A model generated the notes under the pieces. It worked only from the letters and a program-made list of their open reading frames with translations. It was not told the origin of the DNA and did no database searches. 64,000 nt of DNA from a virus, in IMG/VR virus record IMGVR_UViG_3300028025_006304, positions 54,603-118,602 of that record; one strand, given 5' to 3'. Each line of letters opens with the position of its first letter. The stretch's first letter is position 1. Below are positions 1-64,000 of the stretch, piece by piece. The position numbers and the translations under genes were made by a program.

Positions 1-360
1 TTCTCTACGGATAGCTGCTTCAAAATCTATTTGGCAGTTAAAACAGCGTTTATACATGCTAAACCACTTTTTATCCAAATGTGGTTTCATTGTTTTCTTA
101 CAGGAAGGACAAAAAATGGGGAAATTAACCGCTTCACGAGCTTTATCAAGTTTTGTAACATTTTGTTTAATGCCATCCTTAATAGTCCACGTCTTATCTT
201 CTTGATCCCATATATCTCCTTCGATATGTGGACCTTCTTGTTCTTTTGTAAAACCGACTGAAGTTGAGGATTTATCTGCATATTTTCCTTTTACTAGGTT
301 TCTTAGACGTTGTACATCTTTTTCCTGGAATTGTTTTTTTAGAACATTTTCTTTACTCAT
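1..360 (-). CDS. Zinc-ribbon phage protein, partial (C-terminus outside window)
   Basis: The reading frame opens at the ATG at 358-360 and runs off the left edge, leaving about 120 visible residues. A basic N-terminus is followed by a CPSC pair (CxxC) and about 20 residues later a CFNC pair, a zinc ribbon. The start overlaps the stop of the upstream multidomain gene as ATGA, so the two are probably translationally coupled. The function is not recognised; a nucleic-acid or protein-binding role is inferred only from the ribbon. Confidence 0.75.
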   Translation of the reverse strand, partial: MSKENVLKKQFQEKDVQRLRNLVKGKYADKSSTSVGFTKEQEGPHIEGDIWDQEDKTWTIKDGIKQNVTKLDKAREAVNFPIFCPSCKKTMKPHLDKKWFSMYKRCFNCQIDFEAAIRRE

Positions 361-2891
361 AAACCTAAGTCTTGTAACTGTTTGATTGTGTTAGCTGCTG
401 AAGTGTGTAATATACCAATTCCACCATTAGCATTCCATGAATCGATAGTATCTTTTCTATCGTCTATTAAAATTTTATTTTGCCCAGCAAAATCGGCTTT
501 CCTTTTAGCGGAACGAAAATATAATTTACGCATGTTAGGTAAACGTTGAACCCACTCGGTTTTACCTTGCATTGATTCGTTATTGTCTAACTTATAGCGT
601 TCCTCAAATGGGATATCGAAATTAACAGAGGGGGCAGTTAAAACGTATGGGTTATATTCTTTGATATAGTCCCAAAGTTGTTTTCCATCGGGCATCCAAT
701 CTAGGTTAGCCCAATATGAACGTTCGGGGATGTCTTTTTCTTTTAGACTGTTTCTAAATAAACTCCAAAATTCGTTTTTACCTTGTGAATCGGCGTGTTG
801 AGTACTTACACCTGTTAGTTCTTTATACCCCTCATCGAAGTCCACTAACACACCATCCATATCACAAAATATCACATATTTCTTCTCTCTCATTTCCCCA
901 TCATTTTCATTAACACCCGTATTATGAAGGTACGAGATCTCTTCTAGGGGGGCAAGTTTAGCTACGAGTGCTGAGCCTTCTTTTTCAAATTTTGCTTTAG
1001 GGTATACTTTTTTGATGAATGCTTGGTAGAGATTATCGCGTTGGTTTCCCAAAACATCTTCACCTTTTTTAGGTGCTGGGTTATAAATTAACGCGTTAGT
1101 GTTTTTAAAGTCGGGGATGAGTTTGATTCCGGTTTGGATTATGTCTACTATTGTAGCCATCACTCGGAATACCTCTCCTCTGTTTATTACAGCACTATCT
1201 GATTTACTTACACCCTTCTCTCCAGCTCCAAATCCGACCTCCATTCCATTTATATCCTCTCCTGTCTCATCATCCTCGTAATTGAGGGTTGTCAATTCAA
1301 CCTCATATTCGATTCCACTGTCTGTAGTAAAACCAAACTCATAATCGCCTGGGTTAGTATTGGTAATTTCCCATTCATAGGGTTTTGAGGTGGCTTCTCC
1401 AACCTCTTGTAAACCCATAGCCAATTCACGAGCGTATTGGTTTAAACCGAATGGGTCTTTTACAGTTTTAAGTTTAATATCTGAGTTTTGAAGAAATTGT
1501 CCTTTAGGTGCTTTTTTAGGTTCAGAAGAAACCAACGAACCCTCATTTTGTAAACTATCAGTCCAGTTACGGAATGTCATAGTACCCTTTAGGTTAGCTT
1601 CAGCTTCAATATCGTTTAGATGATCGTCCTCTTGAGTATTTGTAGTTGTAATATCTCCCAATCTACCCTCCAGATTTTGGATATGGTGAATCATCTCATG
1701 CGCGTAAGAACGCACAATATCTTTGGGATGACGCCCGTAAGTGTATAGGGTGATAGACTTATTGATCGGATCATAGTACGCGGTTTTACCCAAGAATTCT
1801 TCGGCATTAACCATATCATCACCTACTAGCTCAATGCTGGGAACAGGATCAATATTATATCCTTTCCCACGCATGTAATTAGTTAACTCGGCTATTTTTT
1901 CGAGTATGTCAATAGATGGGATAGTGTTTTCTTTTAACGGTTTATACCCTGAACCAAATGGAGCTGATTTACCATCATGGTTAGGTGCTACGTTTTCTTT
2001 TTTTAGACGTTGGGTTTTTTCTTTAGATGCTTCTTTTCTTTGTTCAGCATAATCTAAAGCTGTTTTTAAACGTCTTTTAACCTCAGGATCTTTTGCTCTT
2101 TCGTAAGCTGCTCTAACACGCTGGTGAATTAAATTAATAATTTGAGATTGGCGAGCGTGTGATTTTGATTTAAAAGATTCTTTAGATAGTGTGTCTATAA
2201 TATCTTGTTTAGTAGAGAATTTAACACCTACAGTATCGCTTGGATCTTCGTCTGTGTATAATCTACGAGATGATCCTTTTGGTTTTTTACCTGTACCTGT
2301 TTTAGGATCTCCTTCTTTTAAAACGTTTGGTTCTAAAATATTGTAAATATCTTCCTTTTCGTTAGCTGGAATCTCAGTAGGGAGATAAGTAAAGAATTTT
2401 TCTTTATCCCCTTTTTGAAGTGCTTTACGAGCGTTTGTTCCACTCATATCACCAGCTGGGGTTTTAATTACTCGAACCTCTATGTTAGGGTATTTTTCTT
2501 CTACCCCCTTGGTGCGAGAGATAATATCTTGTAAATCATCTTCTCTACCTTCACGGTAACCCAAAACAAAATATACTTTCTCGTCTGGGTGGTTTTTAGC
2601 ATAACGTAAGATATCTCCGATTGGGGAAGCTGATGGTTCTATTTGAACTTTAGATGGGAGCAATTCCTTGTAAATATCCCATATTTGCATAGATTGTTCT
2701 TGTTCGATTCCATCTCTAACACCCCCACCAACATAGATTAAAAATTTGTCTATGTCTTTAAAATCTTTTAAAGCTGTTTTAACTAAGTCAAAGTGACCTT
2801 TGGTGGGTGGTTTAAAACCACCCCCATAGATTGCTGTAACGGATTTTCCGTCTATTAGCTCGTTAACTAAAAACTTAGTTAATTCGTCCAT
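357..2891 (-). CDS. Multidomain protein: nucleotidyltransferase, DUF5872-like, HExxH zincin, HAD phosphatase
   Basis: 844 residues. Residues 20-165 form a cytidylyltransferase/NMN adenylyltransferase-like fold: GGGFKPPTKGH at 23-33 is the (H/T)xGH nucleotide site and SGTNAR at 150-155 matches the family's second motif. Residues about 210-310 resemble DUF5872, a basic helical domain of viruses. Residues 330-465 hold HEMIH at 398-402 with acidic residues near 429-431, a zinc-metallopeptidase pattern. Residues 485-665 are unassigned. Residues 670-844 are a HAD phosphatase with DMDGV at 677-681, LTA near 752, a lysine near 777 and DD at 810-811, similar to 5'(3')-nucleotidases. Linkers are rich in K, E, S and G, as in a polyprotein. 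It abuts the 120-residue gene upstream. Domain calls are by motif; substrates are unknown. Confidence 0.85.
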   Translation of the reverse strand: MDELTKFLVNELIDGKSVTAIYGGGFKPPTKGHFDLVKTALKDFKDIDKFLIYVGGGVRDGIEQEQSMQIWDIYKELLPSKVQIEPSASPIGDILRYAKNHPDEKVYFVLGYREGREDDLQDIISRTKGVEEKYPNIEVRVIKTPAGDMSGTNARKALQKGDKEKFFTYLPTEIPANEKEDIYNILEPNVLKEGDPKTGTGKKPKGSSRRLYTDEDPSDTVGVKFSTKQDIIDTLSKESFKSKSHARQSQIINLIHQRVRAAYERAKDPEVKRRLKTALDYAEQRKEASKEKTQRLKKENVAPNHDGKSAPFGSGYKPLKENTIPSIDILEKIAELTNYMRGKGYNIDPVPSIELVGDDMVNAEEFLGKTAYYDPINKSITLYTYGRHPKDIVRSYAHEMIHHIQNLEGRLGDITTTNTQEDDHLNDIEAEANLKGTMTFRNWTDSLQNEGSLVSSEPKKAPKGQFLQNSDIKLKTVKDPFGLNQYARELAMGLQEVGEATSKPYEWEITNTNPGDYEFGFTTDSGIEYEVELTTLNYEDDETGEDINGMEVGFGAGEKGVSKSDSAVINRGEVFRVMATIVDIIQTGIKLIPDFKNTNALIYNPAPKKGEDVLGNQRDNLYQAFIKKVYPKAKFEKEGSALVAKLAPLEEISYLHNTGVNENDGEMREKKYVIFCDMDGVLVDFDEGYKELTGVSTQHADSQGKNEFWSLFRNSLKEKDIPERSYWANLDWMPDGKQLWDYIKEYNPYVLTAPSVNFDIPFEERYKLDNNESMQGKTEWVQRLPNMRKLYFRSAKRKADFAGQNKILIDDRKDTIDSWNANGGIGILHTSAANTIKQLQDLGL

Positions 2892-3254
2892 TTACTGAAG
2901 CTTCATGATAAGCTCTTTTGCCTTAGCTTTCTTATCAGCGATTGCTGTTTTAGCTGCTCTATACTCTTCCATTTCGCGCTTAAGAGCTTCTTTCTGCATT
3001 TCGTACTCTTTCATAGCTGTTTTAGCATGTTTGCGAGCCGCTGATTTATTAGTACCTGCATAAGCAGCTGCAATCTCGTTCATGTCAATAGTATCGTAGA
3101 TTGAAGCAGGACGGATCATATCATCCATAGACATACCTCTCATTGGTTTCATTACAAGAATGATTTCGCCAATCTCGTTATATGGCTCTTTCATTTCCAT
3201 TGTTTCTGCTTCAAGGGCTTCCTTAATAAGGGATTTTAATACTGATTTTTTCAT
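2892..3254 (-). CDS. Small helical, coiled-coil phage protein
   Basis: 120 residues. The N-terminus (KSVLKSLIKEALEAE) is an amphipathic helix resembling those of neighbouring proteins. Residues about 65-120 are Lys/Glu/Ala-rich and probably a coiled coil. The middle is Met-rich. It overlaps the kinase gene by 4 nt and is followed directly by the multidomain gene, so all three form one transcription unit. The function is unknown; a virion core or scaffold role is possible from composition only. Confidence 0.7.
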   Translation of the reverse strand: MKKSVLKSLIKEALEAETMEMKEPYNEIGEIILVMKPMRGMSMDDMIRPASIYDTIDMNEIAAAYAGTNKSAARKHAKTAMKEYEMQKEALKREMEEYRAAKTAIADKKAKAKELIMKLQ

Positions 3255-4054
3255 GAGTTAAGGAATTGTTTTATTTTAGACTGAGCCTCTGGGATAGAGA
3301 CTGTTTGTTGAATAATATTTTGTACGTTTTCTTTGTTGCGTAATGATAGAATTTCCTGTTCTAGTTTTTCTTTATCAGCTCTGGATTTAGCTGCTTCTTT
3401 TTCTGTTTTTGGTTTGGTATCTTGTGGTTTGAAAGGATCAATATAACGTTTAATTATATCTTCTAAACTTCTTTTACCAAACGGATCCTTGTCTTTTGTA
3501 GTAGCTACAAAGTTTTGACCAAATAAGTTAAGGTACGGGATAAAGTTTTTTGTTACGTTTGCCCATGTTTGCATTACAATACCTGGCATCAAACTTCTAT
3601 CCTCACCAGCTGAACGCTCGAATCTATCTTCGTTTTTCTTAAGTGATTTTTCAAGTGAAGAGTATACAAATACCATCATTACATCATATCCAGCTTCCTC
3701 TAATGTTTCCTTTAATTTAACGGTTTCATTATATGATGCTGCTGTACCGTCAATGACAATATTCCCACGCTTTTCAATTTCTTGTTTTAACTCAGCCTTA
3801 TAAGGTTCTTTAGCTGATGCCATTGCTATAGCTGCTCCACTTCTACCAGCAGCATCTGCTCTTTTTAGATCAAGTGAGATGCCAGCGTTGCGGAGATTTT
3901 TAATAAAATAATCATCAATATTTAGTACCGTTAAACCAAGATCACGGATTATCTCATCTGTAACAGATGATTTTCCAGCACCGGGAGCCCCAGCAAGTAT
4001 AATAGCTTTAGGAGAACCTTGTACCTCCTTTAGTAATCTTATCAGTGAAATCAT
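3251..4054 (-). CDS. P-loop kinase (zeta-toxin / polynucleotide-kinase-like)
   Basis: 267 residues. A Walker A motif GAPGAGKS lies at 22-29 and the family-typical IDDYF follows near residue 47, as in zeta-toxin and small-molecule or polynucleotide kinases. A charged C-terminal tail follows residue 210. The substrate cannot be inferred. The N-terminus MISLIRLLKEVQG resembles the leader helices of two nearby proteins. The start codon is 3' of a TATTTATA-like motif. Confidence 0.8.
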   Translation of the reverse strand: MISLIRLLKEVQGSPKAIILAGAPGAGKSSVTDEIIRDLGLTVLNIDDYFIKNLRNAGISLDLKRADAAGRSGAAIAMASAKEPYKAELKQEIEKRGNIVIDGTAASYNETVKLKETLEEAGYDVMMVFVYSSLEKSLKKNEDRFERSAGEDRSLMPGIVMQTWANVTKNFIPYLNLFGQNFVATTKDKDPFGKRSLEDIIKRYIDPFKPQDTKPKTEKEAAKSRADKEKLEQEILSLRNKENVQNIIQQTVSIPEAQSKIKQFLNS

Positions 4055-4071
4055 ATACGCGCGTTTACGTA

Positions 4072-4079
4072 TAAATATC
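4072..4079 (-). promoter_or_regulatory. Late-type AT motif upstream of the kinase gene
   Basis: The coding strand reads GATATTTATACG 18 nt before the kinase ATG, similar to the TATATTTATAAC motif before several structural genes. There is no -33 box. It overlaps the stop codon of the upstream nuclease gene. A weak call, by resemblance only. Confidence 0.3.
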
Positions 4080-4851
4080 AGAGTTCTCTCTTAACTACAG
4101 TCTTGAACTCAGTAAAGATAGGTGAGTGATTTGGATTTTCTAGATCAAACAATTTCTTAACTGTTTTGAATATATCCATGTTTTCCTCTGTAGTGCGTTT
4201 AGATTCATATATTTCCCATCCCTTACCTTGCATAAATCCAGTTTTTGACCCACGCTTAGATGATTTGAGCCACAAAATAGCTGTGCGGTTAACTTGCTTA
4301 CCGTAGCATTCCTCGTAACACGTAGCGTAGGCGGCTGTTTGTAGATCGTATGTAGTTTGTAGATGGTTGGATGTTTTGAAGTCTATAATCCATAACTCGT
4401 CCTCGATTTCGCAAACCAAGTCACAGGTGCCCGCAATCTCATATACATCGGAGAACAAATGAACTTCGGTCTCAATCAATTTAGGTTTGTATGTCTCCCA
4501 AAAATCTACAAAACGAAGAAACATCTGCCACACATCTGGATTGTGTTGTGGGTTGCCCCCCTCGTTTAGAAAATGGAGCTCTTTACCGTTTAGATATTCC
4601 TCGATTAGCTCGTGAGTGGCTGTACCTTCTTCACCTGCTTTTTTAACAATATATTCTGATGAATAGCCTACTTTTTTTAACCAATCCTCGAAGAATTTTC
4701 CTTTTGGATAAGCTGACAACACGTAAGTGATTGATGGGTAATATTTTCCGTTACGTCTATAGTAACGAGAGTCTGGCATAGTAATCTGTTTAGCATCTTC
4801 TGAAACCTCTAAAATGCGATTGTAAGATTGCTTGATGTTTCTTTTACTCAT
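4078..4851 (-). CDS. PD-(D/E)XK exonuclease (RecB/Cas4-like)
   Basis: 257 residues. The core reads GTCDLV, then IIDFKTS, then LQTAAYA. These are the catalytic Asp, the D-x-K catalytic pair and the downstream Gln/Tyr motif of the PD-(D/E)XK superfamily found in RecB-like and phage recombination exonucleases. No helicase domain is attached. The start overlaps the primase stop by 4 nt, so replication or recombination use with the primase is likely. Confidence 0.8.
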   Translation of the reverse strand: MSKRNIKQSYNRILEVSEDAKQITMPDSRYYRRNGKYYPSITYVLSAYPKGKFFEDWLKKVGYSSEYIVKKAGEEGTATHELIEEYLNGKELHFLNEGGNPQHNPDVWQMFLRFVDFWETYKPKLIETEVHLFSDVYEIAGTCDLVCEIEDELWIIDFKTSNHLQTTYDLQTAAYATCYEECYGKQVNRTAILWLKSSKRGSKTGFMQGKGWEIYESKRTTEENMDIFKTVKKLFDLENPNHSPIFTEFKTVVKREL

Positions 4852-5780
4852 ATTAATTCGAGTTTTTTAGCCATTAAATCGTATTGAGTTAACGGGTAAG
4901 TATTTTGAATGAGGGATGTGAACTTTTCAAATCCCATTTCACCTGGATCCTTATCCTCCAGGTTTACTAAATAAACTTCCTTTCCTTCCCCTAGTAACAT
5001 CTCGGCGTGTTTTAAAGCATCTTTCATCGCATCCTTATCCAGGGCAATATAGATTTGCTTTACAGTTGATGTTACGATCTGCTTCATTAAGTTATCTTGA
5101 ATGTGTTTTCCCAAAAGTGGGATAGCGTTGCGTTTGATAGCCAAAGCATCAAATGGCCCCTCACACAATACGAGTGGAGAGGACCAGTTTACGAATAGCT
5201 CAAACGGTACTATATTTTTACTGAGTGGTGGGTTCTTGTATTTGACTGGAGAGTTCGAGTCAAAGTTGCGAGCTACAAAGTAGTTTAGTTTACCCTCGGT
5301 AGAATACGATGGTATAATGATCATCTTGTTATAGACACCACCCTCGCAATATCCTATATTGTATTTGAGTATATCGTGTTTTGAAATGCCTCGTTTTTTA
5401 AGGTAGATTAAAGCATGTCTCCCTACAATATCGTTTTCTGTTATCTCGGATAGTGGTTTAAACTCATCTGGGAGTTTGATATCGAAATGGGCTTGGTTAG
5501 TGGTAATGTGGTGTCCCGATCCTACAAGTGAGCGGAGCTCTGTTATCTTATCTTGTGGGGCATCTATAGCTTTGAATAGGCTAAGTAGTTTGGATCCTTT
5601 TTTACCACACACCCAACAATGCCATTTTTGATAAAAAGTAGCATTCTCATCGTAATTGATCTCGAGTTTGGGTTTGTGGTGATTGCAGAACGGGCACGTG
5701 TGGGCTTGATTGCCGCGTGCTGTTTGTTTGCCGGCTCCTATAACAGAGTTAACTAAGTTGACTACTAGTTGATTTACCAT
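4848..5780 (-). CDS. DNA primase (CHC2-like zinc finger plus TOPRIM)
   Basis: 310 residues. A zinc-binding site is formed by C29, C32, nearby His 34/35, C55 and C58. A TOPRIM core follows: CEGPFDAL near residue 205 gives the catalytic Glu, and IALDKDA near 245 gives the DxD metal site. The layout is that of DnaG or T4 gp61 primases without a fused helicase. It makes RNA primers for phage DNA synthesis. No helicase or polymerase gene lies in this window. It is followed by the 4-nt-overlapping nuclease gene. Confidence 0.85.
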   Translation of the reverse strand: MVNQLVVNLVNSVIGAGKQTARGNQAHTCPFCNHHKPKLEINYDENATFYQKWHCWVCGKKGSKLLSLFKAIDAPQDKITELRSLVGSGHHITTNQAHFDIKLPDEFKPLSEITENDIVGRHALIYLKKRGISKHDILKYNIGYCEGGVYNKMIIIPSYSTEGKLNYFVARNFDSNSPVKYKNPPLSKNIVPFELFVNWSSPLVLCEGPFDALAIKRNAIPLLGKHIQDNLMKQIVTSTVKQIYIALDKDAMKDALKHAEMLLGEGKEVYLVNLEDKDPGEMGFEKFTSLIQNTYPLTQYDLMAKKLELI

Positions 5781-5799
5781 GTAGACAAGATAATAAAGA

Positions 5800-5819
5800 A
5801 AGCTTGGATAACCAAGCTT
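5800..5819 (-). terminator. Hairpin terminator after the GIY-YIG gene
   Basis: Perfect 8-bp inverted repeat AAGCTTGG/CCAAGCTT with a 4-nt loop, overlapping the stop codon of the GIY-YIG gene. On the minus strand it is followed by TCTTTATT, a short T-rich tail. It separates that gene from the primase gene. Confidence 0.7.
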
Positions 5820-6261
5820 ACTCTATAAAGTCTTTTCTGAAGAATTTCCCGAGCACATTATCGTTGTACCATTTTTCCGGTTCCTCCAATACCCCCATTG
5901 TAAATAAATATTTGCACTCGTAATAGGTAAGTAGCTTTTTACTGGGAACCAACTTTAAGATGACTCTCTCGAACTCGTCTTGTCTACCTTGCTTGAGTAA
6001 CTCTAAGATTGGTTTAGCTGAACCATAGTATGTTTTCCAATCGCTTTCCTTTTGGATTACCTCGGTGGTTGATTTTCTACCCCTACCAGATTGCTCAGCG
6101 AGTTGTTTTTTGGTGAGTTTTTTCTTCACGTTGTGGTATAGTACTTTCTTACCAATGTAAGAAAATCCACTTGGAACGTGAGTAACCTGATAAATAAAAC
6201 CATAGGTATCTGCTGGGAAATCTTCTAAGCTAGATACCTCTTTATTATTATATAACCACAT
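5818..6261 (-). CDS. GIY-YIG endonuclease
   Basis: 147 residues. The GIY half reads YGFIY at 20-24 and the YIG half YIG at 36-38, with a Glu in YYECKYLF near residue 115 as the likely metal ligand. A Lys/Arg-rich insertion (residues about 40-65) separates the motifs. The size and phage context resemble freestanding T4 Seg homing endonucleases. It sits between fibre and replication genes, as homing nucleases often do. DNA repair or resolvase use is the alternative. Confidence 0.75.
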   Translation of the reverse strand: MWLYNNKEVSSLEDFPADTYGFIYQVTHVPSGFSYIGKKVLYHNVKKKLTKKQLAEQSGRGRKSTTEVIQKESDWKTYYGSAKPILELLKQGRQDEFERVILKLVPSKKLLTYYECKYLFTMGVLEEPEKWYNDNVLGKFFRKDFIE

Positions 6262-6271
6262 AAATTATTAT

Positions 6272-7282
6272 TTATAATGCATACCAAGATGATCCATCCC
6301 ACATATATGGTCTAGGAGGGGTACTTGCGGATACAGCAAATGACCCAGTAGCTACACCTGAAGGTAGTGGGTGGATTGGTTGCAATGTTAGAACTTGTGA
6401 GGCAGAAACTATTAAGTCCCCATTTATAGTTAAATCTCTAGTTGAAAAATCACCTAAGATAAGAGGACTAGTAGTATTAGATACTGAGCTATGTATTTTA
6501 AGTTTATTAGACTCCCCGGCTACTCCTAAAACTTCATTACCTATGTAAACATTATAATTACCTGTATTATTATTATATCCACTATTTGTGCCTACTGCAG
6601 TATTACCTGCACCTGTAGTTATATTATATAATGAATAAAATCCTAAAGCAGTATTATTATCAGCTGATGTTGCTTGTAACAAAGCTGAATCTCCAACTAT
6701 AGTATTAACTCCTCCACCTTGAAGATTAAATCCAGCTTGGTACCCTACAGCAGTATTACCATCACCTGAGGTTAAAGATAATAAAGCAGCGCTACCTACT
6801 TGAGTGCTTGAGACATTTTTAAGTCCTACATTTACTCCATTTATCCGAGATGATCCATAAGTTTCAAATGAACCTGATATTATAGCTGATCCGGTGTAAG
6901 GGAATACTCTAACAAAAGAAGCAGTTGTAGCGAAAGATGAACTAGTACTAAAAGAAGCAGTTGTAGCAAATGATGAACTAGCAATACTACTAATGTAGGA
7001 AGCTGTTAAGGCAAATGAAGCACTTGTAGCATTAGCTGCTGTTGAAGCAAATGAAGCTGATGTGGCTAATAAAGCAGTACCATTCAAATTACCCCCAAAT
7101 GAACCAGTAAATGAACCTGACATTCCTTGAGTAGAAACTACAGAGCCTGTAATCCTAAGACTACCACTTATAGAAATATTATAAGCTGCGGTCCCTGTTA
7201 AAGCATCTACAGATTGAGTAACATGCCATGCTTCAACAGTGTTTGAAGTTGTTATCCCGGTTTTTGATAGTACTAGAGCCAT
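6272..7282 (-). CDS. Tail fibre / adhesin-like protein with SASFA and NTAVG repeats
   Basis: 336 residues. Residues about 75-125 are degenerate repeats of [10 protein letters not shown], also present in the 1297-residue fibre. Residues 170-255 contain repeats such as GNTAVGYQAG and NTALGFYS, similar to head repeats of trimeric YadA-like adhesins. The C-terminus ends in YMWDGSSWYAL, an aromatic tip seen in receptor-binding fibres. It is the last gene of the tail module, the usual place for a receptor-binding protein. Confidence 0.75.
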   Translation of the reverse strand: MALVLSKTGITTSNTVEAWHVTQSVDALTGTAAYNISISGSLRITGSVVSTQGMSGSFTGSFGGNLNGTALLATSASFASTAANATSASFALTASYISSIASSSFATTASFSTSSSFATTASFVRVFPYTGSAIISGSFETYGSSRINGVNVGLKNVSSTQVGSAALLSLTSGDGNTAVGYQAGFNLQGGGVNTIVGDSALLQATSADNNTALGFYSLYNITTGAGNTAVGTNSGYNNNTGNYNVYIGNEVLGVAGESNKLKIHSSVSNTTSPLILGDFSTRDLTINGDLIVSASQVLTLQPIHPLPSGVATGSFAVSASTPPRPYMWDGSSWYAL

Positions 7283-7283
7283 T

Positions 7284-8279
7284 TTATTTATCTATATTTA
7301 CTAAAATTGTTAAATCAGTGGTGTTAGATGTAGGTAAAGGTTGAGCTAATTTCCCCACGGCTAATAAGTTTTGTGCATTATCATATAACCCTACTGTTGT
7401 AACATATGGTGAGAAAAATGAACCAGTAACATTACTACTTAAATTCCCATCACTATCTCTAGCTGATGTATTTAAAGTAAAATTAAATTCATTTTCTCTA
7501 ATAGTACATTTGTACTGTGTTTCATAAATAATAATTGAGCTGGAGAAAGAACATGTCACATTAGTGGATGTCATAAAACTATTAATAGAAGGAACAGCAT
7601 CTCCAGCCCCATAAACACCTACACCATAATCATCATATCCATATCCTTCAAAAGTAGCACCACCACCCCCTCCATCTGAGTATGATGATGAGTTTGTTAA
7701 TATAATTAGACCTTGGGTGTATATAATATTTCCAAAATTAGCACCATTTGATTCAACTATAATATTACCCTCACCATCATCTACTAATGATACACTAGCT
7801 GAGGTAAATCTAAAAGAATTAGGTACTATATAATCACCATAAATTTTAGATGGGATAGAGATAACTCCTATAGTATTTCCTGATCCTGTAGGAATAAATC
7901 TAGTAGGAACTAGTGTACTCTGTAAAAAATTATCATATAATGGACTTTGAATAGCCCCTATTAAAACATCTCCACTCGTATTAGAACCAGGGAATAGTAC
8001 AGGCTGAGATACATTATCTCCAGCACTAGAAGATAAATAATTGCTGTAATAAAGTTGTTTAATTGATTGGTAAATTAAAGCTTGGTATTGGGTAGACAAT
8101 GTACCTGTAGTTGATTGATCATCAAACCAATCAACATTTGTACCTAAAAACCTATCAATACCAACTAATTGACCGTCAGATCCAGTTGCCCATTGTGAAT
8201 AAGGAAAATCAAAATTTTTGTTAACCGTAAACGGTGTAACAATTATATCAGAGGCTAAAAATTGTTTCCAAGCACTCAT
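7284..8279 (-). CDS. Tail fibre or baseplate structural protein, paralogue A
   Basis: 331 residues, Ser/Thr/Gly-rich and beta-rich. It shares with the next gene a gly-rich centre and the C-terminal motif TTVGLYDNAQNLLAVGKLAQPL, so the two are tandem duplicates that have diverged. The N-terminus (KQFLASDIIVTPFTVNKNF) is likewise similar. The exact role is unknown; clustering with fibres supports an adhesin or fibre-connector function. Confidence 0.7.
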   Translation of the reverse strand: MSAWKQFLASDIIVTPFTVNKNFDFPYSQWATGSDGQLVGIDRFLGTNVDWFDDQSTTGTLSTQYQALIYQSIKQLYYSNYLSSSAGDNVSQPVLFPGSNTSGDVLIGAIQSPLYDNFLQSTLVPTRFIPTGSGNTIGVISIPSKIYGDYIVPNSFRFTSASVSLVDDGEGNIIVESNGANFGNIIYTQGLIILTNSSSYSDGGGGGATFEGYGYDDYGVGVYGAGDAVPSINSFMTSTNVTCSFSSSIIIYETQYKCTIRENEFNFTLNTSARDSDGNLSSNVTGSFFSPYVTTVGLYDNAQNLLAVGKLAQPLPTSNTTDLTILVNIDK

Positions 8280-8283
8280 TCAT

Positions 8284-9297
8284 TTAAAAATCTAACTTTA
8301 TTCTAATAAGGGCTTCCTTAGTGAAATCCTTAACCAATGGTCTAGACAATTTAGCTACGGCTAATAACTCATTAGCATCGTTGTATAAACCAACTGTTGT
8401 AATATATGTTTGTGGGTTATTAATAAAGCTTGAATAAAGTACCTCACCAGTTGAACCTGAGATAAATGATGGGTTAGTTGTATAGTTAAACTCAGCGTTC
8501 TGTGGTCTTACATAAACATAATCTGAGGTAATATTTTCTTGAGAGTTTAGAGTAAATGAAGCACCAGTTTTAATAGCATCAAATAAAGCTGTATAGTTGA
8601 CTGTATTGCTTGTGTTAGTAGAGGTAATTGTTAAACCTATACCACCCCCAGCTCCTCCGGCTACAGCTAAAGCTGCAGAGTTCAATAAAATAGTTCCCAT
8701 ATCCGGAATAAACCAACCATATGAACCTGAGTTGGTAGAATATCCTGTTCCTGAATAAGCTGATCCATTAGATCCAGATACAATTTGGTATACTCTAGTT
8801 CCATTAATATAAGGTACTACAGAAATATCATTACTGTTATCTGTTAATTTAAGAGTAGCTCCACTCTTAGTTAATGTAAGATTTAAAGAACCTGGGAAAA
8901 GAGATTGTTTATAATTTGATCTCTCAACTGAGATAATATGGAATTGAGATTGAGTTACATTACCAAATATAAAAGCTGAGTTCTCATCCTCTAGGATAAG
9001 ATTTCTATACTGACCATATAAGGTTTTGGATGGAGAATATCCTACGACATTTGTGTCATATGGTACTGAACCTGAACCTACAGCATTAGCATACCCAACA
9101 TAGAATTGGATAGCGGCTGTATCTAAAGTAGAGGCAGTTTGGTAAGTAGCTAATACATATGAACCTTGTGAGCTATTTACTTGGGTTGAGGAAGTAAAAA
9201 ATGTAGTTAAGTTATATACATTATTAGTCCAACAAGGTGCTGTAACCGAATCAGCTGAGACTAAGAAATCGGATGGGGTTAATCTTTTAAATGACAT
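8284..9297 (-). CDS. Tail fibre or baseplate structural protein, paralogue B
   Basis: 337 residues. Paralogue of the 331-residue protein downstream: both have an N-terminal F-x-P/A-S-D-F/I-x-V pattern, a central PGS/SGS-rich stretch and a C-terminal ITTVGLYN...LLAVAKLSRPL block. Residues 205-225 are very Gly/Ala-rich. It sits 5 nt from its paralogue and 10 nt from the upstream structural gene. It is probably a virion protein. Confidence 0.7.
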   Translation of the reverse strand: MSFKRLTPSDFLVSADSVTAPCWTNNVYNLTTFFTSSTQVNSSQGSYVLATYQTASTLDTAAIQFYVGYANAVGSGSVPYDTNVVGYSPSKTLYGQYRNLILEDENSAFIFGNVTQSQFHIISVERSNYKQSLFPGSLNLTLTKSGATLKLTDNSNDISVVPYINGTRVYQIVSGSNGSAYSGTGYSTNSGSYGWFIPDMGTILLNSAALAVAGGAGGGIGLTITSTNTSNTVNYTALFDAIKTGASFTLNSQENITSDYVYVRPQNAEFNYTTNPSFISGSTGEVLYSSFINNPQTYITTVGLYNDANELLAVAKLSRPLVKDFTKEALIRIKLDF

Positions 9298-9306
9298 ATC
9301 TTAATC

Positions 9307-9960
9307 TTATTGTTTTGTAATAGTTACTGGGATTGTAATACGAGCACCTGAATCTCTACCTACTACTGTTAAAGTGGCTTGTAAGATTGAATTTGAACCA
9401 AATAATGTATTTACAGTAGTTGCGGTTAAGTTAATTGTGGTACCAATTACTGTTTTAGATACGTTAGTACCAACTGTTGTAGTTGAATTAAGAGCTATTG
9501 CATCTGGGGTGTTGATACCTACACCATTGAATTGGCTAAGTGTTCTAACATCTGAGATAGTGGCTGTGTAGCCTGAGGTCTCATAAGTTGAATTACCACC
9601 TAGGTAATTTAGGGTTTGAGGAGTGATTGCTAATGAAGCCCCTTGTTTAAGAGTGATTGCAGCATATCCTAGATCAAGTACTGGCATTTTAGAGGTTCCA
9701 CGAGGTAGTGTAGTTAACACATACTTCATTTCTTGAGTTACAAGAGGGAATGCTTCTAGAAGAGGCATGTTTTCAATTGCTTGACCATAATAAGCTGAAC
9801 CTGAAGGGTTAGTTGGATTATAAAGTGTATAATCGATTTCATCATCAGATAAAGCAAATTGAGTAATACGGAATGAACCGTCGTTTTTAGCAAGTAACTC
9901 TCTACCTACATCTGTTAAGATAGCATCTACTGTTACTACTGCGTTATTTAAATATCCCAT
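9307..9960 (-). CDS. Structural protein of the tail module
   Basis: 217 residues without cysteine. The N-terminus contains AILTDVGRELLAKNDGSFRITQFALSDDE (quoted in two parts: AILTDVGRELLAKNDG and SFRITQFALSDDE), typical of a conserved tail or fibre-assembly family in large phages. The C-terminal third is an Ig-like Thr/Val-rich beta domain (residues about 165-217). It is the first gene after a late-type motif, heading the sub-operon for the small fibres. Confidence 0.6.
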   Translation of the reverse strand: MGYLNNAVVTVDAILTDVGRELLAKNDGSFRITQFALSDDEIDYTLYNPTNPSGSAYYGQAIENMPLLEAFPLVTQEMKYVLTTLPRGTSKMPVLDLGYAAITLKQGASLAITPQTLNYLGGNSTYETSGYTATISDVRTLSQFNGVGINTPDAIALNSTTTVGTNVSKTVIGTTINLTATTVNTLFGSNSILQATLTVVGRDSGARITIPVTITKQ

Positions 9961-9986
9961 TGTTGTTTAAAGTCTAGGTTTTGTTA

Positions 9987-9994
9987 TAAATATA
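9987..9994 (-). promoter_or_regulatory. Late-type promoter motif
   Basis: The coding strand reads TTTGTATATTTATAAC, 27 nt before the ATG at 9960. It shares TATATTTA with the small-gene promoters but has no TTTG box 20 nt upstream. It sits in the only sizeable gap (64 nt) of the fibre module. Confidence 0.5.
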
Positions 9995-10024
9995 CAAAAA
10001 GAAAAAATTAGTGGCACGTTTAAA

Positions 10025-13000
10025 TTAGAAAGAACCATTTAATAAAACTCGTTTCCAACCCCCAGAAGCGGTTTTAACATATAAATAATCTTCATCCCAA
10101 GTTATCTGTCCTTGGTAACCACTACTATCACCATTACCTGTAGGAGTGTAAGGCTCTCTAATTCTTAAACCTTCTACGGGTGCTGCTCCATTTTCAATAT
10201 CTACAACTGATCTGGGGGTATTTCCATTAAATACTGTATAACCATTAAAAGGTTCAAAATAGTTTGTTGTATCTCCAAGTACTGTAGATGAGCTAAAGTA
10301 TGGAATAGCATATTGTGAACCTGATACACTACCTCCACCTCCAGTAGCCCAAGCTATACCATTAGATGTTGATGTAAGTACTTGATTAGCACTACCTGAG
10401 CTGTTGTTTACGTCAAAAAGAGATCCACTGATTCTAGCACTTTTGATAAGATCTACACCTGTATAACTTGTGTTTCCTACTGTTAACCAGTTAGAGGAAC
10501 TTACAAACATAGCATTTCTAGAGGTTCCGGTTGTGTCTTGGAATCTTAAAGATGTACTATTTAGATTAGATCCTGTAATAGAGATAGCTCCTACTACTGT
10601 TAATGTGTGACCCGGGGTAGAGGTTCCTATACCTACTCTATTATTAACATCATCATAGGACATTGATATTGCTCCACCAAATGATCCACCATTATTATAT
10701 TGTACTTGACCGTCTGAACCACCAGGTGTTCCACCTCCTCCACTACCAGAGGCTGCTACAAAAATATCAACTATTCCTCCACCAGCATTACTAGCTATAA
10801 CTCCTGATCCTGTAAAATTAAGAGTAGTAAATGGACCTCCTATATCTGTTCCTTCATCTGTTACCTCAATAAAATATTGAGATACAGATGCAGCTAAATT
10901 AGCGAATGATGCTGTAGTTGCAAATGAGGCACTAGTTGCAAATGAAGCAGATACTGCTCTAGAAGCTGAAGTAGCAAATGAAGCGCTTATAGCTTGAGAG
11001 GCACTTGTAGCAAATGAGGCACTTATAGCATTATTAACATTATTTACAGTTAGAGGGAATGTACTTCCATCACCTTTAGTAAATGTTAAAGTAGCATTAG
11101 ATACAGAGCCGGTTACTAATAAAGAACCAGTATTAACAGATCCACCAAATGAACTAGTACTATAATATGTTAATCGTCCTGTACTTGGGTTAAAACCTAC
11201 AACATTAGGAGTAGTTATATTAGGTAATAGATTTTGAGCAAATAACCCACTACCTGATATAAAGAAATCATAAGTATTTAACCCAGCTATAGCTCCATCT
11301 GAGATATGAAATTCACTACTCCCAGATAAACGAAACATTAAAGTATCATCTATAGCTAAAACAGTTCTGTTTCCTGTTAAAGTGCCATCACTATTATAGA
11401 TGTTAAGAGCATTTGCTATTATAGATCCTGTATTAAAATAGGAAAATAACCCTGTAGTTGTATTATAACCTAATATATTAGATTGTGATGATGAAGGTAT
11501 TAAAGCATGGATATTACCTGAAACAAATAATAAAGCACTTGGTGGGGTTCCATTAAAATAAGCTGTATCATATTTCAATCCAACTTTTCCATCTCTACGG
11601 AAAGTAACCAATTGAGTACCACTTCCAAAATTACCAGACTGGAATTCAAATGCATTACCATTCCCACCAACAGTTCTTATATTATTAAAATATGTAGCTG
11701 CTATATTAGAATCAGAATCATATGTTATTCTTGTACCTTGAGTAGTTGTAGCTCCTTCTTCGGATAGTAAAAGGAATACTTCATTTTCTTGTGCTTGAGA
11801 AGTAACAGTAATACCTACATTAGAATTACCAATTCCCGTTCCTAAAACATGGAGATTACTAGCAGGAGTATTAGTCCCCATACCAATTATTCCTGATGAA
11901 CTTAAGAACAAGACAGGTTGGTTAGATGGAGAAATTGTAGCTATACTTGAGGTAAAGGATAGATTATAGCTGTTTAAATCAGCAGTTCTATTTCCTGTTA
12001 AAGAACCATCTGAGTTATAGATGTTAACATTAGAGAAAGGTAAAAGGGAAGAAGAAAAATATGTCCACTCTCCAGAGGCTGTATTGAGCCCAATTAAATG
12101 AGATTGAGCAATATTAGATATATGAGGCCCATAAATTTGCCCTGAGCTAGATATAGCTAAAGAAGCTGATGTAGTTAACCTAGGTTTAGTAAATTGAGAA
12201 TCAGCTACAAATGACCATTTATCATTTAAACTAGCTAGTCCAGCAGAAGCAGAAATTGCTAAACTTATAAATCTAGATCTAGCATAGTCACTACCTGCTA
12301 ATACATAAGAACTTATAGAAGTAGGAATAGTTATTCTTTCATCATTATTTAGGTTTACCCAAATCCCCGATGCGCTATTAGGGGTTCTACCTCCAATAAA
12401 CCCACCACCGTTAATCTCAAGTCCTCCTATTTGAGCATATGAATTATTTCTACCATTTCCTATAGGAGGTCCAACTTTTACAAATTGATTATCCCCTATT
12501 TCAGAGCTAGTTACAATTAATCCTAATACCCCGGGATTTCTTGAGTCATAACTTTGAGAGATATATAAAGTAGTATTATCATAATCATAGAATAAACTAG
12601 CAGTAGCATGCCATTCACTACCTGATTTAAAATATACTTCTTTATCTAGTCCTGGAGGATTAATCCCTACTTCAACACCAGTTGACCCAGATGTAATAGC
12701 ATAAAGTTGATCTACAAAATTTATAGCATCAACATCAGCTCTAGTAAGAGATCCAGTATAGTAAATATCAAGTTGATTACCAGTAGCACCTTGGGCTCCT
12801 GTAGGTCCAGTAGTGCCTTGAGCACCTTGAGCTCCCTGCACACCTTGAGCACCTTGAGCTCCCTGTGCACCCTGTGCTCCTTGTAAACCTTGGGCACCCT
12901 GTGCACCTGTTCCTCCTTGAGCACCTTGAGCTCCCTGTGCGCCTTGGGCTCCTGTAGCACCCTGTGCACCCTGTGCACCCTGTGCTCCTTGTAAACCTTG

Positions 13001-13918
13001 TGCACCTTGGGCTCCCTGGGCACCTGTTCCTCCTTGTGCTCCTTGTGCACCTTGAGATCCTTGAGCACCTTGTAAACCTTGTGCTCCTTGAGCACCTTGC
13101 AGACCTTGGGCACCTTGGGCTCCTTGAGCTCCTACTGCACCTTGAGCACCAGTAGCTCCTTGGGCACCCTGTGCACCTTGTAGACCTTGAGCACCTTGTG
13201 CACCTTGTAGACCTTGAGCGCCTTGAGCGCCTTGGGCACCTTGGGAACCTGTTGCACCTTGTGCTCCTGTATTACCTTGTAATCCTTGTGCTCCTTGGGC
13301 ACCTTGTGCACCTTGTGCACCCTGAGCTCCTTGTGGACCTACACTACCTCCTCCACCTGATCCAGCTCCAAAAAAATCAAAACTTATACAAACAGGAACA
13401 TCTTCTGTAAATATATCAGTTATAAAAGCTGAAGAGGAGAGTCTAGCATTATTTGAAGATGAAACAAAGTGAAATTCTCCAAATGATGTTTTATTAACAA
13501 AACCATCAAATTCAAAAATTACAAATTTACTTGCGTCAGTTTTATTAACAATAGTTAAAGATCCACTATAAACTGGGTCTGTCATTTGAAAATATGACAG
13601 CATAGGCAATCCTGCAGAACTAGTATAGTTAAAGGAAGCTGTGGTTACTAATGATGAAGTTAAACTATTTAAAGAAAAGTGGCTACTTGATGGGTTAAGT
13701 AAAGTATCAGTACTAGAAGTATACTCATATTGAATACAAAAAAACTGATTGCTTAAGGGAGTTAAAGAAGTAACCCCAAACTCATCAATAGTTAAAGCAT
13801 AATCATTCCAACCTTGATCTAAGACTGGAAGATTTTCTTTATTGAAAGCTAAACGTCTATCAATCCAAGCACCTCCATCAGTGTCAAGACGTTTATTTGC
13901 TATTCTTTGTTCAGCCAT
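10025..13918 (-). CDS. Large tail fibre with collagen-like Gly-X-Y domain
   Basis: 1297 residues. Residues 1-190 are an N-terminal attachment domain. Residues about 193-380 are a near-uninterrupted Gly-X-Y tract dominated by GAQ triplets, predicted to form a collagen-like triple helix. The rest is beta-rich Ser/Thr/Gly shaft, with recurring [13 protein letters not shown]-type segments (about 635 and 850) and SASFATSAS heptads near 985-1020. The tip ends [12 protein letters not shown]. The repeats imply a trimeric long fibre. It begins 4 nt after the 1813-residue gene's stop and is probably cotranscribed with it. Confidence 0.85.
12778..13343 (-). repeat. Collagen-like coding repeats
   Basis: About 560 nt of short repeats encoding GAQ, GLQ, GAT and GVQ triplets. 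At DNA level many 9-nt units (GGA/T-GCT/A-CAA) are near-identical, so slippage and length variation are expected. The frame-shifted readings seen on both strands here are artefacts of the repeats. Confidence 0.9.
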
Positions 13919-13921
13919 ATA

Positions 13922-16900
13922 TTATTGAGGAGATATTAATCCTCTTTCTTGTAAATTTTCTAATATTTGATCTATCTTACCTTCGATACGGCCTGTTAAA
14001 TATTCTGGTTTTAAAAGTCCTTCACCAGAATCTCCTGCAGGTTTATCTACATCTAGGACGATAAAAGCTGGATCATCTACATATCTTCTGATTAGGAAGA
14101 AATCGGCATTACTACCTGTTGGTGATATAACCTTATCGAGGTATAAATATAATCTGTCATCAAGGGATGCTGAAACTATAGTATAAGCGTTTGGTTCAAT
14201 TGCCTCAAATCTTATCTCATCATAAGATTGAACTGTAAACGGATAACTAATAGCATTGAAACCACTATTTTCTATACCAGAGGCGTAGTAACCATATAAG
14301 TTAGTTAACTCAAGGGATGCTGTTAGTACTGTACTAGTAACTGATCCTGTTGTCCAATAAGCAGCTGAGGCTGTTGGTACAGAAAATCCACCTTGAAGTT
14401 GTTTATTAGTAAAATAAGTATTTGTAGCTAAAATGTTTATTGTAGCTGTATCAGGATTAGGATTAATGTTATATCCGGTTGATATTACTCTAACCTGATC
14501 ATTTAAATTAAAGTTTTGAAATGAAGTAGTTAAAGTTACAGTTTTGGTACCTCCTGAGGTAAATATAGCCCCACCTGTAGTTAGGTTGGTCCAAGTAGAT
14601 CCTCCATCTGTTGATTTTTGGATCGCAAAAGTTGTTTGGAGTCTTTGAGGAGACGATACATCAGGGTCAGGAACCCATGAAGGATTTACTCTTAAATTAG
14701 CTATAAATGAAACCTCAACATCTGTATTTTGTGTAAATGTATAAATAGATGTTCCGGTATTGTATGCATTTCGATAATCGAATGATTCAGTGGGGAATGT
14801 TATTAAGGTATCAGATATAGAGGTATAAGTTTGAGTACTTGTTTTATAAGCATTAAATGCAAAATTTGTAACTCCTGTAGTACCTAACTGGATATTAAAG
14901 TTTAAAGAACTTGTATAACCATACCCGGTTACATTTCCATTCCCATCATAACTTTGGGTTTGACTGTAAAGAATAGGTTGAATGGTTTTTCCACTCTTAA
15001 ATACATTATAAGTACCATTTAATATTGAAAGTTCAGTTCCAAATATATTAGTATTAGTTAAGGCTGATACTACGTCTGTTCCTTCAGTAAAGTTTTGGTT
15101 CATAATACCTAAATTAATTCCGGATGAATCATTTATAGGTCTTATAACATTTCCATTTTCATCTATTATATAACGTAGGTTATATGTTGTTTTATCCTCA
15201 TAAATGTTACCCCATTCTGGTGCTGTTCCACCTGCCCAGTTAAAGTAAGCAAAGTATGTTCTGTTTAGATCCACAGATGGTAAACCAAGTTGTGTATTCC
15301 CTAAATCAACATTTTGGCTAATTTCTATACTATTGGCATTGCTTACAGATGCTATGTTAAAGTTATCTGTTGTGTTTTTACTACCTACATATCTTGGGTA
15401 GATATGTTTTCTCATAGTATAATTTGAATCTGGGATAGAGGCAGGAAAAGCTGTGTTAGTTATAATTTGGTTAAAATTAACAGGTACTAATTGGTTAGTA
15501 GTATAATCAACTTGTTGGATAAACTGACTTTGTCGATTTAATTCACTGTTATTAATTAAAGCATTATAATCTGAATTAGCAAATACTCTTGGTAAATAAG
15601 GCTCAACTGAGACCAGAACATCAGTAGATGAGGCCCCATTTGTAACTGTTCCTCCATCAGGAAGTAAAGTTAAAACAGCCACTTGCCCTTGATCTGCAAC
15701 ATTAACCACTTTAAACGTTCTAGGACTTGTGGTGCCCGGAACTATTAAAGTAAATTCTGACATATTAATTATTTCAACTTTGGAATATACCGCATTTTGA
15801 TCTGTATAATTAATTAAAGCATAAGTTGGACCAAATTGAGTACCTGCTGGTGTATCCAAAGGAGGTGGTGATCCTTCTTCATACCAAATATACATTTGAC
15901 CTGCAGGAGTAACATATAAAGTTAAGAAATCCCCAGATGAAACATTTCTTGAATCATATACTGTTATATCATAAAATAATGGTGTAATAGATGGATTTTT
16001 GTAAGGGTTAGCCTCGTTTAACTCACCATTTTCTACTGTTAGAGTAGAGCCTTTATACTCACCATTATAAAATTCTTCCTGAGATGAACGAGTAATATAA
16101 GCTAAACCATATGGGTTAATTACTTCTTCAATCCAACTCTGGGTTAGGAAGAAATTATTAGATGAACCACTAGCTAAATAGTATGGGTTTGTATCTAAAC
16201 TATTTAATTTATTTACTGAACCCCCAGCTCCACCCTCTATAAAACCAGTATCAATTGAACCAGAATAATCATATCTAGCCCATTCTACCTCAGGTTGTGG
16301 GTATTTGTTTCTTTCAAGCAAGTGTTGTTTTACAACTACTCCTGAAGCTAAAGATGATCTAGCAGGGGTAAAGTCCTTAACCATTTTAAACAACGAATTA
16401 TCAAAAAACTTGATAAGACGAACATAATCGTTTAGATCATAGTTGTTAATATACTTTTGAAAATAAGCATTTCTTAAAGCATCCAAATCAGGATACGATT
16501 CAGCCTCAGTAAAACGTTGTCTTGGATCACCAATATAGTCTCCCATGTTAAAGAAACCTAACTGAGCCATGATATCATCATTGATCTCGTTTTGAGGGGA
16601 GAATGCTACCTCAGTATATGCTAAGTTTTCTGTGTAAGTGCTACCACCTGGGGGTTGTTGTTGAATTGAGCGGTATTGAGATAAGGTACTACCTGAAGGT
16701 AGGTTCATATCTACAACTTGTATTTTATTTGATACAATATTTTTAATACCAGCTGCTGGTTGATCTAGGTAAACTGTTTCAGTGTTTGAAGTATAATCAC
16801 CCCCTGTAACTGTAAAATTGCTATTAGAAGCAAATGATGCAGTAGCAACCCAAGAGCCTGTTACTTTAGGATGAATTGAAATAGAACCTGTATATAGCTC

Positions 16901-19363
16901 ACCTCCTAAAGATCCTCTAAATGCTAAAGCAGTTAAATTAGGATCCAATAAATCACTCTCGATTGAGTCAGGATTCATTGTATAGTCTCTAAATACTAAG
17001 TCAGTTATAACCTCAGTATAATATCTTATCTCTTGGTATAATCCTATAAATGGGCTATAAGTACCTATAGTATTTCTTGAGTCAGAGGGGAAGTATGAAG
17101 TAGTCCCACCTGTCCAGTTACTAACACTAGTATTTACAGAAGCTGAAGCTATAAATCCTATAGTAGAACCATCATCTCCATTATAAATGTTATTAGCAGC
17201 ATATAAAGTAAAATTAGCAGGATCATCATCATGATTCACTGTTACTGCTACTGACCACCAATCCTCATTAAGGAATGGTAAATAAACACTTGCTGAATCT
17301 GAACCTATTATAAGTTTTAAATTAGCATATTCGTTATAAGGATTAGCTATAGAACCACTATATGAACCTGAAGTATATCCTGAGCCTGTATATTCTAAAA
17401 CAATTTTAGCAGGGGTACCATTATCTAAACTCCAAAGAGATTGACTAAGAGCATAGTTTAGGGTTGAAGTTAAACCTGGGCTCTTGAATCTGAATTCTAG
17501 AGATTTAGCAGGTGTTACTCCCCATTTACTGTTTAAAGCCCAATCTGTTTGAATCCAACCATTAGTTTTTGTATCAAACTTATAGTTGTATCTCTGCTTG
17601 TAATAATCCCAATCGTTTGACTCATCTTTATCTTTACCACCAAATTCTGCTACTCTTAAGATAGTAGAAGGAATACCATAGGTAGTGATAAGATCTTGTA
17701 AACCAACTGTTGTACCTTTTTTCTTTAAAAGAAGTGGTAAGTTGTGGTATAATCTTTTATATGTTCCTTTTTCAATGTCCTCTAAAGGAACTGCTTGGTT
17801 AGAAGCTGAGATTGAAGTATTAACATATTCATACCCACTAGGAGTAGGTAATGAATCTGTCATATAAGGGAACGGGAATAAATCACCTGAAGGGGTAACA
17901 CCTAGTAAAGCAGTATATAGATCAGCTGAGCCAAAACTACTCTCATATATTTTTAAACCTAAATCTCTTAAAACATCAGCTACAAGATCTTTAGAAACAC
18001 CATATTGTAGACGATTATCAGCATTCCATTTTTCAGTTACATCTTGATAATAGATCCAAATGTTATCAAACATTTCACCTAACATCTCAATGAATAATTC
18101 GTATTGGGCATTAGCTGAATCTTCTCTTAAGTAAGAAGGAATAGCATTGATTAAAGCGTTGTTATTATTTTCATCATACTCACCTGCTACAACTGATTGA
18201 ATTTGAATAAAGGATATACCTGCTGCTGAGGTAGTAGTAGCATTATTATAGGGGTAAATTGAGTTAGTTTTAGGCCAAGCACCAGACCCTGAGTCATAGT
18301 ATAAGAAATAATCATAACCATCAAATGTAGTAATGATTTCATCTATTTTACTTTGCCAAATATTTTTACTATTAACTGTATAAGACCCACCAGCATTATT
18401 TGATAAACTAGCACTGTAAGTATATTCTTCAATAAGTTGAAGTTTATAATAAAAGTTCTCTAAGCGAGTTAATGCTGAAGAAAAATATATAAAATTATTG
18501 TAATCAGAATAATTTACATTTATTTCAATACCACGTTCAGCTAAAATACTATTAATTTGGTATTGTAGATTGGTTGGACCTGTAGCGTAAGTGGTTGTAG
18601 TTAAATTAGTATAATTAGCATATTCTGTTGAATTATTTATTTGGTCTTTAACATTAAGGTTTAAGTTAGGACCTTTTAAATAAGTAAAATCACTTACAGG
18701 TTGAAATAGCTCAACAATATTGATGTTATAAGCAATAGGTTCTGCTACTTGGGTAACAATCCAACACTCATCCTTTAAAATAAAATTAATAGGAAGAGGT
18801 TCATAAAGCTTAATTAAAACAGTTGGGTCACTAGGGTTAGTATTATCTAGTAAAATATTATTAGCTATTACTAACTGATTTCCTCCAAAATTAAGATAAA
18901 AGTCAAAATAAGTAAGAGTACTAGTTTGTATTTTATTAATTAAAGAACTAACTCCATTTACTACATTACTATTAATAATCTGTGTAGTATTAAGTCTCAA
19001 CTCAGTTCTATCTGAAGATATATCTTCAATATAGAATTGATTAAATATAGAGCTAGAAGCTTCATTATTTAGGAAAAGATATAAAGTATTATAGTTACCT
19101 ATATCATATCCTACTTTCTCTAAATCAGCTTGAGGATCAAGATAAACTTGTTGGTCAATAAAACTCCAACCACTAAATCCAGCTTCATTAGAATAAATTA
19201 TTTCATTATTTAAATTATAAATAAAATATGAAACATAATTTTGTAAGGGATCAAAAGTAGACTGTACTGTACTATTAGTTATAAGATTATCATCTTGAAT
19301 TGAGTAGTCCTGCAATTCAAAAAAGTTACTAGGGATATTATTTATAGTTACTGTATTAGCCAT
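13922..19363 (-). CDS. Giant structural protein (tail/baseplate), with LamG-like region
   Basis: 1813 residues. The N-terminal 430 residues are Asn/Tyr-rich. Residues about 430-560 contain a helical conserved block (LGEMFDNIWIYYQDVTEKW; VLRDLGLKIYESSFGSADLY). Residues about 650-800 look like a concanavalin/LamG-type sandwich (FRFKSPG... WWSVAVTVN). The remainder is Thr/Ser/Tyr-rich beta repeats. It is the largest gene of the window and lies between baseplate and fibre genes, so a baseplate-peripheral or fibre-anchoring role is likely. No enzymatic motif is seen. Confidence 0.7.
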   Translation of the reverse strand: MANTVTINNIPSNFFELQDYSIQDDNLITNSTVQSTFDPLQNYVSYFIYNLNNEIIYSNEAGFSGWSFIDQQVYLDPQADLEKVGYDIGNYNTLYLFLNNEASSSIFNQFYIEDISSDRTELRLNTTQIINSNVVNGVSSLINKIQTSTLTYFDFYLNFGGNQLVIANNILLDNTNPSDPTVLIKLYEPLPINFILKDECWIVTQVAEPIAYNINIVELFQPVSDFTYLKGPNLNLNVKDQINNSTEYANYTNLTTTTYATGPTNLQYQINSILAERGIEINVNYSDYNNFIYFSSALTRLENFYYKLQLIEEYTYSASLSNNAGGSYTVNSKNIWQSKIDEIITTFDGYDYFLYYDSGSGAWPKTNSIYPYNNATTTSAAGISFIQIQSVVAGEYDENNNNALINAIPSYLREDSANAQYELFIEMLGEMFDNIWIYYQDVTEKWNADNRLQYGVSKDLVADVLRDLGLKIYESSFGSADLYTALLGVTPSGDLFPFPYMTDSLPTPSGYEYVNTSISASNQAVPLEDIEKGTYKRLYHNLPLLLKKKGTTVGLQDLITTYGIPSTILRVAEFGGKDKDESNDWDYYKQRYNYKFDTKTNGWIQTDWALNSKWGVTPAKSLEFRFKSPGLTSTLNYALSQSLWSLDNGTPAKIVLEYTGSGYTSGSYSGSIANPYNEYANLKLIIGSDSASVYLPFLNEDWWSVAVTVNHDDDPANFTLYAANNIYNGDDGSTIGFIASASVNTSVSNWTGGTTSYFPSDSRNTIGTYSPFIGLYQEIRYYTEVITDLVFRDYTMNPDSIESDLLDPNLTALAFRGSLGGELYTGSISIHPKVTGSWVATASFASNSNFTVTGGDYTSNTETVYLDQPAAGIKNIVSNKIQVVDMNLPSGSTLSQYRSIQQQPPGGSTYTENLAYTEVAFSPQNEINDDIMAQLGFFNMGDYIGDPRQRFTEAESYPDLDALRNAYFQKYINNYDLNDYVRLIKFFDNSLFKMVKDFTPARSSLASGVVVKQHLLERNKYPQPEVEWARYDYSGSIDTGFIEGGAGGSVNKLNSLDTNPYYLASGSSNNFFLTQSWIEEVINPYGLAYITRSSQEEFYNGEYKGSTLTVENGELNEANPYKNPSITPLFYDITVYDSRNVSSGDFLTLYVTPAGQMYIWYEEGSPPPLDTPAGTQFGPTYALINYTDQNAVYSKVEIINMSEFTLIVPGTTSPRTFKVVNVADQGQVAVLTLLPDGGTVTNGASSTDVLVSVEPYLPRVFANSDYNALINNSELNRQSQFIQQVDYTTNQLVPVNFNQIITNTAFPASIPDSNYTMRKHIYPRYVGSKNTTDNFNIASVSNANSIEISQNVDLGNTQLGLPSVDLNRTYFAYFNWAGGTAPEWGNIYEDKTTYNLRYIIDENGNVIRPINDSSGINLGIMNQNFTEGTDVVSALTNTNIFGTELSILNGTYNVFKSGKTIQPILYSQTQSYDGNGNVTGYGYTSSLNFNIQLGTTGVTNFAFNAYKTSTQTYTSISDTLITFPTESFDYRNAYNTGTSIYTFTQNTDVEVSFIANLRVNPSWVPDPDVSSPQRLQTTFAIQKSTDGGSTWTNLTTGGAIFTSGGTKTVTLTTSFQNFNLNDQVRVISTGYNINPNPDTATINILATNTYFTNKQLQGGFSVPTASAAYWTTGSVTSTVLTASLELTNLYGYYASGIENSGFNAISYPFTVQSYDEIRFEAIEPNAYTIVSASLDDRLYLYLDKVISPTGSNADFFLIRRYVDDPAFIVLDVDKPAGDSGEGLLKPEYLTGRIEGKIDQILENLQERGLISPQ

Positions 19364-19712
19364 TAGTTGTAGTTTGAACTATAGTAAGCAATTGTTGTTG
19401 AAGTTCTAAATTTTCTTGTCTTAATTCTGTTACTTCATTAATTAAAGCCTGTATTTCATCATTTATAATATTTGAAGCGCCAATATATTCTTGACTAGTC
19501 TTAATAAGATACTCATGGGAATTTGTTTCTCCAAATTTAGGTATATCAAAAAATAACTGATTATAATAAGTAAAAAACTCATCTATTGAGGGGAGAACTG
19601 AACCTGTATTAATTGAGGTAGGTTGGACAAGTTGGTTAAATGAAGTATCAATTACCTTTTGGTATTGATTTTTATCATAAACTTGTTTTTGTAAAGTTAC
19701 CTGTTGAGCCAT
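19356..19712 (-). CDS. Small tail-module protein with C-terminal coiled coil
   Basis: 118 residues. Residues 80-112 form a Glu/Leu/Gln heptad coiled coil. It overlaps the giant structural gene by 8 nt and abuts the 394-residue gene, so it is made together with them. A structural adaptor or chaperone is plausible; the family is not recognised. Confidence 0.65.
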   Translation of the reverse strand: MAQQVTLQKQVYDKNQYQKVIDTSFNQLVQPTSINTGSVLPSIDEFFTYYNQLFFDIPKFGETNSHEYLIKTSQEYIGASNIINDEIQALINEVTELRQENLELQQQLLTIVQTTTNG

Positions 19713-20896
19713 TATCCATTAATAACTTTAAAGTTAAAATTACTGTCTATTACTTGAGTTGTTGCTCCAATAGTAGTTTGAATTAAAATTGTATAATATC
19801 TCTCAGGTTGTAAACCATTCATATAAACTGTAAAGAAACTAGAGGTAGTATCAGCACTCAACTTAGTATAAGTTGAATCAAAATCTATAACATATTCGTT
19901 TGTATCTAAATCTTTAATAGCCCAAAAAGAAGCTGTAGGTAAGTAATAATTTTCGGTATAAATTGAAGCAGTTTGAAATATAATGGGTGGATATTGAGGA
20001 CGACAATCTACTCTAAATTGTTGAACACTTGAAGAATAAAAGAATCCATTATTATTAGCTATAGAAAGATAAGCTTGTGATGTATTCAGCAATGGTACAG
20101 CTGAGGAAGTGTTATAAGTAAAGTCATTCCACTTAAAATCTATACATGGGGGATAGATTGTATGAGTGTCCATTGAGTAATATTGTAGGACAGGTTGAAT
20201 GTTTAAATTCTGGTTAAACTCTACATAATAGTTACCTGTAACATCTTCATAAGATTGTGAACCTTCCCATTTAACTAAGAAACCTTGGTTCTCTATTTTA
20301 GTATAAGGACTAAATATATTTTTTGAAGATGAATACCATGCTTTAAGGGTGCCTGATACTTCTACCTTTAAATCTTTATCAGAATGGTAAGTAAAGGTTT
20401 GTGTTTGAGATATATCTAATCCGGGTAGACTTGAGCCTGTATACCAAGTACCCCCACCTGGGGTACTACCTGAGTATGAGGCTGTAACATATGGGTTAAA
20501 GTTACTTGTATCCCAAGCTTTTCCACCATCTACTGTTTGATAAACCCAACTTGCTCCATTGGTTACTACAGGTTGGTCTAGGTATTTTCCAGTACCCATC
20601 CCCCAAGCTCCAGAGATTGGATAAACATATAAACGAGAGTCTAAGTTAATACCCTGGGCAGTAGCTATAAAACATCTTAAATCAGCACCCCATTGAGCCC
20701 CTCTTGCTAAATTATCAATAGCACCATTTAGTTGATCTTGACTAAACTTAATTAAATATCTAGCTACTTGGGCATTACTACTAATTGCAAAATTCAAATT
20801 AGAAATATCTAATATCTCATCAATACCAGTATTCATCGTTGGAAACAACGAATATATAGTAGTGTCTTTTTCTGGGAAAATTTTATATACTGCCAT
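19712..20896 (-). CDS. Structural protein with DNRLRE-like N-terminal region
   Basis: 394 residues. The opening KDTTIYSLFPTMNTGIDEIL resembles the D-x-x-I-x-x-x-x-P-x-x-N-x-G pattern of DNRLRE-type beta domains found in extracellular proteins. The C-terminal 80 residues look like an Ig/FnIII-type fold. Tight linkage (4 nt) to the gp6-like gene suggests a baseplate or fibre-network protein. The domain call is tentative. Confidence 0.6.
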   Translation of the reverse strand: MAVYKIFPEKDTTIYSLFPTMNTGIDEILDISNLNFAISSNAQVARYLIKFSQDQLNGAIDNLARGAQWGADLRCFIATAQGINLDSRLYVYPISGAWGMGTGKYLDQPVVTNGASWVYQTVDGGKAWDTSNFNPYVTASYSGSTPGGGTWYTGSSLPGLDISQTQTFTYHSDKDLKVEVSGTLKAWYSSSKNIFSPYTKIENQGFLVKWEGSQSYEDVTGNYYVEFNQNLNIQPVLQYYSMDTHTIYPPCIDFKWNDFTYNTSSAVPLLNTSQAYLSIANNNGFFYSSSVQQFRVDCRPQYPPIIFQTASIYTENYYLPTASFWAIKDLDTNEYVIDFDSTYTKLSADTTSSFFTVYMNGLQPERYYTILIQTTIGATTQVIDSNFNFKVING

Positions 20897-20900
20897 TGTC

Positions 20901-22766
20901 TTATAATGTTACTACTCTACCTTGAATGTCTGTGTTAGGATATTTTACTTCAAAAATCATAGGATCAATTGAAGGATAAACCACATTATTAATAGTTGCA
21001 CCTGGAATATCATATGCAAATTCAGAATAACCTAAATCTATTCCTGCTTTATTTGATATAGTTATATTTTTAACAGTTTGAACACCCTCAATCTCATCTA
21101 AAATAACATATAAATCTCTTAAGATAATAGGCTCATTAATCTGCCAATTTTTAATAGCAAAAAAATCTTGCATTGCTAATATACACCTTGTAAGTACTTC
21201 ATTTGAATTATAATTAGGAAGTACTATAATATCAAAATTAATTCCAATATTAATAATAAAGGCGTCTTTAATGCTAATTGAATCGTTTACCATTCTATAT
21301 TGAGAAAGATAAGTAGATAAATTTTGCTTAAGAGCAAGAGAAGCAGTTCTTAATTTACTATTAATATCAAATGATAAAACATATAAATCAAGCACCGAAG
21401 CAGCCGCCCCTGAAGCTACTGATTGGGCTTTAGTAGGTTCAATGTAAGCTTTAGCTATAACACCAAATTTAGCTGTCATCGATAATGCTCTTACTAAATA
21501 ATCATCTTGGGTTACGTTACGTAATTGAGTTGCAAAATTAGCTGAAGCATTCTGTCTAATCTCCTCAGTTGTGTCTCCATCTCCACCCCCATCAGCAGCT
21601 GTTAAATTGTTAACAGCTAAGGTTCCAAATATATAATTAGCGGTATTAGCCGTTAAATTATTGTTTAAGAATTGGGGAGTACCGCTTGTAATTGACGTAA
21701 TTGTATTAGCTGGTACATTGGCTGAAACTCCTCCTCCCGTTAAGTATCTAACGGTTAAAGTAGTATTTGAAGGAGCAATACCATAATTCCGGGTAAAAGT
21801 AAAATTAGAGGGAGAAAAAGCAGTTGTAAGCTTATCTATTTCAAAAGGTAAACCTAAACCAACGTTATCCGAGTTAGGTAAAATTTCCTCATCAGTATCT
21901 GTATAAGTACCAGCACCAAATTGTAATTGAAGGAGGGTATTATTTAAGAAACGAGATGTAAATCTTCTTTGTACTGCTCTAAGTTGTAAAAGATATGGTG
22001 TATCACCTTGATATTGTGATAGATTAGGATCGTTTACATTAGTATTTTTAATAGAGTCAAATACTGTATCTTGAGCTAAATAATCTACCTCATACCAAGT
22101 ATTACCATTAGAATCTACTATATCTAAAATACCTACAATATTTGGAGAAGATATTTCTACAGTTGAAAACTGTTGAGGAGTTCCAAATGAGAATGATGTA
22201 GTGTTAATAGTTGAAGAAATTGCCTTGCGAGTTTTCTTTATTAAATAATAATCTACTACAGCACCCCCACTTGAAACTTGATATACAGTTACTTCTGTAG
22301 GATCACCTGAAGATGAAACACTAAAATCAACTGGATCTTCTATAATGAAAGAAACATTATCAGGAGATGTAGAAGATACTACAGTGTTAGCTGGGATAAA
22401 TAAAGCATATGAAAAATCAGGCTCATAACTTCCACCAGTAAATATAGCTGGGACTTGTTGATAAAAATCTACATCAACTGTAGCAACCTGCGTTACATTT
22501 GGTTTGTAACCAAACATATAAGCTAGCTCATACAAATTATTAGTTTGACGGGCATATTGCAAGTATGTTTCTTGAATTTGATTGTCTAAATAGAAAGACA
22601 TAACATCACCTACATAAGATGCCATCTCCATAAACATCATACCGGGTGATGATGGAGAGAAGTCATTATAGGTTGTAGGAAAATAAGTACGAGCATAGTT
22701 AATTAAACTTGCTCTTAACTCGGTAAAATCCTTGTTTATATATTGTATGTTACGTCTTATGGCCAT
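20901..22766 (-). CDS. Baseplate wedge protein (T4 gp6 / gpJ family)
   Basis: 621 residues, close to T4 gp6 length. The N-terminal block includes DFTELRASLINYARTYFP, SPGMMFMEMASYVGDVMSFY and ARQTNNLYELAYMFGYKP, which are hallmarks of the Baseplate_J superfamily of large myoviruses. gp6 dimers form the ring holding baseplate wedges together and drive sheath contraction. The start overlaps the gp25-like stop, the same gene order as in many contractile-tail systems. Confidence 0.85.
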   Translation of the reverse strand: MAIRRNIQYINKDFTELRASLINYARTYFPTTYNDFSPSSPGMMFMEMASYVGDVMSFYLDNQIQETYLQYARQTNNLYELAYMFGYKPNVTQVATVDVDFYQQVPAIFTGGSYEPDFSYALFIPANTVVSSTSPDNVSFIIEDPVDFSVSSSGDPTEVTVYQVSSGGAVVDYYLIKKTRKAISSTINTTSFSFGTPQQFSTVEISSPNIVGILDIVDSNGNTWYEVDYLAQDTVFDSIKNTNVNDPNLSQYQGDTPYLLQLRAVQRRFTSRFLNNTLLQLQFGAGTYTDTDEEILPNSDNVGLGLPFEIDKLTTAFSPSNFTFTRNYGIAPSNTTLTVRYLTGGGVSANVPANTITSITSGTPQFLNNNLTANTANYIFGTLAVNNLTAADGGGDGDTTEEIRQNASANFATQLRNVTQDDYLVRALSMTAKFGVIAKAYIEPTKAQSVASGAAASVLDLYVLSFDINSKLRTASLALKQNLSTYLSQYRMVNDSISIKDAFIINIGINFDIIVLPNYNSNEVLTRCILAMQDFFAIKNWQINEPIILRDLYVILDEIEGVQTVKNITISNKAGIDLGYSEFAYDIPGATINNVVYPSIDPMIFEVKYPNTDIQGRVVTL

Positions 22767-23173
22767 TAGTTAAATGCTATTTGAATTTCATCTGATATAG
22801 CGGTATCTATAACATTGTAAGTTAAGGATACTGTTATAGTGTTAGTATCTGGGTCTTGGAATATATCTAAACTAGCTACTATCACATTAGGGAAGAAACG
22901 AGATAGTTGTGATTGAATATTTTCTTTAAGACCGTCTAAATTACCAGTAGTAATTTGTTCAAAAATAAAAGCTCTTAAACCTGAACCAAATGTAGGATTA
23001 AGATATCTTTCGGGTGGGTTGGTTAAGAAAAAATTTATAAGATTATTTCTTATAGCATCTTTTGTAGTATATGTAGAATAAAAAACACCTGGAGCATTAA
23101 AAGGGATAGCGACACCAACAGCCGTTCCTGGCTTAGTATCGATTGGGAATATTTTTTGTGCTCCGAATGCCAT
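22766..23173 (-). CDS. Baseplate wedge protein gp25-like
   Basis: 135 residues, the family's normal size. The central block (AIRNNLINFFLTNPPERYLNP then FGSGLRAFIFEQI) is the conserved core of the GPW/gp25 family (PF04965), the sheath initiator in contractile tails; note that the ERY/R segment is intact. It is the immediate upstream partner of the gp6-like gene. The lysozyme label sometimes attached to this family reflects annotation history, not activity. Confidence 0.85.
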   Translation of the reverse strand: MAFGAQKIFPIDTKPGTAVGVAIPFNAPGVFYSTYTTKDAIRNNLINFFLTNPPERYLNPTFGSGLRAFIFEQITTGNLDGLKENIQSQLSRFFPNVIVASLDIFQDPDTNTITVSLTYNVIDTAISDEIQIAFN

Positions 23174-23174
23174 T

Positions 23175-23582
23175 TTATTTCTTGCCCATTAAGCCCATAA
23201 TCATATCTAAACCAACATTACCTGAAGGTAAAGCGGATCCTTCACCTGATGTGTTCATCCCAGGAGCTACTTGTAGAGTTGTTTGGTTTATACCTGCTCC
23301 TCTAGCATCGGATGAATTAAATGAGAGAGTATCTTGCCCTCTTCGCATATCTCCCATAATACTTTCCATCATAGCTCTTTTTTCAGTTGCTGATGTAGTA
23401 CTTGGTTGAGCTGCTATTGGAGTGCTCGTAGTAGCTATCCCATATCCAATTCCTCCTACAGGAGCTTCCATTATTGGAGTCTTAGGAGCACGAACTGCTT
23501 CCAAAAGGATATCTTTTAATTCCTCTTGGATAGCTTCTCTAACTGCTTCTTTAATAAATGATTTTAATTCGCTCGGTTTCAT
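23175..23582 (-). CDS. Small tail-module protein with amphipathic N-terminal helix
   Basis: 135 residues. The N-terminus (SELKSFIKEAVREAIQEELK) is a strong charged helix; the rest is low-complexity Gly/Ser/Thr with a Met-rich end (GLDMIMGLMGKK). The helix resembles that opening the 120-residue protein at 2892-3254. It sits between the gp25-like gene and the 281-residue gene. The function is unknown; scaffold or tail-assembly chaperone are guesses. Confidence 0.6.
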   Translation of the reverse strand: MKPSELKSFIKEAVREAIQEELKDILLEAVRAPKTPIMEAPVGGIGYGIATTSTPIAAQPSTTSATEKRAMMESIMGDMRRGQDTLSFNSSDARGAGINQTTLQVAPGMNTSGEGSALPSGNVGLDMIMGLMGKK

Positions 23583-23588
23583 CTGTTA

Positions 23589-23596
23589 TAAATATT
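23589..23596 (-). promoter_or_regulatory. Late-type motif directly upstream of a start codon
   Basis: The coding strand reads AATATTTATAACAGATG: the motif ends about 4 nt before the ATG at 23582. If it is a promoter the mRNA would be almost leaderless. Confidence 0.4.
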
Positions 23597-23600
23597 GAAT

Positions 23601-24446
23601 TTAATAAGCTTTTAAATTGTCTCTGCTAATAATTAATTTAAGTTCATCAATTAATGTTTGATCGTTAGTTGTAAACGATAGGGGTGTCTCTATTAAAGGT
23701 ATACCTGATTGGTTAAATGCAACTGCTTTTCTACGAGTAACAGTAGAGCTGAAAGGTACTTCCTCTATTTTGAATATAAAACCTTGATAAGTTGAATCAT
23801 TTACAGATTGTTGATTATCTGTTATTATCTTTTGAAGATTATCACTTACAGGGTTTAGGGTTTGGTTGGGTTGCAAACACAGTGAAAGTGCCGCGTCTAA
23901 AGAATTTAAAATAGTTACTACATTTTTTACAAAAGATGATACTATATTTAAAGCGATTGCTAAAGTATCTAGATCTTGTTTTCTTTTAACTAATTTAGAT
24001 TCACCTAAAGAATTAAAAGTTAACTTATCTGATAAATCTCCTAAATCACTTAACAAAGCAGGAATTGCTCCTGGAAGACCAAAAGGTATTGCTTTGGCGG
24101 CAGTTGAGGTTGCTATTCGGCTTAAATTAATCCCTCTAATAGTAGCTAAAAGAGTATTAAAGGTTACATTAACTCCAGCATATGTTTTAGTAGTAGTATC
24201 TAAAAATAATCCAAACTTGTTTAAAAATCCTACTATATTATTTCGTTTATCTAAAATACTTTGTAGTAAAACAGGATCGGGGCAAGTACCGTCTGTAGGG
24301 ATTTGTTTTAGTAAATTTTCTAAGGGTACTTTAATTAAATTCTCGTTATCTGATGTTTTTTTAATCAGAAGTAAAGACAATTTTACTAACGCTGATTTGG
24401 GATCAAAGATACCATTTTGTATAGAAGTTATATCAATCCCAGCCAT
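23601..24446 (-). CDS. Tail/baseplate protein of unknown function
   Basis: 281 residues, mainly helical and Leu/Lys/Asn-rich in the first 200, with a beta C-terminus (FKIEEVPFSSTVTRRKAVAFNQ). It overlaps the hub gene by 1 nt. Its position between hub and gp25-like genes suggests a baseplate hub or tail-tube-associated protein. No family recognised. Confidence 0.6.
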   Translation of the reverse strand: MAGIDITSIQNGIFDPKSALVKLSLLLIKKTSDNENLIKVPLENLLKQIPTDGTCPDPVLLQSILDKRNNIVGFLNKFGLFLDTTTKTYAGVNVTFNTLLATIRGINLSRIATSTAAKAIPFGLPGAIPALLSDLGDLSDKLTFNSLGESKLVKRKQDLDTLAIALNIVSSFVKNVVTILNSLDAALSLCLQPNQTLNPVSDNLQKIITDNQQSVNDSTYQGFIFKIEEVPFSSTVTRRKAVAFNQSGIPLIETPLSFTTNDQTLIDELKLIISRDNLKAY

Positions 24447-25645
24447 TACAGAGTTTTGCTTATATTTGATTTAGTTGTAGTCTCTAATTGAACCTTTAAG
24501 GTTGTTAGATAAGTTATAAACTGAGCAGCTGCTGCTGTAACTGAAGGAAGTGGGGTATTTACCAAAGCGGAGCTTAAAAGAGATAATTGGTCTACTAATT
24601 GAGTTAAAAGAGTTATAGTAGTATCACCGTAAAGTAGTGGTTGTACCGCATTAACCCCACCTAATAACACACTATTAGATTGAATCACCGACTGTGGTGA
24701 ATCAACATTAAAGCCGTTTAAAGCATTGATATTTACAGTTTTAGTTGATGATAAAAGTAAATGATCTTCGGTAGTATTAAATACTAAACGACCTGAGTTT
24801 AGAATAAGCTGTTTACCAGAGTACTCATTAGGTTGAATTGGTGGATTAGAAGTATAACTAGAATAAGAGATACTAGCTGCTTCTAAAGGTATTTTTTGGG
24901 TACTAGTAAAATAAACAGAAGTATCATCATTATTAATATCTTCTACAGTAGGTATCCATCCTTCCTCTGTTTGGTTACCTTGCCCATTACGAATAATAGT
25001 AATAGGGTCACCGTTTGTACCTGTTGAAGACCATGTATTAGGAGTGTTTTTAACAGTAGATCCTAAACGGATTGAATTACCCCACCTACCCTCAAAAATT
25101 CTATCTCCCTCAAATGGTAAGAGTGGATGTATATTTCCTCTTTCAACAAATGTTCTCCCTAAAAATACTTCAGTAGATTGATCGGTTACTCTTCTTACAC
25201 TACCTAATTCTGTCTCAACATAATCTTTTTGTTGTGATGGAGGTAATATATTAGAGTTTTGAGGAAAAGCATTATGGTGGGGATGATTCCAAATACCCAC
25301 AACACTCATATAATAAGCTGTCTTAGATGAAGTAAATTCTCCTATATCAGTATTTGGGTAAGAAGAGATAAGAACTATCTCATTTATTAAAGGTAAACTT
25401 CTAGTAGAAGGATCATAGGGTTTAGCTGTAGGGTAAGATTGGTTTATAGATACGGGTTGGTCAACTAAAGTATATTCTATTGTACCTAAACCATTCCATT
25501 CACCAAGTTCTTTCCAACGTGGGTGGGTTTCATCTAGTACTATACTAACTACTCTACCAACATTTTGGACTGGGAAAGCTATAGAAAATCTTGATTTATC
25601 AAATAAAGCCCCTAAAACTCCACCTGATCTACTTGTTTTAGCCAT
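24446..25645 (-). CDS. Baseplate hub / tail spike protein (gp5/VgrG OB-fold-like)
   Basis: 399 residues. Residues about 25-130 contain VGRVVSIVLDE and NEIVLISSYP, the strand pattern of the OB fold in gp5/VgrG-type spikes. Residues about 285-335 (LILNSGRLVFNTTEDHLLLSSTKTV and similar, quoted as motifs only) resemble the repeated strands that follow it. No lysozyme domain is inserted, unlike T4 gp5. It ends with a helical Leu/Thr-rich tail. Likely part of the membrane-puncturing device. Confidence 0.65.
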   Translation of the reverse strand: MAKTSRSGGVLGALFDKSRFSIAFPVQNVGRVVSIVLDETHPRWKELGEWNGLGTIEYTLVDQPVSINQSYPTAKPYDPSTRSLPLINEIVLISSYPNTDIGEFTSSKTAYYMSVVGIWNHPHHNAFPQNSNILPPSQQKDYVETELGSVRRVTDQSTEVFLGRTFVERGNIHPLLPFEGDRIFEGRWGNSIRLGSTVKNTPNTWSSTGTNGDPITIIRNGQGNQTEEGWIPTVEDINNDDTSVYFTSTQKIPLEAASISYSSYTSNPPIQPNEYSGKQLILNSGRLVFNTTEDHLLLSSTKTVNINALNGFNVDSPQSVIQSNSVLLGGVNAVQPLLYGDTTITLLTQLVDQLSLLSSALVNTPLPSVTAAAAQFITYLTTLKVQLETTTKSNISKTL

Positions 25646-25980
25646 TACTCCTCAGTTTTAAACTTGCTTATCTCATCAAGTAGTTGTTGTTTTTCTTCAT
25701 CAGAGATACCTAACGCACTTTCTCCACCTTCACTATTCATAGCACGTTGAGCTAGGGCAGCCATTTTAATTAAGAGATCATCGTTTTTAACTCCTATTTC
25801 CATATATTCTTTAATTAATGGAACTAAAAGAGTAGCATCACCTATTTCTTCAATCATAGGTTTTAGCTCATTGATGAGGGCAGTTACCTGCTTATCTTTT
25901 TTCTGTTGGTTATTGTAAATCTCCTCTAGGACATTTCCAAAAGTTTTATTTTTGAATATTACTTTATCAAACTGGCTCAT
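25645..25980 (-). CDS. Small acidic helical tail-module protein
   Basis: 111 residues, highly helical and Glu/Lys-rich, acidic overall. It abuts the hub gene by sharing one base. It is the first gene of the structural run and starts right after a TATATTTATAAC motif. The function is unknown; gene position suggests tail assembly. Confidence 0.6.
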   Translation of the reverse strand: MSQFDKVIFKNKTFGNVLEEIYNNQQKKDKQVTALINELKPMIEEIGDATLLVPLIKEYMEIGVKNDDLLIKMAALAQRAMNSEGGESALGISDEEKQQLLDEISKFKTEE

Positions 25981-25985
25981 GGTTA

Positions 25986-25993
25986 TAAATATA
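25986..25993 (-). promoter_or_regulatory. Late-type motif heading the structural operon
   Basis: The coding strand reads AAATATATTTATAACCATG, with the motif ending a few bases before the start at 25980. It is one of about six similar motifs near structural-type genes. It lies in the 14-nt gap between the sigma-like gene and the first tail gene. Confidence 0.45.
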
Positions 25994-25994
25994 T

Positions 25995-26714
25995 TTATTT
26001 AAACTCTACATAACCGTGTTCTAGATAATATATATAGTTAGATCTGAATATATTGTATAATTGGTTTGCTATCTTAGTTATTTTTGGTGTTTTAGCGTCT
26101 ACCTGTTCACGAATATAAATGTATAGTGCTTTTTTATTAAAGACGTCTATACTGTCGCGCTTACGGAATAGTTCTAGGATAGCATCTGCAATTTGAGCAT
26201 CCTCATCTTTGGGAAATAACTCAAAAATATTATCAGTACAGTAAGTTGTAAACTCATCTATATAATATGAGAGTTTATCATCATGAGCATTACTTAATGT
26301 TTCTTCAATTTGATAAGAATATTTTTCATTCTCATCTAATCCTTCAACTGGTACCTTATCAATTCTTCGTTTATAGTTTCGCGTGTTTGATATAATTAAA
26401 TATCTTTTAGCAATTGTACCAAAATAAGAGTATGCTTTAGATCCTCTACTTTGATCATATAAGTGTATTTTAGAAAGAAGGAAAGTAATTACCTCGTGTT
26501 GAAGATCTTCAATGTTTTCTACCTCAGTATAGTAGAATTTAAAGGTATGGATAATATTTTCAGTAAGTTTAAAAAAAGCATAGTGAATATATCTGTGATA
26601 TATTTTTTCTTTTTCTAAAGGATTTGTTGATTTATTATACCTTACAATCGAATCTTCTGTTTCTTGAGTAAAGTATTGTATGCCTTTTTTCCTTTTTGGA
26701 GCTATTTCACTCAT
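25995..26714 (-). CDS. Sigma-70-like transcription factor (T4 gp55-like candidate)
   Basis: 239 residues. Residues about 67-107 (NIEDLQHEVITFLLSKIHLY, then DQSRGSKAYSYFGTIAKRYLI in the next segment) match sigma region 2, with the D-x-x-R-G...F/Y pattern used for core binding and -10 melting. The C-terminal half has a helical segment (residues 190-230) that may be a reduced HTH. It lies beside the structural operon, as a late sigma would. It is expected to direct host RNA polymerase to late promoters. No experiment supports this. Confidence 0.7.
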   Translation of the reverse strand: MSEIAPKRKKGIQYFTQETEDSIVRYNKSTNPLEKEKIYHRYIHYAFFKLTENIIHTFKFYYTEVENIEDLQHEVITFLLSKIHLYDQSRGSKAYSYFGTIAKRYLIISNTRNYKRRIDKVPVEGLDENEKYSYQIEETLSNAHDDKLSYYIDEFTTYCTDNIFELFPKDEDAQIADAILELFRKRDSIDVFNKKALYIYIREQVDAKTPKITKIANQLYNIFRSNYIYYLEHGYVEFK

Positions 26715-27004
26715 AGTTTAATATTGTATGGTCTTATCATTTCGTTTAACATTTTAAGCCTTTCAAAGAAAAAACCTACTTCATCATCGCTTTTAAAGGT
26801 GCCTTTAGCATCTACTTCATCAATTCTTTTAGTCATAAATTCTACTGTACTACCTAAACCATTAATGTAGTCTTGGTAGGATATAATAGCGTCTTGCCTC
26901 CGTTTTAGTTCATCCTCACTTTGTTCAACCTTACGTAAAAGGTTAAAGGTCGTGAATCCTAGGACCACGACCACAACCAAAAGTATAATAATTAAAATTA
27001 TCAT
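26711..27004 (-). CDS. Membrane-anchored coiled-coil protein
   Basis: 97 residues. Residues 1-22 are one hydrophobic transmembrane segment (ILIIILLVVVVVLGF), followed by a Lys/Glu-rich helix to residue 65. It overlaps both neighbours by 4 nt, between the HD hydrolase and sigma-like genes. The function is unknown. A signal-anchor with the bulk on one side of the inner membrane is all that can be said. Confidence 0.7.
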   Translation of the reverse strand: MIILIIILLVVVVVLGFTTFNLLRKVEQSEDELKRRQDAIISYQDYINGLGSTVEFMTKRIDEVDAKGTFKSDDEVGFFFERLKMLNEMIRPYNIKL

Positions 27005-27777
27005 ATACTGTCTAATAAATTTTTTAGTCCTTCACTTTTAACACCACTAAGTGCTTTTTGTTTAGCTGCGGCCGGAACAAACCTTCGGGTTTCTTTATTA
27101 GAGGTATCCTTAACAGATTTATTACCTTGTAGTTTAGGTAACCATTCACGCTCAAACTCAATACGAGCAGCCATCATATCAGCAAAGTGAAGTACAAATG
27201 GGAGACAAGTACGTGGTTTTTGCTCGGGCATATAAGTCATAAGATATTTTTTGTTTGCCTCATCATACAAACCATCGTGTGTTTGAATAGCTAACATCTC
27301 ATTGAACGTATACTGGATACCATGTGATTGGAGCATGAACAAACCACGGTCTGGAACTGAAGCAAATGCGAGTTTAGTGTTGAACATATAGTCTTCACCT
27401 AGCTTATCTTTACGCCATTGATCAGTTTGTGGAATGTAGGATTCGTGTTGATCGTCTCCCATCTTACCTAAATCGTGATTGATAGCAGCAAATACTAGTT
27501 CTTCAACAGTATATCCTGACACATCAGCATCTTCATCTGCCCATAGTTGGTGTTGTTTTAGAGAACAACGTACAACACGAATTACGTGTTCCACATAACC
27601 CCCAGGAAAAGCATTATGGTATTCTTTTTTATGAGCAGCAGGCATGAGCATAACGCGCTCAGCATACTGATCATAGAATTCAAGTAGTTTTTCTTTACGG
27701 GGTGAGGAAATATGTTCCTCAATAATACCCAAAAATACGTTCCAATTGTTTTGGATTTGTTCAGCAGTAAGATTCAT
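27001..27777 (-). CDS. HD-domain phosphohydrolase
   Basis: 258 residues. Metal-ligand motifs are in order: GGYVEHVIRV (His near 78), INHDLGK (HD near 115), QTHDG (His near 187) and HFADMMAARIE (Asp near 220). This is the HD superfamily pattern of nucleotide or cyclic-nucleotide phosphohydrolases. Such genes are common in large T4-like phages, presumably acting on nucleotides or signalling molecules. Substrate unknown. Confidence 0.8.
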   Translation of the reverse strand: MNLTAEQIQNNWNVFLGIIEEHISSPRKEKLLEFYDQYAERVMLMPAAHKKEYHNAFPGGYVEHVIRVVRCSLKQHQLWADEDADVSGYTVEELVFAAINHDLGKMGDDQHESYIPQTDQWRKDKLGEDYMFNTKLAFASVPDRGLFMLQSHGIQYTFNEMLAIQTHDGLYDEANKKYLMTYMPEQKPRTCLPFVLHFADMMAARIEFEREWLPKLQGNKSVKDTSNKETRRFVPAAAKQKALSGVKSEGLKNLLDSI

Positions 27778-27791
27778 AACTTTAATTTAAA

Positions 27792-27965
27792 TTAGTTTTG
27801 ACGTTGAACCATCATCTTAAGATCTTCAACTACTTCTTCTGCGCTAGCAATAAGTTGATGATATTGTTCTGTGGTTGTTGTGGGGCGTGTAATCATAACT
27901 TTCATGGTTGTTAATTTACCATTAAGTTTTTCTAATTTTTGCATCGCTAAGTCTGGATTTCTCAT
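27792..27965 (-). CDS. Small helical protein
   Basis: 57 residues from the ATG at 27965 (MRNPDLAMQKLEKLNGK). A longer frame begins at 28040 but its extra 25 residues overlap the upstream gene's end and look non-coding, so the internal Met is preferred. It is a two-helix, Lys/Glu/Gln-rich protein ending MMVQRQN. It is followed closely by the HD gene. Function unknown. Confidence 0.65.
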   Translation of the reverse strand: MRNPDLAMQKLEKLNGKLTTMKVMITRPTTTTEQYHQLIASAEEVVEDLKMMVQRQN

Positions 27966-28020
27966 AATAGAATATTTTTGTTGGGTTATAAGGTAATATA
28001 GATGTATGTGGGAATCAAGT

Positions 28021-28458
28021 TTACTTGATAAATTTCTCAACTATATCTTGGATTTGTTTTAAATGAGCACATTTCTCGTACTCTTCTTTTTGTTCAAAGA
28101 ATTTAATAGCTATAACTAAGGCAAATACTAAATCATCATCAGCAAAAGTTTTTATAGCATCTACATCTACTTTACACTTTAAGTTTAATTTAGAGGCGTA
28201 AAACCACACTCTTGAATAAGTAACTAAATCAGCTATATCATCTAAACCAGCTATCTCTTTAACTAACTGTTCAGGGAGATGGTGTTTAAGTTGGTGGTAG
28301 AAAGTCTTATTATTTAAGACAATTTTTTTAAGCATTCCTATCCAAAATATGGGAGTCTCTTGAATTAAAATCAGTTCATTAGCTGCCTTAGCTTTTTGTT
28401 CTAAGGGAGTATCAAATTCTGTTGAATTGAATAGATTAAATATTTTATTTATATCCAT
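28021..28458 (-). CDS. Helical phage protein with UVR-like C-terminal motif
   Basis: 145 residues from the Met at 28458 (MDINKIFNLF); the 9 extra upstream residues of the open frame are Tyr/Met-rich and untypical. The C-terminus EEYEKCAHLKQIQDIVEK resembles the UVR motif (E-Y-E-x-A-A-x-L-R) used for protein contacts in UvrB/UvrC. A similar tail closes the 104-residue gene at 51440-51754. Function unknown. Confidence 0.6.
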   Translation of the reverse strand: MDINKIFNLFNSTEFDTPLEQKAKAANELILIQETPIFWIGMLKKIVLNNKTFYHQLKHHLPEQLVKEIAGLDDIADLVTYSRVWFYASKLNLKCKVDVDAIKTFADDDLVFALVIAIKFFEQKEEYEKCAHLKQIQDIVEKFIK

Positions 28459-28495
28459 TTGCATATACATATATGCGTAGATCAAAAATTATTTG

Positions 28496-28567
28496 AGCCT
28501 TCTATAGGACTCGAACCTACAACCTGCTGATTACAAATCAGCTGCACTACCATTGTGCTAAGAAGGC
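28496..28567 (-). tRNA. tRNA-Thr (TGT)
   Basis: Full cloverleaf: acceptor GCCTTCT/AGAAGGC, D-arm TAGCACAATGGTAGTGC, anticodon arm GCTGA-TTTGTAA-TCAGC, T-arm with GGTTCGAGTCC. CCA is not encoded. Confidence 0.92.
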
Positions 28568-28624
28568 AATTAGTTGTTTTTCGAGTGGAAGGTACAACTT
28601 TAAACCTTTCGGCTAGACTCAGTA

Positions 28625-28774
28625 TTACTCGGCTACTACTGTAGTGTCGGTTACCACTGTAGTGTCAGTAGCTACTACGCTAGTATCAACGGCAGTACCT
28701 TCAACGGTAGATGCCTCGTTAGAACAAGCGACAGCGGCTGCAGCCAATGCGATCACGAAAAATGCATTTTTCAT
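28625..28774 (-). CDS. Small lipoprotein (49 residues) in the tRNA cluster
   Basis: The frame starts at 28774. An 11-residue hydrophobic signal ends in AAAVAC, a lipobox with Cys17. The mature part is about 32 residues of Ser/Thr/Val/Asp with the short repeat TDTTVV twice. It would be a lipid-anchored surface peptide in a Bacteroidota host. It has its own host-type promoter. Superinfection exclusion is one guess from size and location; nothing in sequence proves it. Confidence 0.8.
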   Translation of the reverse strand: MKNAFFVIALAAAAVACSNEASTVEGTAVDTSVVATDTTVVTDTTVVAE

Positions 28775-28805
28775 TTGTTTGTTGTTTTATTTATTATTGT
28801 TAATT

Positions 28806-28837
28806 AAATATACGAATAAAATCTGACATAGCCAAAT
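28806..28837 (-). promoter_or_regulatory. Host-type promoter for the lipoprotein gene
   Basis: TTTGG (-33), 20-nt spacer, TATATTTA (-7), with TTCG just before the -7 box. The spacing is exact, and the lipoprotein ATG follows about 32 nt downstream. Confidence 0.75.
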
Positions 28838-28846
28838 TTTATTTGT

Positions 28847-28919
28847 GGACCTTGAGGGGCTCGAACCCACGACCAATTGATTATGAGTCAACTGCTCTAA
28901 CCGACTGAGCTAAAGGTCC
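28847..28919 (-). tRNA. tRNA-Met/Ile2 (CAT)
   Basis: Acceptor GGACCTT/AAGGTCC, D-arm TAGCTCAGTCGGTTAGAGC, anticodon loop CTCATAA, T-arm GGGTTCGAGCCCC. Anticodon CAT could be elongator Met, or Ile(AUA) if C34 is modified to lysidine; the sequence does not decide. Confidence 0.9.
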
Positions 28920-28925
28920 GATTAG

Positions 28926-29012
28926 CGGAGGCTCAGGGATTCGAACCCCGGTTACGCTCTCACGTAAGCCTGTTTTCAAGACAGGTGCATTCAACCGCTC
29001 TGCCAAACCTCC
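28926..29012 (-). tRNA. tRNA-Ser (TGA)
   Basis: Class II tRNA of 87 nt: acceptor GGAGGTT/AGCCTCC, anticodon loop with TGA between CTGTC-type stem arms, long variable arm TTACGTGAGAGCGTAA, and a normal T-arm. Confidence 0.92.
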
Positions 29013-29015
29013 ATT

Positions 29016-29139
29016 GTAGCCAGGGCTGGATTTGAACCAGCAATACTCAGTATTTAAACTGCTGCACTGTATAATCAAATTAGAAAGTATTTCACGCAGT
29101 AACCTAATTTGATGCGTCTACCATTCCGCCACCTGACTA
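29016..29139 (-). tRNA. tRNA-Leu-like gene with an extra ~40-nt hairpin
   Basis: Acceptor TAGTCAG/CTGGCTA pairs 7/7 (one wobble), the D-arm GTGGCGGAATGGTAGACGC is Leu-like and the T-arm GCTGG-TTCAAAT-CCAGC is intact. The element is 124 nt. Between D- and T-arms lies a perfect 10-bp hairpin (29074-29083 with 29104-29113) that starts where the anticodon stem should. A second small hairpin CAGT-TTAAAT-ACTG follows. The anticodon is unresolved; an insertion in the anticodon loop could restore TAA. It may be a disrupted gene or one with an intron-like insert. Confidence 0.55.
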
Positions 29140-29144
29140 TATAA

Positions 29145-29243
29145 AAGAACAGTTTGTAATGTCAGGGTAGAGCTTACCTACCCTCACCGGGACTCGAACC
29201 CGTTAATACAAACGTACCCCTCATTAGCTACATGTGTTCCTTT
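29145..29243 (-). other. tRNA-like element, non-canonical
   Basis: An intact T-arm-like hairpin (CGGG-TTCGAGT-CCCG, 29188-29202) is present without a matching acceptor. A perfect 7-bp hairpin with a 7-nt loop follows (29164-29184). An outer pair GTTTGTA/TACAAAC joins 29207-29213 to 29152-29158. No D-arm or anticodon arm is convincing. It fills a tRNA-sized slot between two tRNA genes. Confidence 0.45.
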
Positions 29244-29244
29244 G

Positions 29245-29324
29245 TACCGAAGGCGGGACTCGAACCCGCACGCTTAAAGCACTGGTTCCTAAGACCAGCA
29301 TGTCTACCATTCCACCACTTCGGC
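29245..29324 (-). tRNA. tRNA-Leu (TAG)
   Basis: Class II, 80 nt: acceptor GCCGAAG/CTTCGGT, D-arm GTGGTGGAATGGTAGACA, anticodon arm CTGGT-CTTAGGA-ACCAG, variable arm, T-arm GCGGG-TTCGAGT-CCCGC. Confidence 0.93.
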
Positions 29325-29368
29325 ATTTTCACCAACATATCAAATAACTCATTACTTATCTAATACTA

Positions 29369-29400
29369 TAAATATACGAACCACATCTCGGGTAACCAAA
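29369..29400 (-). promoter_or_regulatory. Promoter for the Leu(TAG)-to-Met tRNA block
   Basis: TTTGG-N20-TATATTTA with TTCG before the -7 box. The tRNA-Leu(TAG) 5' end lies 45 nt downstream. Confidence 0.7.
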
Positions 29401-29408
29401 TTTTACCA

Positions 29409-29870
29409 TTAAACTCTTATAGCATGGTCTGCTGCTCTTGTAGCGATTTGAAGTGCAGGTTTTGTTGTGCTTTTAAAACCCGCTGCTTGTACCCACCCTT
29501 TTGATGCCGCCACTAGTTTATTAGATGCTTTAAACTCATCATCGTTAAAGTCCAAATCGATTGATTCGATTTTAAGTGGACTATTTTCAACTATGAACAA
29601 TGCTGTCTCAATTGACATTTCTGTTTCTCGCCACAAACGCGACCAAAAATCACGAACGATTGGTACTTTGATCTTGTGGTATAAAACGTGACATCCTCTA
29701 CTACGGTACCTTAATACTATAGCTGTACAGTAAACTGTTTCGGGACCCCTGTTTTGTGAGTCGCTACCAACATATATCTTTGTCTCTGGATTAGCTTGCA
29801 CATAATCAAGTAAGTAAGGGATTAGTTGAATTGGTTTATGTGTAGTGCCACTTTTAAAGATTCTGTTCAT
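29409..29870 (-). CDS. YkuK-like RNase H-fold protein (DUF458)
   Basis: 153 residues from the Met at 29870; the longer frame is rejected because its upstream part translates tRNA-Tyr. The motif YVGSDSQNR near residue 36 gives the first catalytic-type Asp. An acidic DLDFNDDE follows near 110. This matches the RNase H-like YkuK/DUF458 family. Nuclease function is unproven. It is embedded in the tRNA cluster, so RNA processing is an attractive but untested idea. Confidence 0.65.
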   Translation of the reverse strand: MNRIFKSGTTHKPIQLIPYLLDYVQANPETKIYVGSDSQNRGPETVYCTAIVLRYRSRGCHVLYHKIKVPIVRDFWSRLWRETEMSIETALFIVENSPLKIESIDLDFNDDEFKASNKLVAASKGWVQAAGFKSTTKPALQIATRAADHAIRV

Positions 29871-29883
29871 GACCTTATTTTTG

Positions 29884-29965
29884 TGCCTGCAGAAGGACTC
29901 GAACCTCCGAACCCGAATGGGAGCTGATTTACAGTCAGCTGCAATTGCCGCTATGCTATACAGGC
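29884..29965 (-). tRNA. tRNA-Tyr (GTA)
   Basis: Class II, 82 nt: acceptor GCCTGTA/TGCAGGC, anticodon arm GCTGA-CTGTAAA-TCAGC, variable arm CCCATTCGGG, T-arm GGAGG-TTCGAGT-CCTTC. Confidence 0.92.
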
Positions 29966-29977
29966 TAATAATGTTAG

Positions 29978-30053
29978 TTGGCAAGACGAGACTCGAACTC
30001 GCATGTGACCGTTACACTTTCTACAAGGTATAAGCTTGAGGTGATACTTGCCA
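29978..30053 (-). other. tRNA-like element without a canonical anticodon arm
   Basis: Acceptor TGGCAAG/CTTGCCA (7/7) and T-arm GCGAG-TTCGAGT-CTCGT are intact and the length (76 nt) is normal. The interior instead forms CAAG-CTTATAC-CTTG and GTG-TAACGGT-CAC, and no D-arm consensus is present. If the first hairpin acts as an anticodon arm the triplet would be TAT (Ile), but its position would be wrong. It is either a degenerate tRNA or an armless variant. Confidence 0.5.
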
Positions 30054-30062
30054 GTATTTTAG

Positions 30063-30135
30063 TGATCCGGGATGGATTCGAACCATCGACCGACAGCTTA
30101 GAAGGCTGTTGCTCTATCCACTGAGCTACCGGACC
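30063..30135 (-). tRNA. tRNA-Arg (TCT)
   Basis: Canonical 73-nt tRNA: acceptor GGTCCGG/CCGGATC, D-arm TAGCTCAGTGGATAGAGC, anticodon arm ACAGC-CTTCTAA-GCTGT, T-arm GATGG-TTCGAAT-CCATC. It reads AGA, a common codon in this AT-rich DNA. Confidence 0.94.
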
Positions 30136-30142
30136 ATATTTT

Positions 30143-30202
30143 AAGGGGCTACCTATCTTGCTGTCGCGAGCAGCTCATAGCCGGAAACCTTAGTCTCCCC
30201 TT
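30143..30202 (-). other. Structured RNA candidate between two tRNAs
   Basis: A terminal AAGGGG/CCCCTT pair encloses GGCTA...TAGCC and an inner GCTG-CTCGCGA-CAGC hairpin with a 7-nt loop. There is no TTC T-loop. The size and position are tRNA-like but the signature is absent. On the plus strand the CCCC is followed by six Ts, so a plus-strand terminator is the alternative. Confidence 0.35.
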
Positions 30203-30207
30203 TTTTG

Positions 30208-30293
30208 TAGCTGAGGCGGGAATCGAACCCGCACGACCGTTGCTGGTCAACAGATTTTAAGTCTGTCATGTCTACCTATTTCATCACTCAGCC
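30208..30293 (-). tRNA. tRNA-Leu (TAA)
   Basis: Class II, 86 nt: acceptor GGCTGAG/CTCAGCT, D-arm GTGATGAAATAGGTAGACA, anticodon arm with CTTAAAA loop, long variable arm, T-arm GCGGG-TTCGATT-CCCGC. Confidence 0.93.
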
Positions 30294-30304
30294 CTCTTGT
30301 ACTA

Positions 30305-30336
30305 TAAATATACTACACAAATTTTGCATCTCCAAA
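30305..30336 (-). promoter_or_regulatory. Promoter at the head of the tRNA cluster
   Basis: TTTGG-N20-TATATTTA; the tRNA-Leu(TAA) 5' end is 12 nt past the -7 box. Confidence 0.7.
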
Positions 30337-30337
30337 T

Positions 30338-30841
30338 TTATAGATAGTTCTGTCCAAATTTAGTTACAATTTCCTTTGCCTCATCGATTGACAGATCAAA
30401 AAACTCTCGGTTACCAGCAATTCGTTGCCCATCCAGATGACGGTGAACCTCTTTCTCCAACTGCTCGGCATTATAGCAATGGAAGGCCCACTCAACTTTA
30501 AACGGAAGAGGAATACCTGTTGATCGTGAGAGTTGCTCTGCTCGAATCTCGGGGGTTAGATCGGTAAATCCAATTTTTACATAACCCGGCATGGTAGGAT
30601 TTGACAAAACATACACCCACGAATCAAGATCAGAGGTACGATTAGCATATTTATTACGCTTTCTTCCGGTAAAATACGTAACTATATCCCACCCATCTTC
30701 ACCTTCAGTGAGTGTATAATAGGGGCAACGGTTAACCGAAATTCCCGTGTAATCTTCCACTAGAGGAATGTATTGCTTTGCTTCCTCGGGTGTAATCCGT
30801 TTAATAGGATCACGATTTGGTCGAATATTATAGTAAGGCAT
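30338..30841 (-). CDS. GIY-YIG-type protein (T5orf172 / Mug113 domain)
   Basis: 167 residues. Residues about 75-140 read WVYVLSNP, GYVKIGFT and ALF-type CYNAEQLEKEVHRHL, ending NREFF, the order seen in T5orf172-type GIY-YIG nucleases. The N-terminal 70 residues are unassigned. Probably a DNA-cleaving mobile or defence-related nuclease. The start is just after the overlapping 53-residue membrane peptide gene. Confidence 0.7.
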   Translation of the reverse strand: MPYYNIRPNRDPIKRITPEEAKQYIPLVEDYTGISVNRCPYYTLTEGEDGWDIVTYFTGRKRNKYANRTSDLDSWVYVLSNPTMPGYVKIGFTDLTPEIRAEQLSRSTGIPLPFKVEWAFHCYNAEQLEKEVHRHLDGQRIAGNREFFDLSIDEAKEIVTKFGQNYL

Positions 30842-30989
30842 TCCACAAAAGTTTAAAAATCACATACAAAGTCATCGAGGCATACAAATTAAACCCAAAA
30901 GTAAGCAACTCATCTCTCCAATCAATTTTTCCCACATTGCGATTTGCCCAGATTCGAGACAAAACGTTTACCATCAATACAGTCAGCAT
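30828..30989 (-). CDS. Small membrane-type peptide (53 residues)
   Basis: Starts at 30989, directly after the GGGTTATG promoter cassette, and overlaps the following GIY-YIG gene by 14 nt in another frame. It has hydrophobic patches (MLTVLMVNVL at the start, FGFNLYASMTLYVIFKLL near the end), the latter long enough for one transmembrane segment. Function unknown. Confidence 0.65.
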   Translation of the reverse strand: MLTVLMVNVLSRIWANRNVGKIDWRDELLTFGFNLYASMTLYVIFKLLWNALL

Positions 30990-31012
30990 AACCCTTTATT
31001 TTCAATTATGGG

Positions 31013-31044
31013 TAAATATACAAAGAAAAGGTTGGGAAGGCAAG
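31013..31044 (-). promoter_or_regulatory. Promoter for the 53-residue peptide and GIY-YIG gene
   Basis: CTTG-N20-TATATTTA, preceded by TTTG at the TTCG position, then AATAAAGGGTTATG at the start codon. Confidence 0.65.
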
Positions 31045-31097
31045 CCTCAACTCGAAAGTTTCCTTGCTATTACTTAATATCACAATATCCGTATATA

Positions 31098-31316
31098 CTA
31101 CCCTATCCATTCCCACATCCCAATTACAGTAAGAGAAACGCCTAAAAACACCTCAATATGTTGAACATCCCAACTAAAAATAATATTGGATAAAAACAAA
31201 CTTAATGTAATGGTAGCACATCTAATGATTGCTACCTTATCCGGTTTAAATACGGTAATTAAACCCTTAATAAACGCGAATAACAATAAAGCTACTACAA
31301 CAGCAATTGCCCACAT
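31098..31316 (-). CDS. Small integral membrane protein (72 residues)
   Basis: Three hydrophobic stretches (residues 1-18, 33-46, 53-70) predict two or three transmembrane helices with short loops. No known family is recognised. The start lacks the promoter cassette but a Bacteroidota-like A/T-rich leader precedes it. Confidence 0.6.
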   Translation of the reverse strand: MWAIAVVVALLLFAFIKGLITVFKPDKVAIIRCATITLSLFLSNIIFSWDVQHIEVFLGVSLTVIGMWEWIG

Positions 31317-31366
31317 AACATTGTTTTTATAAATAAATTACAAGTAAAAACCCCAATAGGGTTTTT

Positions 31367-32158
31367 TCACGCGTATTGAAGCGCTAGTTTATACAAGTCG
31401 CTATTCAGGGCGATGTCCTGTTGGAAGTTTTTAATACGCCGTGCTTTACGCGTTTTTGAGGCGCTACGGTAATCGAACATACCGTTAACAAGCTTTTCTT
31501 GCACTAAATTAAACACGCTCCACAAATCATTCCCACTGTCTTGTTTGCGGGTTGGGGTAAGGAAATCTTGTACGTTAAAAGTTTTGTTTTCGGTATCGAA
31601 ACGTAATCCTAGTGCCTCCAGTGCGAACTGTTGTTTTTGATCCTCGGATAATTGCTTAGATTTAAATTGATTCATAGACTCAACCGTTAATGGGAGTTTT
31701 TCTACCATCTCGGTAATGAGGTGCTGAAGCGCCTCAAAATCGTATCCCATATGTCGGATCTTCATTTTGCCGAATTGCTCATCTGCTATTACTAATCCGT
31801 TTGAACAGACGAGACGGAAAAGACCGGCCTGGAAAGTGAATGCATTTTTACCATCGTGGCTGTTAGTTAAGAGAATTCTGGGAAAAACAGTATCTCCATC
31901 CGCTCCTTCAATCACGATCTCGGGGTTAGCGAACACAAGCATGTGTTTTTGGAAACCTTGGTTTTTACGTGATTTGATCTCTTTTGCATCTACTACGTTC
32001 CAACCCAACGCGGACATATCATCCAAAACTCGTTCGGTTGGGATATGTGAGTACTTCTCGGATACCGTACTTGATCCGTGTTTTGTGAATACGCTGGGGG
32101 CTACTTGTTTAACTTGCTCCTTGCTGATTGTCTCGATGGTGCTCAAATTTGCTAGCAT
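31367..32158 (-). CDS. DUF932 phage/plasmid protein
   Basis: 263 residues. The motif FRLVCSNGLVI near residue 111 and the overall length fit DUF932 (PF06067), a family widespread in phages and plasmids. Its role is uncharacterised, perhaps DNA-protection related. The C-terminus is basic (KTRKARRIKNFQQD). It has its own promoter cassette. Confidence 0.75.
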   Translation of the reverse strand: MLANLSTIETISKEQVKQVAPSVFTKHGSSTVSEKYSHIPTERVLDDMSALGWNVVDAKEIKSRKNQGFQKHMLVFANPEIVIEGADGDTVFPRILLTNSHDGKNAFTFQAGLFRLVCSNGLVIADEQFGKMKIRHMGYDFEALQHLITEMVEKLPLTVESMNQFKSKQLSEDQKQQFALEALGLRFDTENKTFNVQDFLTPTRKQDSGNDLWSVFNLVQEKLVNGMFDYRSASKTRKARRIKNFQQDIALNSDLYKLALQYA

Positions 32159-32196
32159 AACTGTTTTTCCTTTGTTGTTATTATTTTATTAACACC

Positions 32197-32228
32197 TAAA
32201 TATACGTATATACCTTCGGGTAGCCAAA
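32197..32228 (-). promoter_or_regulatory. Promoter for the DUF932 gene
   Basis: TTTGG-N20-TATATTTAGG with a TACG variant of the TTCG element. The ATG lies about 39 nt downstream. Confidence 0.75.
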
Positions 32229-32477
32229 TCTTTTTGTGATCTTCTTTTTGTGGATCGCGAATTTTTTGTCGGAAGGGGTTATTTGGAAGCACTAATCCCA
32301 TTAGGGATTATTTGGAAAATGTGGGATATAAGTATATACTAGTCGGGGGGTAAAGGTTTTAGAGGTTTCAATCATTCACCTAAATGCGCACCCATACCCC
32401 GCCGCCGTCGATGGACGGTAACGCGCGTGGGACCATCGATATACATGAGGTACCGCGGACGGTACGGCGAGAATCCC
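32229..32477. other. Intergenic region with inverted repeats
   Basis: About 250 nt without a plausible gene. It holds AATCCC-ATTA-GGGATT (about 32295-32310), TCGATGG...CCATCGA with an 18-nt spacer, and TACCG-CGGA-CGGTA. A further GAATCC/GGATTC hairpin overlaps the stop of the next gene and may be its terminator. It is more G+C-rich than its surroundings. Operator or structured-RNA roles are possible. Confidence 0.5.
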
Positions 32478-32747
32478 TTAGGATTCCCACACCATCATTG
32501 TTCCTGGATCCTGCCATTCGAAATACCAGCCGCTGTCTTCCACCATAGTGTTTAGTTTTGGGTTTACACCGAATGTATCACCCCATTCTTCACTCCAGTA
32601 ATCAAATAGGGATGGAGTTGATTCAGCCGAGATCCAGATACCATTGTTTTCGTTTTTGGTACTGTAGAACTCGTCTGTGGTTCCACACACATGAACACCC
32701 TTTGCTTTAAGGGCCGTCATCATTGCTTTAATTCCTTTTGTTTTCAT
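32478..32747 (-). CDS. Small hypothetical protein (89 residues)
   Basis: The start is the second Met: GGTTATG at 32747 matches the cassette start context, whereas the frame's first ATG lies inside it. The C-terminal half is Trp-rich (WISAES, YWSEEW, WYFEWQ) and acidic. No family recognised. Confidence 0.65.
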   Translation of the reverse strand: MKTKGIKAMMTALKAKGVHVCGTTDEFYSTKNENNGIWISAESTPSLFDYWSEEWGDTFGVNPKLNTMVEDSGWYFEWQDPGTMMVWES

Positions 32748-32762
32748 AACCATTTATTTGAT

Positions 32763-32770
32763 TGAATATA
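32763..32770 (-). promoter_or_regulatory. Weak copy of the promoter cassette
   Basis: TTCATATATTCAATCAAATAAATGGTTATG: -7 box TATATTCA. No TTTG at 20 nt. Confidence 0.5.
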
Positions 32771-32781
32771 TGAACAAAATC

Positions 32782-32955
32782 TCAAAGAGCAAAATATTCT
32801 TCCAAAAAGTTTTGTGCAACTTTAAATTTGATACTGAGATATTTTTTAATCTCAACCTCTGAGTATCCCTCTTCTACCAATTCAATGATAGCCCCCTGTA
32901 AGTTGATGTGAAGTTTAGAAACATCATCCATCTGCTTAATTTTCAAATCTGTCAT
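32782..32955 (-). CDS. 57-residue helical protein, paralogue 1
   Basis: MTDLKIKQMDDVSKLHINLQ... ending FLEEYFAL. The 57-residue protein at 38047-38220 has the same length and aligns along its whole length (MTxxKIxQM; LQAS/GAIxLVExGYSxxEIK; EEYxAL). The two must descend from one gene. Starts at cassette GGTTATG. Function unknown. Confidence 0.75.
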   Translation of the reverse strand: MTDLKIKQMDDVSKLHINLQGAIIELVEEGYSEVEIKKYLSIKFKVAQNFLEEYFAL

Positions 32956-32981
32956 AACCGTTGTTTGTTTTTAATTATACC

Positions 32982-33013
32982 TAAATATACGAACTATATT
33001 TTGGGTAACCGAA
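32982..33013 (-). promoter_or_regulatory. Promoter for the 57-residue gene
   Basis: TTCG-N20-TATATTTAGG, TTCG element, then AACGGTTATG. The upstream hairpin ACCGA-TTGAT-TCGGT overlaps the preceding stop codon and may terminate the preceding transcript. Confidence 0.65.
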
Positions 33014-33238
33014 TCAATCGGTTATGAACTCAACATTAATCAACTCATCAATACCAAACTCAATTCCAAATTCACGCAATTGAAGCGATGTCCAGTTCGG
33101 GTGGAACATACTACGCTTACCATCATCTTGTGTTTTAATGACTTTAATGAACTCTTGCTGCCACAATTTAAGAGCATCAACTAAAATATGCTCAGTCATA
33201 GGTGTGAGCTTACCTGATTTATATTTCTTCTTTGTCAT
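33014..33238 (-). CDS. Small hypothetical protein (74 residues)
   Basis: Basic N-terminus (MTKKKYKSGKLTPMTEHIL) and a helical remainder ending NVEFITD. Single-gene unit with its own cassette. Not recognised. Confidence 0.65.
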   Translation of the reverse strand: MTKKKYKSGKLTPMTEHILVDALKLWQQEFIKVIKTQDDGKRSMFHPNWTSLQLREFGIEFGIDELINVEFITD

Positions 33239-33263
33239 AACCGTTTTTATTTTTTATTATACC

Positions 33264-33295
33264 TAAATATACGAACTGGATTTAATTAAACCAAT
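33264..33295 (-). promoter_or_regulatory. Promoter cassette for the 74-residue gene
   Basis: -7 box TATATTTAGG preceded by GTTCG; -33 box imperfect (TTGG nearby). Leader ends AAACGGTTATG. Confidence 0.6.
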
Positions 33296-33528
33296 TCCAT
33301 TACTTCTGTTAATCCCATCTCCTCCAATTCGTCCTTAGTTTCGATATCTTCACCAAACACCAATTCGATATCAGCATCTTCTAGTATCAAACAGATATCT
33401 TTTCCCATAACACGGCCCATCAATTGGATTTCATTTGCATTAAGCTGCTCAGTAAATACTTCTTCTACTTCACCTGTTTCATAATTCCAAGTGAATCCAA
33501 ATACATTATCTTTTAACTTTACATTCAT
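33286..33528 (-). CDS. Small acidic protein (80 residues), KDNVxGF family
   Basis: Paralogue of the 90-residue protein at 33849-34121: shared MxVKxKDNVxGF, GEVxxVFT and LNxNEI segments. Acidic C-terminus. These two are separated by one unrelated gene. Function unknown. Confidence 0.7.
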   Translation of the reverse strand: MNVKLKDNVFGFTWNYETGEVEEVFTEQLNANEIQLMGRVMGKDICLILEDADIELVFGEDIETKDELEEMGLTEVMELV

Positions 33529-33550
33529 AACCTTTATTTTTTATTATACC

Positions 33551-33558
33551 TAAATATA
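33551..33558 (-). promoter_or_regulatory. Promoter cassette for the 80-residue gene
   Basis: GTTCGTATATTTAGGTATAAT, then AAAAAATAAAGGTTATG. -33 box not evident. Confidence 0.6.
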
Positions 33559-33586
33559 CGAACAGATATTTGATAAATCTATTCCT

Positions 33587-33805
33587 TTATTGAGCTTTAT
33601 TAATTAATTTAATCAAAGTTTCAGGAGTTTCAACTATTGAAAATCCTCCATTATTATGAGTTGTAACTCCTACTCTAGTATGTTCTACTTCATCAACACT
33701 ACCATAACTCATTTTTTCAGGGACTCTAAAAAAATGCCCTATTTGTTCAGCATTTAAATATACAGGTTTTTTATCTTTAAGACTTGTAACTTTAATAATT
33801 TTCAT
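33587..33805 (-). CDS. Small protein, FlbD-like pattern
   Basis: 72 residues. MKIIKVTSLKDKKPVYLNAEQIGHF followed by a hydrophobic beta strand and ETLIKLIN near the end resembles the small FlbD-like fold (L-x-G-x-x-x-x-x-N-P/A-x-x-I). Another such protein is at 47235-47504. Function in phage unknown. Confidence 0.6.
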   Translation of the reverse strand: MKIIKVTSLKDKKPVYLNAEQIGHFFRVPEKMSYGSVDEVEHTRVGVTTHNNGGFSIVETPETLIKLINKAQ

Positions 33806-33835
33806 AACCTTTGTTTTTTTATTTTTTATTATACG

Positions 33836-33843
33836 TGAATATA
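33836..33843 (-). promoter_or_regulatory. Promoter cassette for the FlbD-like gene
   Basis: GTTCGTATATTCACGTATAAT then AAAGGTTATG; -33 box not evident. Confidence 0.55.
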
Positions 33844-33848
33844 CGAAC

Positions 33849-34121
33849 TTATTTTACGTACTCTACTACCTTATTCAAACCTTCAACATCACACTCTAAA
33901 CTATTCTCATCAAACTCAAACACTTCATTCACTGAGTTAATATCAGTAAACAAACAATCATATTCATTGTCCATACCTAAAGCTTCACACAACACACCTT
34001 TTCGACTTTCCAATGCCTTGATTTCATTTTCATTCAATTTCCATGTAAATACATTCTTCACTTCACCAAATTGTGAATCGTAAATAAAACCGTAAACGTT
34101 GTCTTTGAATTTTACTTTCAT
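33849..34121 (-). CDS. Small acidic protein (90 residues), KDNVxGF family
   Basis: See the paralogue at 33286-33528. The C-terminal half (Cys-containing, FDENSLECDVEGL) has diverged more than the N-terminal third. The gene has its own cassette. Function unknown. Confidence 0.7.
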   Translation of the reverse strand: MKVKFKDNVYGFIYDSQFGEVKNVFTWKLNENEIKALESRKGVLCEALGMDNEYDCLFTDINSVNEVFEFDENSLECDVEGLNKVVEYVK

Positions 34122-34152
34122 AACCTTTGTTTTTATTATTTCTTATTATACG

Positions 34153-34160
34153 TGAATATA
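34153..34160 (-). promoter_or_regulatory. Promoter cassette for the 90-residue gene
   Basis: GTTCGTATATTCACG; leader ends AAAGGTTATG. A terminator hairpin stands where the -33 box would be. Confidence 0.55.
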
Positions 34161-34171
34161 CGAACAGGAAA

Positions 34172-34193
34172 GGCGAGAGCAAATGCCCTCGCC
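34172..34193 (-). terminator. Hairpin terminator after the 34223-34426 gene
   Basis: GGCGAG...CTCGCC 6-bp stem (22 nt), followed on the minus strand by TTTCC and then directly by the next promoter core. Confidence 0.55.
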
Positions 34194-34222
34194 AATCCCC
34201 AACGGTTATGAAGCGTTATATT

Positions 34223-34426
34223 TTAAAACTGGGTACTCACTTCGCTGTAAGCATCCCAAAACTCATCCATAAACTCATCTACAAATTCGCTGCTCATAAC
34301 TGTACCTTCGCTATCGGTTACTTGGTACTCACAGTACGAATTAGATTCTGTAACATGTAATGTATATTCTTTTTCGTTGTGGGTAACATTGTAAGTGTCT
34401 GTACGTTCAATTAGTTCTGCTTTCAT
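34223..34426 (-). CDS. Small hypothetical protein (67 residues)
   Basis: Beta-rich with Tyr/Thr-rich strands and an acidic end (SSEFVDEFMDEFWDAYSE). It shares one base with the upstream 252-residue gene's stop, so it is translated with it. Function unknown. Confidence 0.6.
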   Translation of the reverse strand: MKAELIERTDTYNVTHNEKEYTLHVTESNSYCEYQVTDSEGTVMSSEFVDEFMDEFWDAYSEVSTQF

Positions 34427-35184
34427 TATCCAACTCGTTTTACCAATCGTTCTACTTTCTGTTCGTTTGTCATTTTTGCTTCTTCAACATCATATACTTT
34501 GAAGATACGTTTTTCTCCTTTGTAATCCACTTCAAACATGATAGATGAGTCATTTGCAAACTTGACTACGATTACTTCTTTACTGTAGCTGTTTCTATAG
34601 TTACCATTACTAATCCATTCATCTCTTTTTTCAACACTTGTTGCTGTAGGGAACTCGTGATTGAGTTGAGAAATTGCTACATTGAAGTTTAGATCTTTTA
34701 CAATGAGAGAACTCAGTTTCTCTTTTGCTGCTACATTTTTATTATCAATCTTATCTAAAATCGTTCGAGGTTTTACTGCACGAGAACTACCTACAATTTG
34801 GTAACTCTCAATTTTTTTATCTGAGGTAATACCGAATGATACACTGTGTTTTTTAATAACTAGCTCACCATTTTCTTGTGTTACAATATCGTACAACAAG
34901 TACACACCACCAGACCAAGTATTTACTGTAATCTCAGTTTCGAATCGTTCGTCACCGTAACCTAGTCTAACATCTCTTGTTACAGTTTCTGTTTTAAGTG
35001 TGTTTTCGAAATGGTAACCCAAATGAAATCCATTCTCTAGTAAGAATTTTACATCACGTTCTGCACGGATTATTTGGAGTTGAGTATCTCGCTCGCTTCG
35101 TTCAATGTATTCTTGAACCATTTTTTCTTGTTCGACTGTAAACATTTCAAGTTCCAGTTCTAATTGTTGTCCTTCTGTCTTCAT
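34426..35184 (-). CDS. Hypothetical protein (252 residues)
   Basis: The first 60 residues form a long charged helix; the rest alternates strands and helices. No enzymatic motif seen. One of the few mid-sized genes among the small ones. Cassette-driven, with the 67-residue gene downstream. Confidence 0.65.
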   Translation of the reverse strand: MKTEGQQLELELEMFTVEQEKMVQEYIERSERDTQLQIIRAERDVKFLLENGFHLGYHFENTLKTETVTRDVRLGYGDERFETEITVNTWSGGVYLLYDIVTQENGELVIKKHSVSFGITSDKKIESYQIVGSSRAVKPRTILDKIDNKNVAAKEKLSSLIVKDLNFNVAISQLNHEFPTATSVEKRDEWISNGNYRNSYSKEVIVVKFANDSSIMFEVDYKGEKRIFKVYDVEEAKMTNEQKVERLVKRVG

Positions 35185-35199
35185 AACCTTTTATTTGCT

Positions 35200-35230
35200 G
35201 GAATATACGAACTAAATTTTAATTAGCCAA
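35200..35230 (-). promoter_or_regulatory. Promoter cassette for the 252-residue gene
   Basis: TTGG about 20 nt before TATATTCC, preceded by GTTCG; leader AAATAAAAGGTTATG. Confidence 0.6.
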
Positions 35231-35572
35231 CTATCGACCCATTTCTTTTTCCCATTCTTCATCGTCGATAAACATTCCGGGATTGTCCAACTCCTTCAAA
35301 TGCTCCATTGCTTCCTTTTCTGTATCGAAAAATTCCTCGTTACCCGTTTCAAAGTCAATAGTTGCAAATTGTACATCATTTTGAGGAGTCAATACAATAC
35401 CCAAACCAATGTTTTCAAATGCAATGTAGTAGTAACCTGTAAATGTATTGTAACCAAAATGTAGTGGCTCATCTGAACACAAACTGCTCTCAGAGTAAGC
35501 ATTCATCAAAGTAGCTAATGCTCGCGCATCATAAAAACTTACTGTCTCGTAACCTGTAAAAATGTCCTTCAT
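35231..35572 (-). CDS. Hypothetical protein (113 residues)
   Basis: Acidic, with GY/F-rich strands in the middle and an acidic C-terminus (DDEEWEKEMGR). Not recognised. Monocistronic with its own cassette. Confidence 0.65.
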   Translation of the reverse strand: MKDIFTGYETVSFYDARALATLMNAYSESSLCSDEPLHFGYNTFTGYYYIAFENIGLGIVLTPQNDVQFATIDFETGNEEFFDTEKEAMEHLKELDNPGMFIDDEEWEKEMGR

Positions 35573-35593
35573 AACCTTAATTTCTTATTTGAT

Positions 35594-35625
35594 TAAATAT
35601 ACGAACAATCTTTTAAACAACCAAA
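35594..35625 (-). promoter_or_regulatory. Promoter for the 113-residue gene
   Basis: TTTGG-N20-TATATTTAATC with GTTCG; a strong match. Confidence 0.75.
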
Positions 35626-35807
35626 CGGTACCCGTTAATCGCCAACAGGGCTCCGTTCGTAGCGATCGTAGCTGGATCCTGGATTAGCAACCCATGGGCG
35701 AGAAACGCTACGCATCCCAGCGCGTTTATAATTCGAAGCGTCTTAATTTTTTTAGTGAGAAAGGACCCGATTACGAGTCCCATCCCTACAAATCCTAGTA
35801 TACCCAT
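35613..35807 (-). CDS. Small membrane protein, YgjV-like
   Basis: 64 residues, three hydrophobic segments: residues 3-17, 28-41, 47-62. The LRIINALGCVAFLAHGLL and NGALLAINGYRL stretches resemble the Imp-YgjV membrane family. Transmembrane topology and role are unknown. Follows the 165-residue gene by 3 nt. Confidence 0.6.
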   Translation of the reverse strand: MGILGFVGMGLVIGSFLTKKIKTLRIINALGCVAFLAHGLLIQDPATIATNGALLAINGYRLVV

Positions 35808-35810
35808 TTC

Positions 35811-36308
35811 TTACTTAGTCTTTTGGATAGCTTTAACCAACAAAACTTGTAAAAAGTTCTCAATATCTTCTTGATCAAAATTCTCTTCACGTAAATCGTA
35901 CGTAAGATTCTTTACAACAGAATTAAAAATATTCTCATCAGCAATTCTGATCAATCCGTCCATTCTTTCAAACGGATCTTCTTCAATTTCATCTTCAATT
36001 TCAAATTCAAGATTTTTTAACTCAATAATGTAACGAGGGTACTCATAACCTTGTGTATCAACTAAGTAATTTTTACCTCCAATAAATAGAATATGGAATT
36101 GTTGTTCACCATCTAATTCAACTCCCATCAAATCAATTCCTGAACCAAAAACCTGAATAGGAAAAGTATTAATTACTTGTCGAGTTTCTTTATCTAAACT
36201 TTTAAAATCTACTGATTCGTAAATCTCATATACAAAATTTACCTTACGATGGTAATCAAAACGAATCAACTGATCGTAAATGTCTTCTTTAATTTCCTTT
36301 GCTTTCAT
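35811..36308 (-). CDS. Hypothetical protein (165 residues)
   Basis: Acidic centre (EIEDEIEEDPFERMD) between an N-terminal helical part and a C-terminal helix. No family recognised. It leads a two-gene unit with the YgjV-like protein. Confidence 0.6.
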   Translation of the reverse strand: MKAKEIKEDIYDQLIRFDYHRKVNFVYEIYESVDFKSLDKETRQVINTFPIQVFGSGIDLMGVELDGEQQFHILFIGGKNYLVDTQGYEYPRYIIELKNLEFEIEDEIEEDPFERMDGLIRIADENIFNSVVKNLTYDLREENFDQEDIENFLQVLLVKAIQKTK

Positions 36309-36332
36309 AACCTTTTATTTTTTAATTATACC

Positions 36333-36340
36333 TGAATATA
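36333..36340 (-). promoter_or_regulatory. Promoter cassette for the 165-residue gene
   Basis: GTTCGTATATTCAGGTATAATT then AAAAGGTTATG; -33 box not evident. Confidence 0.55.
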
Positions 36341-36357
36341 CGAACAATTTTTTGTAT

Positions 36358-36531
36358 TTACTGGTCCCCCAATATCTCGTTCAATAGAACTTGAATATAG
36401 TCCTTTGCATCTTGTAGTTCAAAACCATCTTCTTCCATATCACCTACAATGTTTTCAATTGCTTCTTGCAACTCAAATATGCTTTGCTTTTTAACAATCG
36501 ATTCTGCTCTTATTAACTTATCGTATTCCAT
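36358..36531 (-). CDS. 57-residue acidic helical protein
   Basis: MEYDKLIRAESIVKKQ... with many Glu/Asp, probably a helical bundle. The GGTTATG start at 36531 is used in preference to the ATG three codons' width upstream. Function unknown. Confidence 0.65.
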   Translation of the reverse strand: MEYDKLIRAESIVKKQSIFELQEAIENIVGDMEEDGFELQDAKDYIQVLLNEILGDQ

Positions 36532-36555
36532 AACCATTTTTTTATTTATTATACC

Positions 36556-36583
36556 TAAATATACGACCTATCCTTTATTCAAC
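36556..36583 (-). promoter_or_regulatory. Promoter cassette for the 57-residue acidic gene
   Basis: GTTG about 17-20 nt upstream of TATATTTAGG (preceded by GTCG); leader AAATGGTTATG. Confidence 0.55.
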
Positions 36584-36850
36584 CACTACCTTTTCTAATA
36601 CTTCACCATAAAACTCAATACCTTGATATTTTTCGTATCCGTTTTCCTTAAACGTATCAATACAAAGCTCTCGTAATTCTTTCATTGACTGAGCGTTGTT
36701 GATTTTTTCAATTGTTCCAGCTCGACCGAAATCACTACCTTCTGAAATTTCGAGCAATTCTTCATCGTCCTCATACATTTCAGCTAACACGTCAAATACT
36801 TCTTCATTAAACGATTCAATCAACACTTTTTTTACTTCTTCAATTTTCAT
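36575..36850 (-). CDS. Hypothetical acidic protein (91 residues)
   Basis: Acidic helical protein with MYEDDEELLE near residue 25. The next gene upstream also carries an MYED segment after an N-terminal helix, so the two may be distant relatives. Function unknown. Confidence 0.6.
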   Translation of the reverse strand: MKIEEVKKVLIESFNEEVFDVLAEMYEDDEELLEISEGSDFGRAGTIEKINNAQSMKELRELCIDTFKENGYEKYQGIEFYGEVLEKVVVE

Positions 36851-36870
36851 AACCTTTGTTTTATTATACC

Positions 36871-36878
36871 TAAATATA
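36871..36878 (-). promoter_or_regulatory. Promoter cassette for the 91-residue gene
   Basis: GGTCGTATATTTAGGTATAAT then AAAGGTTATG. Confidence 0.55.
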
Positions 36879-36906
36879 CGACCTATTTTTTATTAAACCT
36901 ATTCCT

Positions 36907-37149
36907 TTAATTCAAACCAGCTACTTCTTTAAAAATATACTTCCAAAAGTCAGCTACTTCATACTCTTTTTCTAAAATCTCTTCACTATACAAGTAATCA
37001 GTAACATAGTCATCTAATTTATCTAAATCATCTATTTTGTTAACAGTTTCATTAAATTCAGTCAAATCAAAAACACTATCTTCATACATTTCACTTAAGC
37101 TTTTTACTTCTTTAATAATCAATTCTTTTACTCTATCCAACTTTTCCAT
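36907..37149 (-). CDS. Hypothetical acidic protein (80 residues)
   Basis: The start is GGTTATG at 37149, not the ATG two codons upstream inside the leader. Acidic helices, MYEDS near residue 20, aromatic C-terminus (FWKYIFKEVAGLN). Function unknown. Confidence 0.6.
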   Translation of the reverse strand: MEKLDRVKELIIKEVKSLSEMYEDSVFDLTEFNETVNKIDDLDKLDDYVTDYLYSEEILEKEYEVADFWKYIFKEVAGLN

Positions 37150-37173
37150 AACCATTTTTTTATTTATTATACG

Positions 37174-37181
37174 TGAATATA
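37174..37181 (-). promoter_or_regulatory. Promoter cassette for the 80-residue acidic gene
   Basis: TTTCGTATATTCACGTATAAT then AATGGTTATG. Confidence 0.55.
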
Positions 37182-37212
37182 CGAAAGAAAGTCTAATTAA
37201 AGACTTCCTTCA

Positions 37213-37602
37213 TTATTCTTCATCCATTCCATAATATTCATTAAACAACTTGACAACCTTTGATTTTACTTCATCTTCAAGTTCATTTTTATCTAACAAT
37301 TCCTCTAATGCTTCTAAATTTTCATATCTAAAATCACCTCTATACTGTCCAGCACCATCATCCATTAAATCATTAAATAAAGTAATTTCATTAACAAAAC
37401 CTTCTACAGTTCCACATCCAACACTACCCATACTACTTTCACTTCCTCCACTAACACTTAATCTAAACTTTACAAAGCTTTTAAACATTTCATTATCTTC
37501 CCTTTCCTGATCTGAAAGATTACTTTCTGAAATAGCTTCCAAGTCACTTAAACAATACTCTTTATAAACTTTTTCTAATTTCAATTTCAACTCTACATTC
37601 AT
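37213..37602 (-). CDS. Hypothetical acidic protein (129 residues)
   Basis: Glu/Asp/Leu-rich with a SGGSESSMGSVGCG loop near residue 52. Helical otherwise. No motif known. Cassette-driven. Confidence 0.6.
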   Translation of the reverse strand: MNVELKLKLEKVYKEYCLSDLEAISESNLSDQEREDNEMFKSFVKFRLSVSGGSESSMGSVGCGTVEGFVNEITLFNDLMDDGAGQYRGDFRYENLEALEELLDKNELEDEVKSKVVKLFNEYYGMDEE

Positions 37603-37633
37603 AACCTTTGTTGTTTTTATTTCTTATTATACT

Positions 37634-37641
37634 TGAATATA
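37634..37641 (-). promoter_or_regulatory. Promoter cassette for the 129-residue gene
   Basis: TTTTGTATATTCAAGTATAAT then AAAGGTTATG. Confidence 0.55.
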
Positions 37642-37655
37642 CAAAAAGAAGTTAA

Positions 37656-37772
37656 CTATTCATCTTCCTTCTTTAGACGTTCAATCAACTTTTCTCCTTC
37701 AATAACCAATTCCTCTGCTTGTTCTAATACATTTCCGAACAAACCATCTAAAAACGTTTCCTTCACTTTCAT
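37656..37772 (-). CDS. 38-residue charged peptide
   Basis: MKVKETFLDGLFG... ending LIERLKKEDE, one amphipathic helix. Starts at the cassette's GGTTATG. The clean promoter and start support it as real despite its size. Confidence 0.55.
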   Translation of the reverse strand: MKVKETFLDGLFGNVLEQAEELVIEGEKLIERLKKEDE

Positions 37773-37787
37773 AACCTTTTATTTGAT

Positions 37788-37818
37788 TGAATATACGAAT
37801 AATTTATTGATTATCCAA
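37788..37818 (-). promoter_or_regulatory. Promoter cassette for the 38-residue peptide
   Basis: TTGG about 20 nt before TATATTCA, with ATTCG; leader AAATAAAAGGTTATG. Confidence 0.6.
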
Positions 37819-37974
37819 TTCCTCAATTAAATCAATATTCTCCTTAAGTAACTGGATCATTCGAATCCTATACCGTTCATCTCTTTCATTTGAAGCTTCA
37901 GATTCAATGTTCTCTAGACAGTCTAGAAGATCGTTGTAAGTGTTTTCAAATCGACAGTAACTCATGTTTGCCAT
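37804..37974 (-). CDS. Small phage protein MSYCRFENT type
   Basis: 56 residues. Opening MANMSYCRFENTYNDLLDCLE matches a short uncharacterised family I recall from many phages (MSYCRFxNTxxDLxDC). The rest is an acidic helix. Role unknown. Confidence 0.7.
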   Translation of the reverse strand: MANMSYCRFENTYNDLLDCLENIESEASNERDERYRIRMIQLLKENIDLIEELDNQ

Positions 37975-38006
37975 AACCTTTGTTTTAATTATTTATTTAT
38001 TATACT

Positions 38007-38014
38007 TGAATATA
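38007..38014 (-). promoter_or_regulatory. Promoter cassette for the MSYCRF gene
   Basis: GTTCGTATATTCAAGTATAAT then AAAGGTTATG. The 20 nt preceding GTTCG are nearly identical to those at the promoter of 33286-33528. Confidence 0.6.
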
Positions 38015-38046
38015 CGAACAGATATTTGATAAATCTATTCCTTTAT

Positions 38047-38220
38047 TTACAAAGCCCAATATTCTTCTACAAATTCAGTTGTCTCAGAAACCAATTCCTT
38101 AAAATATAATTTGATTTCAGTATCAGAATATCCTGCTTCTACTAATTTGACCGTTGATGCTTGTAGGTGTTTTCTTAAATCATACACCCGAGACATTTGA
38201 TCAATTTTCCTTTCTGTCAT
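38047..38220 (-). CDS. 57-residue helical protein, paralogue 2
   Basis: Same length as, and alignable end to end with, the protein at 32782-32955. The start at 38220 is cassette-type (GGTTATG). The two copies are about 5 kb apart with other genes between, so duplication was not in tandem, or the intervening genes arrived later. Confidence 0.75.
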   Translation of the reverse strand: MTERKIDQMSRVYDLRKHLQASTVKLVEAGYSDTEIKLYFKELVSETTEFVEEYWAL

Positions 38221-38238
38221 AACCGTTTCTTATTTACT

Positions 38239-38246
38239 GGAATATA
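38239..38246 (-). promoter_or_regulatory. Promoter cassette for paralogue 2
   Basis: AATGTATATTCCAGTAAATAAGAAACGGTTATG; TTCG element degenerate. Confidence 0.5.
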
Positions 38247-38261
38247 CATTAAAGCCTTGAT

Positions 38262-38342
38262 TTAACCTATTCCCTCGTTCTCCAGTTCATCGTAATAATC
38301 CATTTCCATGTTGTAAAGACTCTCGTAAAACCCATCTTCCAT
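38262..38342 (-). CDS. 26-residue acidic peptide
   Basis: MEDGFYESLYNMEMDYYDELENEGIG by count of 26 residues (first and last segments MEDGFYESLY and LENEGIG). Starts 26 nt after an excellent promoter. A leader peptide or micro-protein; coding status is uncertain because of length. Confidence 0.45.
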   Translation of the reverse strand: MEDGFYESLYNMEMDYYDELENEGIG

Positions 38343-38367
38343 CGTTTCTGTTGCTTTTAATTATACC

Positions 38368-38399
38368 TGAATATACGATAGAGATTTTGGATAGACAAA
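38368..38399 (-). promoter_or_regulatory. Promoter upstream of the 26-residue peptide
   Basis: TTTG-N20-TATATTCAGG; preceded by ATCG. Confidence 0.65.
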
Positions 38400-38444
38400 T
38401 TCTTTAGATAGATAAGATTGTCCTTCTCCAAGTTAAGTAGGATA

Positions 38445-38476
38445 TAAATGTACGAAAGATCTTTTGGGTAACCAAG
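38445..38476 (-). promoter_or_regulatory. Second, tandem promoter without an obvious downstream gene
   Basis: CTTG-N20-TACATTTA with TTTCG before it, and GGTTACCC typical of other cassettes. It would fire 70 nt upstream of the next promoter; no ORF begins between them. Confidence 0.55.
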
Positions 38477-38479
38477 TCT

Positions 38480-39055
38480 TTTTTAATAGATGTTTTCTAT
38501 ACTTGCCCCCCCCACAGTCCTTCCCAAGGTCAAGATACGAAAGTTTTTTGGGGGTGCCAAGTTTCCCCCGTTTCCCCTCATTTTTCCATTATTTTCCATT
38601 ATTTTCCAGTGCGATCACCTCTCTCTATCGATAGATCTTGTTTATCCCGCACGGATGATAGAGATTCTCTATCAAAGTCAATTCCCCCACGGGGGATCCC
38701 CCCGTAACCCCCCTCCCTCGATCGATTTTCTCTATCGGCTTGTATATATTTTGTCGACAAGTAAAGGTAGGATTTGGTGGGGGAAGGGGTTATATAGATG
38801 TGCTCTCTCGACCTCATTCACACTCACCCGTTTTTCACATACTATTATCGACCCTAGCTATCACCCACCATAACTTAGTTGGGGTTTGTCACACTAGTGA
38901 TAGAGAACACCGATCAAACACAACAAGCACACAATTCCGCGCAGATACATAACGCATATACGCGTACGTACCGCGTACGCCGGTATATATATACCGTATA
39001 TATGCGCGCTTTTGCGCGTATTACGCGCTAGTATGTGTTAGTGCGCGTGGTTCCG
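38480..39055. other. Gene-poor, palindrome-rich region
   Basis: No credible gene on either strand. It has TTTTCCATTA direct repeats at 38582-38607, five GATAGAG/CTCTATC elements (38624-38635 and 38657-38673 are palindromes), C/G runs near 38685-38712, and an alternating purine-pyrimidine tract from about 38937 to 39050 rich in CGCG, TACG and TATATA. Composition differs sharply from the AT-rich flanks. A replication origin, packaging or recombination site is the natural candidate. Confidence 0.55.
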
Positions 39056-39196
39056 TTAAATGTCCTCGATATACGTTAAAAACGTAGACATCACGCGTTT
39101 GATCTCGTTATATTCTTTCGTATCGGCATAATCGTGAGCGTCATTGAGGAATTTTCTCACCGCCCACACGATATCTCCCTTGTTGAGTTCTTCCAT
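39056..39196 (-). CDS. 46-residue hypothetical protein
   Basis: MEELNKGDIVWAVRKFLNDAHDYADTKEYNE..., a single compact helical protein. It lacks the promoter cassette. It borders the gene-poor region. Confidence 0.5.
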   Translation of the reverse strand: MEELNKGDIVWAVRKFLNDAHDYADTKEYNEIKRVMSTFLTYIEDI

Positions 39197-39285
39197 CGCG
39201 TATTATTCGTACCTGGATTATTATTCGTATTATTTCTCCCCCACCACATTATTACCTCCAGCCGAAGATTAGGAACAGGATTTTT

Positions 39286-39513
39286 TTATAGATTAGGTAG
39301 TGCAGGGGTACGTTGTTTTGGCTCATGTTTTATAAGTGTTCCGTTAATGAAGCGTTCTACCATGCCAGCGCAAATTCCGGGTTTGATTTCTTGTACGGCG
39401 AATGTGATGTCTCCGTCTTTATGAACTACGCGGTAGGTGAGTTTATCGATACGTATTGTTTCACTATACGATTTTTGTGGTATTTGGGTGAGTTTAGGAC
39501 CGCGTCGTTTCAT
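39286..39513 (-). CDS. Small basic protein (75 residues)
   Basis: Basic N-terminus (MKRRGPKLTQIPQKS) with beta strands. Its ATG overlaps the upstream gene's stop codon (ATGA), so it is the second gene of a two-gene unit driven by the cassette at 39704. Function unknown. Confidence 0.6.
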   Translation of the reverse strand: MKRRGPKLTQIPQKSYSETIRIDKLTYRVVHKDGDITFAVQEIKPGICAGMVERFINGTLIKHEPKQRTPALPNL

Positions 39514-39680
39514 TGTTTAGTAACTTTACTTCGGTATTCATCTGAGATGTTAATTAGTCCAGCAACGATGTCTTCCTTGGTCATTGTGTTGTTGCCTTCT
39601 TTGAGGAAATTAGTGAGTCCCTCATACCGACCTAATGACTTTGCCATTTGTAAAGTGATACCTGAGAAATTGTTTTCCAT
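39510..39680 (-). CDS. 56-residue hypothetical protein
   Basis: MENNFSGITLQMAKSLGRYEG..., with KEDIVAGLINISDEYRS resembling a small helical domain. Cassette-driven. Confidence 0.65.
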   Translation of the reverse strand: MENNFSGITLQMAKSLGRYEGLTNFLKEGNNTMTKEDIVAGLINISDEYRSKVTKQ

Positions 39681-39703
39681 AACCGTTTATTTTTTATTAC
39701 ACC

Positions 39704-39735
39704 TAAATATACGAAAAAAGGCTTGGAAAACCAAG
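39704..39735 (-). promoter_or_regulatory. Promoter whose -33 box lies in a terminator hairpin
   Basis: CTTG-N20-TATATTTAGG. The CTTG is part of the left arm of the hairpin at 39719-39738, and the hairpin and its T-run fill the spacer. See the terminator. Confidence 0.7.
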
Positions 39736-39738
39736 CCT
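39719..39738 (-). terminator. Intrinsic terminator embedded in a promoter
   Basis: Perfect 8-bp stem AGGCTTGG/CCAAGCCT with loop TTTT on the minus strand, followed by TTTTTT. It terminates the 75-residue gene upstream (39780-40007) and runs directly into TCGTATATTTAGG. Confidence 0.85.
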
Positions 39739-39779
39739 AATTTAAAAATATTTTAAGAAATTTTCATTTCTCGTTGATG

Positions 39780-40007
39780 TTAAAGGTTCTCGTTATTGTA
39801 TTCGTTGTCAAAAGCATCAGAAATCTGTTGAAGTGTCAGGTTTCCATACTTGTAGGCGAAGTCAACCATTCGATCTTTTTCCTCTTGTTCAAATGTCGCA
39901 ACCTCTTTGGCTGCCATCATTAAGGCCTCGCACTGTGCTGTGTGTCGTGACCACTCACCAGCCAATTCGTCTAGCCGGTCTGCAATTTTAAATGTTAGTG
40001 TTTTCAT
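39780..40007 (-). CDS. Small helical protein (75 residues)
   Basis: Helical with aliphatic/acidic repeats and a LTLQQISDAFDNEYN end. Monocistronic, between a good promoter and an intrinsic terminator. Not recognised. Confidence 0.65.
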   Translation of the reverse strand: MKTLTFKIADRLDELAGEWSRHTAQCEALMMAAKEVATFEQEEKDRMVDFAYKYGNLTLQQISDAFDNEYNNENL

Positions 40008-40028
40008 TTCTGTTTTTATTTATTTGAT

Positions 40029-40060
40029 TAAATATACGAACTATATTTCAGATATCCAAA
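40029..40060 (-). promoter_or_regulatory. Promoter for the 75-residue gene
   Basis: TTTGG-N20-TATATTTAATC with GTTCG. Confidence 0.75.
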
Positions 40061-40067
40061 CCTATAG

Positions 40068-40766
40068 TTAGCTAGTTGTAATGGTTGAGTTTAATTTAAA
40101 CTTACCTTTATTATACACTATATATGAGTTATTCTCTATCCAATCACCACAGTTAATATAATGGATTTCTCTATCTAATCCGAGTACAGGTGTGTGAATG
40201 TGTCCACAAATCACCCCTTTACATTTACGTTTTTCGGCTTGGTATTCTAATTGTTTCTCAAACGATGTAATAAATTTAACTGCGCTCTTTACCTTGTCTT
40301 TAAGGTATTTACTTAGTGAGCGTTTATATCCTAATCGTTTTAGGGTTCTGTCAATTATTATTGCTAATTCATACCCCACTGAACCTAATATCCCCAACCA
40401 TTTTAATTGGACTACTCCATCGTATTTGTCTCCGTGTGTGATGTAATAACCATTCCAAATTGTTTCATCAAGGATTTGGATGTTGCCAAAATCAAATGGA
40501 GTATAATTTCTTAGATATTCATCGTGATTTCCGGTTATGTAAAATACTTCTGTTCCGTTTTTGGAATATGATAGTATTTTACGAATCACATTAGTGTGTG
40601 ATTGAGGCCAATAGTGACGTTTTTTTAGAAGCCACCCATCAATAAAATCTCCTACAATAAATAATTTTTGAGGTTCATATTTTTTTAAGACTTCAAGTAG
40701 TTCTTGGGCATTGCTCCCTTTACTACCTAAATGAACATCTGATATGAATAAGGCTTCAATCTTCAT
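40068..40766 (-). CDS. Metallophosphoesterase, LpxH-like UDP-diacylglucosamine pyrophosphatase
   Basis: 232 residues. Motifs in order: DVHLGS (residue 10), GDFID (40), GNHDE (80), ITHGDKYD (115) and GHIHTP (190), the calcineurin-like metallophosphoesterase signature with the LpxH/LpxH2 spacing. The usual substrate is UDP-2,3-diacylglucosamine in lipid A synthesis. Phage use is unclear; it lies directly after thymidylate synthase (3 nt) and near a sugar cluster. It may act on another nucleotide-sugar. Confidence 0.8.
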   Translation of the reverse strand: MKIEALFISDVHLGSKGSNAQELLEVLKKYEPQKLFIVGDFIDGWLLKKRHYWPQSHTNVIRKILSYSKNGTEVFYITGNHDEYLRNYTPFDFGNIQILDETIWNGYYITHGDKYDGVVQLKWLGILGSVGYELAIIIDRTLKRLGYKRSLSKYLKDKVKSAVKFITSFEKQLEYQAEKRKCKGVICGHIHTPVLGLDREIHYINCGDWIENNSYIVYNKGKFKLNSTITTS

Positions 40767-40769
40767 AAA

Positions 40770-41711
40770 TCAATTAGATAATGGTGCTTTAATTGCTGGG
40801 TGTGATTGATAGTTCTCCAAAATAACATCTACAGGTGAACTACAGAAGATTCCATCCCTAACATGTACCGTAGGTAGCTTCATCGGCTCTCTAGTAATTT
40901 GTTCTTTGGCTTGTTCAATATGATTTTTATACAGGTGAACATCTCCTAGATTGCCAATCAATTCATCAGGAACCATATTAACCTCATCTGCAATCATTTC
41001 AAGTAGTAAACCGTATGAAGCAATATTGAAGGGTAAGCCGAGGAATGTATCTACTGAACGTTGATTCCACATTAATGAGATTGCTCTGTATTTTCCAGGA
41101 TTAACAATCTTTTCTTCACGTGTAGTTAGTCTTGTATAAACTTGAAATCCATAATGGCAAGGAGGTAGAGCCATCTGTTCTAGATCATCAACATTCCAAG
41201 CTGAAACCATTAATCGTCTTGAGTCTGGGTTTGTTTTGAGTTGATAAATTAAATTTTTAATTTGATCAATATGATCACTTGTTAAATCAGATGAGGGCCA
41301 TTTTCTCCATTGTGCTCCATAAATTGGACCTAATTCACCCCAAACATGTGCAAATTCTTCATCAGTTTTGATCCGTTCAATAAACTCATCTATAGTATCA
41401 GGCCAATTACCTTTATATTCATTTGTTTTACTGATGTAATTTTTAAAGGCGTCTCCAGTCCATATGTTACATCCATTATCAACCAAATATTTGATATTAG
41501 TATCACCACGTAAAAACCACAGTAACTCAGTTACCATAGTCTTGAATGCCATTTTCTTGGTAGTAAGCAAAGGATAGCCTTCAGACATTTTATGTCTGAT
41601 TTGTCTACCGAATACTGAGATAGTTCCAGTACCTGTTCTGTCTTCTTTTTTTACCCCTTTATCTAGAATATCTTGTAAGAGTGCCTGGTATGCTTTATCT
41701 AAGTTGTTCAT
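40770..41711 (-). CDS. thyA: Thymidylate synthase
   Basis: 313 residues. EDRTGTGT near residue 24 (phosphate-binding Arg), LPPCHYGFQ near residue 177 (catalytic Cys), and the D-x-x-L-G-N-x-H-x-Y-x-x-H pattern (GDVHLYKNH). Converts dUMP to dTMP, supplying thymidine for replication. It is the last but one gene of an operon beginning at 42529. Confidence 0.93.
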   Translation of the reverse strand: MNNLDKAYQALLQDILDKGVKKEDRTGTGTISVFGRQIRHKMSEGYPLLTTKKMAFKTMVTELLWFLRGDTNIKYLVDNGCNIWTGDAFKNYISKTNEYKGNWPDTIDEFIERIKTDEEFAHVWGELGPIYGAQWRKWPSSDLTSDHIDQIKNLIYQLKTNPDSRRLMVSAWNVDDLEQMALPPCHYGFQVYTRLTTREEKIVNPGKYRAISLMWNQRSVDTFLGLPFNIASYGLLLEMIADEVNMVPDELIGNLGDVHLYKNHIEQAKEQITREPMKLPTVHVRDGIFCSSPVDVILENYQSHPAIKAPLSN

Positions 41712-41856
41712 AATGATATCTATAATATTCTTCGGACATTAAATGTCCTTTAATAGGACTAGATAAGGCCTCATTGAATGTAGTAAAGTAATGAGGGATT
41801 AGGTTAGGTATCTCTACCACAACCCAATCCTTACATTCCGTTAAACATTTTCTCAT
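41695..41856 (-). CDS. 53-residue hypothetical protein
   Basis: MRKCLTECKDWVVVEIP... ending EQLR. Overlaps the start of thyA by 17 nt and the stop of the upstream gene as ATGA, so it is a real link in the overlapping operon rather than noise. No family recognised. Confidence 0.6.
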   Translation of the reverse strand: MRKCLTECKDWVVVEIPNLIPHYFTTFNEALSSPIKGHLMSEEYYRYHYEQLR

Positions 41857-42098
41857 GAGTTTAATCTAATAATCCTTACCAGATCCTCCAAATCACCTGC
41901 TCCTTTGATTTTCAGAGTCATTGAATCAAAAATAGAACACCACCAACCCTCATTATCAGCCTCATCACTTGCATTAGTAATCAAACCAACATCTCCAATA
42001 TCTAGAGTGTAATAATAAAATGTGTAATCCAATCCTGATTCCTCTGGGTGGACAACGTTCATCTCGAATCCTAAACTAATAAATGTTTGTTCCGTCAT
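41853..42098 (-). CDS. Hypothetical protein (81 residues)
   Basis: Aromatic-rich middle and acidic N-terminal half. Overlaps its downstream neighbour by ATGA. Not recognised. Confidence 0.6.
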   Translation of the reverse strand: MTEQTFISLGFEMNVVHPEESGLDYTFYYYTLDIGDVGLITNASDEADNEGWWCSIFDSMTLKIKGAGDLEDLVRIIRLNS

Positions 42099-42099
42099 A

Positions 42100-42252
42100 T
42101 TATTCTTTTATATGCCCCCAAGATAATGAAAGACCCCAACGTCCCCAAATTACCTCTACAGCATAATAACCATAGAGCATTTTATTATAAGTGCATTTGA
42201 CTGCTGGGGTTATGAAAAACTCATAACACTGTTCGTAACGCTCAATTTTCAT
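42100..42252 (-). CDS. 50-residue hypothetical protein
   Basis: MKIERYEQCYEFFITPAV..., Trp/Tyr-rich end (WGRWGLSLSWGHIKE). Start overlaps the upstream gene's 3' end by 11 nt. Probably coupled. Confidence 0.55.
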   Translation of the reverse strand: MKIERYEQCYEFFITPAVKCTYNKMLYGYYAVEVIWGRWGLSLSWGHIKE

Positions 42253-42529
42253 TCCAATCACTATAAGTCAACCCATACTGCAGATTAAACCACATCATTT
42301 CACGTTCAGCAGATTTAGCAGTTTCATGTAATTCTTTCATAAGGTATTTTTTACCCCATTTCTTGAACTCTTCACTTTGCTCAATAGTCATTGTGTACTT
42401 TTGAAACCAATTATCTACACCTAAAACATCATCATAGGTGACATTGTGACCAGCAATGATAAACATTTGGTTGATTAAATCAACTACTGCTTTTTCTCGC
42501 TTCTGTTCTTTAGTTAATCGTTTAGCCAT
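42242..42529 (-). CDS. Hypothetical protein (95 residues)
   Basis: Basic N-terminus (MAKRLTKEQKREKAVVDLIN) then helical. First gene of the thyA operon and cassette-driven. Not recognised. Confidence 0.6.
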   Translation of the reverse strand: MAKRLTKEQKREKAVVDLINQMFIIAGHNVTYDDVLGVDNWFQKYTMTIEQSEEFKKWGKKYLMKELHETAKSAEREMMWFNLQYGLTYSDWNEN

Positions 42530-42548
42530 TGTTACTTCTTTATTTATC

Positions 42549-42580
42549 TAAAAATACGAAAAACATTTTGGGTAACCAAG
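42549..42580 (-). promoter_or_regulatory. Promoter for the thyA operon
   Basis: CTTG-N20-TATTTTTAG with TTTTTCG. Divergent from the plus-strand lipoprotein gene. Confidence 0.65.
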
Positions 42581-42593
42581 CTATTTTTTAAAA

Positions 42594-42697
42594 GCGTCAT
42601 ATGCAAAATCGCAGGCGTCATATGTAAAATATGACTTTACTATGACTAAACTCATATTTATGAGTATAAATTTAGTAACCTTAAAACCTATATCAAA
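42594..42697 (+). promoter_or_regulatory. Dyad-rich upstream region of the plus-strand lipoprotein
   Basis: Two direct repeats GCGTCATATG-C/T-AAAAT (42594-42609, 42615-42630), a 7-bp inverted repeat GTCATAT-GTAAA-ATATGAC (42617-42635) and ACTCAT-ATTT-ATGAGT (42650-42665). TATAAATTTAG near 42664 is a weak -7-like element. Together these look like an operator, which would suggest regulated expression. Confidence 0.5.
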
Positions 42698-42916
42698 ATG
42701 AAAAACTTACTTACAATTTTAGGGATTGCGTTAGTTATGTCTTCTTGTTCAACTTCCAACTTTGCTACCCACAACATCCGTACTACACCCTCTATTACAC
42801 GTCAAGCTTTAATTTATGACGACCATGTAGTTTTAGTAACTAAAACTAGGATGTCTGTAGATGAATATAATAGAATAGTTGCAGCATCAATGCAAAATGA
42901 AGAAGGGCACAATTAA
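42698..42916 (+). CDS. Small lipoprotein, the only plus-strand gene
   Basis: 72 residues. Signal MKNLLTILGIALVMSSCS with lipobox MSSC, Cys17. The mature part is polar (STSNFATHNIRTTPS...). It converges on the minus-strand gene at 42927. The reversed orientation within an otherwise one-directional genome segment suggests recent acquisition or independent control. Surface exclusion or host-modifying roles are conceivable. Confidence 0.85.
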   Translation: MKNLLTILGIALVMSSCSTSNFATHNIRTTPSITRQALIYDDHVVLVTKTRMSVDEYNRIVAASMQNEEGHN

Positions 42917-42926
42917 GTGCTCTTCT

Positions 42927-43439
42927 TTATTCTTCATCTTCCTTATATTTTTTGTAGAATCCACTCTCAATCCAATCTGATAGGTTCTGGAGATGTTCAG
43001 GTGCCACAATTGAGATTCGTAGATCGTTATGACTCCATTTTGTTTTCCAATCATAGAACATAATACCTTTAGTCAAGTATCTGTGTAAATTAGATAGTCT
43101 GCGATTACGAACTCGAACAATAGAACGATCGTTACCAAACACATCTAGAAAACGTAGAAACCAACGTGGGCAATATTTTGGTTTGGCCTCATAATCCATT
43201 GCTAACACTAAAGGTAGTATTGCTTGGTAGTAGATACTATCATCCTTATAGAAGGTAATTCCCAAGTAACCATACTTCTCTAGTTTGGTAGGAAAGAAAA
43301 TGTAACGTAGATCATCCAACTTTATACTACGAGTGTGAATCATACCCTTAGCACGACCTTTCCAAAACAGGAAAGAATATTTTAAATTCTGTAACCTTTC
43401 CTTTAAGGTAGGTGGTGTATAAAACTTACTTTTTTTCAT
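42927..43439 (-). CDS. Hypothetical basic protein (170 residues)
   Basis: Strongly Arg/Lys/Tyr/Trp-rich, probably compact. Last gene of the operon from 45519; overlaps the phosphatase stop by 4 nt. Not recognised. Confidence 0.6.
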   Translation of the reverse strand: MKKSKFYTPPTLKERLQNLKYSFLFWKGRAKGMIHTRSIKLDDLRYIFFPTKLEKYGYLGITFYKDDSIYYQAILPLVLAMDYEAKPKYCPRWFLRFLDVFGNDRSIVRVRNRRLSNLHRYLTKGIMFYDWKTKWSHNDLRISIVAPEHLQNLSDWIESGFYKKYKEDEE

Positions 43440-44164
43440 GATACAAACATTTGAACAGGTAAAAATTCTCCATTTTCATAACTCATATAACCCTCATCAT
43501 CCAAAGCATCAATCAAGTAATAACGTCCACCCATTGACTTTTGAGAAGCTACATATGAATCAAGAATACCTTGAACTTGAGTATGTCCTACAACTTGAAT
43601 GATTTGTTTTCTAAGTGTATCTCTATTTACAGCCATCAAAGCAGCTGGGCGAATCCAAAGTGGACCTTGTGTTTTACTATTACCATAAGGATCAAAACCA
43701 TCAAAATAAAACTCTAAAGGTTTATACTTGAACAATTCATTAACTTGCTCAACCATTGTTTCAACACTCCACTGATCCTTTCCAAGTCGGTTATCCAACC
43801 ACACAGAGCTTAAACCAGCGTGAGAACAAACCACATCATCAAACTGATAAGCGATCTGCATATTGTCGCCATTGTTTCTCAACGCCTCGTTAAATTGATG
43901 GTGAAAAACCGGTTGATAACCGCTATAACTCTCAACACTCTGCATATAATGGTAATCGTGATTACCTATAAGCATTATCACTTCAATCCCGGCAGTCTTT
44001 TGATACTCAACAATATCTTCGAAGTTTCTTAATTGGGTGACACCTGGAATATCAAACGAATCGAAATAGTCTCCAATAAAGACTACTCGATCCGGTTTCT
44101 CATCTGCAACTATTCGTTTCCAGATAGATCTACCGTGAATGTCTCCAATTAGTATTGTTTTCAC
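43436..44164 (-). CDS. Metallophosphatase (Ser/Thr phosphatase / ApaH-like)
   Basis: 242 residues. GDIHGR at 8-13, GDYFDS near 31-36, GNHDYHYM near 67 and GHTQVQG near 193 form the PPP/lambda-phosphatase metal site. It could dephosphorylate proteins or hydrolyse dinucleoside polyphosphates. In the middle of an operon with ATGA overlaps on both sides. Confidence 0.8.
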   Translation of the reverse strand: MKTILIGDIHGRSIWKRIVADEKPDRVVFIGDYFDSFDIPGVTQLRNFEDIVEYQKTAGIEVIMLIGNHDYHYMQSVESYSGYQPVFHHQFNEALRNNGDNMQIAYQFDDVVCSHAGLSSVWLDNRLGKDQWSVETMVEQVNELFKYKPLEFYFDGFDPYGNSKTQGPLWIRPAALMAVNRDTLRKQIIQVVGHTQVQGILDSYVASQKSMGGRYYLIDALDDEGYMSYENGEFLPVQMFVS

Positions 44165-44631
44165 TTCTCTTTGGTGTTAAAGGTTTCGTTAAATTCACTT
44201 TCGGTAAGCATTCTGTATTCAATATCTCTTGAAGCACATTCGTATTCACCAGTATATTCCTTCTCAACTATATAACCACTTTCAAAAAGCTCATTGATGT
44301 AACCGTCATTCCATTCCTCTTTTACGTATTGGCAGTACGAAGTATAATCGTTAAATAGTTCCATTACTTTATTTGGTTCGGGAACTTCAATTTCTCCGTA
44401 CAATTCTTTAACATAATCTTCTGACCATATTTCAGCACCTTCTATTTTATGGTCGTATAAATCAAGATAGTTTGTCTTATCCCATTCGTGCCATTGCATA
44501 ATAGCCATAGTACAAGACTCTTTAATTAACTCTCTTTCCATTGCTTTGGCTTGTTCACGCCATTCTTTTGGCAATCCAATACCTGCATCAAGTTGTTTTT
44601 CAATCAACCATTCTACTGCTGTCTGTTTCAT
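44161..44631 (-). CDS. Hypothetical protein, MKQTAVEWL type (156 residues)
   Basis: Opening MKQTAVEWLIEKQL followed by EQAKAMERELI resembles a short uncharacterised family in Bacteroidota phages. Acidic, Trp/Tyr-rich middle. A C-terminal SEFNETFNTKEK is shared (NETFNT) with the 164-residue protein upstream. Function unknown. Confidence 0.6.
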   Translation of the reverse strand: MKQTAVEWLIEKQLDAGIGLPKEWREQAKAMERELIKESCTMAIMQWHEWDKTNYLDLYDHKIEGAEIWSEDYVKELYGEIEVPEPNKVMELFNDYTSYCQYVKEEWNDGYINELFESGYIVEKEYTGEYECASRDIEYRMLTESEFNETFNTKEK

Positions 44632-44837
44632 AACATTTCAATTTCTTGTTTTACTTGATTCCAATATAAAAAGTGTGCATCTGTTTGAATAAAATGATTT
44701 TCTTCATTCAATACCTCATCAACTGCAACCAATGCACATTGCTTACATTCATTCCAACTTAATGTTTGACCTTCTTTATTAATTCCAAAGGTGTAATATT
44801 TTCTTACTAATTCCTCTGCTTTTTCTTTTGCTTTCAT
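44628..44837 (-). CDS. Small hypothetical protein (69 residues)
   Basis: KAEELVRKYYTFGIN and CALVAVDEVLNEE are short conserved-looking blocks I recall from phage hypothetical proteins. Overlaps both neighbours by 4 nt. Confidence 0.6.
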   Translation of the reverse strand: MKAKEKAEELVRKYYTFGINKEGQTLSWNECKQCALVAVDEVLNEENHFIQTDAHFLYWNQVKQEIEML

Positions 44838-45328
44838 TCCTCGCTGGCTTTATATGATACACTTTCATCCCAACCTTTAGCTCGTCTCGGTGATACTTCT
44901 TTAACTGCCTTTTTATATAAATCATCACTCACTGGAGTTTTAGAAATCATATCATCTTCGTCTTTAAACGGATACATACCAACTTCTTGCATTAGCATAG
45001 TTATGACTCTTTCGTTTGGGGTTTCCCACTTCCAATCACCATAAAACATACTTTTTGCAAATAGCTTTACTATTGTTTCTAATTTTTCTTCTCGGGTTAT
45101 TTTGTTGGTGTTAAATGTTTCGTTGTAGTATTGTTTCGCTTGTTGCTTGGAATAGACCTCATACGGTTCGAGGCCCAAGCCATCTATATAAGCATTAACA
45201 ATAACTTCTTTCTCTTTCTCAAGCATTTGTGTTGCTTTTTCCATAAAGTAATCATACAACTCATCGGCATCTAATCCTTGAGCCATATTCCCTACTGAAT
45301 CTATCAACTCTTTAATCGGTGTTTTCAT
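44834..45328 (-). CDS. Hypothetical protein (164 residues)
   Basis: Helical with charged segments and the NETFNTNKITREE motif in the middle. Its ATG overlaps the stop of the upstream 24-residue membrane peptide. Not recognised. Confidence 0.6.
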   Translation of the reverse strand: MKTPIKELIDSVGNMAQGLDADELYDYFMEKATQMLEKEKEVIVNAYIDGLGLEPYEVYSKQQAKQYYNETFNTNKITREEKLETIVKLFAKSMFYGDWKWETPNERVITMLMQEVGMYPFKDEDDMISKTPVSDDLYKKAVKEVSPRRAKGWDESVSYKASEE

Positions 45329-45399
45329 TTTCTTTGACGTTTTAGTTCTGCTACAATTTCAACCAGCAACCAGATAATGATAATTCCAATAAATACCAT
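45325..45399 (-). CDS. 24-residue membrane peptide
   Basis: MVFIGIIIIWLLVEIVAELKRQRK: one hydrophobic segment of 15 residues and a basic tail. It sits between two genes with overlapping or near-adjacent start/stop codons (GTAAGCGATGG upstream, ATGA downstream), which supports translation. Role unknown. Confidence 0.5.
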   Translation of the reverse strand: MVFIGIIIIWLLVEIVAELKRQRK

Positions 45400-45402
45400 C
45401 GC

Positions 45403-45519
45403 TTACCCTTGTTTAGCCATTAGATAATCAGCTCGGTGTTTGTACTCCATAGCCAACACTACCATACCTTGATTGAGATAATACTCATACAAGCGCAGCA
45501 TTTCATAAACTTCCTTCAT
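45403..45519 (-). CDS. 38-residue peptide leading the phosphatase operon
   Basis: MKEVYEMLRLYEYYLNQG... ending DYLMAKQG. Cassette-type start (AAGTTATG). It is the first gene of a seven-gene operon ending at 42927. Confidence 0.55.
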   Translation of the reverse strand: MKEVYEMLRLYEYYLNQGMVVLAMEYKHRADYLMAKQG

Positions 45520-45541
45520 AACTTTTATTTTTAATTATACC

Positions 45542-45573
45542 TGAATATACGAATCCTATCTCACCCAACCAAA
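45542..45573 (-). promoter_or_regulatory. Promoter for the phosphatase operon
   Basis: TTTGG-N20-TATATTCAGG with ATTCG; exact spacing. Confidence 0.75.
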
Positions 45574-45575
45574 CC

Positions 45576-45995
45576 TCACTTTAAGAAAAACACCCAACTA
45601 ATACCTTGTTGGGGAGCATATAAAGCCACCTTCCACAATTCTGCATCTGTTTTCCCAGCTATCATTACCATCGGTTCCTGAAGTTTCTGGTTCATTACCT
45701 TCATAATCAACATACGACCAAACTCTCGTTCCTCATACATGAAACTTTCAACTGTATATACTACAGATCCACTCTTAACGAACCCAGTTCTTGTTATCAT
45801 ATCTAAGGTAAACTCCCAACTTGCCTCGTGATCCATAACAGTTTGAGCAACCTCAAATTCATACTCCTCGGTTACCATATTGTACCTCATAGTTTGACTG
45901 TAGGTATAATTTGTAAAATTTGTACTTTGTATAATGGTTTGACCAAACAAAGTAGCACTCAATACAAGAGCTAAAGCGAAAAGTAATTTTTTCAT
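45576..45995 (-). CDS. Secreted protein with signal peptide (139 residues)
   Basis: The start at 45995 gives a normal signal peptide MKKLLFALALVLSATLFGQ; the longer frame adds an implausible preface. Cleavage is likely after LFG. The mature domain is mixed and Glu/Met-rich, with no Cys at the cleavage site. It is the downstream partner of the spanin-like gene. Periplasmic function unknown. Confidence 0.7.
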   Translation of the reverse strand: MKKLLFALALVLSATLFGQTIIQSTNFTNYTYSQTMRYNMVTEEYEFEVAQTVMDHEASWEFTLDMITRTGFVKSGSVVYTVESFMYEEREFGRMLIMKVMNQKLQEPMVMIAGKTDAELWKVALYAPQQGISWVFFLK

Positions 45996-45999
45996 GGGA

Positions 46000-46251
46000 T
46001 TAACCTTTAAGTAATTCTTTTGAATTACTGCTGTTAAGTAGTTGTTTTTGACTCTCAAGTGTTTTTTCAATGTTGTGTTGGTTTTTATGTACCTTGGTAG
46101 TAAGGCGGGTTATCTCCTTATCTAAAAACATGGTGTTGTCTTGTAGTACCTTAATTTTCTCCTTTAGTAACTCAATTGTTACAAAAAGATAAAACCCAAC
46201 AACCAAAAAAAAGATGTTTATTAGGGATAAAAACAGAATTGTATAATTCAT
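46000..46251 (-). CDS. Membrane-anchored coiled-coil protein, i-spanin-like
   Basis: 83 residues from the internal Met at 46251; the longer frame has an incoherent extension. One transmembrane segment (residues 3-25), then a long Lys/Glu/Gln coiled coil to residue 75. This is the architecture of inner-membrane spanins (Rz). No lipoprotein partner overlaps it, which weakens the call. Confidence 0.55.
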   Translation of the reverse strand: MNYTILFLSLINIFFLVVGFYLFVTIELLKEKIKVLQDNTMFLDKEITRLTTKVHKNQHNIEKTLESQKQLLNSSNSKELLKG

Positions 46252-46282
46252 TGTATATACGGATTTAAATAGGGTGGGAAGG

Positions 46283-46456
46283 TTAAGAAGCCTTGAAAGC
46301 CTTTCGTTGTAACTTTGCTTGTTTATATGCTTTTTCAAATCGATCGGTCTGTTCCATTTTTGGATGGTCGATTTGTAGATGTTGGGCGCACATCATTGTT
46401 TCTTTGTAAAGGCCTTTTTTATAGGCTTTCATTAAGATTTTTTCAATTTGACTCAT
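46283..46456 (-). CDS. 57-residue basic helical protein
   Basis: MSQIEKILMKAYKKGLYKET..., with AQHLQIDHPKMEQTDRFEKAYKQ. A small, basic, mostly helical protein. It follows the two-TM gene by 4 nt. Function unknown. Confidence 0.55.
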   Translation of the reverse strand: MSQIEKILMKAYKKGLYKETMMCAQHLQIDHPKMEQTDRFEKAYKQAKLQRKAFKAS

Positions 46457-46459
46457 TTT

Positions 46460-46645
46460 TCAAAAAAATAAAGCTTTAATAGTATAATAAATAAAATTAA
46501 TTAAAACTATAGGCCAAAATATAACTAATAAAAATTGTTCCCAATTGGTAAATATTAATTCCTCTTTATTTGTTTTGCGGGAACCCCAAACCATAAAGAA
46601 TTGAATTACAATCCCTACCAACAAGTAATTAATAACTAAATCCAT
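46460..46645 (-). CDS. Two-TM membrane protein, holin-like candidate
   Basis: 61 residues with hydrophobic segments at 5-20 and 38-58, separated by a short basic hinge (SRKTNKEELI). Size and topology fit class II holins or small anchors. It is near the spanin-like and lysin genes, the only support for the guess. Confidence 0.45.
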   Translation of the reverse strand: MDLVINYLLVGIVIQFFMVWGSRKTNKEELIFTNWEQFLLVIFWPIVLINFIYYTIKALFF

Positions 46646-46659
46646 ATTGTAAATGTAAT

Positions 46660-46677
46660 GAGGAGCTTTCGCTCCTC
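46660..46677 (-). terminator. Hairpin with GNRA loop
   Basis: On the minus strand GAGGAGC-GAAA-GCTCCTC: 7-bp stem with GAAA tetraloop, in the gap after the acidic 35-residue gene. No T-run follows on the minus strand; on the plus strand a TCTTTATTTTT tract does follow. Confidence 0.5.
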
Positions 46678-46722
46678 CAATCTTTATTTTTACGATTATA
46701 ATCTTTTTTACTATACTTTACT

Positions 46723-46830
46723 TTAGTAATCATCTTCCTCCGAATCAGATTCGCTAAATAACCCTCCTCGGTATTTCGTCTTTTGTTGGGTATCTTCTTC
46801 ATCATTAAAATCTTCAAAATCTGCATCCAT
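46723..46830 (-). CDS. 35-residue acidic peptide
   Basis: MDADFEDFNDEEDTQQKTKYRGG... ending SEEDDY. Highly acidic. A longer overlapping frame (46629-46826) is Lys-rich and rejected. Close spacing to the upstream gene supports translation. Confidence 0.5.
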   Translation of the reverse strand: MDADFEDFNDEEDTQQKTKYRGGLFSESDSEEDDY

Positions 46831-46832
46831 AA

Positions 46833-46994
46833 CTATAATTTAGAAGCCCAATTGTTAAAATGATCACATTTATCTTTTGTAGACATATTTTGACGTTCAT
46901 ACCACCCTTTAGGATAAGTAACTTTAAATTTAGGAATAAAGTCCAAATCGTTTATTTTTTCTTGGGTCTTTATTTTGGAGGAAAACCAAGCCAT
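46833..46994 (-). CDS. 53-residue hypothetical protein
   Basis: Starts at the ATG at 46994 (MAWFSSKIKT...). The longer frame includes an unlikely Ile/Met-rich preface. It overlaps the 3' end of the upstream gene by 65 nt in a different frame. WYERQNMSTKDKCDHF near the end looks protein-like. Confidence 0.55.
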   Translation of the reverse strand: MAWFSSKIKTQEKINDLDFIPKFKVTYPKGWYERQNMSTKDKCDHFNNWASKL

Positions 46995-47232
46995 GTTTTT
47001 TAGGTTTTTTATTAATACGATTGGTCCCATAATAATAAATTGGACCCATATATTCTTCATAATAAACTTCATTTGGATTATCAATATTTAGGATTCTACG
47101 TTTACCATTCCAGCTTCTAAATTCACGAATTGTAACTCTAGCCCATTTATCTTCAGCATAATTAACCTCACAACAACGGGAACAATTAAAGTTGTAAATT
47201 AACTTAATTAGATCACCTTTTTTTTCAGTCAT
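46930..47232 (-). CDS. Hypothetical protein with CxxC (100 residues)
   Basis: NCSRCCEVNY near residue 15 is a lone CxxC. The last 20 residues (FLQNKDPRKNKRFGLYS) overlap the downstream gene. It abuts the FlbD-like gene. Function unknown. Confidence 0.6.
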   Translation of the reverse strand: MTEKKGDLIKLIYNFNCSRCCEVNYAEDKWARVTIREFRSWNGKRRILNIDNPNEVYYEEYMGPIYYYGTNRINKKPKKHGLVFLQNKDPRKNKRFGLYS

Positions 47233-47234
47233 AA

Positions 47235-47504
47235 TTAAAATGGTAAAGTATCTTCATCATATTGAGTTACATCCCAGGTATCATTAATGGTTGTACCCGA
47301 ATAATAAAATGGATCTACAATAATACCGTCTAGATTCTGGATCATGGTTTTGATATCGTATTCAGTTTCGGTTACATTAAGCAAATGACCATTACCTAAC
47401 ATGATTGTAGTATATTTGTCTTGGAAATCAATATCAACAATTGATTTAAGGGCAACAAAATGTTTACGTTTGTTGCCGAAGGCTGTCAATTCAAGAAATT
47501 TCAT
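47235..47504 (-). CDS. Small protein, FlbD-like pattern (89 residues)
   Basis: MKFLELTAFGNKRKHFVALKS then IMLGNGHLLNVTETE match the small beta fold of FlbD-like proteins, as at 33587-33805. Acidic C-terminal tail. Function unknown. Confidence 0.55.
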   Translation of the reverse strand: MKFLELTAFGNKRKHFVALKSIVDIDFQDKYTTIMLGNGHLLNVTETEYDIKTMIQNLDGIIVDPFYYSGTTINDTWDVTQYDEDTLPF

Positions 47505-47508
47505 ATTA

Positions 47509-47739
47509 TTAAAGTAAAAGGTTATTGTTTTCTAATCCGTACCAGTAGCGTTCCAACCAAACGCTCAATTTAACATTTTCTACTTTACCATGGACTTCTA
47601 TACCATCGAGGATACGGTAGTTAGCAACACACATAATCCCAAAATCAAAGAGATCACGAGCGAGATCAGGATTGTTGTTTCCGAGGGCTTCTTTAGCTTT
47701 AGCATACGTTTGAGTTAAAATTCCTTTTTCCTTTTTCAT
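47509..47739 (-). CDS. Hypothetical protein (76 residues)
   Basis: Helical, with ALGNNNPDLARDLFDFG near residue 18. It leads a unit with the two following genes. Not recognised. Confidence 0.6.
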   Translation of the reverse strand: MKKEKGILTQTYAKAKEALGNNNPDLARDLFDFGIMCVANYRILDGIEVHGKVENVKLSVWLERYWYGLENNNLLL

Positions 47740-47758
47740 AACTGTTTCTTTATTTACC

Positions 47759-47790
47759 TAAATATACGACCTGTCTTTTGATTAACCAAG
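47759..47790 (-). promoter_or_regulatory. Promoter for the 76-residue gene
   Basis: CTTG-N20-TATATTTAGG preceded by GGTCG. Confidence 0.65.
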
Positions 47791-48009
47791 TATTTTATAC
47801 TTTCCTTTCCACTTATCTACAAAACCTTTTCCTAATCCAATTTCTAAGATAATAGCATCCTCAGGTAAACCTGGAAGTTTGGAATCGGTTTTAAGGAAAT
47901 AGTCAATGTGGTACCCTTTAAATGCCTTAAGTTTGTACTTAGCGTTTGAACGTTCAGAGGTTTTCCAAACAACCACTAATGGGTCAATCATATCCTTACT
48001 TTTGGCCAT
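47782..48009 (-). CDS. Small hypothetical protein (75 residues)
   Basis: MAKSKDMIDPLVVVWKTSER... ending GKYKILG. Overlaps the SWIM gene's 3' end by 14 nt. Not recognised. Confidence 0.6.
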   Translation of the reverse strand: MAKSKDMIDPLVVVWKTSERSNAKYKLKAFKGYHIDYFLKTDSKLPGLPEDAIILEIGLGKGFVDKWKGKYKILG

Positions 48010-48409
48010 TTTCTACAGATTTGATGTGTTTACATTTATGGTCTTTGGCTCGCCAAACACCAGGACAGTTACAGCTCAATTTAAGACCTGATTGACGTAC
48101 TGTATACACAGAGTCACTTGACTCGGATTTAAATTCCCAAGTAGTAGGTACTTGAGGTTCTTGCTTAATAATAGCAGGACGAACATCAGCAAATGTAGTA
48201 TCAGGGTGTACCTCAACCCAATCAGGTGTGAGGTATTTTTTATTATTGATAACTACAAATCCAAAATATGCACTTCGTGAATCGTAATAAAAACGATTAA
48301 CAAAAGTAATACGACCTAATCCTTTCTTTAGGGTCAATGGACCTTGGGCTGATAAAATCCGGGTACGGAAATGTCCGTACTTATTTGTGTTGGTAAATTT
48401 CCACAGCAT
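47996..48409 (-). CDS. SWIM zinc-finger protein
   Basis: 137 residues. SCNCPGVWRAKDHKCKHIKSV near the end supplies C-x-C...C-x-H, the SWIM zinc-finger signature, which binds DNA or proteins. The N-terminal 95 residues are an unassigned beta-rich domain. Cassette-driven. Regulation or DNA transaction role is inferred. Confidence 0.7.
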   Translation of the reverse strand: MLWKFTNTNKYGHFRTRILSAQGPLTLKKGLGRITFVNRFYYDSRSAYFGFVVINNKKYLTPDWVEVHPDTTFADVRPAIIKQEPQVPTTWEFKSESSDSVYTVRQSGLKLSCNCPGVWRAKDHKCKHIKSVENGQK

Positions 48410-48431
48410 AACCTTTATTTTTATTTATACC

Positions 48432-48463
48432 TAAATATAATATCAAGATTCTGGGAAGCCAAA
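48432..48463 (-). promoter_or_regulatory. Promoter for the SWIM gene
   Basis: TTTGG-N20-TATATTTAGG; overlaps the end of the 59-residue gene. TTCG element absent here. Confidence 0.65.
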
Positions 48464-48622
48464 TGACTTCGACTTTTCTTCAATCTCATATAATTCTATA
48501 GATACCCCAATACAGATAGTATCCATAAGTAGAGGTCGTTCAATAAGAATTTCTGCTAATTGGTCATCTGGTAGAGTATAGATTAGCTCTAACATTGAAT
48601 TAGGAATCTTAATACTCGTCAT
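48443..48622 (-). CDS. 59-residue acidic protein
   Basis: MTSIKIPNSMLELIYTLPDD... ending SKSFGFPES. Starts inside the last codons of the upstream 45-residue gene. Helical. Function unknown. Confidence 0.55.
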   Translation of the reverse strand: MTSIKIPNSMLELIYTLPDDQLAEILIERPLLMDTICIGVSIELYEIEEKSKSFGFPES

Positions 48623-48746
48623 TTAATCGCATATAGTCAGGTGTTTGTGGTTTTTTCTTACGTTTCATTGATGGATACTTGTTTTGTGCCCATTTGAACC
48701 ATTCAGAAAAAGCTTCATAACGTGCCTTGGCTGATACTTTACTCAT
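48609..48746 (-). CDS. 45-residue basic protein
   Basis: MSKVSAKARYEAFSEWFKW... with MKRKKKPQT near the end. Basic and Trp-rich. Part of an overlapping chain of five tiny genes ending at 48443. Role unknown. Confidence 0.55.
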   Translation of the reverse strand: MSKVSAKARYEAFSEWFKWAQNKYPSMKRKKKPQTPDYMRLNDEY

Positions 48747-48852
48747 AACATTTACATTTATTATTTATACATTTAGTTGGGTTACAAAATACGGAAAAAA
48801 TAATAGTATAGCAAGCCCAAATAACCATTGTAGCTACTAAAATTAATTCCAT
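48739..48852 (-). CDS. 37-residue membrane peptide with Cys cluster
   Basis: One transmembrane helix (residues 2-22) then CNPTKCINNKCKC, four Cys in 13 residues, possibly metal-binding. Overlaps the next start (ATGAGTAA). A distinctive micro-protein. Confidence 0.5.
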   Translation of the reverse strand: MELILVATMVIWACYTIIFSVFCNPTKCINNKCKCYE

Positions 48853-48853
48853 A

Positions 48854-48970
48854 TTACTGTAATTTGTTTATTACTTCGTGGTTACTTTTTAATAGTTTTT
48901 CAAATTTAATCTGTGATTTTTTACTAGTAGGTCTTTTACCAGTTATTCTCTTTTTACTTGAACGTGCCAT
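48854..48970 (-). CDS. 38-residue basic protein
   Basis: MARSSKKRITGKRPTSKKSQ..., very basic. Its stop codon is followed by the next ATG (TAATATGG) and its start overlaps the upstream stop (TAATGG). Possibly nucleic-acid binding. Confidence 0.5.
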   Translation of the reverse strand: MARSSKKRITGKRPTSKKSQIKFEKLLKSNHEVINKLQ

Positions 48971-49116
48971 TACCTACCTTGCCCTCTATAGGACTTTTTA
49001 TAAAGTTTACTATTTTTAAGCTTAGATGTTTTTGTTTTAGAGTGAACACCTGGTCTACTTACTGTTGGTTTTTCTTGGAACGTTGCTGTTGTTTGTGATT
49101 TAATTTTAGCAGCCAT
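48970..49116 (-). CDS. 48-residue basic protein
   Basis: MAAKIKSQTTATFQEKPTVS... ending KKSYRGQGR. Basic with SRPGVHSKTKTSKLK in the middle. It starts the chain of tiny overlapping genes, after the lysin gene and a late-type motif. Virion or DNA-binding role is possible. Confidence 0.55.
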   Translation of the reverse strand: MAAKIKSQTTATFQEKPTVSRPGVHSKTKTSKLKNSKLYKKSYRGQGR

Positions 49117-49154
49117 TTAAACATAAATGTTAAGTTAATAATAACGGACTGCTA

Positions 49155-49162
49155 TAAATATA
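49155..49162 (-). promoter_or_regulatory. Late-type motif before the 48-residue gene
   Basis: Coding strand ATATATTTATAGC, 39 nt before the ATG, overlapping the lysin's end. Confidence 0.4.
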
Positions 49163-49720
49163 TTAAAATTTTTCCTTAAGTTTTGCTGATAATTCTTTAA
49201 TTTTATTTAGATAATTTGGGTCCTCAGCGTAACTATTTCCTAGGTACCTGAAGTATTGGTCTTCTGTTTTGATTTGTTTTAAATATGATGCTTGGTAAAA
49301 TCCATAATCAATAACTGATTGTGTCCAATCCTTATAGTAGGCGTGGTTACGTTTAGTACCTAAAGCAGTTGTAATACGTTGTTTAGCTTCTTTCATACCA
49401 AACAAATTATGATTATACCTAAATATGTTAGATGAATAACTAGCAGATTCAATTTTGGCTTGAGCTAAAACAATATGAGGGAATTTAATGTTTAATTCTT
49501 TCATTAATTCAATTACCTCTTCTTCACTAAATGGTGGGTGATCCATATTAACTAGTAATACTTCTTTTTCATATGGATTTAAGTAATAAATTTTGGTCAA
49601 ACGACCTACACCATAAGCTAGAAATAAGACCAAAGTAAAGATAACCCCGGCATTGAAATAAATTTTATTTAATTTAATTTTCTCAAAAGTTAAACTATCA
49701 CTATTAAATTTGTAAAACAT
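49163..49720 (-). CDS. Membrane-anchored glucosaminidase lysin
   Basis: 185 residues. A hydrophobic segment at residues 24-46 follows a basic N-terminus, a signal anchor. Residues 85-185 carry the glucosaminidase family (PF01832) pattern: the catalytic Glu in LAQAKIESA, then NHNLFGMKEA and QSVIDYGFY. Cuts peptidoglycan glycan chains. The anchor suggests a signal-arrest-release type lysin activated at holin collapse. Confidence 0.8.
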   Translation of the reverse strand: MFYKFNSDSLTFEKIKLNKIYFNAGVIFTLVLFLAYGVGRLTKIYYLNPYEKEVLLVNMDHPPFSEEEVIELMKELNIKFPHIVLAQAKIESASYSSNIFRYNHNLFGMKEAKQRITTALGTKRNHAYYKDWTQSVIDYGFYQASYLKQIKTEDQYFRYLGNSYAEDPNYLNKIKELSAKLKEKF

Positions 49721-49735
49721 AACCTTGGTTTTTAG

Positions 49736-49891
49736 TTAAAATAAATCTAAAAATTTTCCTTTGCTTTTCTTTTCCCCCAATTTACGAAATTTCTCTTCGT
49801 CCTCCAACATTTTGGTGGCAAGTTTATCTAAATGTCTAGATTTAGTTTTTTGATAGTCGTTGACTATTTTATCGTGTTTTTTATGTCTCAT
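49736..49891 (-). CDS. 51-residue charged protein
   Basis: MRHKKHDKIVNDYQKTKSRH... ending KGKFLDLF. Basic/acidic helical protein. Starts over the stop of the HNH-fold gene (ATGA overlap). Function unknown. Confidence 0.55.
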   Translation of the reverse strand: MRHKKHDKIVNDYQKTKSRHLDKLATKMLEDEEKFRKLGEKKSKGKFLDLF

Positions 49892-50529
49892 AATCTAGAT
49901 ACTAAATCAGAACCATCATCTATTTTAGGTGGGTCGTACAAACCTAATTGCTTAAGTTGTTCAAGTTGGTAATCATCCAACTCCCAATTGATAGCCTCGC
50001 TTGTGTTATTTTTAGGTACTGAATCCTCAATCTGAGATATGTCAGCGGTATTAAATACATCGGCTACTGTTAGAAAATAATGGTTGTAACAAAGTACCTG
50101 GAGATTATCTAAACGATAATTCTTGGTATTTTTATCTTTGAAGTTGAGTAGTAGTGGGATTTTGTAATCTGTAATTCGGCGTTCATTAAACCCACACAAT
50201 GTACATTCTTCTTGTAGGTATCCCTCTTCAAATAAGCGCTTTTTAACCTTGGTAGGTGAGAAGCTAGTCATTGGGATGATCCCATTGATCAAGTCTTGTA
50301 ATGGTGGGGTTTTACCGTGATTACCTATCCATTTTTTAATACCCTTACCCTCTTGGTTAAGATGAACCTCAAATAAAGTTTTACCTGTTGTCTCGTCTTT
50401 ATAAAGTTTAGCCCATTTCTTATAGTGAATATAAGATACATTGAGCCATCTAGAGGCTGCACGGTTTGACTTAGTCATACCCATAGCAGCTACTATTTGT
50501 TCTTTAGTAAGTGGTTTTGGTAAAGGCAT
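49888..50529 (-). CDS. HNH-fold protein with HTH, catalytic residues apparently lost
   Basis: 213 residues. N-terminal helices (TKEQIVAAMGMTKSNRAASRW) look HTH-like. Residues about 110-160 carry CTLCGF, then LLLNFKDKNTKNYRLDNLQVLC, the scaffold of HNH nucleases with the CxxC zinc pair and RLDNLQ block. The usual LDHxDG is replaced by LNFKDK, so the catalytic His is missing. It may bind DNA without cutting. Alternatively a close-by His (YNHYF) compensates. Confidence 0.65.
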   Translation of the reverse strand: MPLPKPLTKEQIVAAMGMTKSNRAASRWLNVSYIHYKKWAKLYKDETTGKTLFEVHLNQEGKGIKKWIGNHGKTPPLQDLINGIIPMTSFSPTKVKKRLFEEGYLQEECTLCGFNERRITDYKIPLLLNFKDKNTKNYRLDNLQVLCYNHYFLTVADVFNTADISQIEDSVPKNNTSEAINWELDDYQLEQLKQLGLYDPPKIDDGSDLVSRL

Positions 50530-50531
50530 AA

Positions 50532-50849
50532 TTAAATATCCCCTTCAATACTATCCATATTAACATCTGGGGAGGTCTCATCTGTATCGTAGTTTTGGAG
50601 TTCAGCTTTAGCTCCTTTAGAAATTTTACCTTCACTAACGATATAGTTAATAAATTGTTTTTCTTCCATGATTACAACATCAGTATAGGAGTGATCACCC
50701 TCCCCACGTTGTATGGTTACTCCGCGTTTACGACCGACATCTGAGCAGCTTACACAGTGTTTAGTGTTGGGTAATATTTCAATACGTTTAGGGTGAATGG
50801 GTTCACCACATCCGAGGCATTCTACAATCATAATTTCATTTTGTACCAT
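50532..50849 (-). CDS. DksA/TraR-type zinc-finger protein
   Basis: 105 residues. CLGCGEP near residue 11 and CVSCSD near 32 give C-x2-C-x17-C-x2-C, as in the DksA/TraR family. In that family the finger sits in the RNA polymerase secondary channel. The coiled-coil tip is absent here; the C-terminal half is acidic. It abuts the HNH-fold gene by 2 nt. Confidence 0.65.
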   Translation of the reverse strand: MVQNEIMIVECLGCGEPIHPKRIEILPNTKHCVSCSDVGRKRGVTIQRGEGDHSYTDVVIMEEKQFINYIVSEGKISKGAKAELQNYDTDETSPDVNMDSIEGDI

Positions 50850-50868
50850 ACATATAACCTTTATTTTG

Positions 50869-50900
50869 TAAATATACGAACTATTCTTCGACCAGACAAA
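50869..50900 (-). promoter_or_regulatory. Promoter for the DksA-type gene
   Basis: TTTG-N20-TATATTTAC with GTTCG, then AAAGGTTATATGTATGG at the start. Confidence 0.7.
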
Positions 50901-51273
50901 TTAGCTTATAAAGATCTTCAGCTGTTTCTATTACGAATGCCTCGTCTCCAAAGTTTACAATTTTATCTTCTTCATCTTCAGCTAATGAATGTTCATAAAC
51001 ATACCAAAGAATAACCTCAACTGATTCAGGGGTGAAAGAATAATTGATAAGACCCTCAAGTGATTTAGCGAACGTATCTTCCCAAGACCAAAGATCTAAA
51101 CCAAATTTATCGTTTATTTCTTGAGAACGGGTTACAGCTGTTTTATAGTTATTTACAAAGATAACAAAATTCTTTTTTATTGTTTCTTCAGGTGTAAGAA
51201 TTTCACCTTGTATTTCTACAGGGGTATCAAACATTTTTTGAAAAAACTTTTTAAAATCTTTTTTGGGATTCAT
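50881..51273 (-). CDS. Hypothetical protein (130 residues)
   Basis: The start is set at the Met at 51273 (MNPKKDFKKFFQ), which overlaps the upstream stop as TAATG. A longer frame adds a poor extension. Acidic, helical. Function unknown. Confidence 0.6.
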   Translation of the reverse strand: MNPKKDFKKFFQKMFDTPVEIQGEILTPEETIKKNFVIFVNNYKTAVTRSQEINDKFGLDLWSWEDTFAKSLEGLINYSFTPESVEVILWYVYEHSLAEDEEDKIVNFGDEAFVIETAEDLYKLICLVEE

Positions 51274-51443
51274 TAGTATAATCCTTTTTTCCCTACAGCC
51301 CAAATTTTTAGGAACTCTTTAAGAGGTAATTGTTTCCATTTAGCAAATTCTTTTGCTGCTTCTAGTCGTGAACGGGTAAAATGATATTTACCTAAAATTT
51401 CTTTAGATTCGTCTTGACGTATATAATAAAAGCAATAGCTCAT
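51273..51443 (-). CDS. 56-residue basic protein
   Basis: MSYCFYYIRQDESKEILGKYHF... with KWKQLPLKEFLK and a Tyr-rich start. Both ends overlap neighbours (ATGA, TAATG). Not related to the other MSYC-type protein beyond the start. Function unknown. Confidence 0.55.
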   Translation of the reverse strand: MSYCFYYIRQDESKEILGKYHFTRSRLEAAKEFAKWKQLPLKEFLKIWAVGKKGLY

Positions 51444-51754
51444 AATCTGGATTTTAAGGTTACTAATTCGCTACATCTAGAATAGTCTTCTAAATTTTCA
51501 TAATGTTTAATAGCTTTATTTAAGAATATTTTATAGTGTTCTTTTTTAATAACTACTCTTACATTATAATTTTGTATACTAAATACAATACATTCACTTT
51601 TATTTTTACGAATAGCTTGCTTAATGGCCGCTACCGCACTACCAAACATAAATGTAACAAATTCTTCTTGGGTAGCCAATTCTAATAGTTCTTCTGGATC
51701 TTCATATTTGATTTCTAAATCGAGAGGAAACTCAAGTTTTAATTTTTGTTCCAT
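51440..51754 (-). CDS. Hypothetical protein with UVR-like tail (104 residues)
   Basis: Acidic N-terminal half, Val/Ile-rich strand near residue 65. Ends HYENLEDYSRCSELVTLKSRL, similar to the UVR-like tail of the protein at 28021-28458. Function unknown. Confidence 0.55.
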   Translation of the reverse strand: MEQKLKLEFPLDLEIKYEDPEELLELATQEEFVTFMFGSAVAAIKQAIRKNKSECIVFSIQNYNVRVVIKKEHYKIFLNKAIKHYENLEDYSRCSELVTLKSRL

Positions 51755-51759
51755 GGAGA

Positions 51760-51767
51760 TAAATATT
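51760..51767 (-). promoter_or_regulatory. Late-type motif before the 104-residue gene
   Basis: Coding strand AATATTTATCTCC, six bases before the ATG. Overlaps the end of the GT gene. Confidence 0.35.
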
Positions 51768-52815
51768 AGATCTTAATTAATTCATTTTGATATTCTTGGA
51801 GAGAATTTATAGTAATTTTTAAATTACCTAAATTGAATTGGCCTATTTCTCCACTATCTTTAATTATTTCATTTAATTGAACTATATAGTTAAGATCTTG
51901 TTGAGTAAAGGTATTACCGTCTACTTCTACAATAATATCACCACCACCATTAAACCAAAATTTCAAAATATTTTCAATTTCTGGATTATTGTTATTTATA
52001 ATTAGTTTCTTTTTATAAACTGGAAATAATACTGGGTGTTGATATTCGTCATTTTTAATCCAGCTACCCCATTTATTAATATAATGCTGGAAAGCTTTAT
52101 GTTTCATGTTATGGAATGCCTCATCTTGGGTAACTTGTTCTATTCCATCTTGAAATTGACCTCCTCTACAAGTTAAGTGGTACACATATGCTTCCCAGGT
52201 TTGAATTAATTTATAACCATTTAAAATAAATCTATTAAAAATATCTGAATCTTCATGGTATGAATGGAATGTCTCATCATGCATTCCTATAGAAGTAATA
52301 TCTTCTTTGTAAATAGCCCAAGGTGCAAATATTCCTCGAGTAGTTTTATCTTTATTATCTTGAATAGTTTTTTGAACAAATAAATCAAATTCTTCCTGTT
52401 TAAAATCTTCAGGATACATCCCAAAATCTTCTACAATTTTTTCTAGCCCTTTTGGATGAAGAGGTGGTTCAATACGAGTGCCAGATATTACTGAGAGGGG
52501 TTTTAAATATTTTAGGATTGCAGTATCAAATCCTTTACCCATATACATGTCGGCATGGAACATACAAACAATTGGGGAGGTGGCGGATTCAATACATCTA
52601 TTATACCCATAAGCTATACCACGAGGTGTGTCAGTTTCATTTACAAGATATTTTACACCCTGATCATCTAACCACTTTTGGGTCCCATCATTATCGGAAT
52701 CTACATAAACAATAATATCAAATTCTTGGGATGAGTTTTCTTTAATTGATTTAATACTACTTTTAAGATATCTTAAATTATTTTTACTTGGTATGCAATA
52801 TGTTATTTTACCCAT
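51766..52815 (-). CDS. Glycosyltransferase family 2-like (349 residues)
   Basis: GT-A core: TYCIPSKNNLRYL at the N-terminus, IIVYVDSDNDGT near residue 35 and MFHADMYMG near 90 as the metal-binding D-x-D-like motif. A long C-terminal extension follows. Uses a nucleotide sugar to glycosylate an unknown acceptor. Overlaps the next GT gene by 13 nt. Confidence 0.75.
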   Translation of the reverse strand: MGKITYCIPSKNNLRYLKSSIKSIKENSSQEFDIIVYVDSDNDGTQKWLDDQGVKYLVNETDTPRGIAYGYNRCIESATSPIVCMFHADMYMGKGFDTAILKYLKPLSVISGTRIEPPLHPKGLEKIVEDFGMYPEDFKQEEFDLFVQKTIQDNKDKTTRGIFAPWAIYKEDITSIGMHDETFHSYHEDSDIFNRFILNGYKLIQTWEAYVYHLTCRGGQFQDGIEQVTQDEAFHNMKHKAFQHYINKWGSWIKNDEYQHPVLFPVYKKKLIINNNNPEIENILKFWFNGGGDIIVEVDGNTFTQQDLNYIVQLNEIIKDSGEIGQFNLGNLKITINSLQEYQNELIKI

Positions 52816-53657
52816 GTTACTTCTTTTAATCCTATTATCATTCTATATTCATTAAATACAGGGATTCCGTGCCATTTCTCAATCCATTTTAATTTATTTT
52901 TAGCTTCTGCTTCTTGTTGTCTTTGAGAACTTTGGTTATCATTTTCTTCTAACCGATGAGAACCTCTAGCTCCAAAATGCCAAACTAAACTTTTACTGGT
53001 TAGTACAAATTCGTATCCTGCTTGGGTCATTCTAAGAAATAAATCCATATCATCCCAACTAGTAGGAGCAAATCTGGGGTCATTACCTCCTATTTCATCC
53101 CAATCTTTTTTTCTAATTAGACCACTTACGCCTTCTCCTTTTGGAATTTCAAAATCATTTAATTCAATGAATTGTTTAGCTATTTGTTCGAACCCTTCTA
53201 TATCAAAATCATTCCAATATGCCCCTAAATAATCTTTAGGTACTATAATCGTACCTGGATAGGTTTGACTATTAAGAAACATTTGAGGTTCTATTCTATG
53301 AGAACTAACCCATAATTTTTTATTTGGATATTTTTCAAATATATCAAAACAAGCTTTATCCCAATCTTTACTAACATAAAAGTCTGAATGGAGGAACATT
53401 ATATATTCTGTTTGTACCTTTTTAGCACAAAAATTCATTCCACCTCCAATACCAACTGGTTCAGGATTTTTTTCAATATAATAGTCTAAATTATAATCTT
53501 GATGATAAGCATCTAACCATTCATCAGTTCCATCATCACAATTTTCAGCGTGTATAATAAATGGAGCGTCTTTAAAATAACTATTTTTTCTAACAGATTC
53601 AACTGCTAGTTTTAGATATTCTAAGTTATTATAAGTTGAAATACAAAAACTAAGCAT
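52803..53657 (-). CDS. Glycosyltransferase family 2-like (284 residues)
   Basis: SFCISTYNNLEYL at the start, IIHAENCDDGTDEW near 35 and FLHSDFYVS near 95 (D-x-D-type). GT-A fold. Overlaps neighbours, suggesting coordinated glycan assembly with the flanking GTs. Confidence 0.75.
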   Translation of the reverse strand: MLSFCISTYNNLEYLKLAVESVRKNSYFKDAPFIIHAENCDDGTDEWLDAYHQDYNLDYYIEKNPEPVGIGGGMNFCAKKVQTEYIMFLHSDFYVSKDWDKACFDIFEKYPNKKLWVSSHRIEPQMFLNSQTYPGTIIVPKDYLGAYWNDFDIEGFEQIAKQFIELNDFEIPKGEGVSGLIRKKDWDEIGGNDPRFAPTSWDDMDLFLRMTQAGYEFVLTSKSLVWHFGARGSHRLEENDNQSSQRQQEAEAKNKLKWIEKWHGIPVFNEYRMIIGLKEVTWVK

Positions 53658-54375
53658 GGTAAGTAGAATATTTTTGTCTTAATTCTAAAAATTTATCTTT
53701 ATGAGGAGAATTGAAAAAGTATTGATGCATATTAGCATCGGCTTGTCTACAAAAATCAGATTCTTTTATTTCAATAGCTCCGGTTTTGAAGGTTTGACTT
53801 ACTAAGTGAGTTAAAGTTATATTATCACTAACCCCGGTTTTAAATCCGTTTTCTTGAGCAAATATACCAGCATAAAAATCGGGACCCCATCCTAAAAATA
53901 ATTCGTTTGGAAATTGTTTAATTGCTTCAACAAATTTACGACTAAAAATAGGACACATAAAATCTATAAAACCTACCTCTCTAACTGATTTAGTTCCCCA
54001 ATTCCACATCTGTTTCCAATGGCATTGGTCTTTACCTGAATTGGTGATAGATGGAGAATATAGATCTAAATTATGTTCTTTAATTTCACTTAACATGTTT
54101 TCAATTAAACGCGGACCATGGAATATAAGATCATTATTGAACAAAACCAAATAGTCTTGATCAGTATATAAAAAGTAATCCATGATTACATTTAACCCAC
54201 CCCCAAAAAATAAATTCTCTGGGAGTTGATGGGTTGTGGATTTAGCTAATTCTTTAGTAGAACCATTATCTACTACCATTAATTCATGTTGAGTAAAAGT
54301 AGTATCTCTTTTTAGCTGTTCAATTAAATTATCAGTTAATTCGGGTTGATTATAATTAAGGGTGGTTAATAACAT
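53650..54375 (-). CDS. Glycosyltransferase family 2-like (241 residues)
   Basis: LLTTLNYNQPELTDNLIEQL, VDNGSTKE near 36, and LVLFNNDLIFHGPR near 77, a GT-A N-x-D variant. Shorter than its neighbours. Acceptor unknown. Confidence 0.75.
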   Translation of the reverse strand: MLLTTLNYNQPELTDNLIEQLKRDTTFTQHELMVVDNGSTKELAKSTTHQLPENLFFGGGLNVIMDYFLYTDQDYLVLFNNDLIFHGPRLIENMLSEIKEHNLDLYSPSITNSGKDQCHWKQMWNWGTKSVREVGFIDFMCPIFSRKFVEAIKQFPNELFLGWGPDFYAGIFAQENGFKTGVSDNITLTHLVSQTFKTGAIEIKESDFCRQADANMHQYFFNSPHKDKFLELRQKYSTYHA

Positions 54376-54381
54376 TTTAAA

Positions 54382-55131
54382 TTATTTTATATTAACTTGG
54401 AATTCATTTACATTTCTACAACCCAACTGATCAGAAAATACTCCTTTATATTGACCATAAAAATTAGTAGGGAAACAATATCCTATTGTATTATACATTT
54501 GACTGTATATAGCAGAATCTAAGTTTCGGGTTTTAGGATAAGGAAACCATATATTATTATCTGTAAAACAACTTCGTCTAAATGATACTTGAGATGTATC
54601 ACATGCACAATCTGGATTAATTGGGGTAGTATGTTTATTTAAATCCACAATTGCTCCCATATGTTTTACTCTATCCACATTATCTGATGCTTGTAAATAG
54701 ATTTCTAGTTCGGGATTATAATAAAGTACCTTGCTATAAGTCCATTGTATGTTTGGATTACTGGTATAGTATTTGTCTAAATCAGTTAAATAAGTAGAAA
54801 CTATAGCATCATCATCACAAAGCATTACTACACAGTCAGCATCAGATTCTTGTATTGCAATATTAGCATATTTACCAAAGATACTTCCTCCTTGATTAAC
54901 TTTATCTTTTACTGATTGATTAATATCGTAATATTTAAATTTATCTATACATGCAGTTCCTTCAATATAATTAGTTATATCTACTCCTTTTGTATCTTCA
55001 GAATCATTTATTAGAGCTACTTCATAATTATCATACTCTAAAGATGCAATACTATGTAATGCATTTTTTACTATTTCAGGTCTGTTATAATAAAAAAGTA
55101 ATATAAGAAATTTAGTATTATTAGTTTCCAT
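54382..55131 (-). CDS. Glycosyltransferase family 2-like (249 residues)
   Basis: FLILLFYYNRPEIVKNAL, ALINDSEDTKGV near 35 and VMLCDDDAIVS near 95 (DDD metal site). Middle Cys/Ser segment (CACDTSQVSFRRSCF). GT-A. Overlaps the isomerase-like gene by 11 nt. Confidence 0.75.
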   Translation of the reverse strand: METNNTKFLILLFYYNRPEIVKNALHSIASLEYDNYEVALINDSEDTKGVDITNYIEGTACIDKFKYYDINQSVKDKVNQGGSIFGKYANIAIQESDADCVVMLCDDDAIVSTYLTDLDKYYTSNPNIQWTYSKVLYYNPELEIYLQASDNVDRVKHMGAIVDLNKHTTPINPDCACDTSQVSFRRSCFTDNNIWFPYPKTRNLDSAIYSQMYNTIGYCFPTNFYGQYKGVFSDQLGCRNVNEFQVNIK

Positions 55132-55843
55132 ATATGTTTGTAAATTTTTTTGTACTTTCTATTATATCTATTAAATTTAATGCTTCGTAAGTTATTAAAT
55201 TACTATATCCTAGCTTTTTCAATTCATTCGAAAAATCAACGTGGGGTTGGCTTGGAATTAGGGGTCCTAAATTTTTTTCTGAGATGTGGATATGATAAAT
55301 CTTATCTAAATAGTTGTTTAAAGTATCTAATATGTTTACCTGCTCTTCTATTAAATTATGAGTATCTATCATAGTTTTTATATTAGTAAAATTACCGGCA
55401 TTTATAAAAGCTACAATCTCATCTACATTAAAAAAATATTTTCCTTGGTATTTTTTGGCATTAGGTTCAATACATAATATTAGTTTTTTATTCCTTAATA
55501 TTTCATCTAATATACTAAAATTTTGTATAAGTTTTTTAAGATCAAATACATTACGACAAGTTGGAGACCCTAATACTAATGTTTTTATACCCATATTACA
55601 ACACTTATCAGTAAATGTTTCCATATAAGGTAAAAAATTCTTATCTAAAAAACAAGTTACATTAGAGTTATATAGTATAGATTGAGTACTAAGTGTTGGG
55701 ATATTTGGAAGTTCTTGTTTATTTTTAAATTTAGAAAAAACAATCTCTAAATTATTTATACCTAAACTTCTTAATTCAGCATGTACTTCTTTTAGCTGTA
55801 AGTTACTATTAAATGCCAAATGGCTTATCCCTAAATTCATCAA
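55121..55843 (-). CDS. Sugar-phosphate isomerase/epimerase-like TIM-barrel
   Basis: 240 residues. GISHLAFNS at the start, LCIEPNAKKY near 145 (metal-binding Glu), TMIDTHNL near 182 and YHIHISEKNLG near 212 match the xylose-isomerase-like TIM-barrel family. It probably isomerises or epimerises a sugar for the adjacent cluster. Substrate unknown. Confidence 0.65.
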   Translation of the reverse strand: MMNLGISHLAFNSNLQLKEVHAELRSLGINNLEIVFSKFKNKQELPNIPTLSTQSILYNSNVTCFLDKNFLPYMETFTDKCCNMGIKTLVLGSPTCRNVFDLKKLIQNFSILDEILRNKKLILCIEPNAKKYQGKYFFNVDEIVAFINAGNFTNIKTMIDTHNLIEEQVNILDTLNNYLDKIYHIHISEKNLGPLIPSQPHVDFSNELKKLGYSNLITYEALNLIDIIESTKKFTNIYGN

Positions 55844-56573
55844 CTAATTTTTTTATTTCATTTAAAACAACCTCAGAGCTTTCTATATAACCTGATGTAG
55901 TATGGACTGTTTTATAATTGTAATATACTGAGAGGGGGGTATGAGGGGTAGTTTTAATTTTTTTAGAGAACAACTCAATTATTTTAGACGTAGGTATAGG
56001 TTCAGGAAAAAGATTATAAGTACCAGAAGTATTAATTTGTTGGATATTTTTAATTAAATTATCTAAATTATACCATTGATACGCTGAGTTTTTGTCTATA
56101 TTACTTACATTATTATCTGTAAAAAGATCGTAAAGGATATTTTTTTTAATTCTTTTACTGAATAAAGCAGGAAGTCTATATACCTGTATATTATTACAAT
56201 TTAATTCTTTAATTAACAATTCAAATAAGAATCTATTACTACCGTAATGAAGTTTACTAAATGTAGGTGTATCTTCTTCGGTAACACCATTATTACATTC
56301 GGTGTACACATCTATAGTTGATATTAGTACAATTTTTTTATAGATAAATGGTTTTATATAATCAAAAATTTTATACAGATTTTCAAAATCTTTTAAAATA
56401 TCTAGATTAACTTTCCATTTTGTTGCAGGTAAACATGCTAAGTATATTTCAGAATTGTTTAGATCATATTGTTTAATAGTCTCTATATTTGAACTATTAA
56501 ACATTAAATCAAACTTAATACCCTCTTGTAGTGTTTGTCCTACTAATCCTGTATTACCTATTAGTACCTTCAT
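55809..56573 (-). CDS. SDR-family nucleotide-sugar epimerase/reductase-like
   Basis: 254 residues. The N-terminal GNTGLVGQTL is the Rossmann NAD(P) motif. STIDVY near 112 and YGSNRFLFE near 136 give the Ser/Thr-Tyr-x3-(K/R) region, with Arg in place of the usual Lys. A reduced SDR, possibly with altered activity. Overlaps its neighbours by 20-35 nt. Confidence 0.65.
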   Translation of the reverse strand: MKVLIGNTGLVGQTLQEGIKFDLMFNSSNIETIKQYDLNNSEIYLACLPATKWKVNLDILKDFENLYKIFDYIKPFIYKKIVLISTIDVYTECNNGVTEEDTPTFSKLHYGSNRFLFELLIKELNCNNIQVYRLPALFSKRIKKNILYDLFTDNNVSNIDKNSAYQWYNLDNLIKNIQQINTSGTYNLFPEPIPTSKIIELFSKKIKTTPHTPLSVYYNYKTVHTTSGYIESSEVVLNEIKKLVDEFRDKPFGI

Positions 56574-57552
56574 ATATATGTTTTTTTACATCTTCAACAA
56601 TTTTATAAATGCCTTGTATTTTTCCAGTAAAGCAATTTATAACTTTAGTGTCTATTACATTTATAACTGGGTGTCTATCGGCTGTTTGGTTATAGGTTTT
56701 TGATTTGATTGCTGTAAAATAAGACTTATATTTAAAATCTTCCAGGAAATTAGGATAAATATTACATACTTTTTTCTCAATAAGAGCTGAAATGTTGTTT
56801 ATTAGTTGATTATTAATTGAATATTCTTTATGTAATAATTCATTTAAATCTGTTCCTTTACATAGAGGGGTGTATTGCACATCAGTTACAGTATAGAGAT
56901 TTTGATTATAAGGATAAATTGAGAAAAAATTACCGTCTACAACAGTAAGTGCATCAAATCCTAAATCTTCTTTTATTTTTTCATATACTAAACTTATAGT
57001 AAGTTCATAATAAGATTCTATAGTTTCATCTTTAAGGTAATTATTAGTACAGTTTATAACCAAATCATACTCCTTAGTAAGAGTATTGGGGTTTATAACT
57101 TGTTGATATATTAAGTTATCTTTTAATAATTCTTTAAAGTACTTTTTTAATTTTATAGCATCTATATACATTTCTCCGGTTGCAATTGCTCCTTGAATAT
57201 TCACTACTTCTGGTAGTTTAATCTCTGTAAACTCTATATTATCTGCAAGTAATATATTTTTATAGGTTATTAAATCTATATCAGATTCTTTAGCGACTGC
57301 ATATATATTTTTAGGTACTGTAACTACAAATTCTCCATACTCTTCTACAAATCGAGTAAAAGTATCTTTACATAAAACTCTTGTTCTATGATTTCTGGGG
57401 TAATGGAATCCCTGATGAAGTCTGTTTTGATTGTGAGAAGATGCTAGCTCAAATACATCTGATGCTTCATATAAATGTACTTGATGGGTGTCTTTTAACA
57501 CTTTGGTTAAATGACATCCTACCCACCCAGCTCCTATTATTGCAATCTTCAT
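56554..57552 (-). CDS. FAD-dependent oxidoreductase
   Basis: 332 residues. GAGWVGCHLTKVL at 7-19 is the dinucleotide-binding GxGxxG motif and YEASDVFELASSHNQNRLHQG follows like a DAO/amine-oxidase-type enzyme (quoted as YEASDVFELAS and NQNRLHQG). It presumably oxidises a sugar or amine for the cluster. Identity uncertain. Confidence 0.65.
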   Translation of the reverse strand: MKIAIIGAGWVGCHLTKVLKDTHQVHLYEASDVFELASSHNQNRLHQGFHYPRNHRTRVLCKDTFTRFVEEYGEFVVTVPKNIYAVAKESDIDLITYKNILLADNIEFTEIKLPEVVNIQGAIATGEMYIDAIKLKKYFKELLKDNLIYQQVINPNTLTKEYDLVINCTNNYLKDETIESYYELTISLVYEKIKEDLGFDALTVVDGNFFSIYPYNQNLYTVTDVQYTPLCKGTDLNELLHKEYSINNQLINNISALIEKKVCNIYPNFLEDFKYKSYFTAIKSKTYNQTADRHPVINVIDTKVINCFTGKIQGIYKIVEDVKKHIYEGTNR

Positions 57553-57559
57553 ACAATTA

Positions 57560-58378
57560 TTAACTCATTAAACTTATAAAATAGTTAATATCTTCACTTA
57601 GATCTCTTGTATTAGCTTGCCATTCTCTTACCCATCTTGTGGTTTCAACTTCATCCATAAAATGTTCATAACCTAAATTTTGTTTACCATTTTCTGGGTT
57701 GATGTTTTTCTGTATGGTTGTCATACGTTTTAGTGTTACATCATTAAATGGGCAAAATCTATAATATACTAGTACAAAATCCTGGTTAATTGCATTATAA
57801 TCGTGATAATGTCTGCCTAAAGGATATGTAATTCTATCTAAGTTATGCAAAAGCCTTAATCTACGTGTAAGATATCCTGTATTTTGGGCTTTTATGTGCA
57901 TATCTATTCTCCCCCCATGACTTATTTCTTCATCAGAATATTTTATTTCATCTTTATAATGAATTCCATGTACTTTTTGCTTAAATATATCTTCGTTTAC
58001 ATCAGGATGTATACCTTCTTGTGAAGGGTGTTCTACCATATTAAACGCTGGGATGAGTAACTCTGTAGGTTCACTAATTGTGTCTAATTTTTTATAGTTA
58101 CCTACTAAAAATTCTGTAGTGCTTAAACACATTTTCCATCCGGGATGATTGCTTTCTATATCTTCAATTTCCCTATCCATAACTAAGGCATCTAGTTTTT
58201 CATTACGGCTAGGGATTACTTCCCAATCAGGACAAATTTCTTTTATAATCTCTACAGATCTGTCTGTTGAATTATAATCTACAATAATTCCATGATCAAA
58301 ATATTTTTTATGATGTTTTAACCAAAATGGAAGTAAATATTCTTCATTACGTATATGTGAAACTAATGTCTTTTTCAT
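57560..58378 (-). CDS. Glycosyltransferase family 2/92-like (272 residues)
   Basis: TLVSHIRNEEYLLPFWL and IIVDYNSTDRSVEII are GT-A/Glyco_tranf_2_4 signatures. A GWKMCLSTTEFLVG (motif ST-E) replaces the usual DxD. C-terminal residues about 150-240 carry His/Tyr/Arg-rich motifs (LGRHYHDYNA). Probably adds a sugar in the same pathway. Confidence 0.65.
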   Translation of the reverse strand: MKKTLVSHIRNEEYLLPFWLKHHKKYFDHGIIVDYNSTDRSVEIIKEICPDWEVIPSRNEKLDALVMDREIEDIESNHPGWKMCLSTTEFLVGNYKKLDTISEPTELLIPAFNMVEHPSQEGIHPDVNEDIFKQKVHGIHYKDEIKYSDEEISHGGRIDMHIKAQNTGYLTRRLRLLHNLDRITYPLGRHYHDYNAINQDFVLVYYRFCPFNDVTLKRMTTIQKNINPENGKQNLGYEHFMDEVETTRWVREWQANTRDLSEDINYFISLMS

Positions 58379-58396
58379 ATGTATTATTCGTTATTT

Positions 58397-59623
58397 TTAT
58401 TTATAAAATTCTGATCTTAAGATTGAGTATATTAAAGAATCTATGTATTCTTCTTTTTTCTTAACATCTTCTCTTTTTATGCCTTCTAATATAAAACCTA
58501 ATTTATGATATAAATGGATTGCTCGAGCATTTGTTGATAATACTTCTAAAGATATTTTATGTAAGTTATATTTTTTAAATAAGAAATTTAAAAAACTTAA
58601 ATAGACTAAATATCCTAATCCTTGTCCTGTGAAGTCAGGGGAAATATCACAACCTACATAGATATTATTATTAATAGAATTATAATTAGAAGTTCTAAAA
58701 TATCCCACATCAACCCCAAGATAATTTATAATAAAATACTCAGGTGAAGTATCCTTTATCCATTTAGTTGTTTCTGTTATAGTAAATGTTCTAGAATCAT
58801 GTAAATAAGTATCTGCATATGTGTTTCTGATTTTATTAATAAATCCTGCATCACTTTCTTTTACAGTTCTAAATTTAAATAAATTATCTACAGATTGAGC
58901 AGGTTGAATAACTTCTTTTTCTTCTTTATTTCCATAATAGATTACAATATCGGATTTATTAGGATCTTCTGTACTTTCTAAAAAAGGTATACAAGTAGTA
59001 TCTGATACATCTTTTATTTCATATTTTTCTAACAAATACTGTAAATACGTAATTTGATCTGAAGTACCTACTAAATATTCTGAATCATTCGTATCAGGAG
59101 ATAATTTGAATATTGTTTTATAATTTTCATAAGCCCACTTAGCTGCAGGGGATGAAAGTAATCCATTGCTTATAGATGGGTGGATTCCGTTGTGGTGAGT
59201 AAAGTTTACTAATTGCCCTACAAAACATACATTAGGATCCATTTCTTTTTGGAAAACTTTATAAAATTCATCTACAGAAGGTAGATAGTCATCTTCTATT
59301 AAGAAAAAATATTCTGGTGAATCTTCTAATGATGCTATTATTGCTTCATTCCACGCACCATAAGAAAGATTTTTATTAGACCTAAATATAACTTCAATAG
59401 GAATTTTACTATTGGATTCTTGAATTATAGGAAGTACCCCTTGATCTATCATATGATTATAGTGGTTAACTACAAATATAATTTTTTGTACCTCAGGATT
59501 ATTTAATTCATTTAATTTTTGTATATGTTGTTTAACAAAATGATATATATCAACTTCCCAAAATTTATTATAAAGTTTAGAGCGTCTTTTTCCAAAAAAT
59601 GTAGATACAATGTATGTTACCAT
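58397..59623 (-). CDS. Glycosyltransferase-GNAT acetyltransferase fusion
   Basis: 408 residues. Residues 1-235 are GT-A-like, with LIEDDYLPS near 112. Residues 245-405 are GNAT: GQGLGYLVYLSFL is the acetyl-CoA motif A and ALHLYHKLGF-type (AIHLYHKLGF) ends it. One polypeptide could acetylate an amino sugar and transfer a sugar. Next to an aminotransferase gene, so acetamido-sugar synthesis is likely. Confidence 0.75.
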   Translation of the reverse strand: MVTYIVSTFFGKRRSKLYNKFWEVDIYHFVKQHIQKLNELNNPEVQKIIFVVNHYNHMIDQGVLPIIQESNSKIPIEVIFRSNKNLSYGAWNEAIIASLEDSPEYFFLIEDDYLPSVDEFYKVFQKEMDPNVCFVGQLVNFTHHNGIHPSISNGLLSSPAAKWAYENYKTIFKLSPDTNDSEYLVGTSDQITYLQYLLEKYEIKDVSDTTCIPFLESTEDPNKSDIVIYYGNKEEKEVIQPAQSVDNLFKFRTVKESDAGFINKIRNTYADTYLHDSRTFTITETTKWIKDTSPEYFIINYLGVDVGYFRTSNYNSINNNIYVGCDISPDFTGQGLGYLVYLSFLNFLFKKYNLHKISLEVLSTNARAIHLYHKLGFILEGIKREDVKKKEEYIDSLIYSILRSEFYK

Positions 59624-59624
59624 A

Positions 59625-60818
59625 TTACCATCCTTTTTTAATACACTCTACAATATATTCTCTTTCTTCAGGAGTAACCCACCAACCTACAGGAATAGAA
59701 ACTACTTTCCCAATTATTTTGTTTAATGTGGGTAAAGCAGATTTAAATTCTCTAACACAAGAATGTTTATCATTACGTTCATGAACCTGAGAGACTACGA
59801 TGTTACATTCTTTCATATGCTTGTAAAAACCGTCACGGTTTTCTACTAACATAGAATAAATCCAAAATGCTGACTCATGTCCTTCTTCACGTTTTAATAA
59901 AGTTACTCCAGGTGTGTTTTGCAAATGTTTATCATAATAAGCTGCGTTTTCTTGATGTTTTTTTACAATGTTATTAGCATGTTTTAAATTTTCAATACCT
60001 ACTGTGGCACAGACATCATTCATATGGAATTTATAACCCCATTCTTCAATATCAGCTTCACATCTAAAATCTTTACGATTAGAATCTCTATCAATACCAT
60101 ACCAACGAAGTAATTTAGACCTATTATATAATTCTTGATGGGGTAAAGTTAAAATACCCCCATCAATAGCAGTAATATGTTTAATGGCTTGTAAAGAATA
60201 CATAACCATATTGCCATGATTACCTAAATATTTTCCTTTATACTTAGAACCAAATGAATGAGCCCCATCTTCAATTACTGCAGGTTTAAAACCATACATT
60301 GATAAAGCTTTTTGTTGGATTTGTTTTACTCTATCTAAATCATTAGGATAACCCCCCCAATGGACTAACATAATAGCTTTAGTTGTAGGAGTTATTTTAC
60401 GTTCTAAATCATCTAAATCCATATTAAGTGTAGTAGGATCAATATCAACCCACTTAATCTTCAACCCATTAGCTAAAATAGGCCAATTTGAAGCTGTACA
60501 AGTAAGAGCCGTAGCTAAAACTTCATCACCAGGTTGTAGTCCGGGCCAATTATTATCAACATTAACAACACCATGATAAATTTGAGAAGTTTTTTTAGGT
60601 GTTTTAAGCAAATGTAGTGCTAAATGTAAACCTGAAGTGCCTGAATTAAGGGTAACTAGTTTATCAACTTCAAGAAAATCTTGAAGGGTTTTTTCAAGTT
60701 CCTCAACTTTAGGTCCTTGTCCTATATATCCACTATTTAATACTTTAGCTACTTCATCAGCAGCTGTAGGTGCCATGTGAACTTTAAATAATTGTATTGG
60801 TTCTTTAAGTTTTTTCAT
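59625..60818 (-). CDS. DegT/DnrJ/EryC1/StrS sugar aminotransferase
   Basis: 397 residues. NSGTSGLHLALHLL near 58 binds PLP, IEDGAHSFGS at 182-191, and SLQAIKHIT holds the PLP Lys near 213. This family transaminates nucleotide-bound keto-sugars to amino-sugars. The neighbouring GNAT domain would then acetylate the amine. A dedicated dehydratase is not seen in the window, so the host or another segment supplies the keto-sugar. Confidence 0.85.
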   Translation of the reverse strand: MKKLKEPIQLFKVHMAPTAADEVAKVLNSGYIGQGPKVEELEKTLQDFLEVDKLVTLNSGTSGLHLALHLLKTPKKTSQIYHGVVNVDNNWPGLQPGDEVLATALTCTASNWPILANGLKIKWVDIDPTTLNMDLDDLERKITPTTKAIMLVHWGGYPNDLDRVKQIQQKALSMYGFKPAVIEDGAHSFGSKYKGKYLGNHGNMVMYSLQAIKHITAIDGGILTLPHQELYNRSKLLRWYGIDRDSNRKDFRCEADIEEWGYKFHMNDVCATVGIENLKHANNIVKKHQENAAYYDKHLQNTPGVTLLKREEGHESAFWIYSMLVENRDGFYKHMKECNIVVSQVHERNDKHSCVREFKSALPTLNKIIGKVVSIPVGWWVTPEEREYIVECIKKGW

Positions 60819-61441
60819 AATGTACTATAATAAGCGTTTTGTTTTTCCTGACGTTCAATATCTTTATGATGTTCCAAAGCGAACTCTATTTCTAATGGTA
60901 ATATAGCATGAGTTTGATATCCTTCTAATACCTCATGTACTTTATTTTTCCACTTAATTTTTTTATCATTAGCATATATCCGCCATTGAAGGTCAGGCCA
61001 ATTAACTCTACCATGATTATCTACAATCCACCCCCATTTTTGGATATGTTCTTGGGTTATACCTTTAACTGTATTTACTCTAGGTACTCTTAAAACATCT
61101 ACTTTATTGTTTTCAAGAATAATAGGTAAATATTGCATTAGATATAAATTAGGCATTTCATCAGCATCAATCTGGAAGATATAATCTCCTAAACAGGCTT
61201 CAGTTAAAGCATTCTTCATATTAGCAAAATGCCCATCAAAATGATAATGAATAAATCTAAATTGAGCATATGTCTCAGAAGATTTAGCTCTTAAATATTC
61301 TTCTACTTGTTTAGAACCATTGTTAGAATCGTAGAATACAACTATCTCATCTTGCTTTCTTTTATTTTCAATTAAGAAAGGAAGGAGACGTTGTATTTCT
61401 ACTAATTCATTACAAACTGTTATAGCGTAACTAAGTTTCAT
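60815..61441 (-). CDS. Glycosyltransferase family 2-like (208 residues)
   Basis: The start is set at the Met at 61441, immediately after the upstream stop; the longer frame overlaps it. SYAITVCNELVEI, IVVFYDSNNGS near 38 and FQIDADEMP near 93 (DxD) are GT-A motifs. WGWIVDNHGRVNWPD follows. Likely works with the aminotransferase product. Confidence 0.75.
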   Translation of the reverse strand: MKLSYAITVCNELVEIQRLLPFLIENKRKQDEIVVFYDSNNGSKQVEEYLRAKSSETYAQFRFIHYHFDGHFANMKNALTEACLGDYIFQIDADEMPNLYLMQYLPIILENNKVDVLRVPRVNTVKGITQEHIQKWGWIVDNHGRVNWPDLQWRIYANDKKIKWKNKVHEVLEGYQTHAILPLEIEFALEHHKDIERQEKQNAYYSTL

Positions 61442-61442
61442 T

Positions 61443-61889
61443 TTATTCAGGTAATACACCAATGTAAGTTAAGGCTTCCATAAACTCATTTTCTGGGAAA
61501 TGGGTTAAAGTAGTCATGTCCATTTTGTAGTCATATTCTTTACCTTTTCCTTTAAATTTAGTTTTTTCTTCTTCAGACATAAGAGTTGCTTTTACAGCGG
61601 CCCAATTCCAATTTTGGCTATTAGTACCGTCAGCAAATACCATTCCTTTATCTGGAAGGTTAACTACTGAAGGCATCCAAATAGTTCCATTATCATCTTC
61701 ACCCATTAGTTCTTTATACAACTCAGGAAGCACTTCCATTTGTTGCTGTAGAAATTCAGTATCACGTTTCATAGCTGTATTAGCTTGGAAACCACAACCA
61801 TAACAAAAATAAAGCTTTACATCTTGGTTTACTTCTTGAACATAACAAGCATCTGAGCCGCAACGTTCACATGTAGTTAAATTATCCAT
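61443..61889 (-). CDS. Zinc-ribbon hypothetical protein (148 residues)
   Basis: Two CxxC pairs: CERCGS at residues 7-12 and CYGCGF near 29-34. The rest is acidic and helical, without known motifs. Located between glycosyltransferase genes; overlaps the upstream GT4 gene by 8 nt. Function unknown. Confidence 0.6.
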   Translation of the reverse strand: MDNLTTCERCGSDACYVQEVNQDVKLYFCYGCGFQANTAMKRDTEFLQQQMEVLPELYKELMGEDDNGTIWMPSVVNLPDKGMVFADGTNSQNWNWAAVKATLMSEEEKTKFKGKGKEYDYKMDMTTLTHFPENEFMEALTYIGVLPE

Positions 61890-63174
61890 TTACTTTTTGT
61901 AGTTTAGGGAGTTCTAATTTAGGTAATTGTAATTGAATTTCTTTAGGAAATTCAGGAATATATTGAGTTAAAGTTTGATCTACTTTTTCATACATTTTAT
62001 CCCAACTAAATTCGTTTTTACTTTTATAAGCTTGACGTTTAGCTCCGTCTGTATAATTTTTATAGTTTTCAAACATATCTTTAAGATAATGTCCTACTTG
62101 GGCGTAATCAACATTAAACCATTGAGATTCAGCAATCACCCAATCATTTACAGCTGATGGTCCTACTGGTTTAAGTTCACCTTTTAGAGCTATTGTAAAA
62201 TTAGGATCTAAAAATTCAACTTGAGCTGACCAACCTGAAGCTATAATTGGTTTTTTAGTTAAACTAAATTCAAGTAATGGGCGACCAAAACCTTCACCTT
62301 TAGTTAAACTAACCATTGCTTTTACTTTAGAATGATTATATAACTCATTTACTTCTGAGTCAGTAAAATCGCCATGAAGTAGATAAATGTTAGGTAAATC
62401 TTTAGAATTAACTGATTTTTTAATTTTATTAATCTTATCTAAAATAACATCTCGATCCATATAAGAAGAACCAGCACCACTTGTTTTCAAAATTAGAGCG
62501 GGTTTATTTTTCTTATTTTTAAATATTTCATAAAAAGCTTTAACTAACAAAGATACATTTTTTCTATCTTCACCAAAATCACCTTGTGTCCAATGACCTA
62601 CAAATAGATAAGCAAATGATTCTTTAATTGAATCTAAATTAATAGTTTTAATTTGGTTTTGCTCAATTACTTTATATAAATCTGTATTAGCACCCTCAAA
62701 AATAACTTCAATAGGAGTTGTAAGTTTTAAGTGACCCTGAGTTTGACCTTGTGGATTTTTAATTTCATAATTCATTGATTCAAAAGTCTTTTTAGCAAAA
62801 TCCGAAGATGTAATAACAAGATTCATTCTGTTACAACCCTCAATCCATTCACCTTTAACAGCTGTAGTTTCAATTCCAGCTGTAATTCCAATATTATATT
62901 TCCCTACAGGTTGGAATTCATTAGGGATAGTAATTTGAGCCCAAATTTCAGGTTGTTGAGCTAATTTGGGTTCTGCCAAAATATGTGGTTGTAAAAATCC
63001 CCATTCTTCTTTATGATCTTCAATAAAGTTCCAAGGTGTAGCACCCCAACGTTGTGGTAAGATTTTTACATCATACTTATCAGTCTTAATAATTGCTTTA
63101 ACAATATCTCTAGAACGTGCCCCATAACCACTATAGGTGTCAATTGGGCAACTTATTACAAAAACTGGTTTCAT
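61882..63174 (-). CDS. Glycosyltransferase family 4/1-like (430 residues)
   Basis: GT-B fold. The N-terminus shows ISCPIDTYSGYGARSRDIV. The C-terminal half carries LTKGEGFGRPLLEFSLTKKP, the E-x7-E sugar-nucleotide motif (E of EGF, E of LLE). Transfers a sugar to an unknown acceptor. Overlaps the next GT gene by 1 nt. Confidence 0.75.
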   Translation of the reverse strand: MKPVFVISCPIDTYSGYGARSRDIVKAIIKTDKYDVKILPQRWGATPWNFIEDHKEEWGFLQPHILAEPKLAQQPEIWAQITIPNEFQPVGKYNIGITAGIETTAVKGEWIEGCNRMNLVITSSDFAKKTFESMNYEIKNPQGQTQGHLKLTTPIEVIFEGANTDLYKVIEQNQIKTINLDSIKESFAYLFVGHWTQGDFGEDRKNVSLLVKAFYEIFKNKKNKPALILKTSGAGSSYMDRDVILDKINKIKKSVNSKDLPNIYLLHGDFTDSEVNELYNHSKVKAMVSLTKGEGFGRPLLEFSLTKKPIIASGWSAQVEFLDPNFTIALKGELKPVGPSAVNDWVIAESQWFNVDYAQVGHYLKDMFENYKNYTDGAKRQAYKSKNEFSWDKMYEKVDQTLTQYIPEFPKEIQLQLPKLELPKLQKVNG

Positions 63175-64000
63175 TAATATACTAATTTATGGTTTAAGAC
63201 TGGTTTTTCAAATTCGTTAGCATTGATAAGTTCATATTTTTCTCTTGGTTCCCAAGTGTTAAATAATTTATCAGTATAAGTTATAAAGCGATTAGCTTGG
63301 TGTTTTGAGGTAAATCCTGCTTCATCACTTGTAGCCCATTTATAACCTTCCATTCCTCTAGCTTGACGTTCTTCTTTAGATAAATTATATACTTCAGTTA
63401 AACGTTCAGCTGCATCTTCCCAACGACAACGATCATCAAAAATATAAGGAGTTGGAATAGAACCTACTATAGATAAATTAGATGGATAGACTGGGAAGGC
63501 CCAAGCACCATGTTTTTTATAAGTACCTCTATGGTTTGAAGGGAAATCAGCATCAAAATCAATCCAAGTACCATCTTCAAATTCAAAACGCATTTGATCT
63601 TGCATACCACCTGTTACGTTAGCAATAATAGGAGTACCTGTTAATAATGCTTCTGTAAGTGATAATCCCCAACCTTCGTTTGAAGTAAGTAGAATTTGAA
63701 TATCTGCTAAATTATAAAGATAATTTAAAGCTGATACATCTAATTTACCTGGGGTAAAGATGATATTGTAATCTTTAGGAACTAGTGTTTCGATTACAGC
63801 ATTTAAATCAGTACCATGTTCACTAACTTGTTCAGTATGAAGAACTAATACAACTTTTTCTCTCTGTTCAGGAGTTAAAGACTCTACAAATTGACGATAC
63901 GCCAAGATTGTATCTGGGATTTGTTTACGGCGAATATTTCTTGAGTTAAAGAATACCATAAACTCATAATCTTTACCTTGGAATAAATTTTTCTTAAAAT
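63174..64000 (-). CDS. Glycosyltransferase family 4-like, partial (N-terminus outside window)
   Basis: The visible C-terminal about 275 residues continue open to the right edge (coding continues upstream of the internal Met at 63959). LTSNEGWGLSLTEALLTGTP contains the E-x7-E motif of GT4 enzymes. FNSRNIRRKQIPD is the family's R-K-x segment. Acceptor unknown. Confidence 0.75.
   Translation of the reverse strand, partial: FKKNLFQGKDYEFMVFFNSRNIRRKQIPDTILAYRQFVESLTPEQREKVVLVLHTEQVSEHGTDLNAVIETLVPKDYNIIFTPGKLDVSALNYLYNLADIQILLTSNEGWGLSLTEALLTGTPIIANVTGGMQDQMRFEFEDGTWIDFDADFPSNHRGTYKKHGAWAFPVYPSNLSIVGSIPTPYIFDDRCRWEDAAERLTEVYNLSKEERQARGMEGYKWATSDEAGFTSKHQANRFITYTDKLFNTWEPREKYELINANEFEKPVLNHKLVY

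Follow-up and report, generated by a model that had tools for sequence, protein, structure and literature searches.

The sugar operon at 51766-64000 of the window (the whole 64-kb stretch analysed, part of an incomplete 118.6-kb phage contig) combines a fixed four-gene anchor with an exchangeable cassette of sugar genes, and the locus can be traced across more than 100 phage contigs. This cassette-swapping architecture is our main finding, and lies beyond what the preliminary description of the window could see. The 14 minus-strand genes are assigned to a single tight operon because neighbouring genes overlap or are separated by gaps of no more than 18 nt. The right edge of the window is the contig end; the operon is cut there, and its first gene (GT4a) is therefore truncated. 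The features are as follows.

63174..64000, minus strand: GT4a, GT4-family glycosyltransferase, first operon gene (PF00534, 2.8e-10)
61882..63174, minus strand: GT4b, GT4-family glycosyltransferase of 430 aa, anchor (PF00534, 1.3e-6)
61443..61889, minus strand: Zn, 148-aa anchor protein with a zinc-ribbon-like CxxC...CxxC start (alignment, AlphaFold2)
60815..61462, minus strand: cGT2, GT2-family glycosyltransferase, final anchor gene (PF00535, 1.9e-6)
51755..60812: swapped interval, the hypervariable cassette (blastn against L096)
59625..60818, minus strand: DegT sugar aminotransferase, AtmS13/CalS13 type (PF01041, 1.1e-72)
58889..59623, minus strand: GTx, GT-A-like N-terminal domain of a fusion protein (invariant SYG.W and EDDY; AlphaFold2)
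58397..58888, minus strand: GNAT acetyltransferase, C-terminal domain of the fusion (PF13420, 8.1e-12)
57560..58378, minus strand: GT2e, GT2-like glycosyltransferase accompanying the trio (PF13704, 8e-6)
56554..57552, minus strand: FAD-dependent (DAO-family) oxidoreductase of the trio (PF01266, 2.9e-7)
55809..56573, minus strand: Rossmann/SDR-type NAD(P)-dependent enzyme of the trio (homology)
55121..55843, minus strand: TIM-barrel sugar isomerase/epimerase of the trio (PF01261, 6e-9)
54382..55131, minus strand: GT2d, GT2-family glycosyltransferase (PF00535, 3.6e-5; 44-66% identity in other cassettes)
53650..54375, minus strand: GT2c, GT2-family glycosyltransferase (PF00535, 1.1e-7)
52803..53657, minus strand: GT2b, GT2-family glycosyltransferase (PF00535, 4.8e-16)
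51766..52815, minus strand: tGT2, GT2-family glycosyltransferase, final cassette gene (PF00535, 2.8e-12)
48895..51754, minus strand: conserved downstream flank with h104, h140, DksA/TraR-type zinc finger, HNH-type and glucosaminidase genes (75% DNA identity to L096)

All gene classes named in the preliminary description were recovered in the operon, by family profiles or, for the SDR, through homologues. The count of at least eight glycosyltransferase-like genes holds: eight were found, with a ninth GT-A-like domain in the GNAT fusion. PF00535 matches above cut-off at 51766, 52803, 53650, 54382 and 60815, as does PF00534 at 61882 and 63174; the PF13704 match at 57560 lies just under cut-off. 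The other genes encode the DegT aminotransferase, SDR, FAD oxidoreductase, TIM-barrel epimerase and zinc-ribbon protein, in addition to the GNAT domain.

Comparison with the related locus L096 by blastn shows anchor DNA 86% identical up to 60813 and flank DNA 75% identical from 51754, with no match between: 9.06 kb gives way in L096 to a 5.9-kb set of unrelated genes, with both junctions at gene boundaries. For locus pairs with GT4b 85-99% identical, 22.6% of cassette ORFs are common compared to 66.5% of upstream-flank ORFs, and for pairs at 55-65% these values are 3.4% and 37.8% respectively. Cassette sharing is below 20% in 46 of the 65 close pairs. The 837 cassette ORFs of 109 loci fall into 268 clusters, and 110 cassette representatives are mostly sugar epimerases/dehydratases, glycosyltransferases, methyltransferases, hexapeptide transferases and aminotransferases. 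One relative, L006, encodes a genuine GDP-mannose 4,6-dehydratase, scoring 432 bits against a cut-off of 415, along with a DegT protein that has His where the PLP lysine would be. Conserved flanks around exchangeable sugar genes are also found in Wzx/Wzy-type O-antigen/capsule loci, a likeness in how the locus works. The proposal that such sets are rare in phages is incorrect where this lineage is concerned, as GT4b relatives are encoded on 110 viral contigs and aminotransferase relatives on 192. The genes and their operon layout, the conservation of the anchor, the replacement of cassettes, the lack of membrane partners and the family assignments are established.

Sequence comparison places the phage as a large aquatic tailed phage distantly related to Immutovirus (Flavobacterium myovirus immuto), with the same gene order and 55% identity for the MCP, 62% for the terminase, 52-64% for the portal and 53% for the sheath. 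With 11 occurrences vs about 12 expected, the promoter motif of flavobacteria, TTG-N17-23-TANNTTTG, shows no enrichment and is therefore uninformative on the host. GT4a lacks the N-terminal ~200 aa at the contig end (relatives are about 477-480 aa), is 55% identical to immuto 49172-50614 and opens the locus in relatives, while GT4b is 58% identical to its immuto relative. In the Zn protein, C7 and C32 are invariant in a 43-sequence alignment; its AlphaFold2 model (pLDDT 94) gave no match at E<=0.001 in a PDB fold search. At cGT2, DNA identity to L096, L095 and L094 stops at 60813-60827. The anchor order GT4a-GT4b-Zn-GT2 is kept in immuto and in every GT4b-sampled locus long enough to show it. 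The flank genes dksA and HNH have the same order in immuto, and tGT2 is 39% identical to immuto 58717-59988, located at the same end of that locus.

The DegT aminotransferase scores 405 bits against PDB 4xau/4zwv and 362 bits against CalS13 (4zas), with the next family at 118 bits; its PLP lysine K213, within YSLQAIKH, is kept in aligned relatives. By sequence it groups with the AtmS13/CalS13 aminotransferases of antitumour antibiotics and not with PseC, which places this sub-family in environmental phages. A pseudaminic acid pathway was rejected, with PseC reaching 205 of 423.5 bits and PseH 65 of 93.1 bits (curated cut-offs), and with no PF02719 match for the 4,6-dehydratase PseB in the incomplete 118.6-kb contig. 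DegT was also rejected as a core gene: an apparent conservation of 72-89% was an artefact of sampling by DegT, and was gone when loci were sampled by GT4b. Among testable relatives, 43 of 72 have a C4-type sugar aminotransferase followed by a GNAT gene within 1.5 kb, which supports the earlier suggestion of a phage glycan locus that probably makes an N-acylated amino sugar. The near-complete amino-sugar pathway proposed alongside it is not borne out, as nucleotidylyltransferase, 4,6-dehydratase and UDP-glucose dehydrogenase were not found in this incomplete contig (no match to NTP_transferase, Epimerase-family, GDP_Man_Dehyd, Polysacc_synt_2 or UDP-glucose dehydrogenase profiles). PF03721 and PF01370, representing the AtmS/CalS-type partner dehydrogenase and decarboxylase, are likewise absent from it. 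Around the DegT homologues of bacteria (L091 and L092) no AtmS-like sugar pathway is seen, save for an NTP transferase beside the L092 gene.

The GT-GNAT fusion is real, and recurs in the loci of six relatives (L025, L060, L043, L051, L058 and L059); the two domains are separate in L012-L018 and in reversed order in L053/L067. GNAT occupies residues 250-400 of the 58397-59623 product. Its best named model is PseH (7.6e-18, under the curated cut-off), and its structure model gave Foldseek matches to SpeG and PseH structures. The GTx domain has no Pfam match, and neither profile-profile comparison with GT2 families nor a PDB profile search was significant. Its AlphaFold2 model matches viral glycosyltransferase models in BFVD, suggesting a GT-A-type domain. 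Viral scans with exact peptide patterns of the fusion protein and the FAD enzyme gave no match, the patterns being too specific; relatives of both were identified by local comparison.

GT2e is 63-79% identical in L019, L025 and L028, where it adjoins the SDR/TIM/FAD trio. The SDR has no Pfam match of its own, but a homologue in L019 (33% identical) matches PF01370 at 3e-6, and it is homologous to plasmid NAD-dependent epimerase/oxidoreductases with E down to 1e-19. The TIM barrel matches the model of the 5-keto-L-gluconate epimerase IolO (1.4e-12) and PDB TM_0416 (1.4e-8). Homologues of the FAD enzyme occur on three bacterial plasmids, adjoining SDR and TIM genes. The plasmid trio comes with GtrA or SMR proteins (small flippases) and a multi-helix protein, whereas the phage trio is without them.

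Not one of the 1220 ORFs in 132 phage loci encodes a protein with at least three predicted membrane helices, and the cassette proteins of this phage have zero each; control proteins were scored positive (E. coli K-12 Wzy 6 and Wzx 9, holin 4). By helix count, neither a Gtr module (GtrA flippase and many-helix GT-C transferase) nor a Wzx/Wzy flippase and polymerase is present in the 132 loci, which argues for a cytoplasmic target.

Our preferred reading of the operon, held with about even confidence, is of a glycosylation locus that is polymorphic among phages. The anchor (GT4a, GT4b, Zn and cGT2) would build a shared base or linker on an acceptor in the cytoplasm, and the downstream cassette would supply and attach variable outer sugars. 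The acceptor is most likely a virion structural protein, which is the least certain step. The cassette present here may make an NDP-4-amino sugar: DegT would aminate an NDP-4-keto sugar (6-deoxyhexose or pentose) supplied by the host, after which the GNAT domain would N-acetylate the amine, and the fused GT together with adjoining GT2 enzymes would transfer the product. The SDR/TIM/FAD trio could make a second modified sugar for GT2e/GT2d. Recombination at gene boundaries would replace cassettes, and at times single genes, so that close phage relatives carry different glycans, as do bacteria with O-antigen loci. Soluble phage-encoded glycosyltransferases, which virion protein glycosylation would require, are present; in the literature consulted, no virion glycan is reported for any phage of the lineage.

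The capsid, DNA and host surface had all been put forward as targets. Soluble glycosyltransferases can act on undecaprenyl-linked O-units and use the host flippase and polymerase, and the lack of membrane proteins is therefore compatible with a change to the host surface. The phage enzymes would then alter lipid-linked O-units or capsule units at the cytoplasmic face for export by the host, blocking superinfection or adsorption to debris. Hypervariable glycosyltransferase islands of pelagimyophages have been read in this way (PMC7029224), cassette content is similar to O-antigen loci, and the bacterial homologues of the trio occur in surface-glycan settings with GtrA/SMR partners. Those partners do not accompany the phage trio, however, the membrane survey removes Gtr-type and self-contained Wzx/Wzy routes and with them a pathway run by the phage itself, and a lytic phage is short of time to replace a surface. 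Taken together, we consider host-surface modification unlikely.

Glycosylation of modified phage DNA bases, as a means of evading nucleases, would also have a cytoplasmic target. Phage glycosyltransferases attaching diverse glycans to DNA have been published (Pyle 2024, as cited in the available part of PMC12619734), and several relatives of this phage carry DNA-modification genes. These include QueC in 10 of 27 relatives (immuto among them) and DpdA in immuto, which represent a different, 7-deazaguanine modification. The contig has a single PF00303 gene, which encodes a thymidylate synthase of the canonical type (PFN motif), as in immuto, so that no hydroxymethyl-pyrimidine acceptor is seen, although absence from an incomplete contig weighs little. 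Furthermore, nine glycosyltransferases and two sugar routes exceed what base modification requires. The canonical thymidylate synthase and the 7-deazaguanine genes of several relatives argue against a sugar on pyrimidines, DNA as acceptor is in our view quite improbable, and a virion protein is the best remaining, if unproven, guess.

A soluble glycoconjugate (a decoy, anti-defence metabolite or antibiotic-like amino sugar) is suggested by the kinship of the aminotransferase with enzymes that make AT2433 and calicheamicin (AT2433 pathway, PMC10951976), but appears very improbable given that aglycone-making genes are absent and that the make-up of the anchor, with two GT4 enzymes and a GT2 enzyme, and the O-antigen-like cassettes indicate an oligosaccharide. 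Neutral mosaicism, with the cassette a hot spot of passenger host genes lacking a common function, fits the few genes common between cassettes but is the least credible option, as a single biochemical theme is enriched, the genes are intact and operonic, the cassettes begin and end at gene borders and the anchor next to them is kept.

Phage glycosyltransferases are mostly reported singly, and by habit ascribed to DNA or host LPS. A wider proposal, to which we lean somewhat less than evenly, is that tailed phages of aquatic bacteria carry serotype-like virion glycans, in which the GT4-GT4-Zn-GT2 anchor would found a glycan on a virion protein. Diversifying selection would then act on the exchange, at gene borders, of cassettes whose genes come from a pool of hundreds of families, leaving the particles of close relatives chemically different. 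If the acceptor is the virion, these phages would have variable sugars on their own surface, with consequences for adsorption, for how host defences recognise them and for phage ecology. The cultured relative immuto (host strain LMO8) makes the acceptor question testable.

Among known systems, the available text on Mimivirus describes a cluster of nine genes, of which aminotransferase L136 and acetyltransferase L142 produce the N-acetylated viosamine of the virion fibres (PMC4691112). The cluster (R141/L136/L142) shares with the phage a PLP sugar aminotransferase, a 4-amino acetyltransferase and glycosyltransferases, and its sugars reach the particle, as is proposed for the phage. Mimivirus is a giant eukaryotic virus with its own 4,6-dehydratase, the phage DegT is of the AtmS13/CalS13 type, and cassette swapping of this kind is not described in that text. 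For mycobacteriophages, soluble phage glycosyltransferases are likewise proposed to act on virion proteins, with glycans on capsid and tail-tube subunits (Freeman 2023, cited in PMC12619734); the available part of PMC12619734 mentions no nucleotide-sugar pathway or cassette system. AtmS13/CalS13 (PDB 4xau/4zwv, 4zas) are the closest solved sequences to the phage DegT by about 245 bits and share its PLP lysine, but belong to actinomycete antibiotic pathways with a dedicated dehydrogenase and decarboxylase (PMC10951976), both lacking from the phage contig. These partners are a trait of the antibiotic pathways, not of the aminotransferase subfamily. In three-component Gtr O-antigen glycosylation (PMC11127046), the comparison is with the plasmid homologues of the trio, which adjoin GtrA/SMR, a GT2 and a large protein of the membrane; all the membrane components are missing from the phage. 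Pelagimyophages and cyanomyophages, likewise aquatic T4-like myoviruses, have a hypervariable island rich in glycosyltransferase and sugar genes, which are interspersed with genes for tail fibres and have been interpreted as modifying the LPS of the host (PMC7029224). In contrast, a four-gene glycosyltransferase anchor here borders a pure sugar cassette distant from tail genes. The immuto locus (49-60 kb) has the same anchor order, DegT type (59%) and dksA/HNH flank, but differs in the middle, which contains a methyltransferase, a mannosyltransferase-like gene, a second DegT, a NeuD/VioB-type acetyltransferase and an epimerase; it is annotated in its record, without interpretation. The wholesale swap of cassettes among close phage relatives is much like that of surface-sugar gene clusters in bacteria.

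The record is linear and 118,602 bases long; the window covers bases 54603–118602, its right edge being the contig end. All ORFs were compared with those of the cultured myovirus Flavobacterium phage immuto (MW353175, 160 kb, Immutovirus). The phage is a distant relative whose genes are arranged in the same order, with protein identities of 55% (major capsid), 62% (terminase), 52–64% (portal) and 53% (tail sheath). Approximately 40 kb of immuto has no counterpart in the contig, hence the absence of a gene from the contig is weak evidence. The segment 36001–38000 differs markedly in composition from all other parts of the window, with a strong GC skew (−0.49) and low GC (0.288).

From 51766 to the contig end, 14 ORFs are all encoded on the minus strand with overlaps or gaps of ≤18 nt. 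The gene classes named in the preliminary description were all confirmed by Pfam/NCBIfam (the SDR via homologues only), and its count of at least eight glycosyltransferase (GT)-like genes holds, with eight GT genes present in addition to a ninth GT-A-like domain. The features discussed are:
51766–64000, minus strand: operon
51755–60812: variable cassette following the anchor genes
61443–61889, minus strand: zinc-ribbon-like anchor protein (Zn), 148 aa
58397–59623, minus strand: GT-GNAT fusion, 408 aa
48895–51754: conserved downstream flank, first gene h104

The locus is very probably polymorphic, consisting of an anchor and an exchangeable cassette. Viral contigs were sampled by DegT and by GT4b. 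The apparent conservation of DegT arises from sampling by DegT, and sampling by GT4b shows the opposite. The constant part of the loci is GT4a-GT4b-Zn-cGT2, while the genes after it vary. Taking a match at ≥40% identity as a counterpart, locus pairs with GT4b 85–99% identical share 22.6% of cassette ORFs versus 66.5% of those located upstream of the anchor, falling to 7.7% versus 46.3% (GT4b 65–75%) and 3.4% versus 37.8% (55–65%); these figures are descriptive, as locus pairs are non-independent and some cassettes are delimited by distance alone. Loci L132 and L139 (93.7%) have 0/11 cassette ORFs in common compared to 3/3 flank ORFs. DNA identity between viral locus L096 and the window is 86% over 60813–63998 and 75% over 48895–51754, with no match between; one border falls where cGT2 meets DegT, the other on the first base of h104. 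Its replacement cassette encodes two FkbM methyltransferases, two GTs, one methyltransferase-like gene and one epimerase. For L006 and L063, the DegT gene alone matches the window at 85%, compared to 72–76% for their anchor, indicating single genes also move between loci. GC is lower in the cassette (54001–60000; 0.27–0.28) than in the anchor (0.315), as would fit a recent exchange.

The 837 cassette ORFs from 109 loci form 268 clusters; sugar epimerases/dehydratases, GTs, methyltransferases, hexapeptide acyltransferases and aminotransferases are most frequent among 110 random clusters. The L006 cassette probably encodes a 3,6-dideoxyhexose route in a phage, given that 4586–6708 holds a GDP-mannose 4,6-dehydratase above the equivalog cut-off beside an RfbH/ColD-like DegT with histidine replacing the PLP lysine. 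Immuto encodes two DegT proteins and also an acetyltransferase of the NeuD/PglB/VioB family.

The Zn protein has a zinc-ribbon start, is conserved and yields a confident model (pLDDT 94), with no match to solved structures at E≤0.001. A GT4b relative (47%) occurs in a GT cluster of the cyanophage isolate Microcystis phage Mel-JY01, close to a PD-(D/E)XK gene, an arrangement also seen in immuto; the anchor may therefore not be confined to Flavobacterium phages. In a contig binned as a Woesearchaeota MAG (PBPJ01000021.1), the phage anchor genes and DegT occur in the expected order; it is almost certainly a misbinned phage contig.

The nearest solved relatives of the DegT by sequence are 4xau/4zwv (405 bits; record title 'putative aminotransferase'), which we take to be AtmS13, and CalS13 (4zas, 362 bits), with the next family at 118. 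CalS13 is reportedly active in vitro on TDP-4-keto-6-deoxyglucose. A review (PMC10951976) names AtmS13 as the enzyme postulated to add the amine at C-4 of the AT2433 aminopentose. Given these two precedents, the predicted product is best described as an NDP-4-amino sugar that may be either a hexose or a pentose. Its 4-keto precursor must be supplied by the host or by unsequenced phage DNA, since the incomplete 118.6-kb contig holds no nucleotidylyltransferase, no Epimerase-, GMD/RmlB- or Polysacc_synt_2-family enzyme and no UDP-glucose dehydrogenase. A GNAT gene lies ≤1.5 kb downstream of DegT in 43 of 72 testable relatives (directly adjacent in 38).

The proposed GT-GNAT fusion is indeed a single open frame. 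In its AlphaFold2 model (mean pLDDT 82), the C-terminal half matches GNAT structures, including spermidine acetyltransferases and PseH. The N-terminal half matches viral GT models in BFVD (ranks 9, 23 and 37) and is likely a GT-A-like domain; sequence-profile searches with this half gave no match. Homologues of the two are fused in six loci (L025, L043, L051, L058, L059, L060), separate in L012–L018 and in reversed order in L053 and L067. These arrangements indicate that the pairing has several independent origins, an argument for a functional link between the domains. In L028 (11149–12405) the gene is split in two ORFs, though nearly identical to the intact L025 fusion, reflecting either a frameshift or an assembly error.

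No protein with ≥3 predicted membrane helices was found among 1220 ORFs from 132 loci (controls: E. coli Wzy 6, E. coli Wzx 9, immuto holin 4). Plasmids of Sagittula, Cereibacter and Psychrobacter carry homologous SDR/TIM/FAD trios. There the trio adjoins a GT2, a multi-helix protein and a member of the GtrA or SMR family, which is how three-component periplasmic glycosylation systems are laid out (PMC11127046); no paper was found on such a trio with a GtrA or SMR partner as a sugar-modification module. The phage trios, unlike those on plasmids, are without GtrA/SMR or multi-helix partners. Together with the lack of multi-helix proteins, this points to a cytoplasmic acceptor. A virion protein is the simplest candidate, at even odds or slightly better. 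Modification of a host O-unit, with export by the host, is possible, and a host-surface reading has been given to the GT islands of pelagimyophages (PMC7029224). Transfer of sugar to phage DNA is less likely, as the thymidylate synthase has a dUMP-type PFN motif and is the sole copy in the (incomplete) contig, while QueC occurs in 10 of 27 relatives tested and DpdA in immuto. A 7-deazaguanine pathway is present in immuto (L086 1–4000; L087), comprising FolE, QueD, QueE, QueC, QueF and DpdA.

Hypervariable regions with GTs are already known in tailed phages (PMC7029224), as is virion glycosylation (PMC12619734). No description of an anchor and swappable-cassette glycan locus of this kind was found in the literature searched. 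The nearest working precedent is the Mimivirus nine-gene cluster, which makes UDP-viosamine, N-acetylates it and decorates the particle fibres (PMC4691112).
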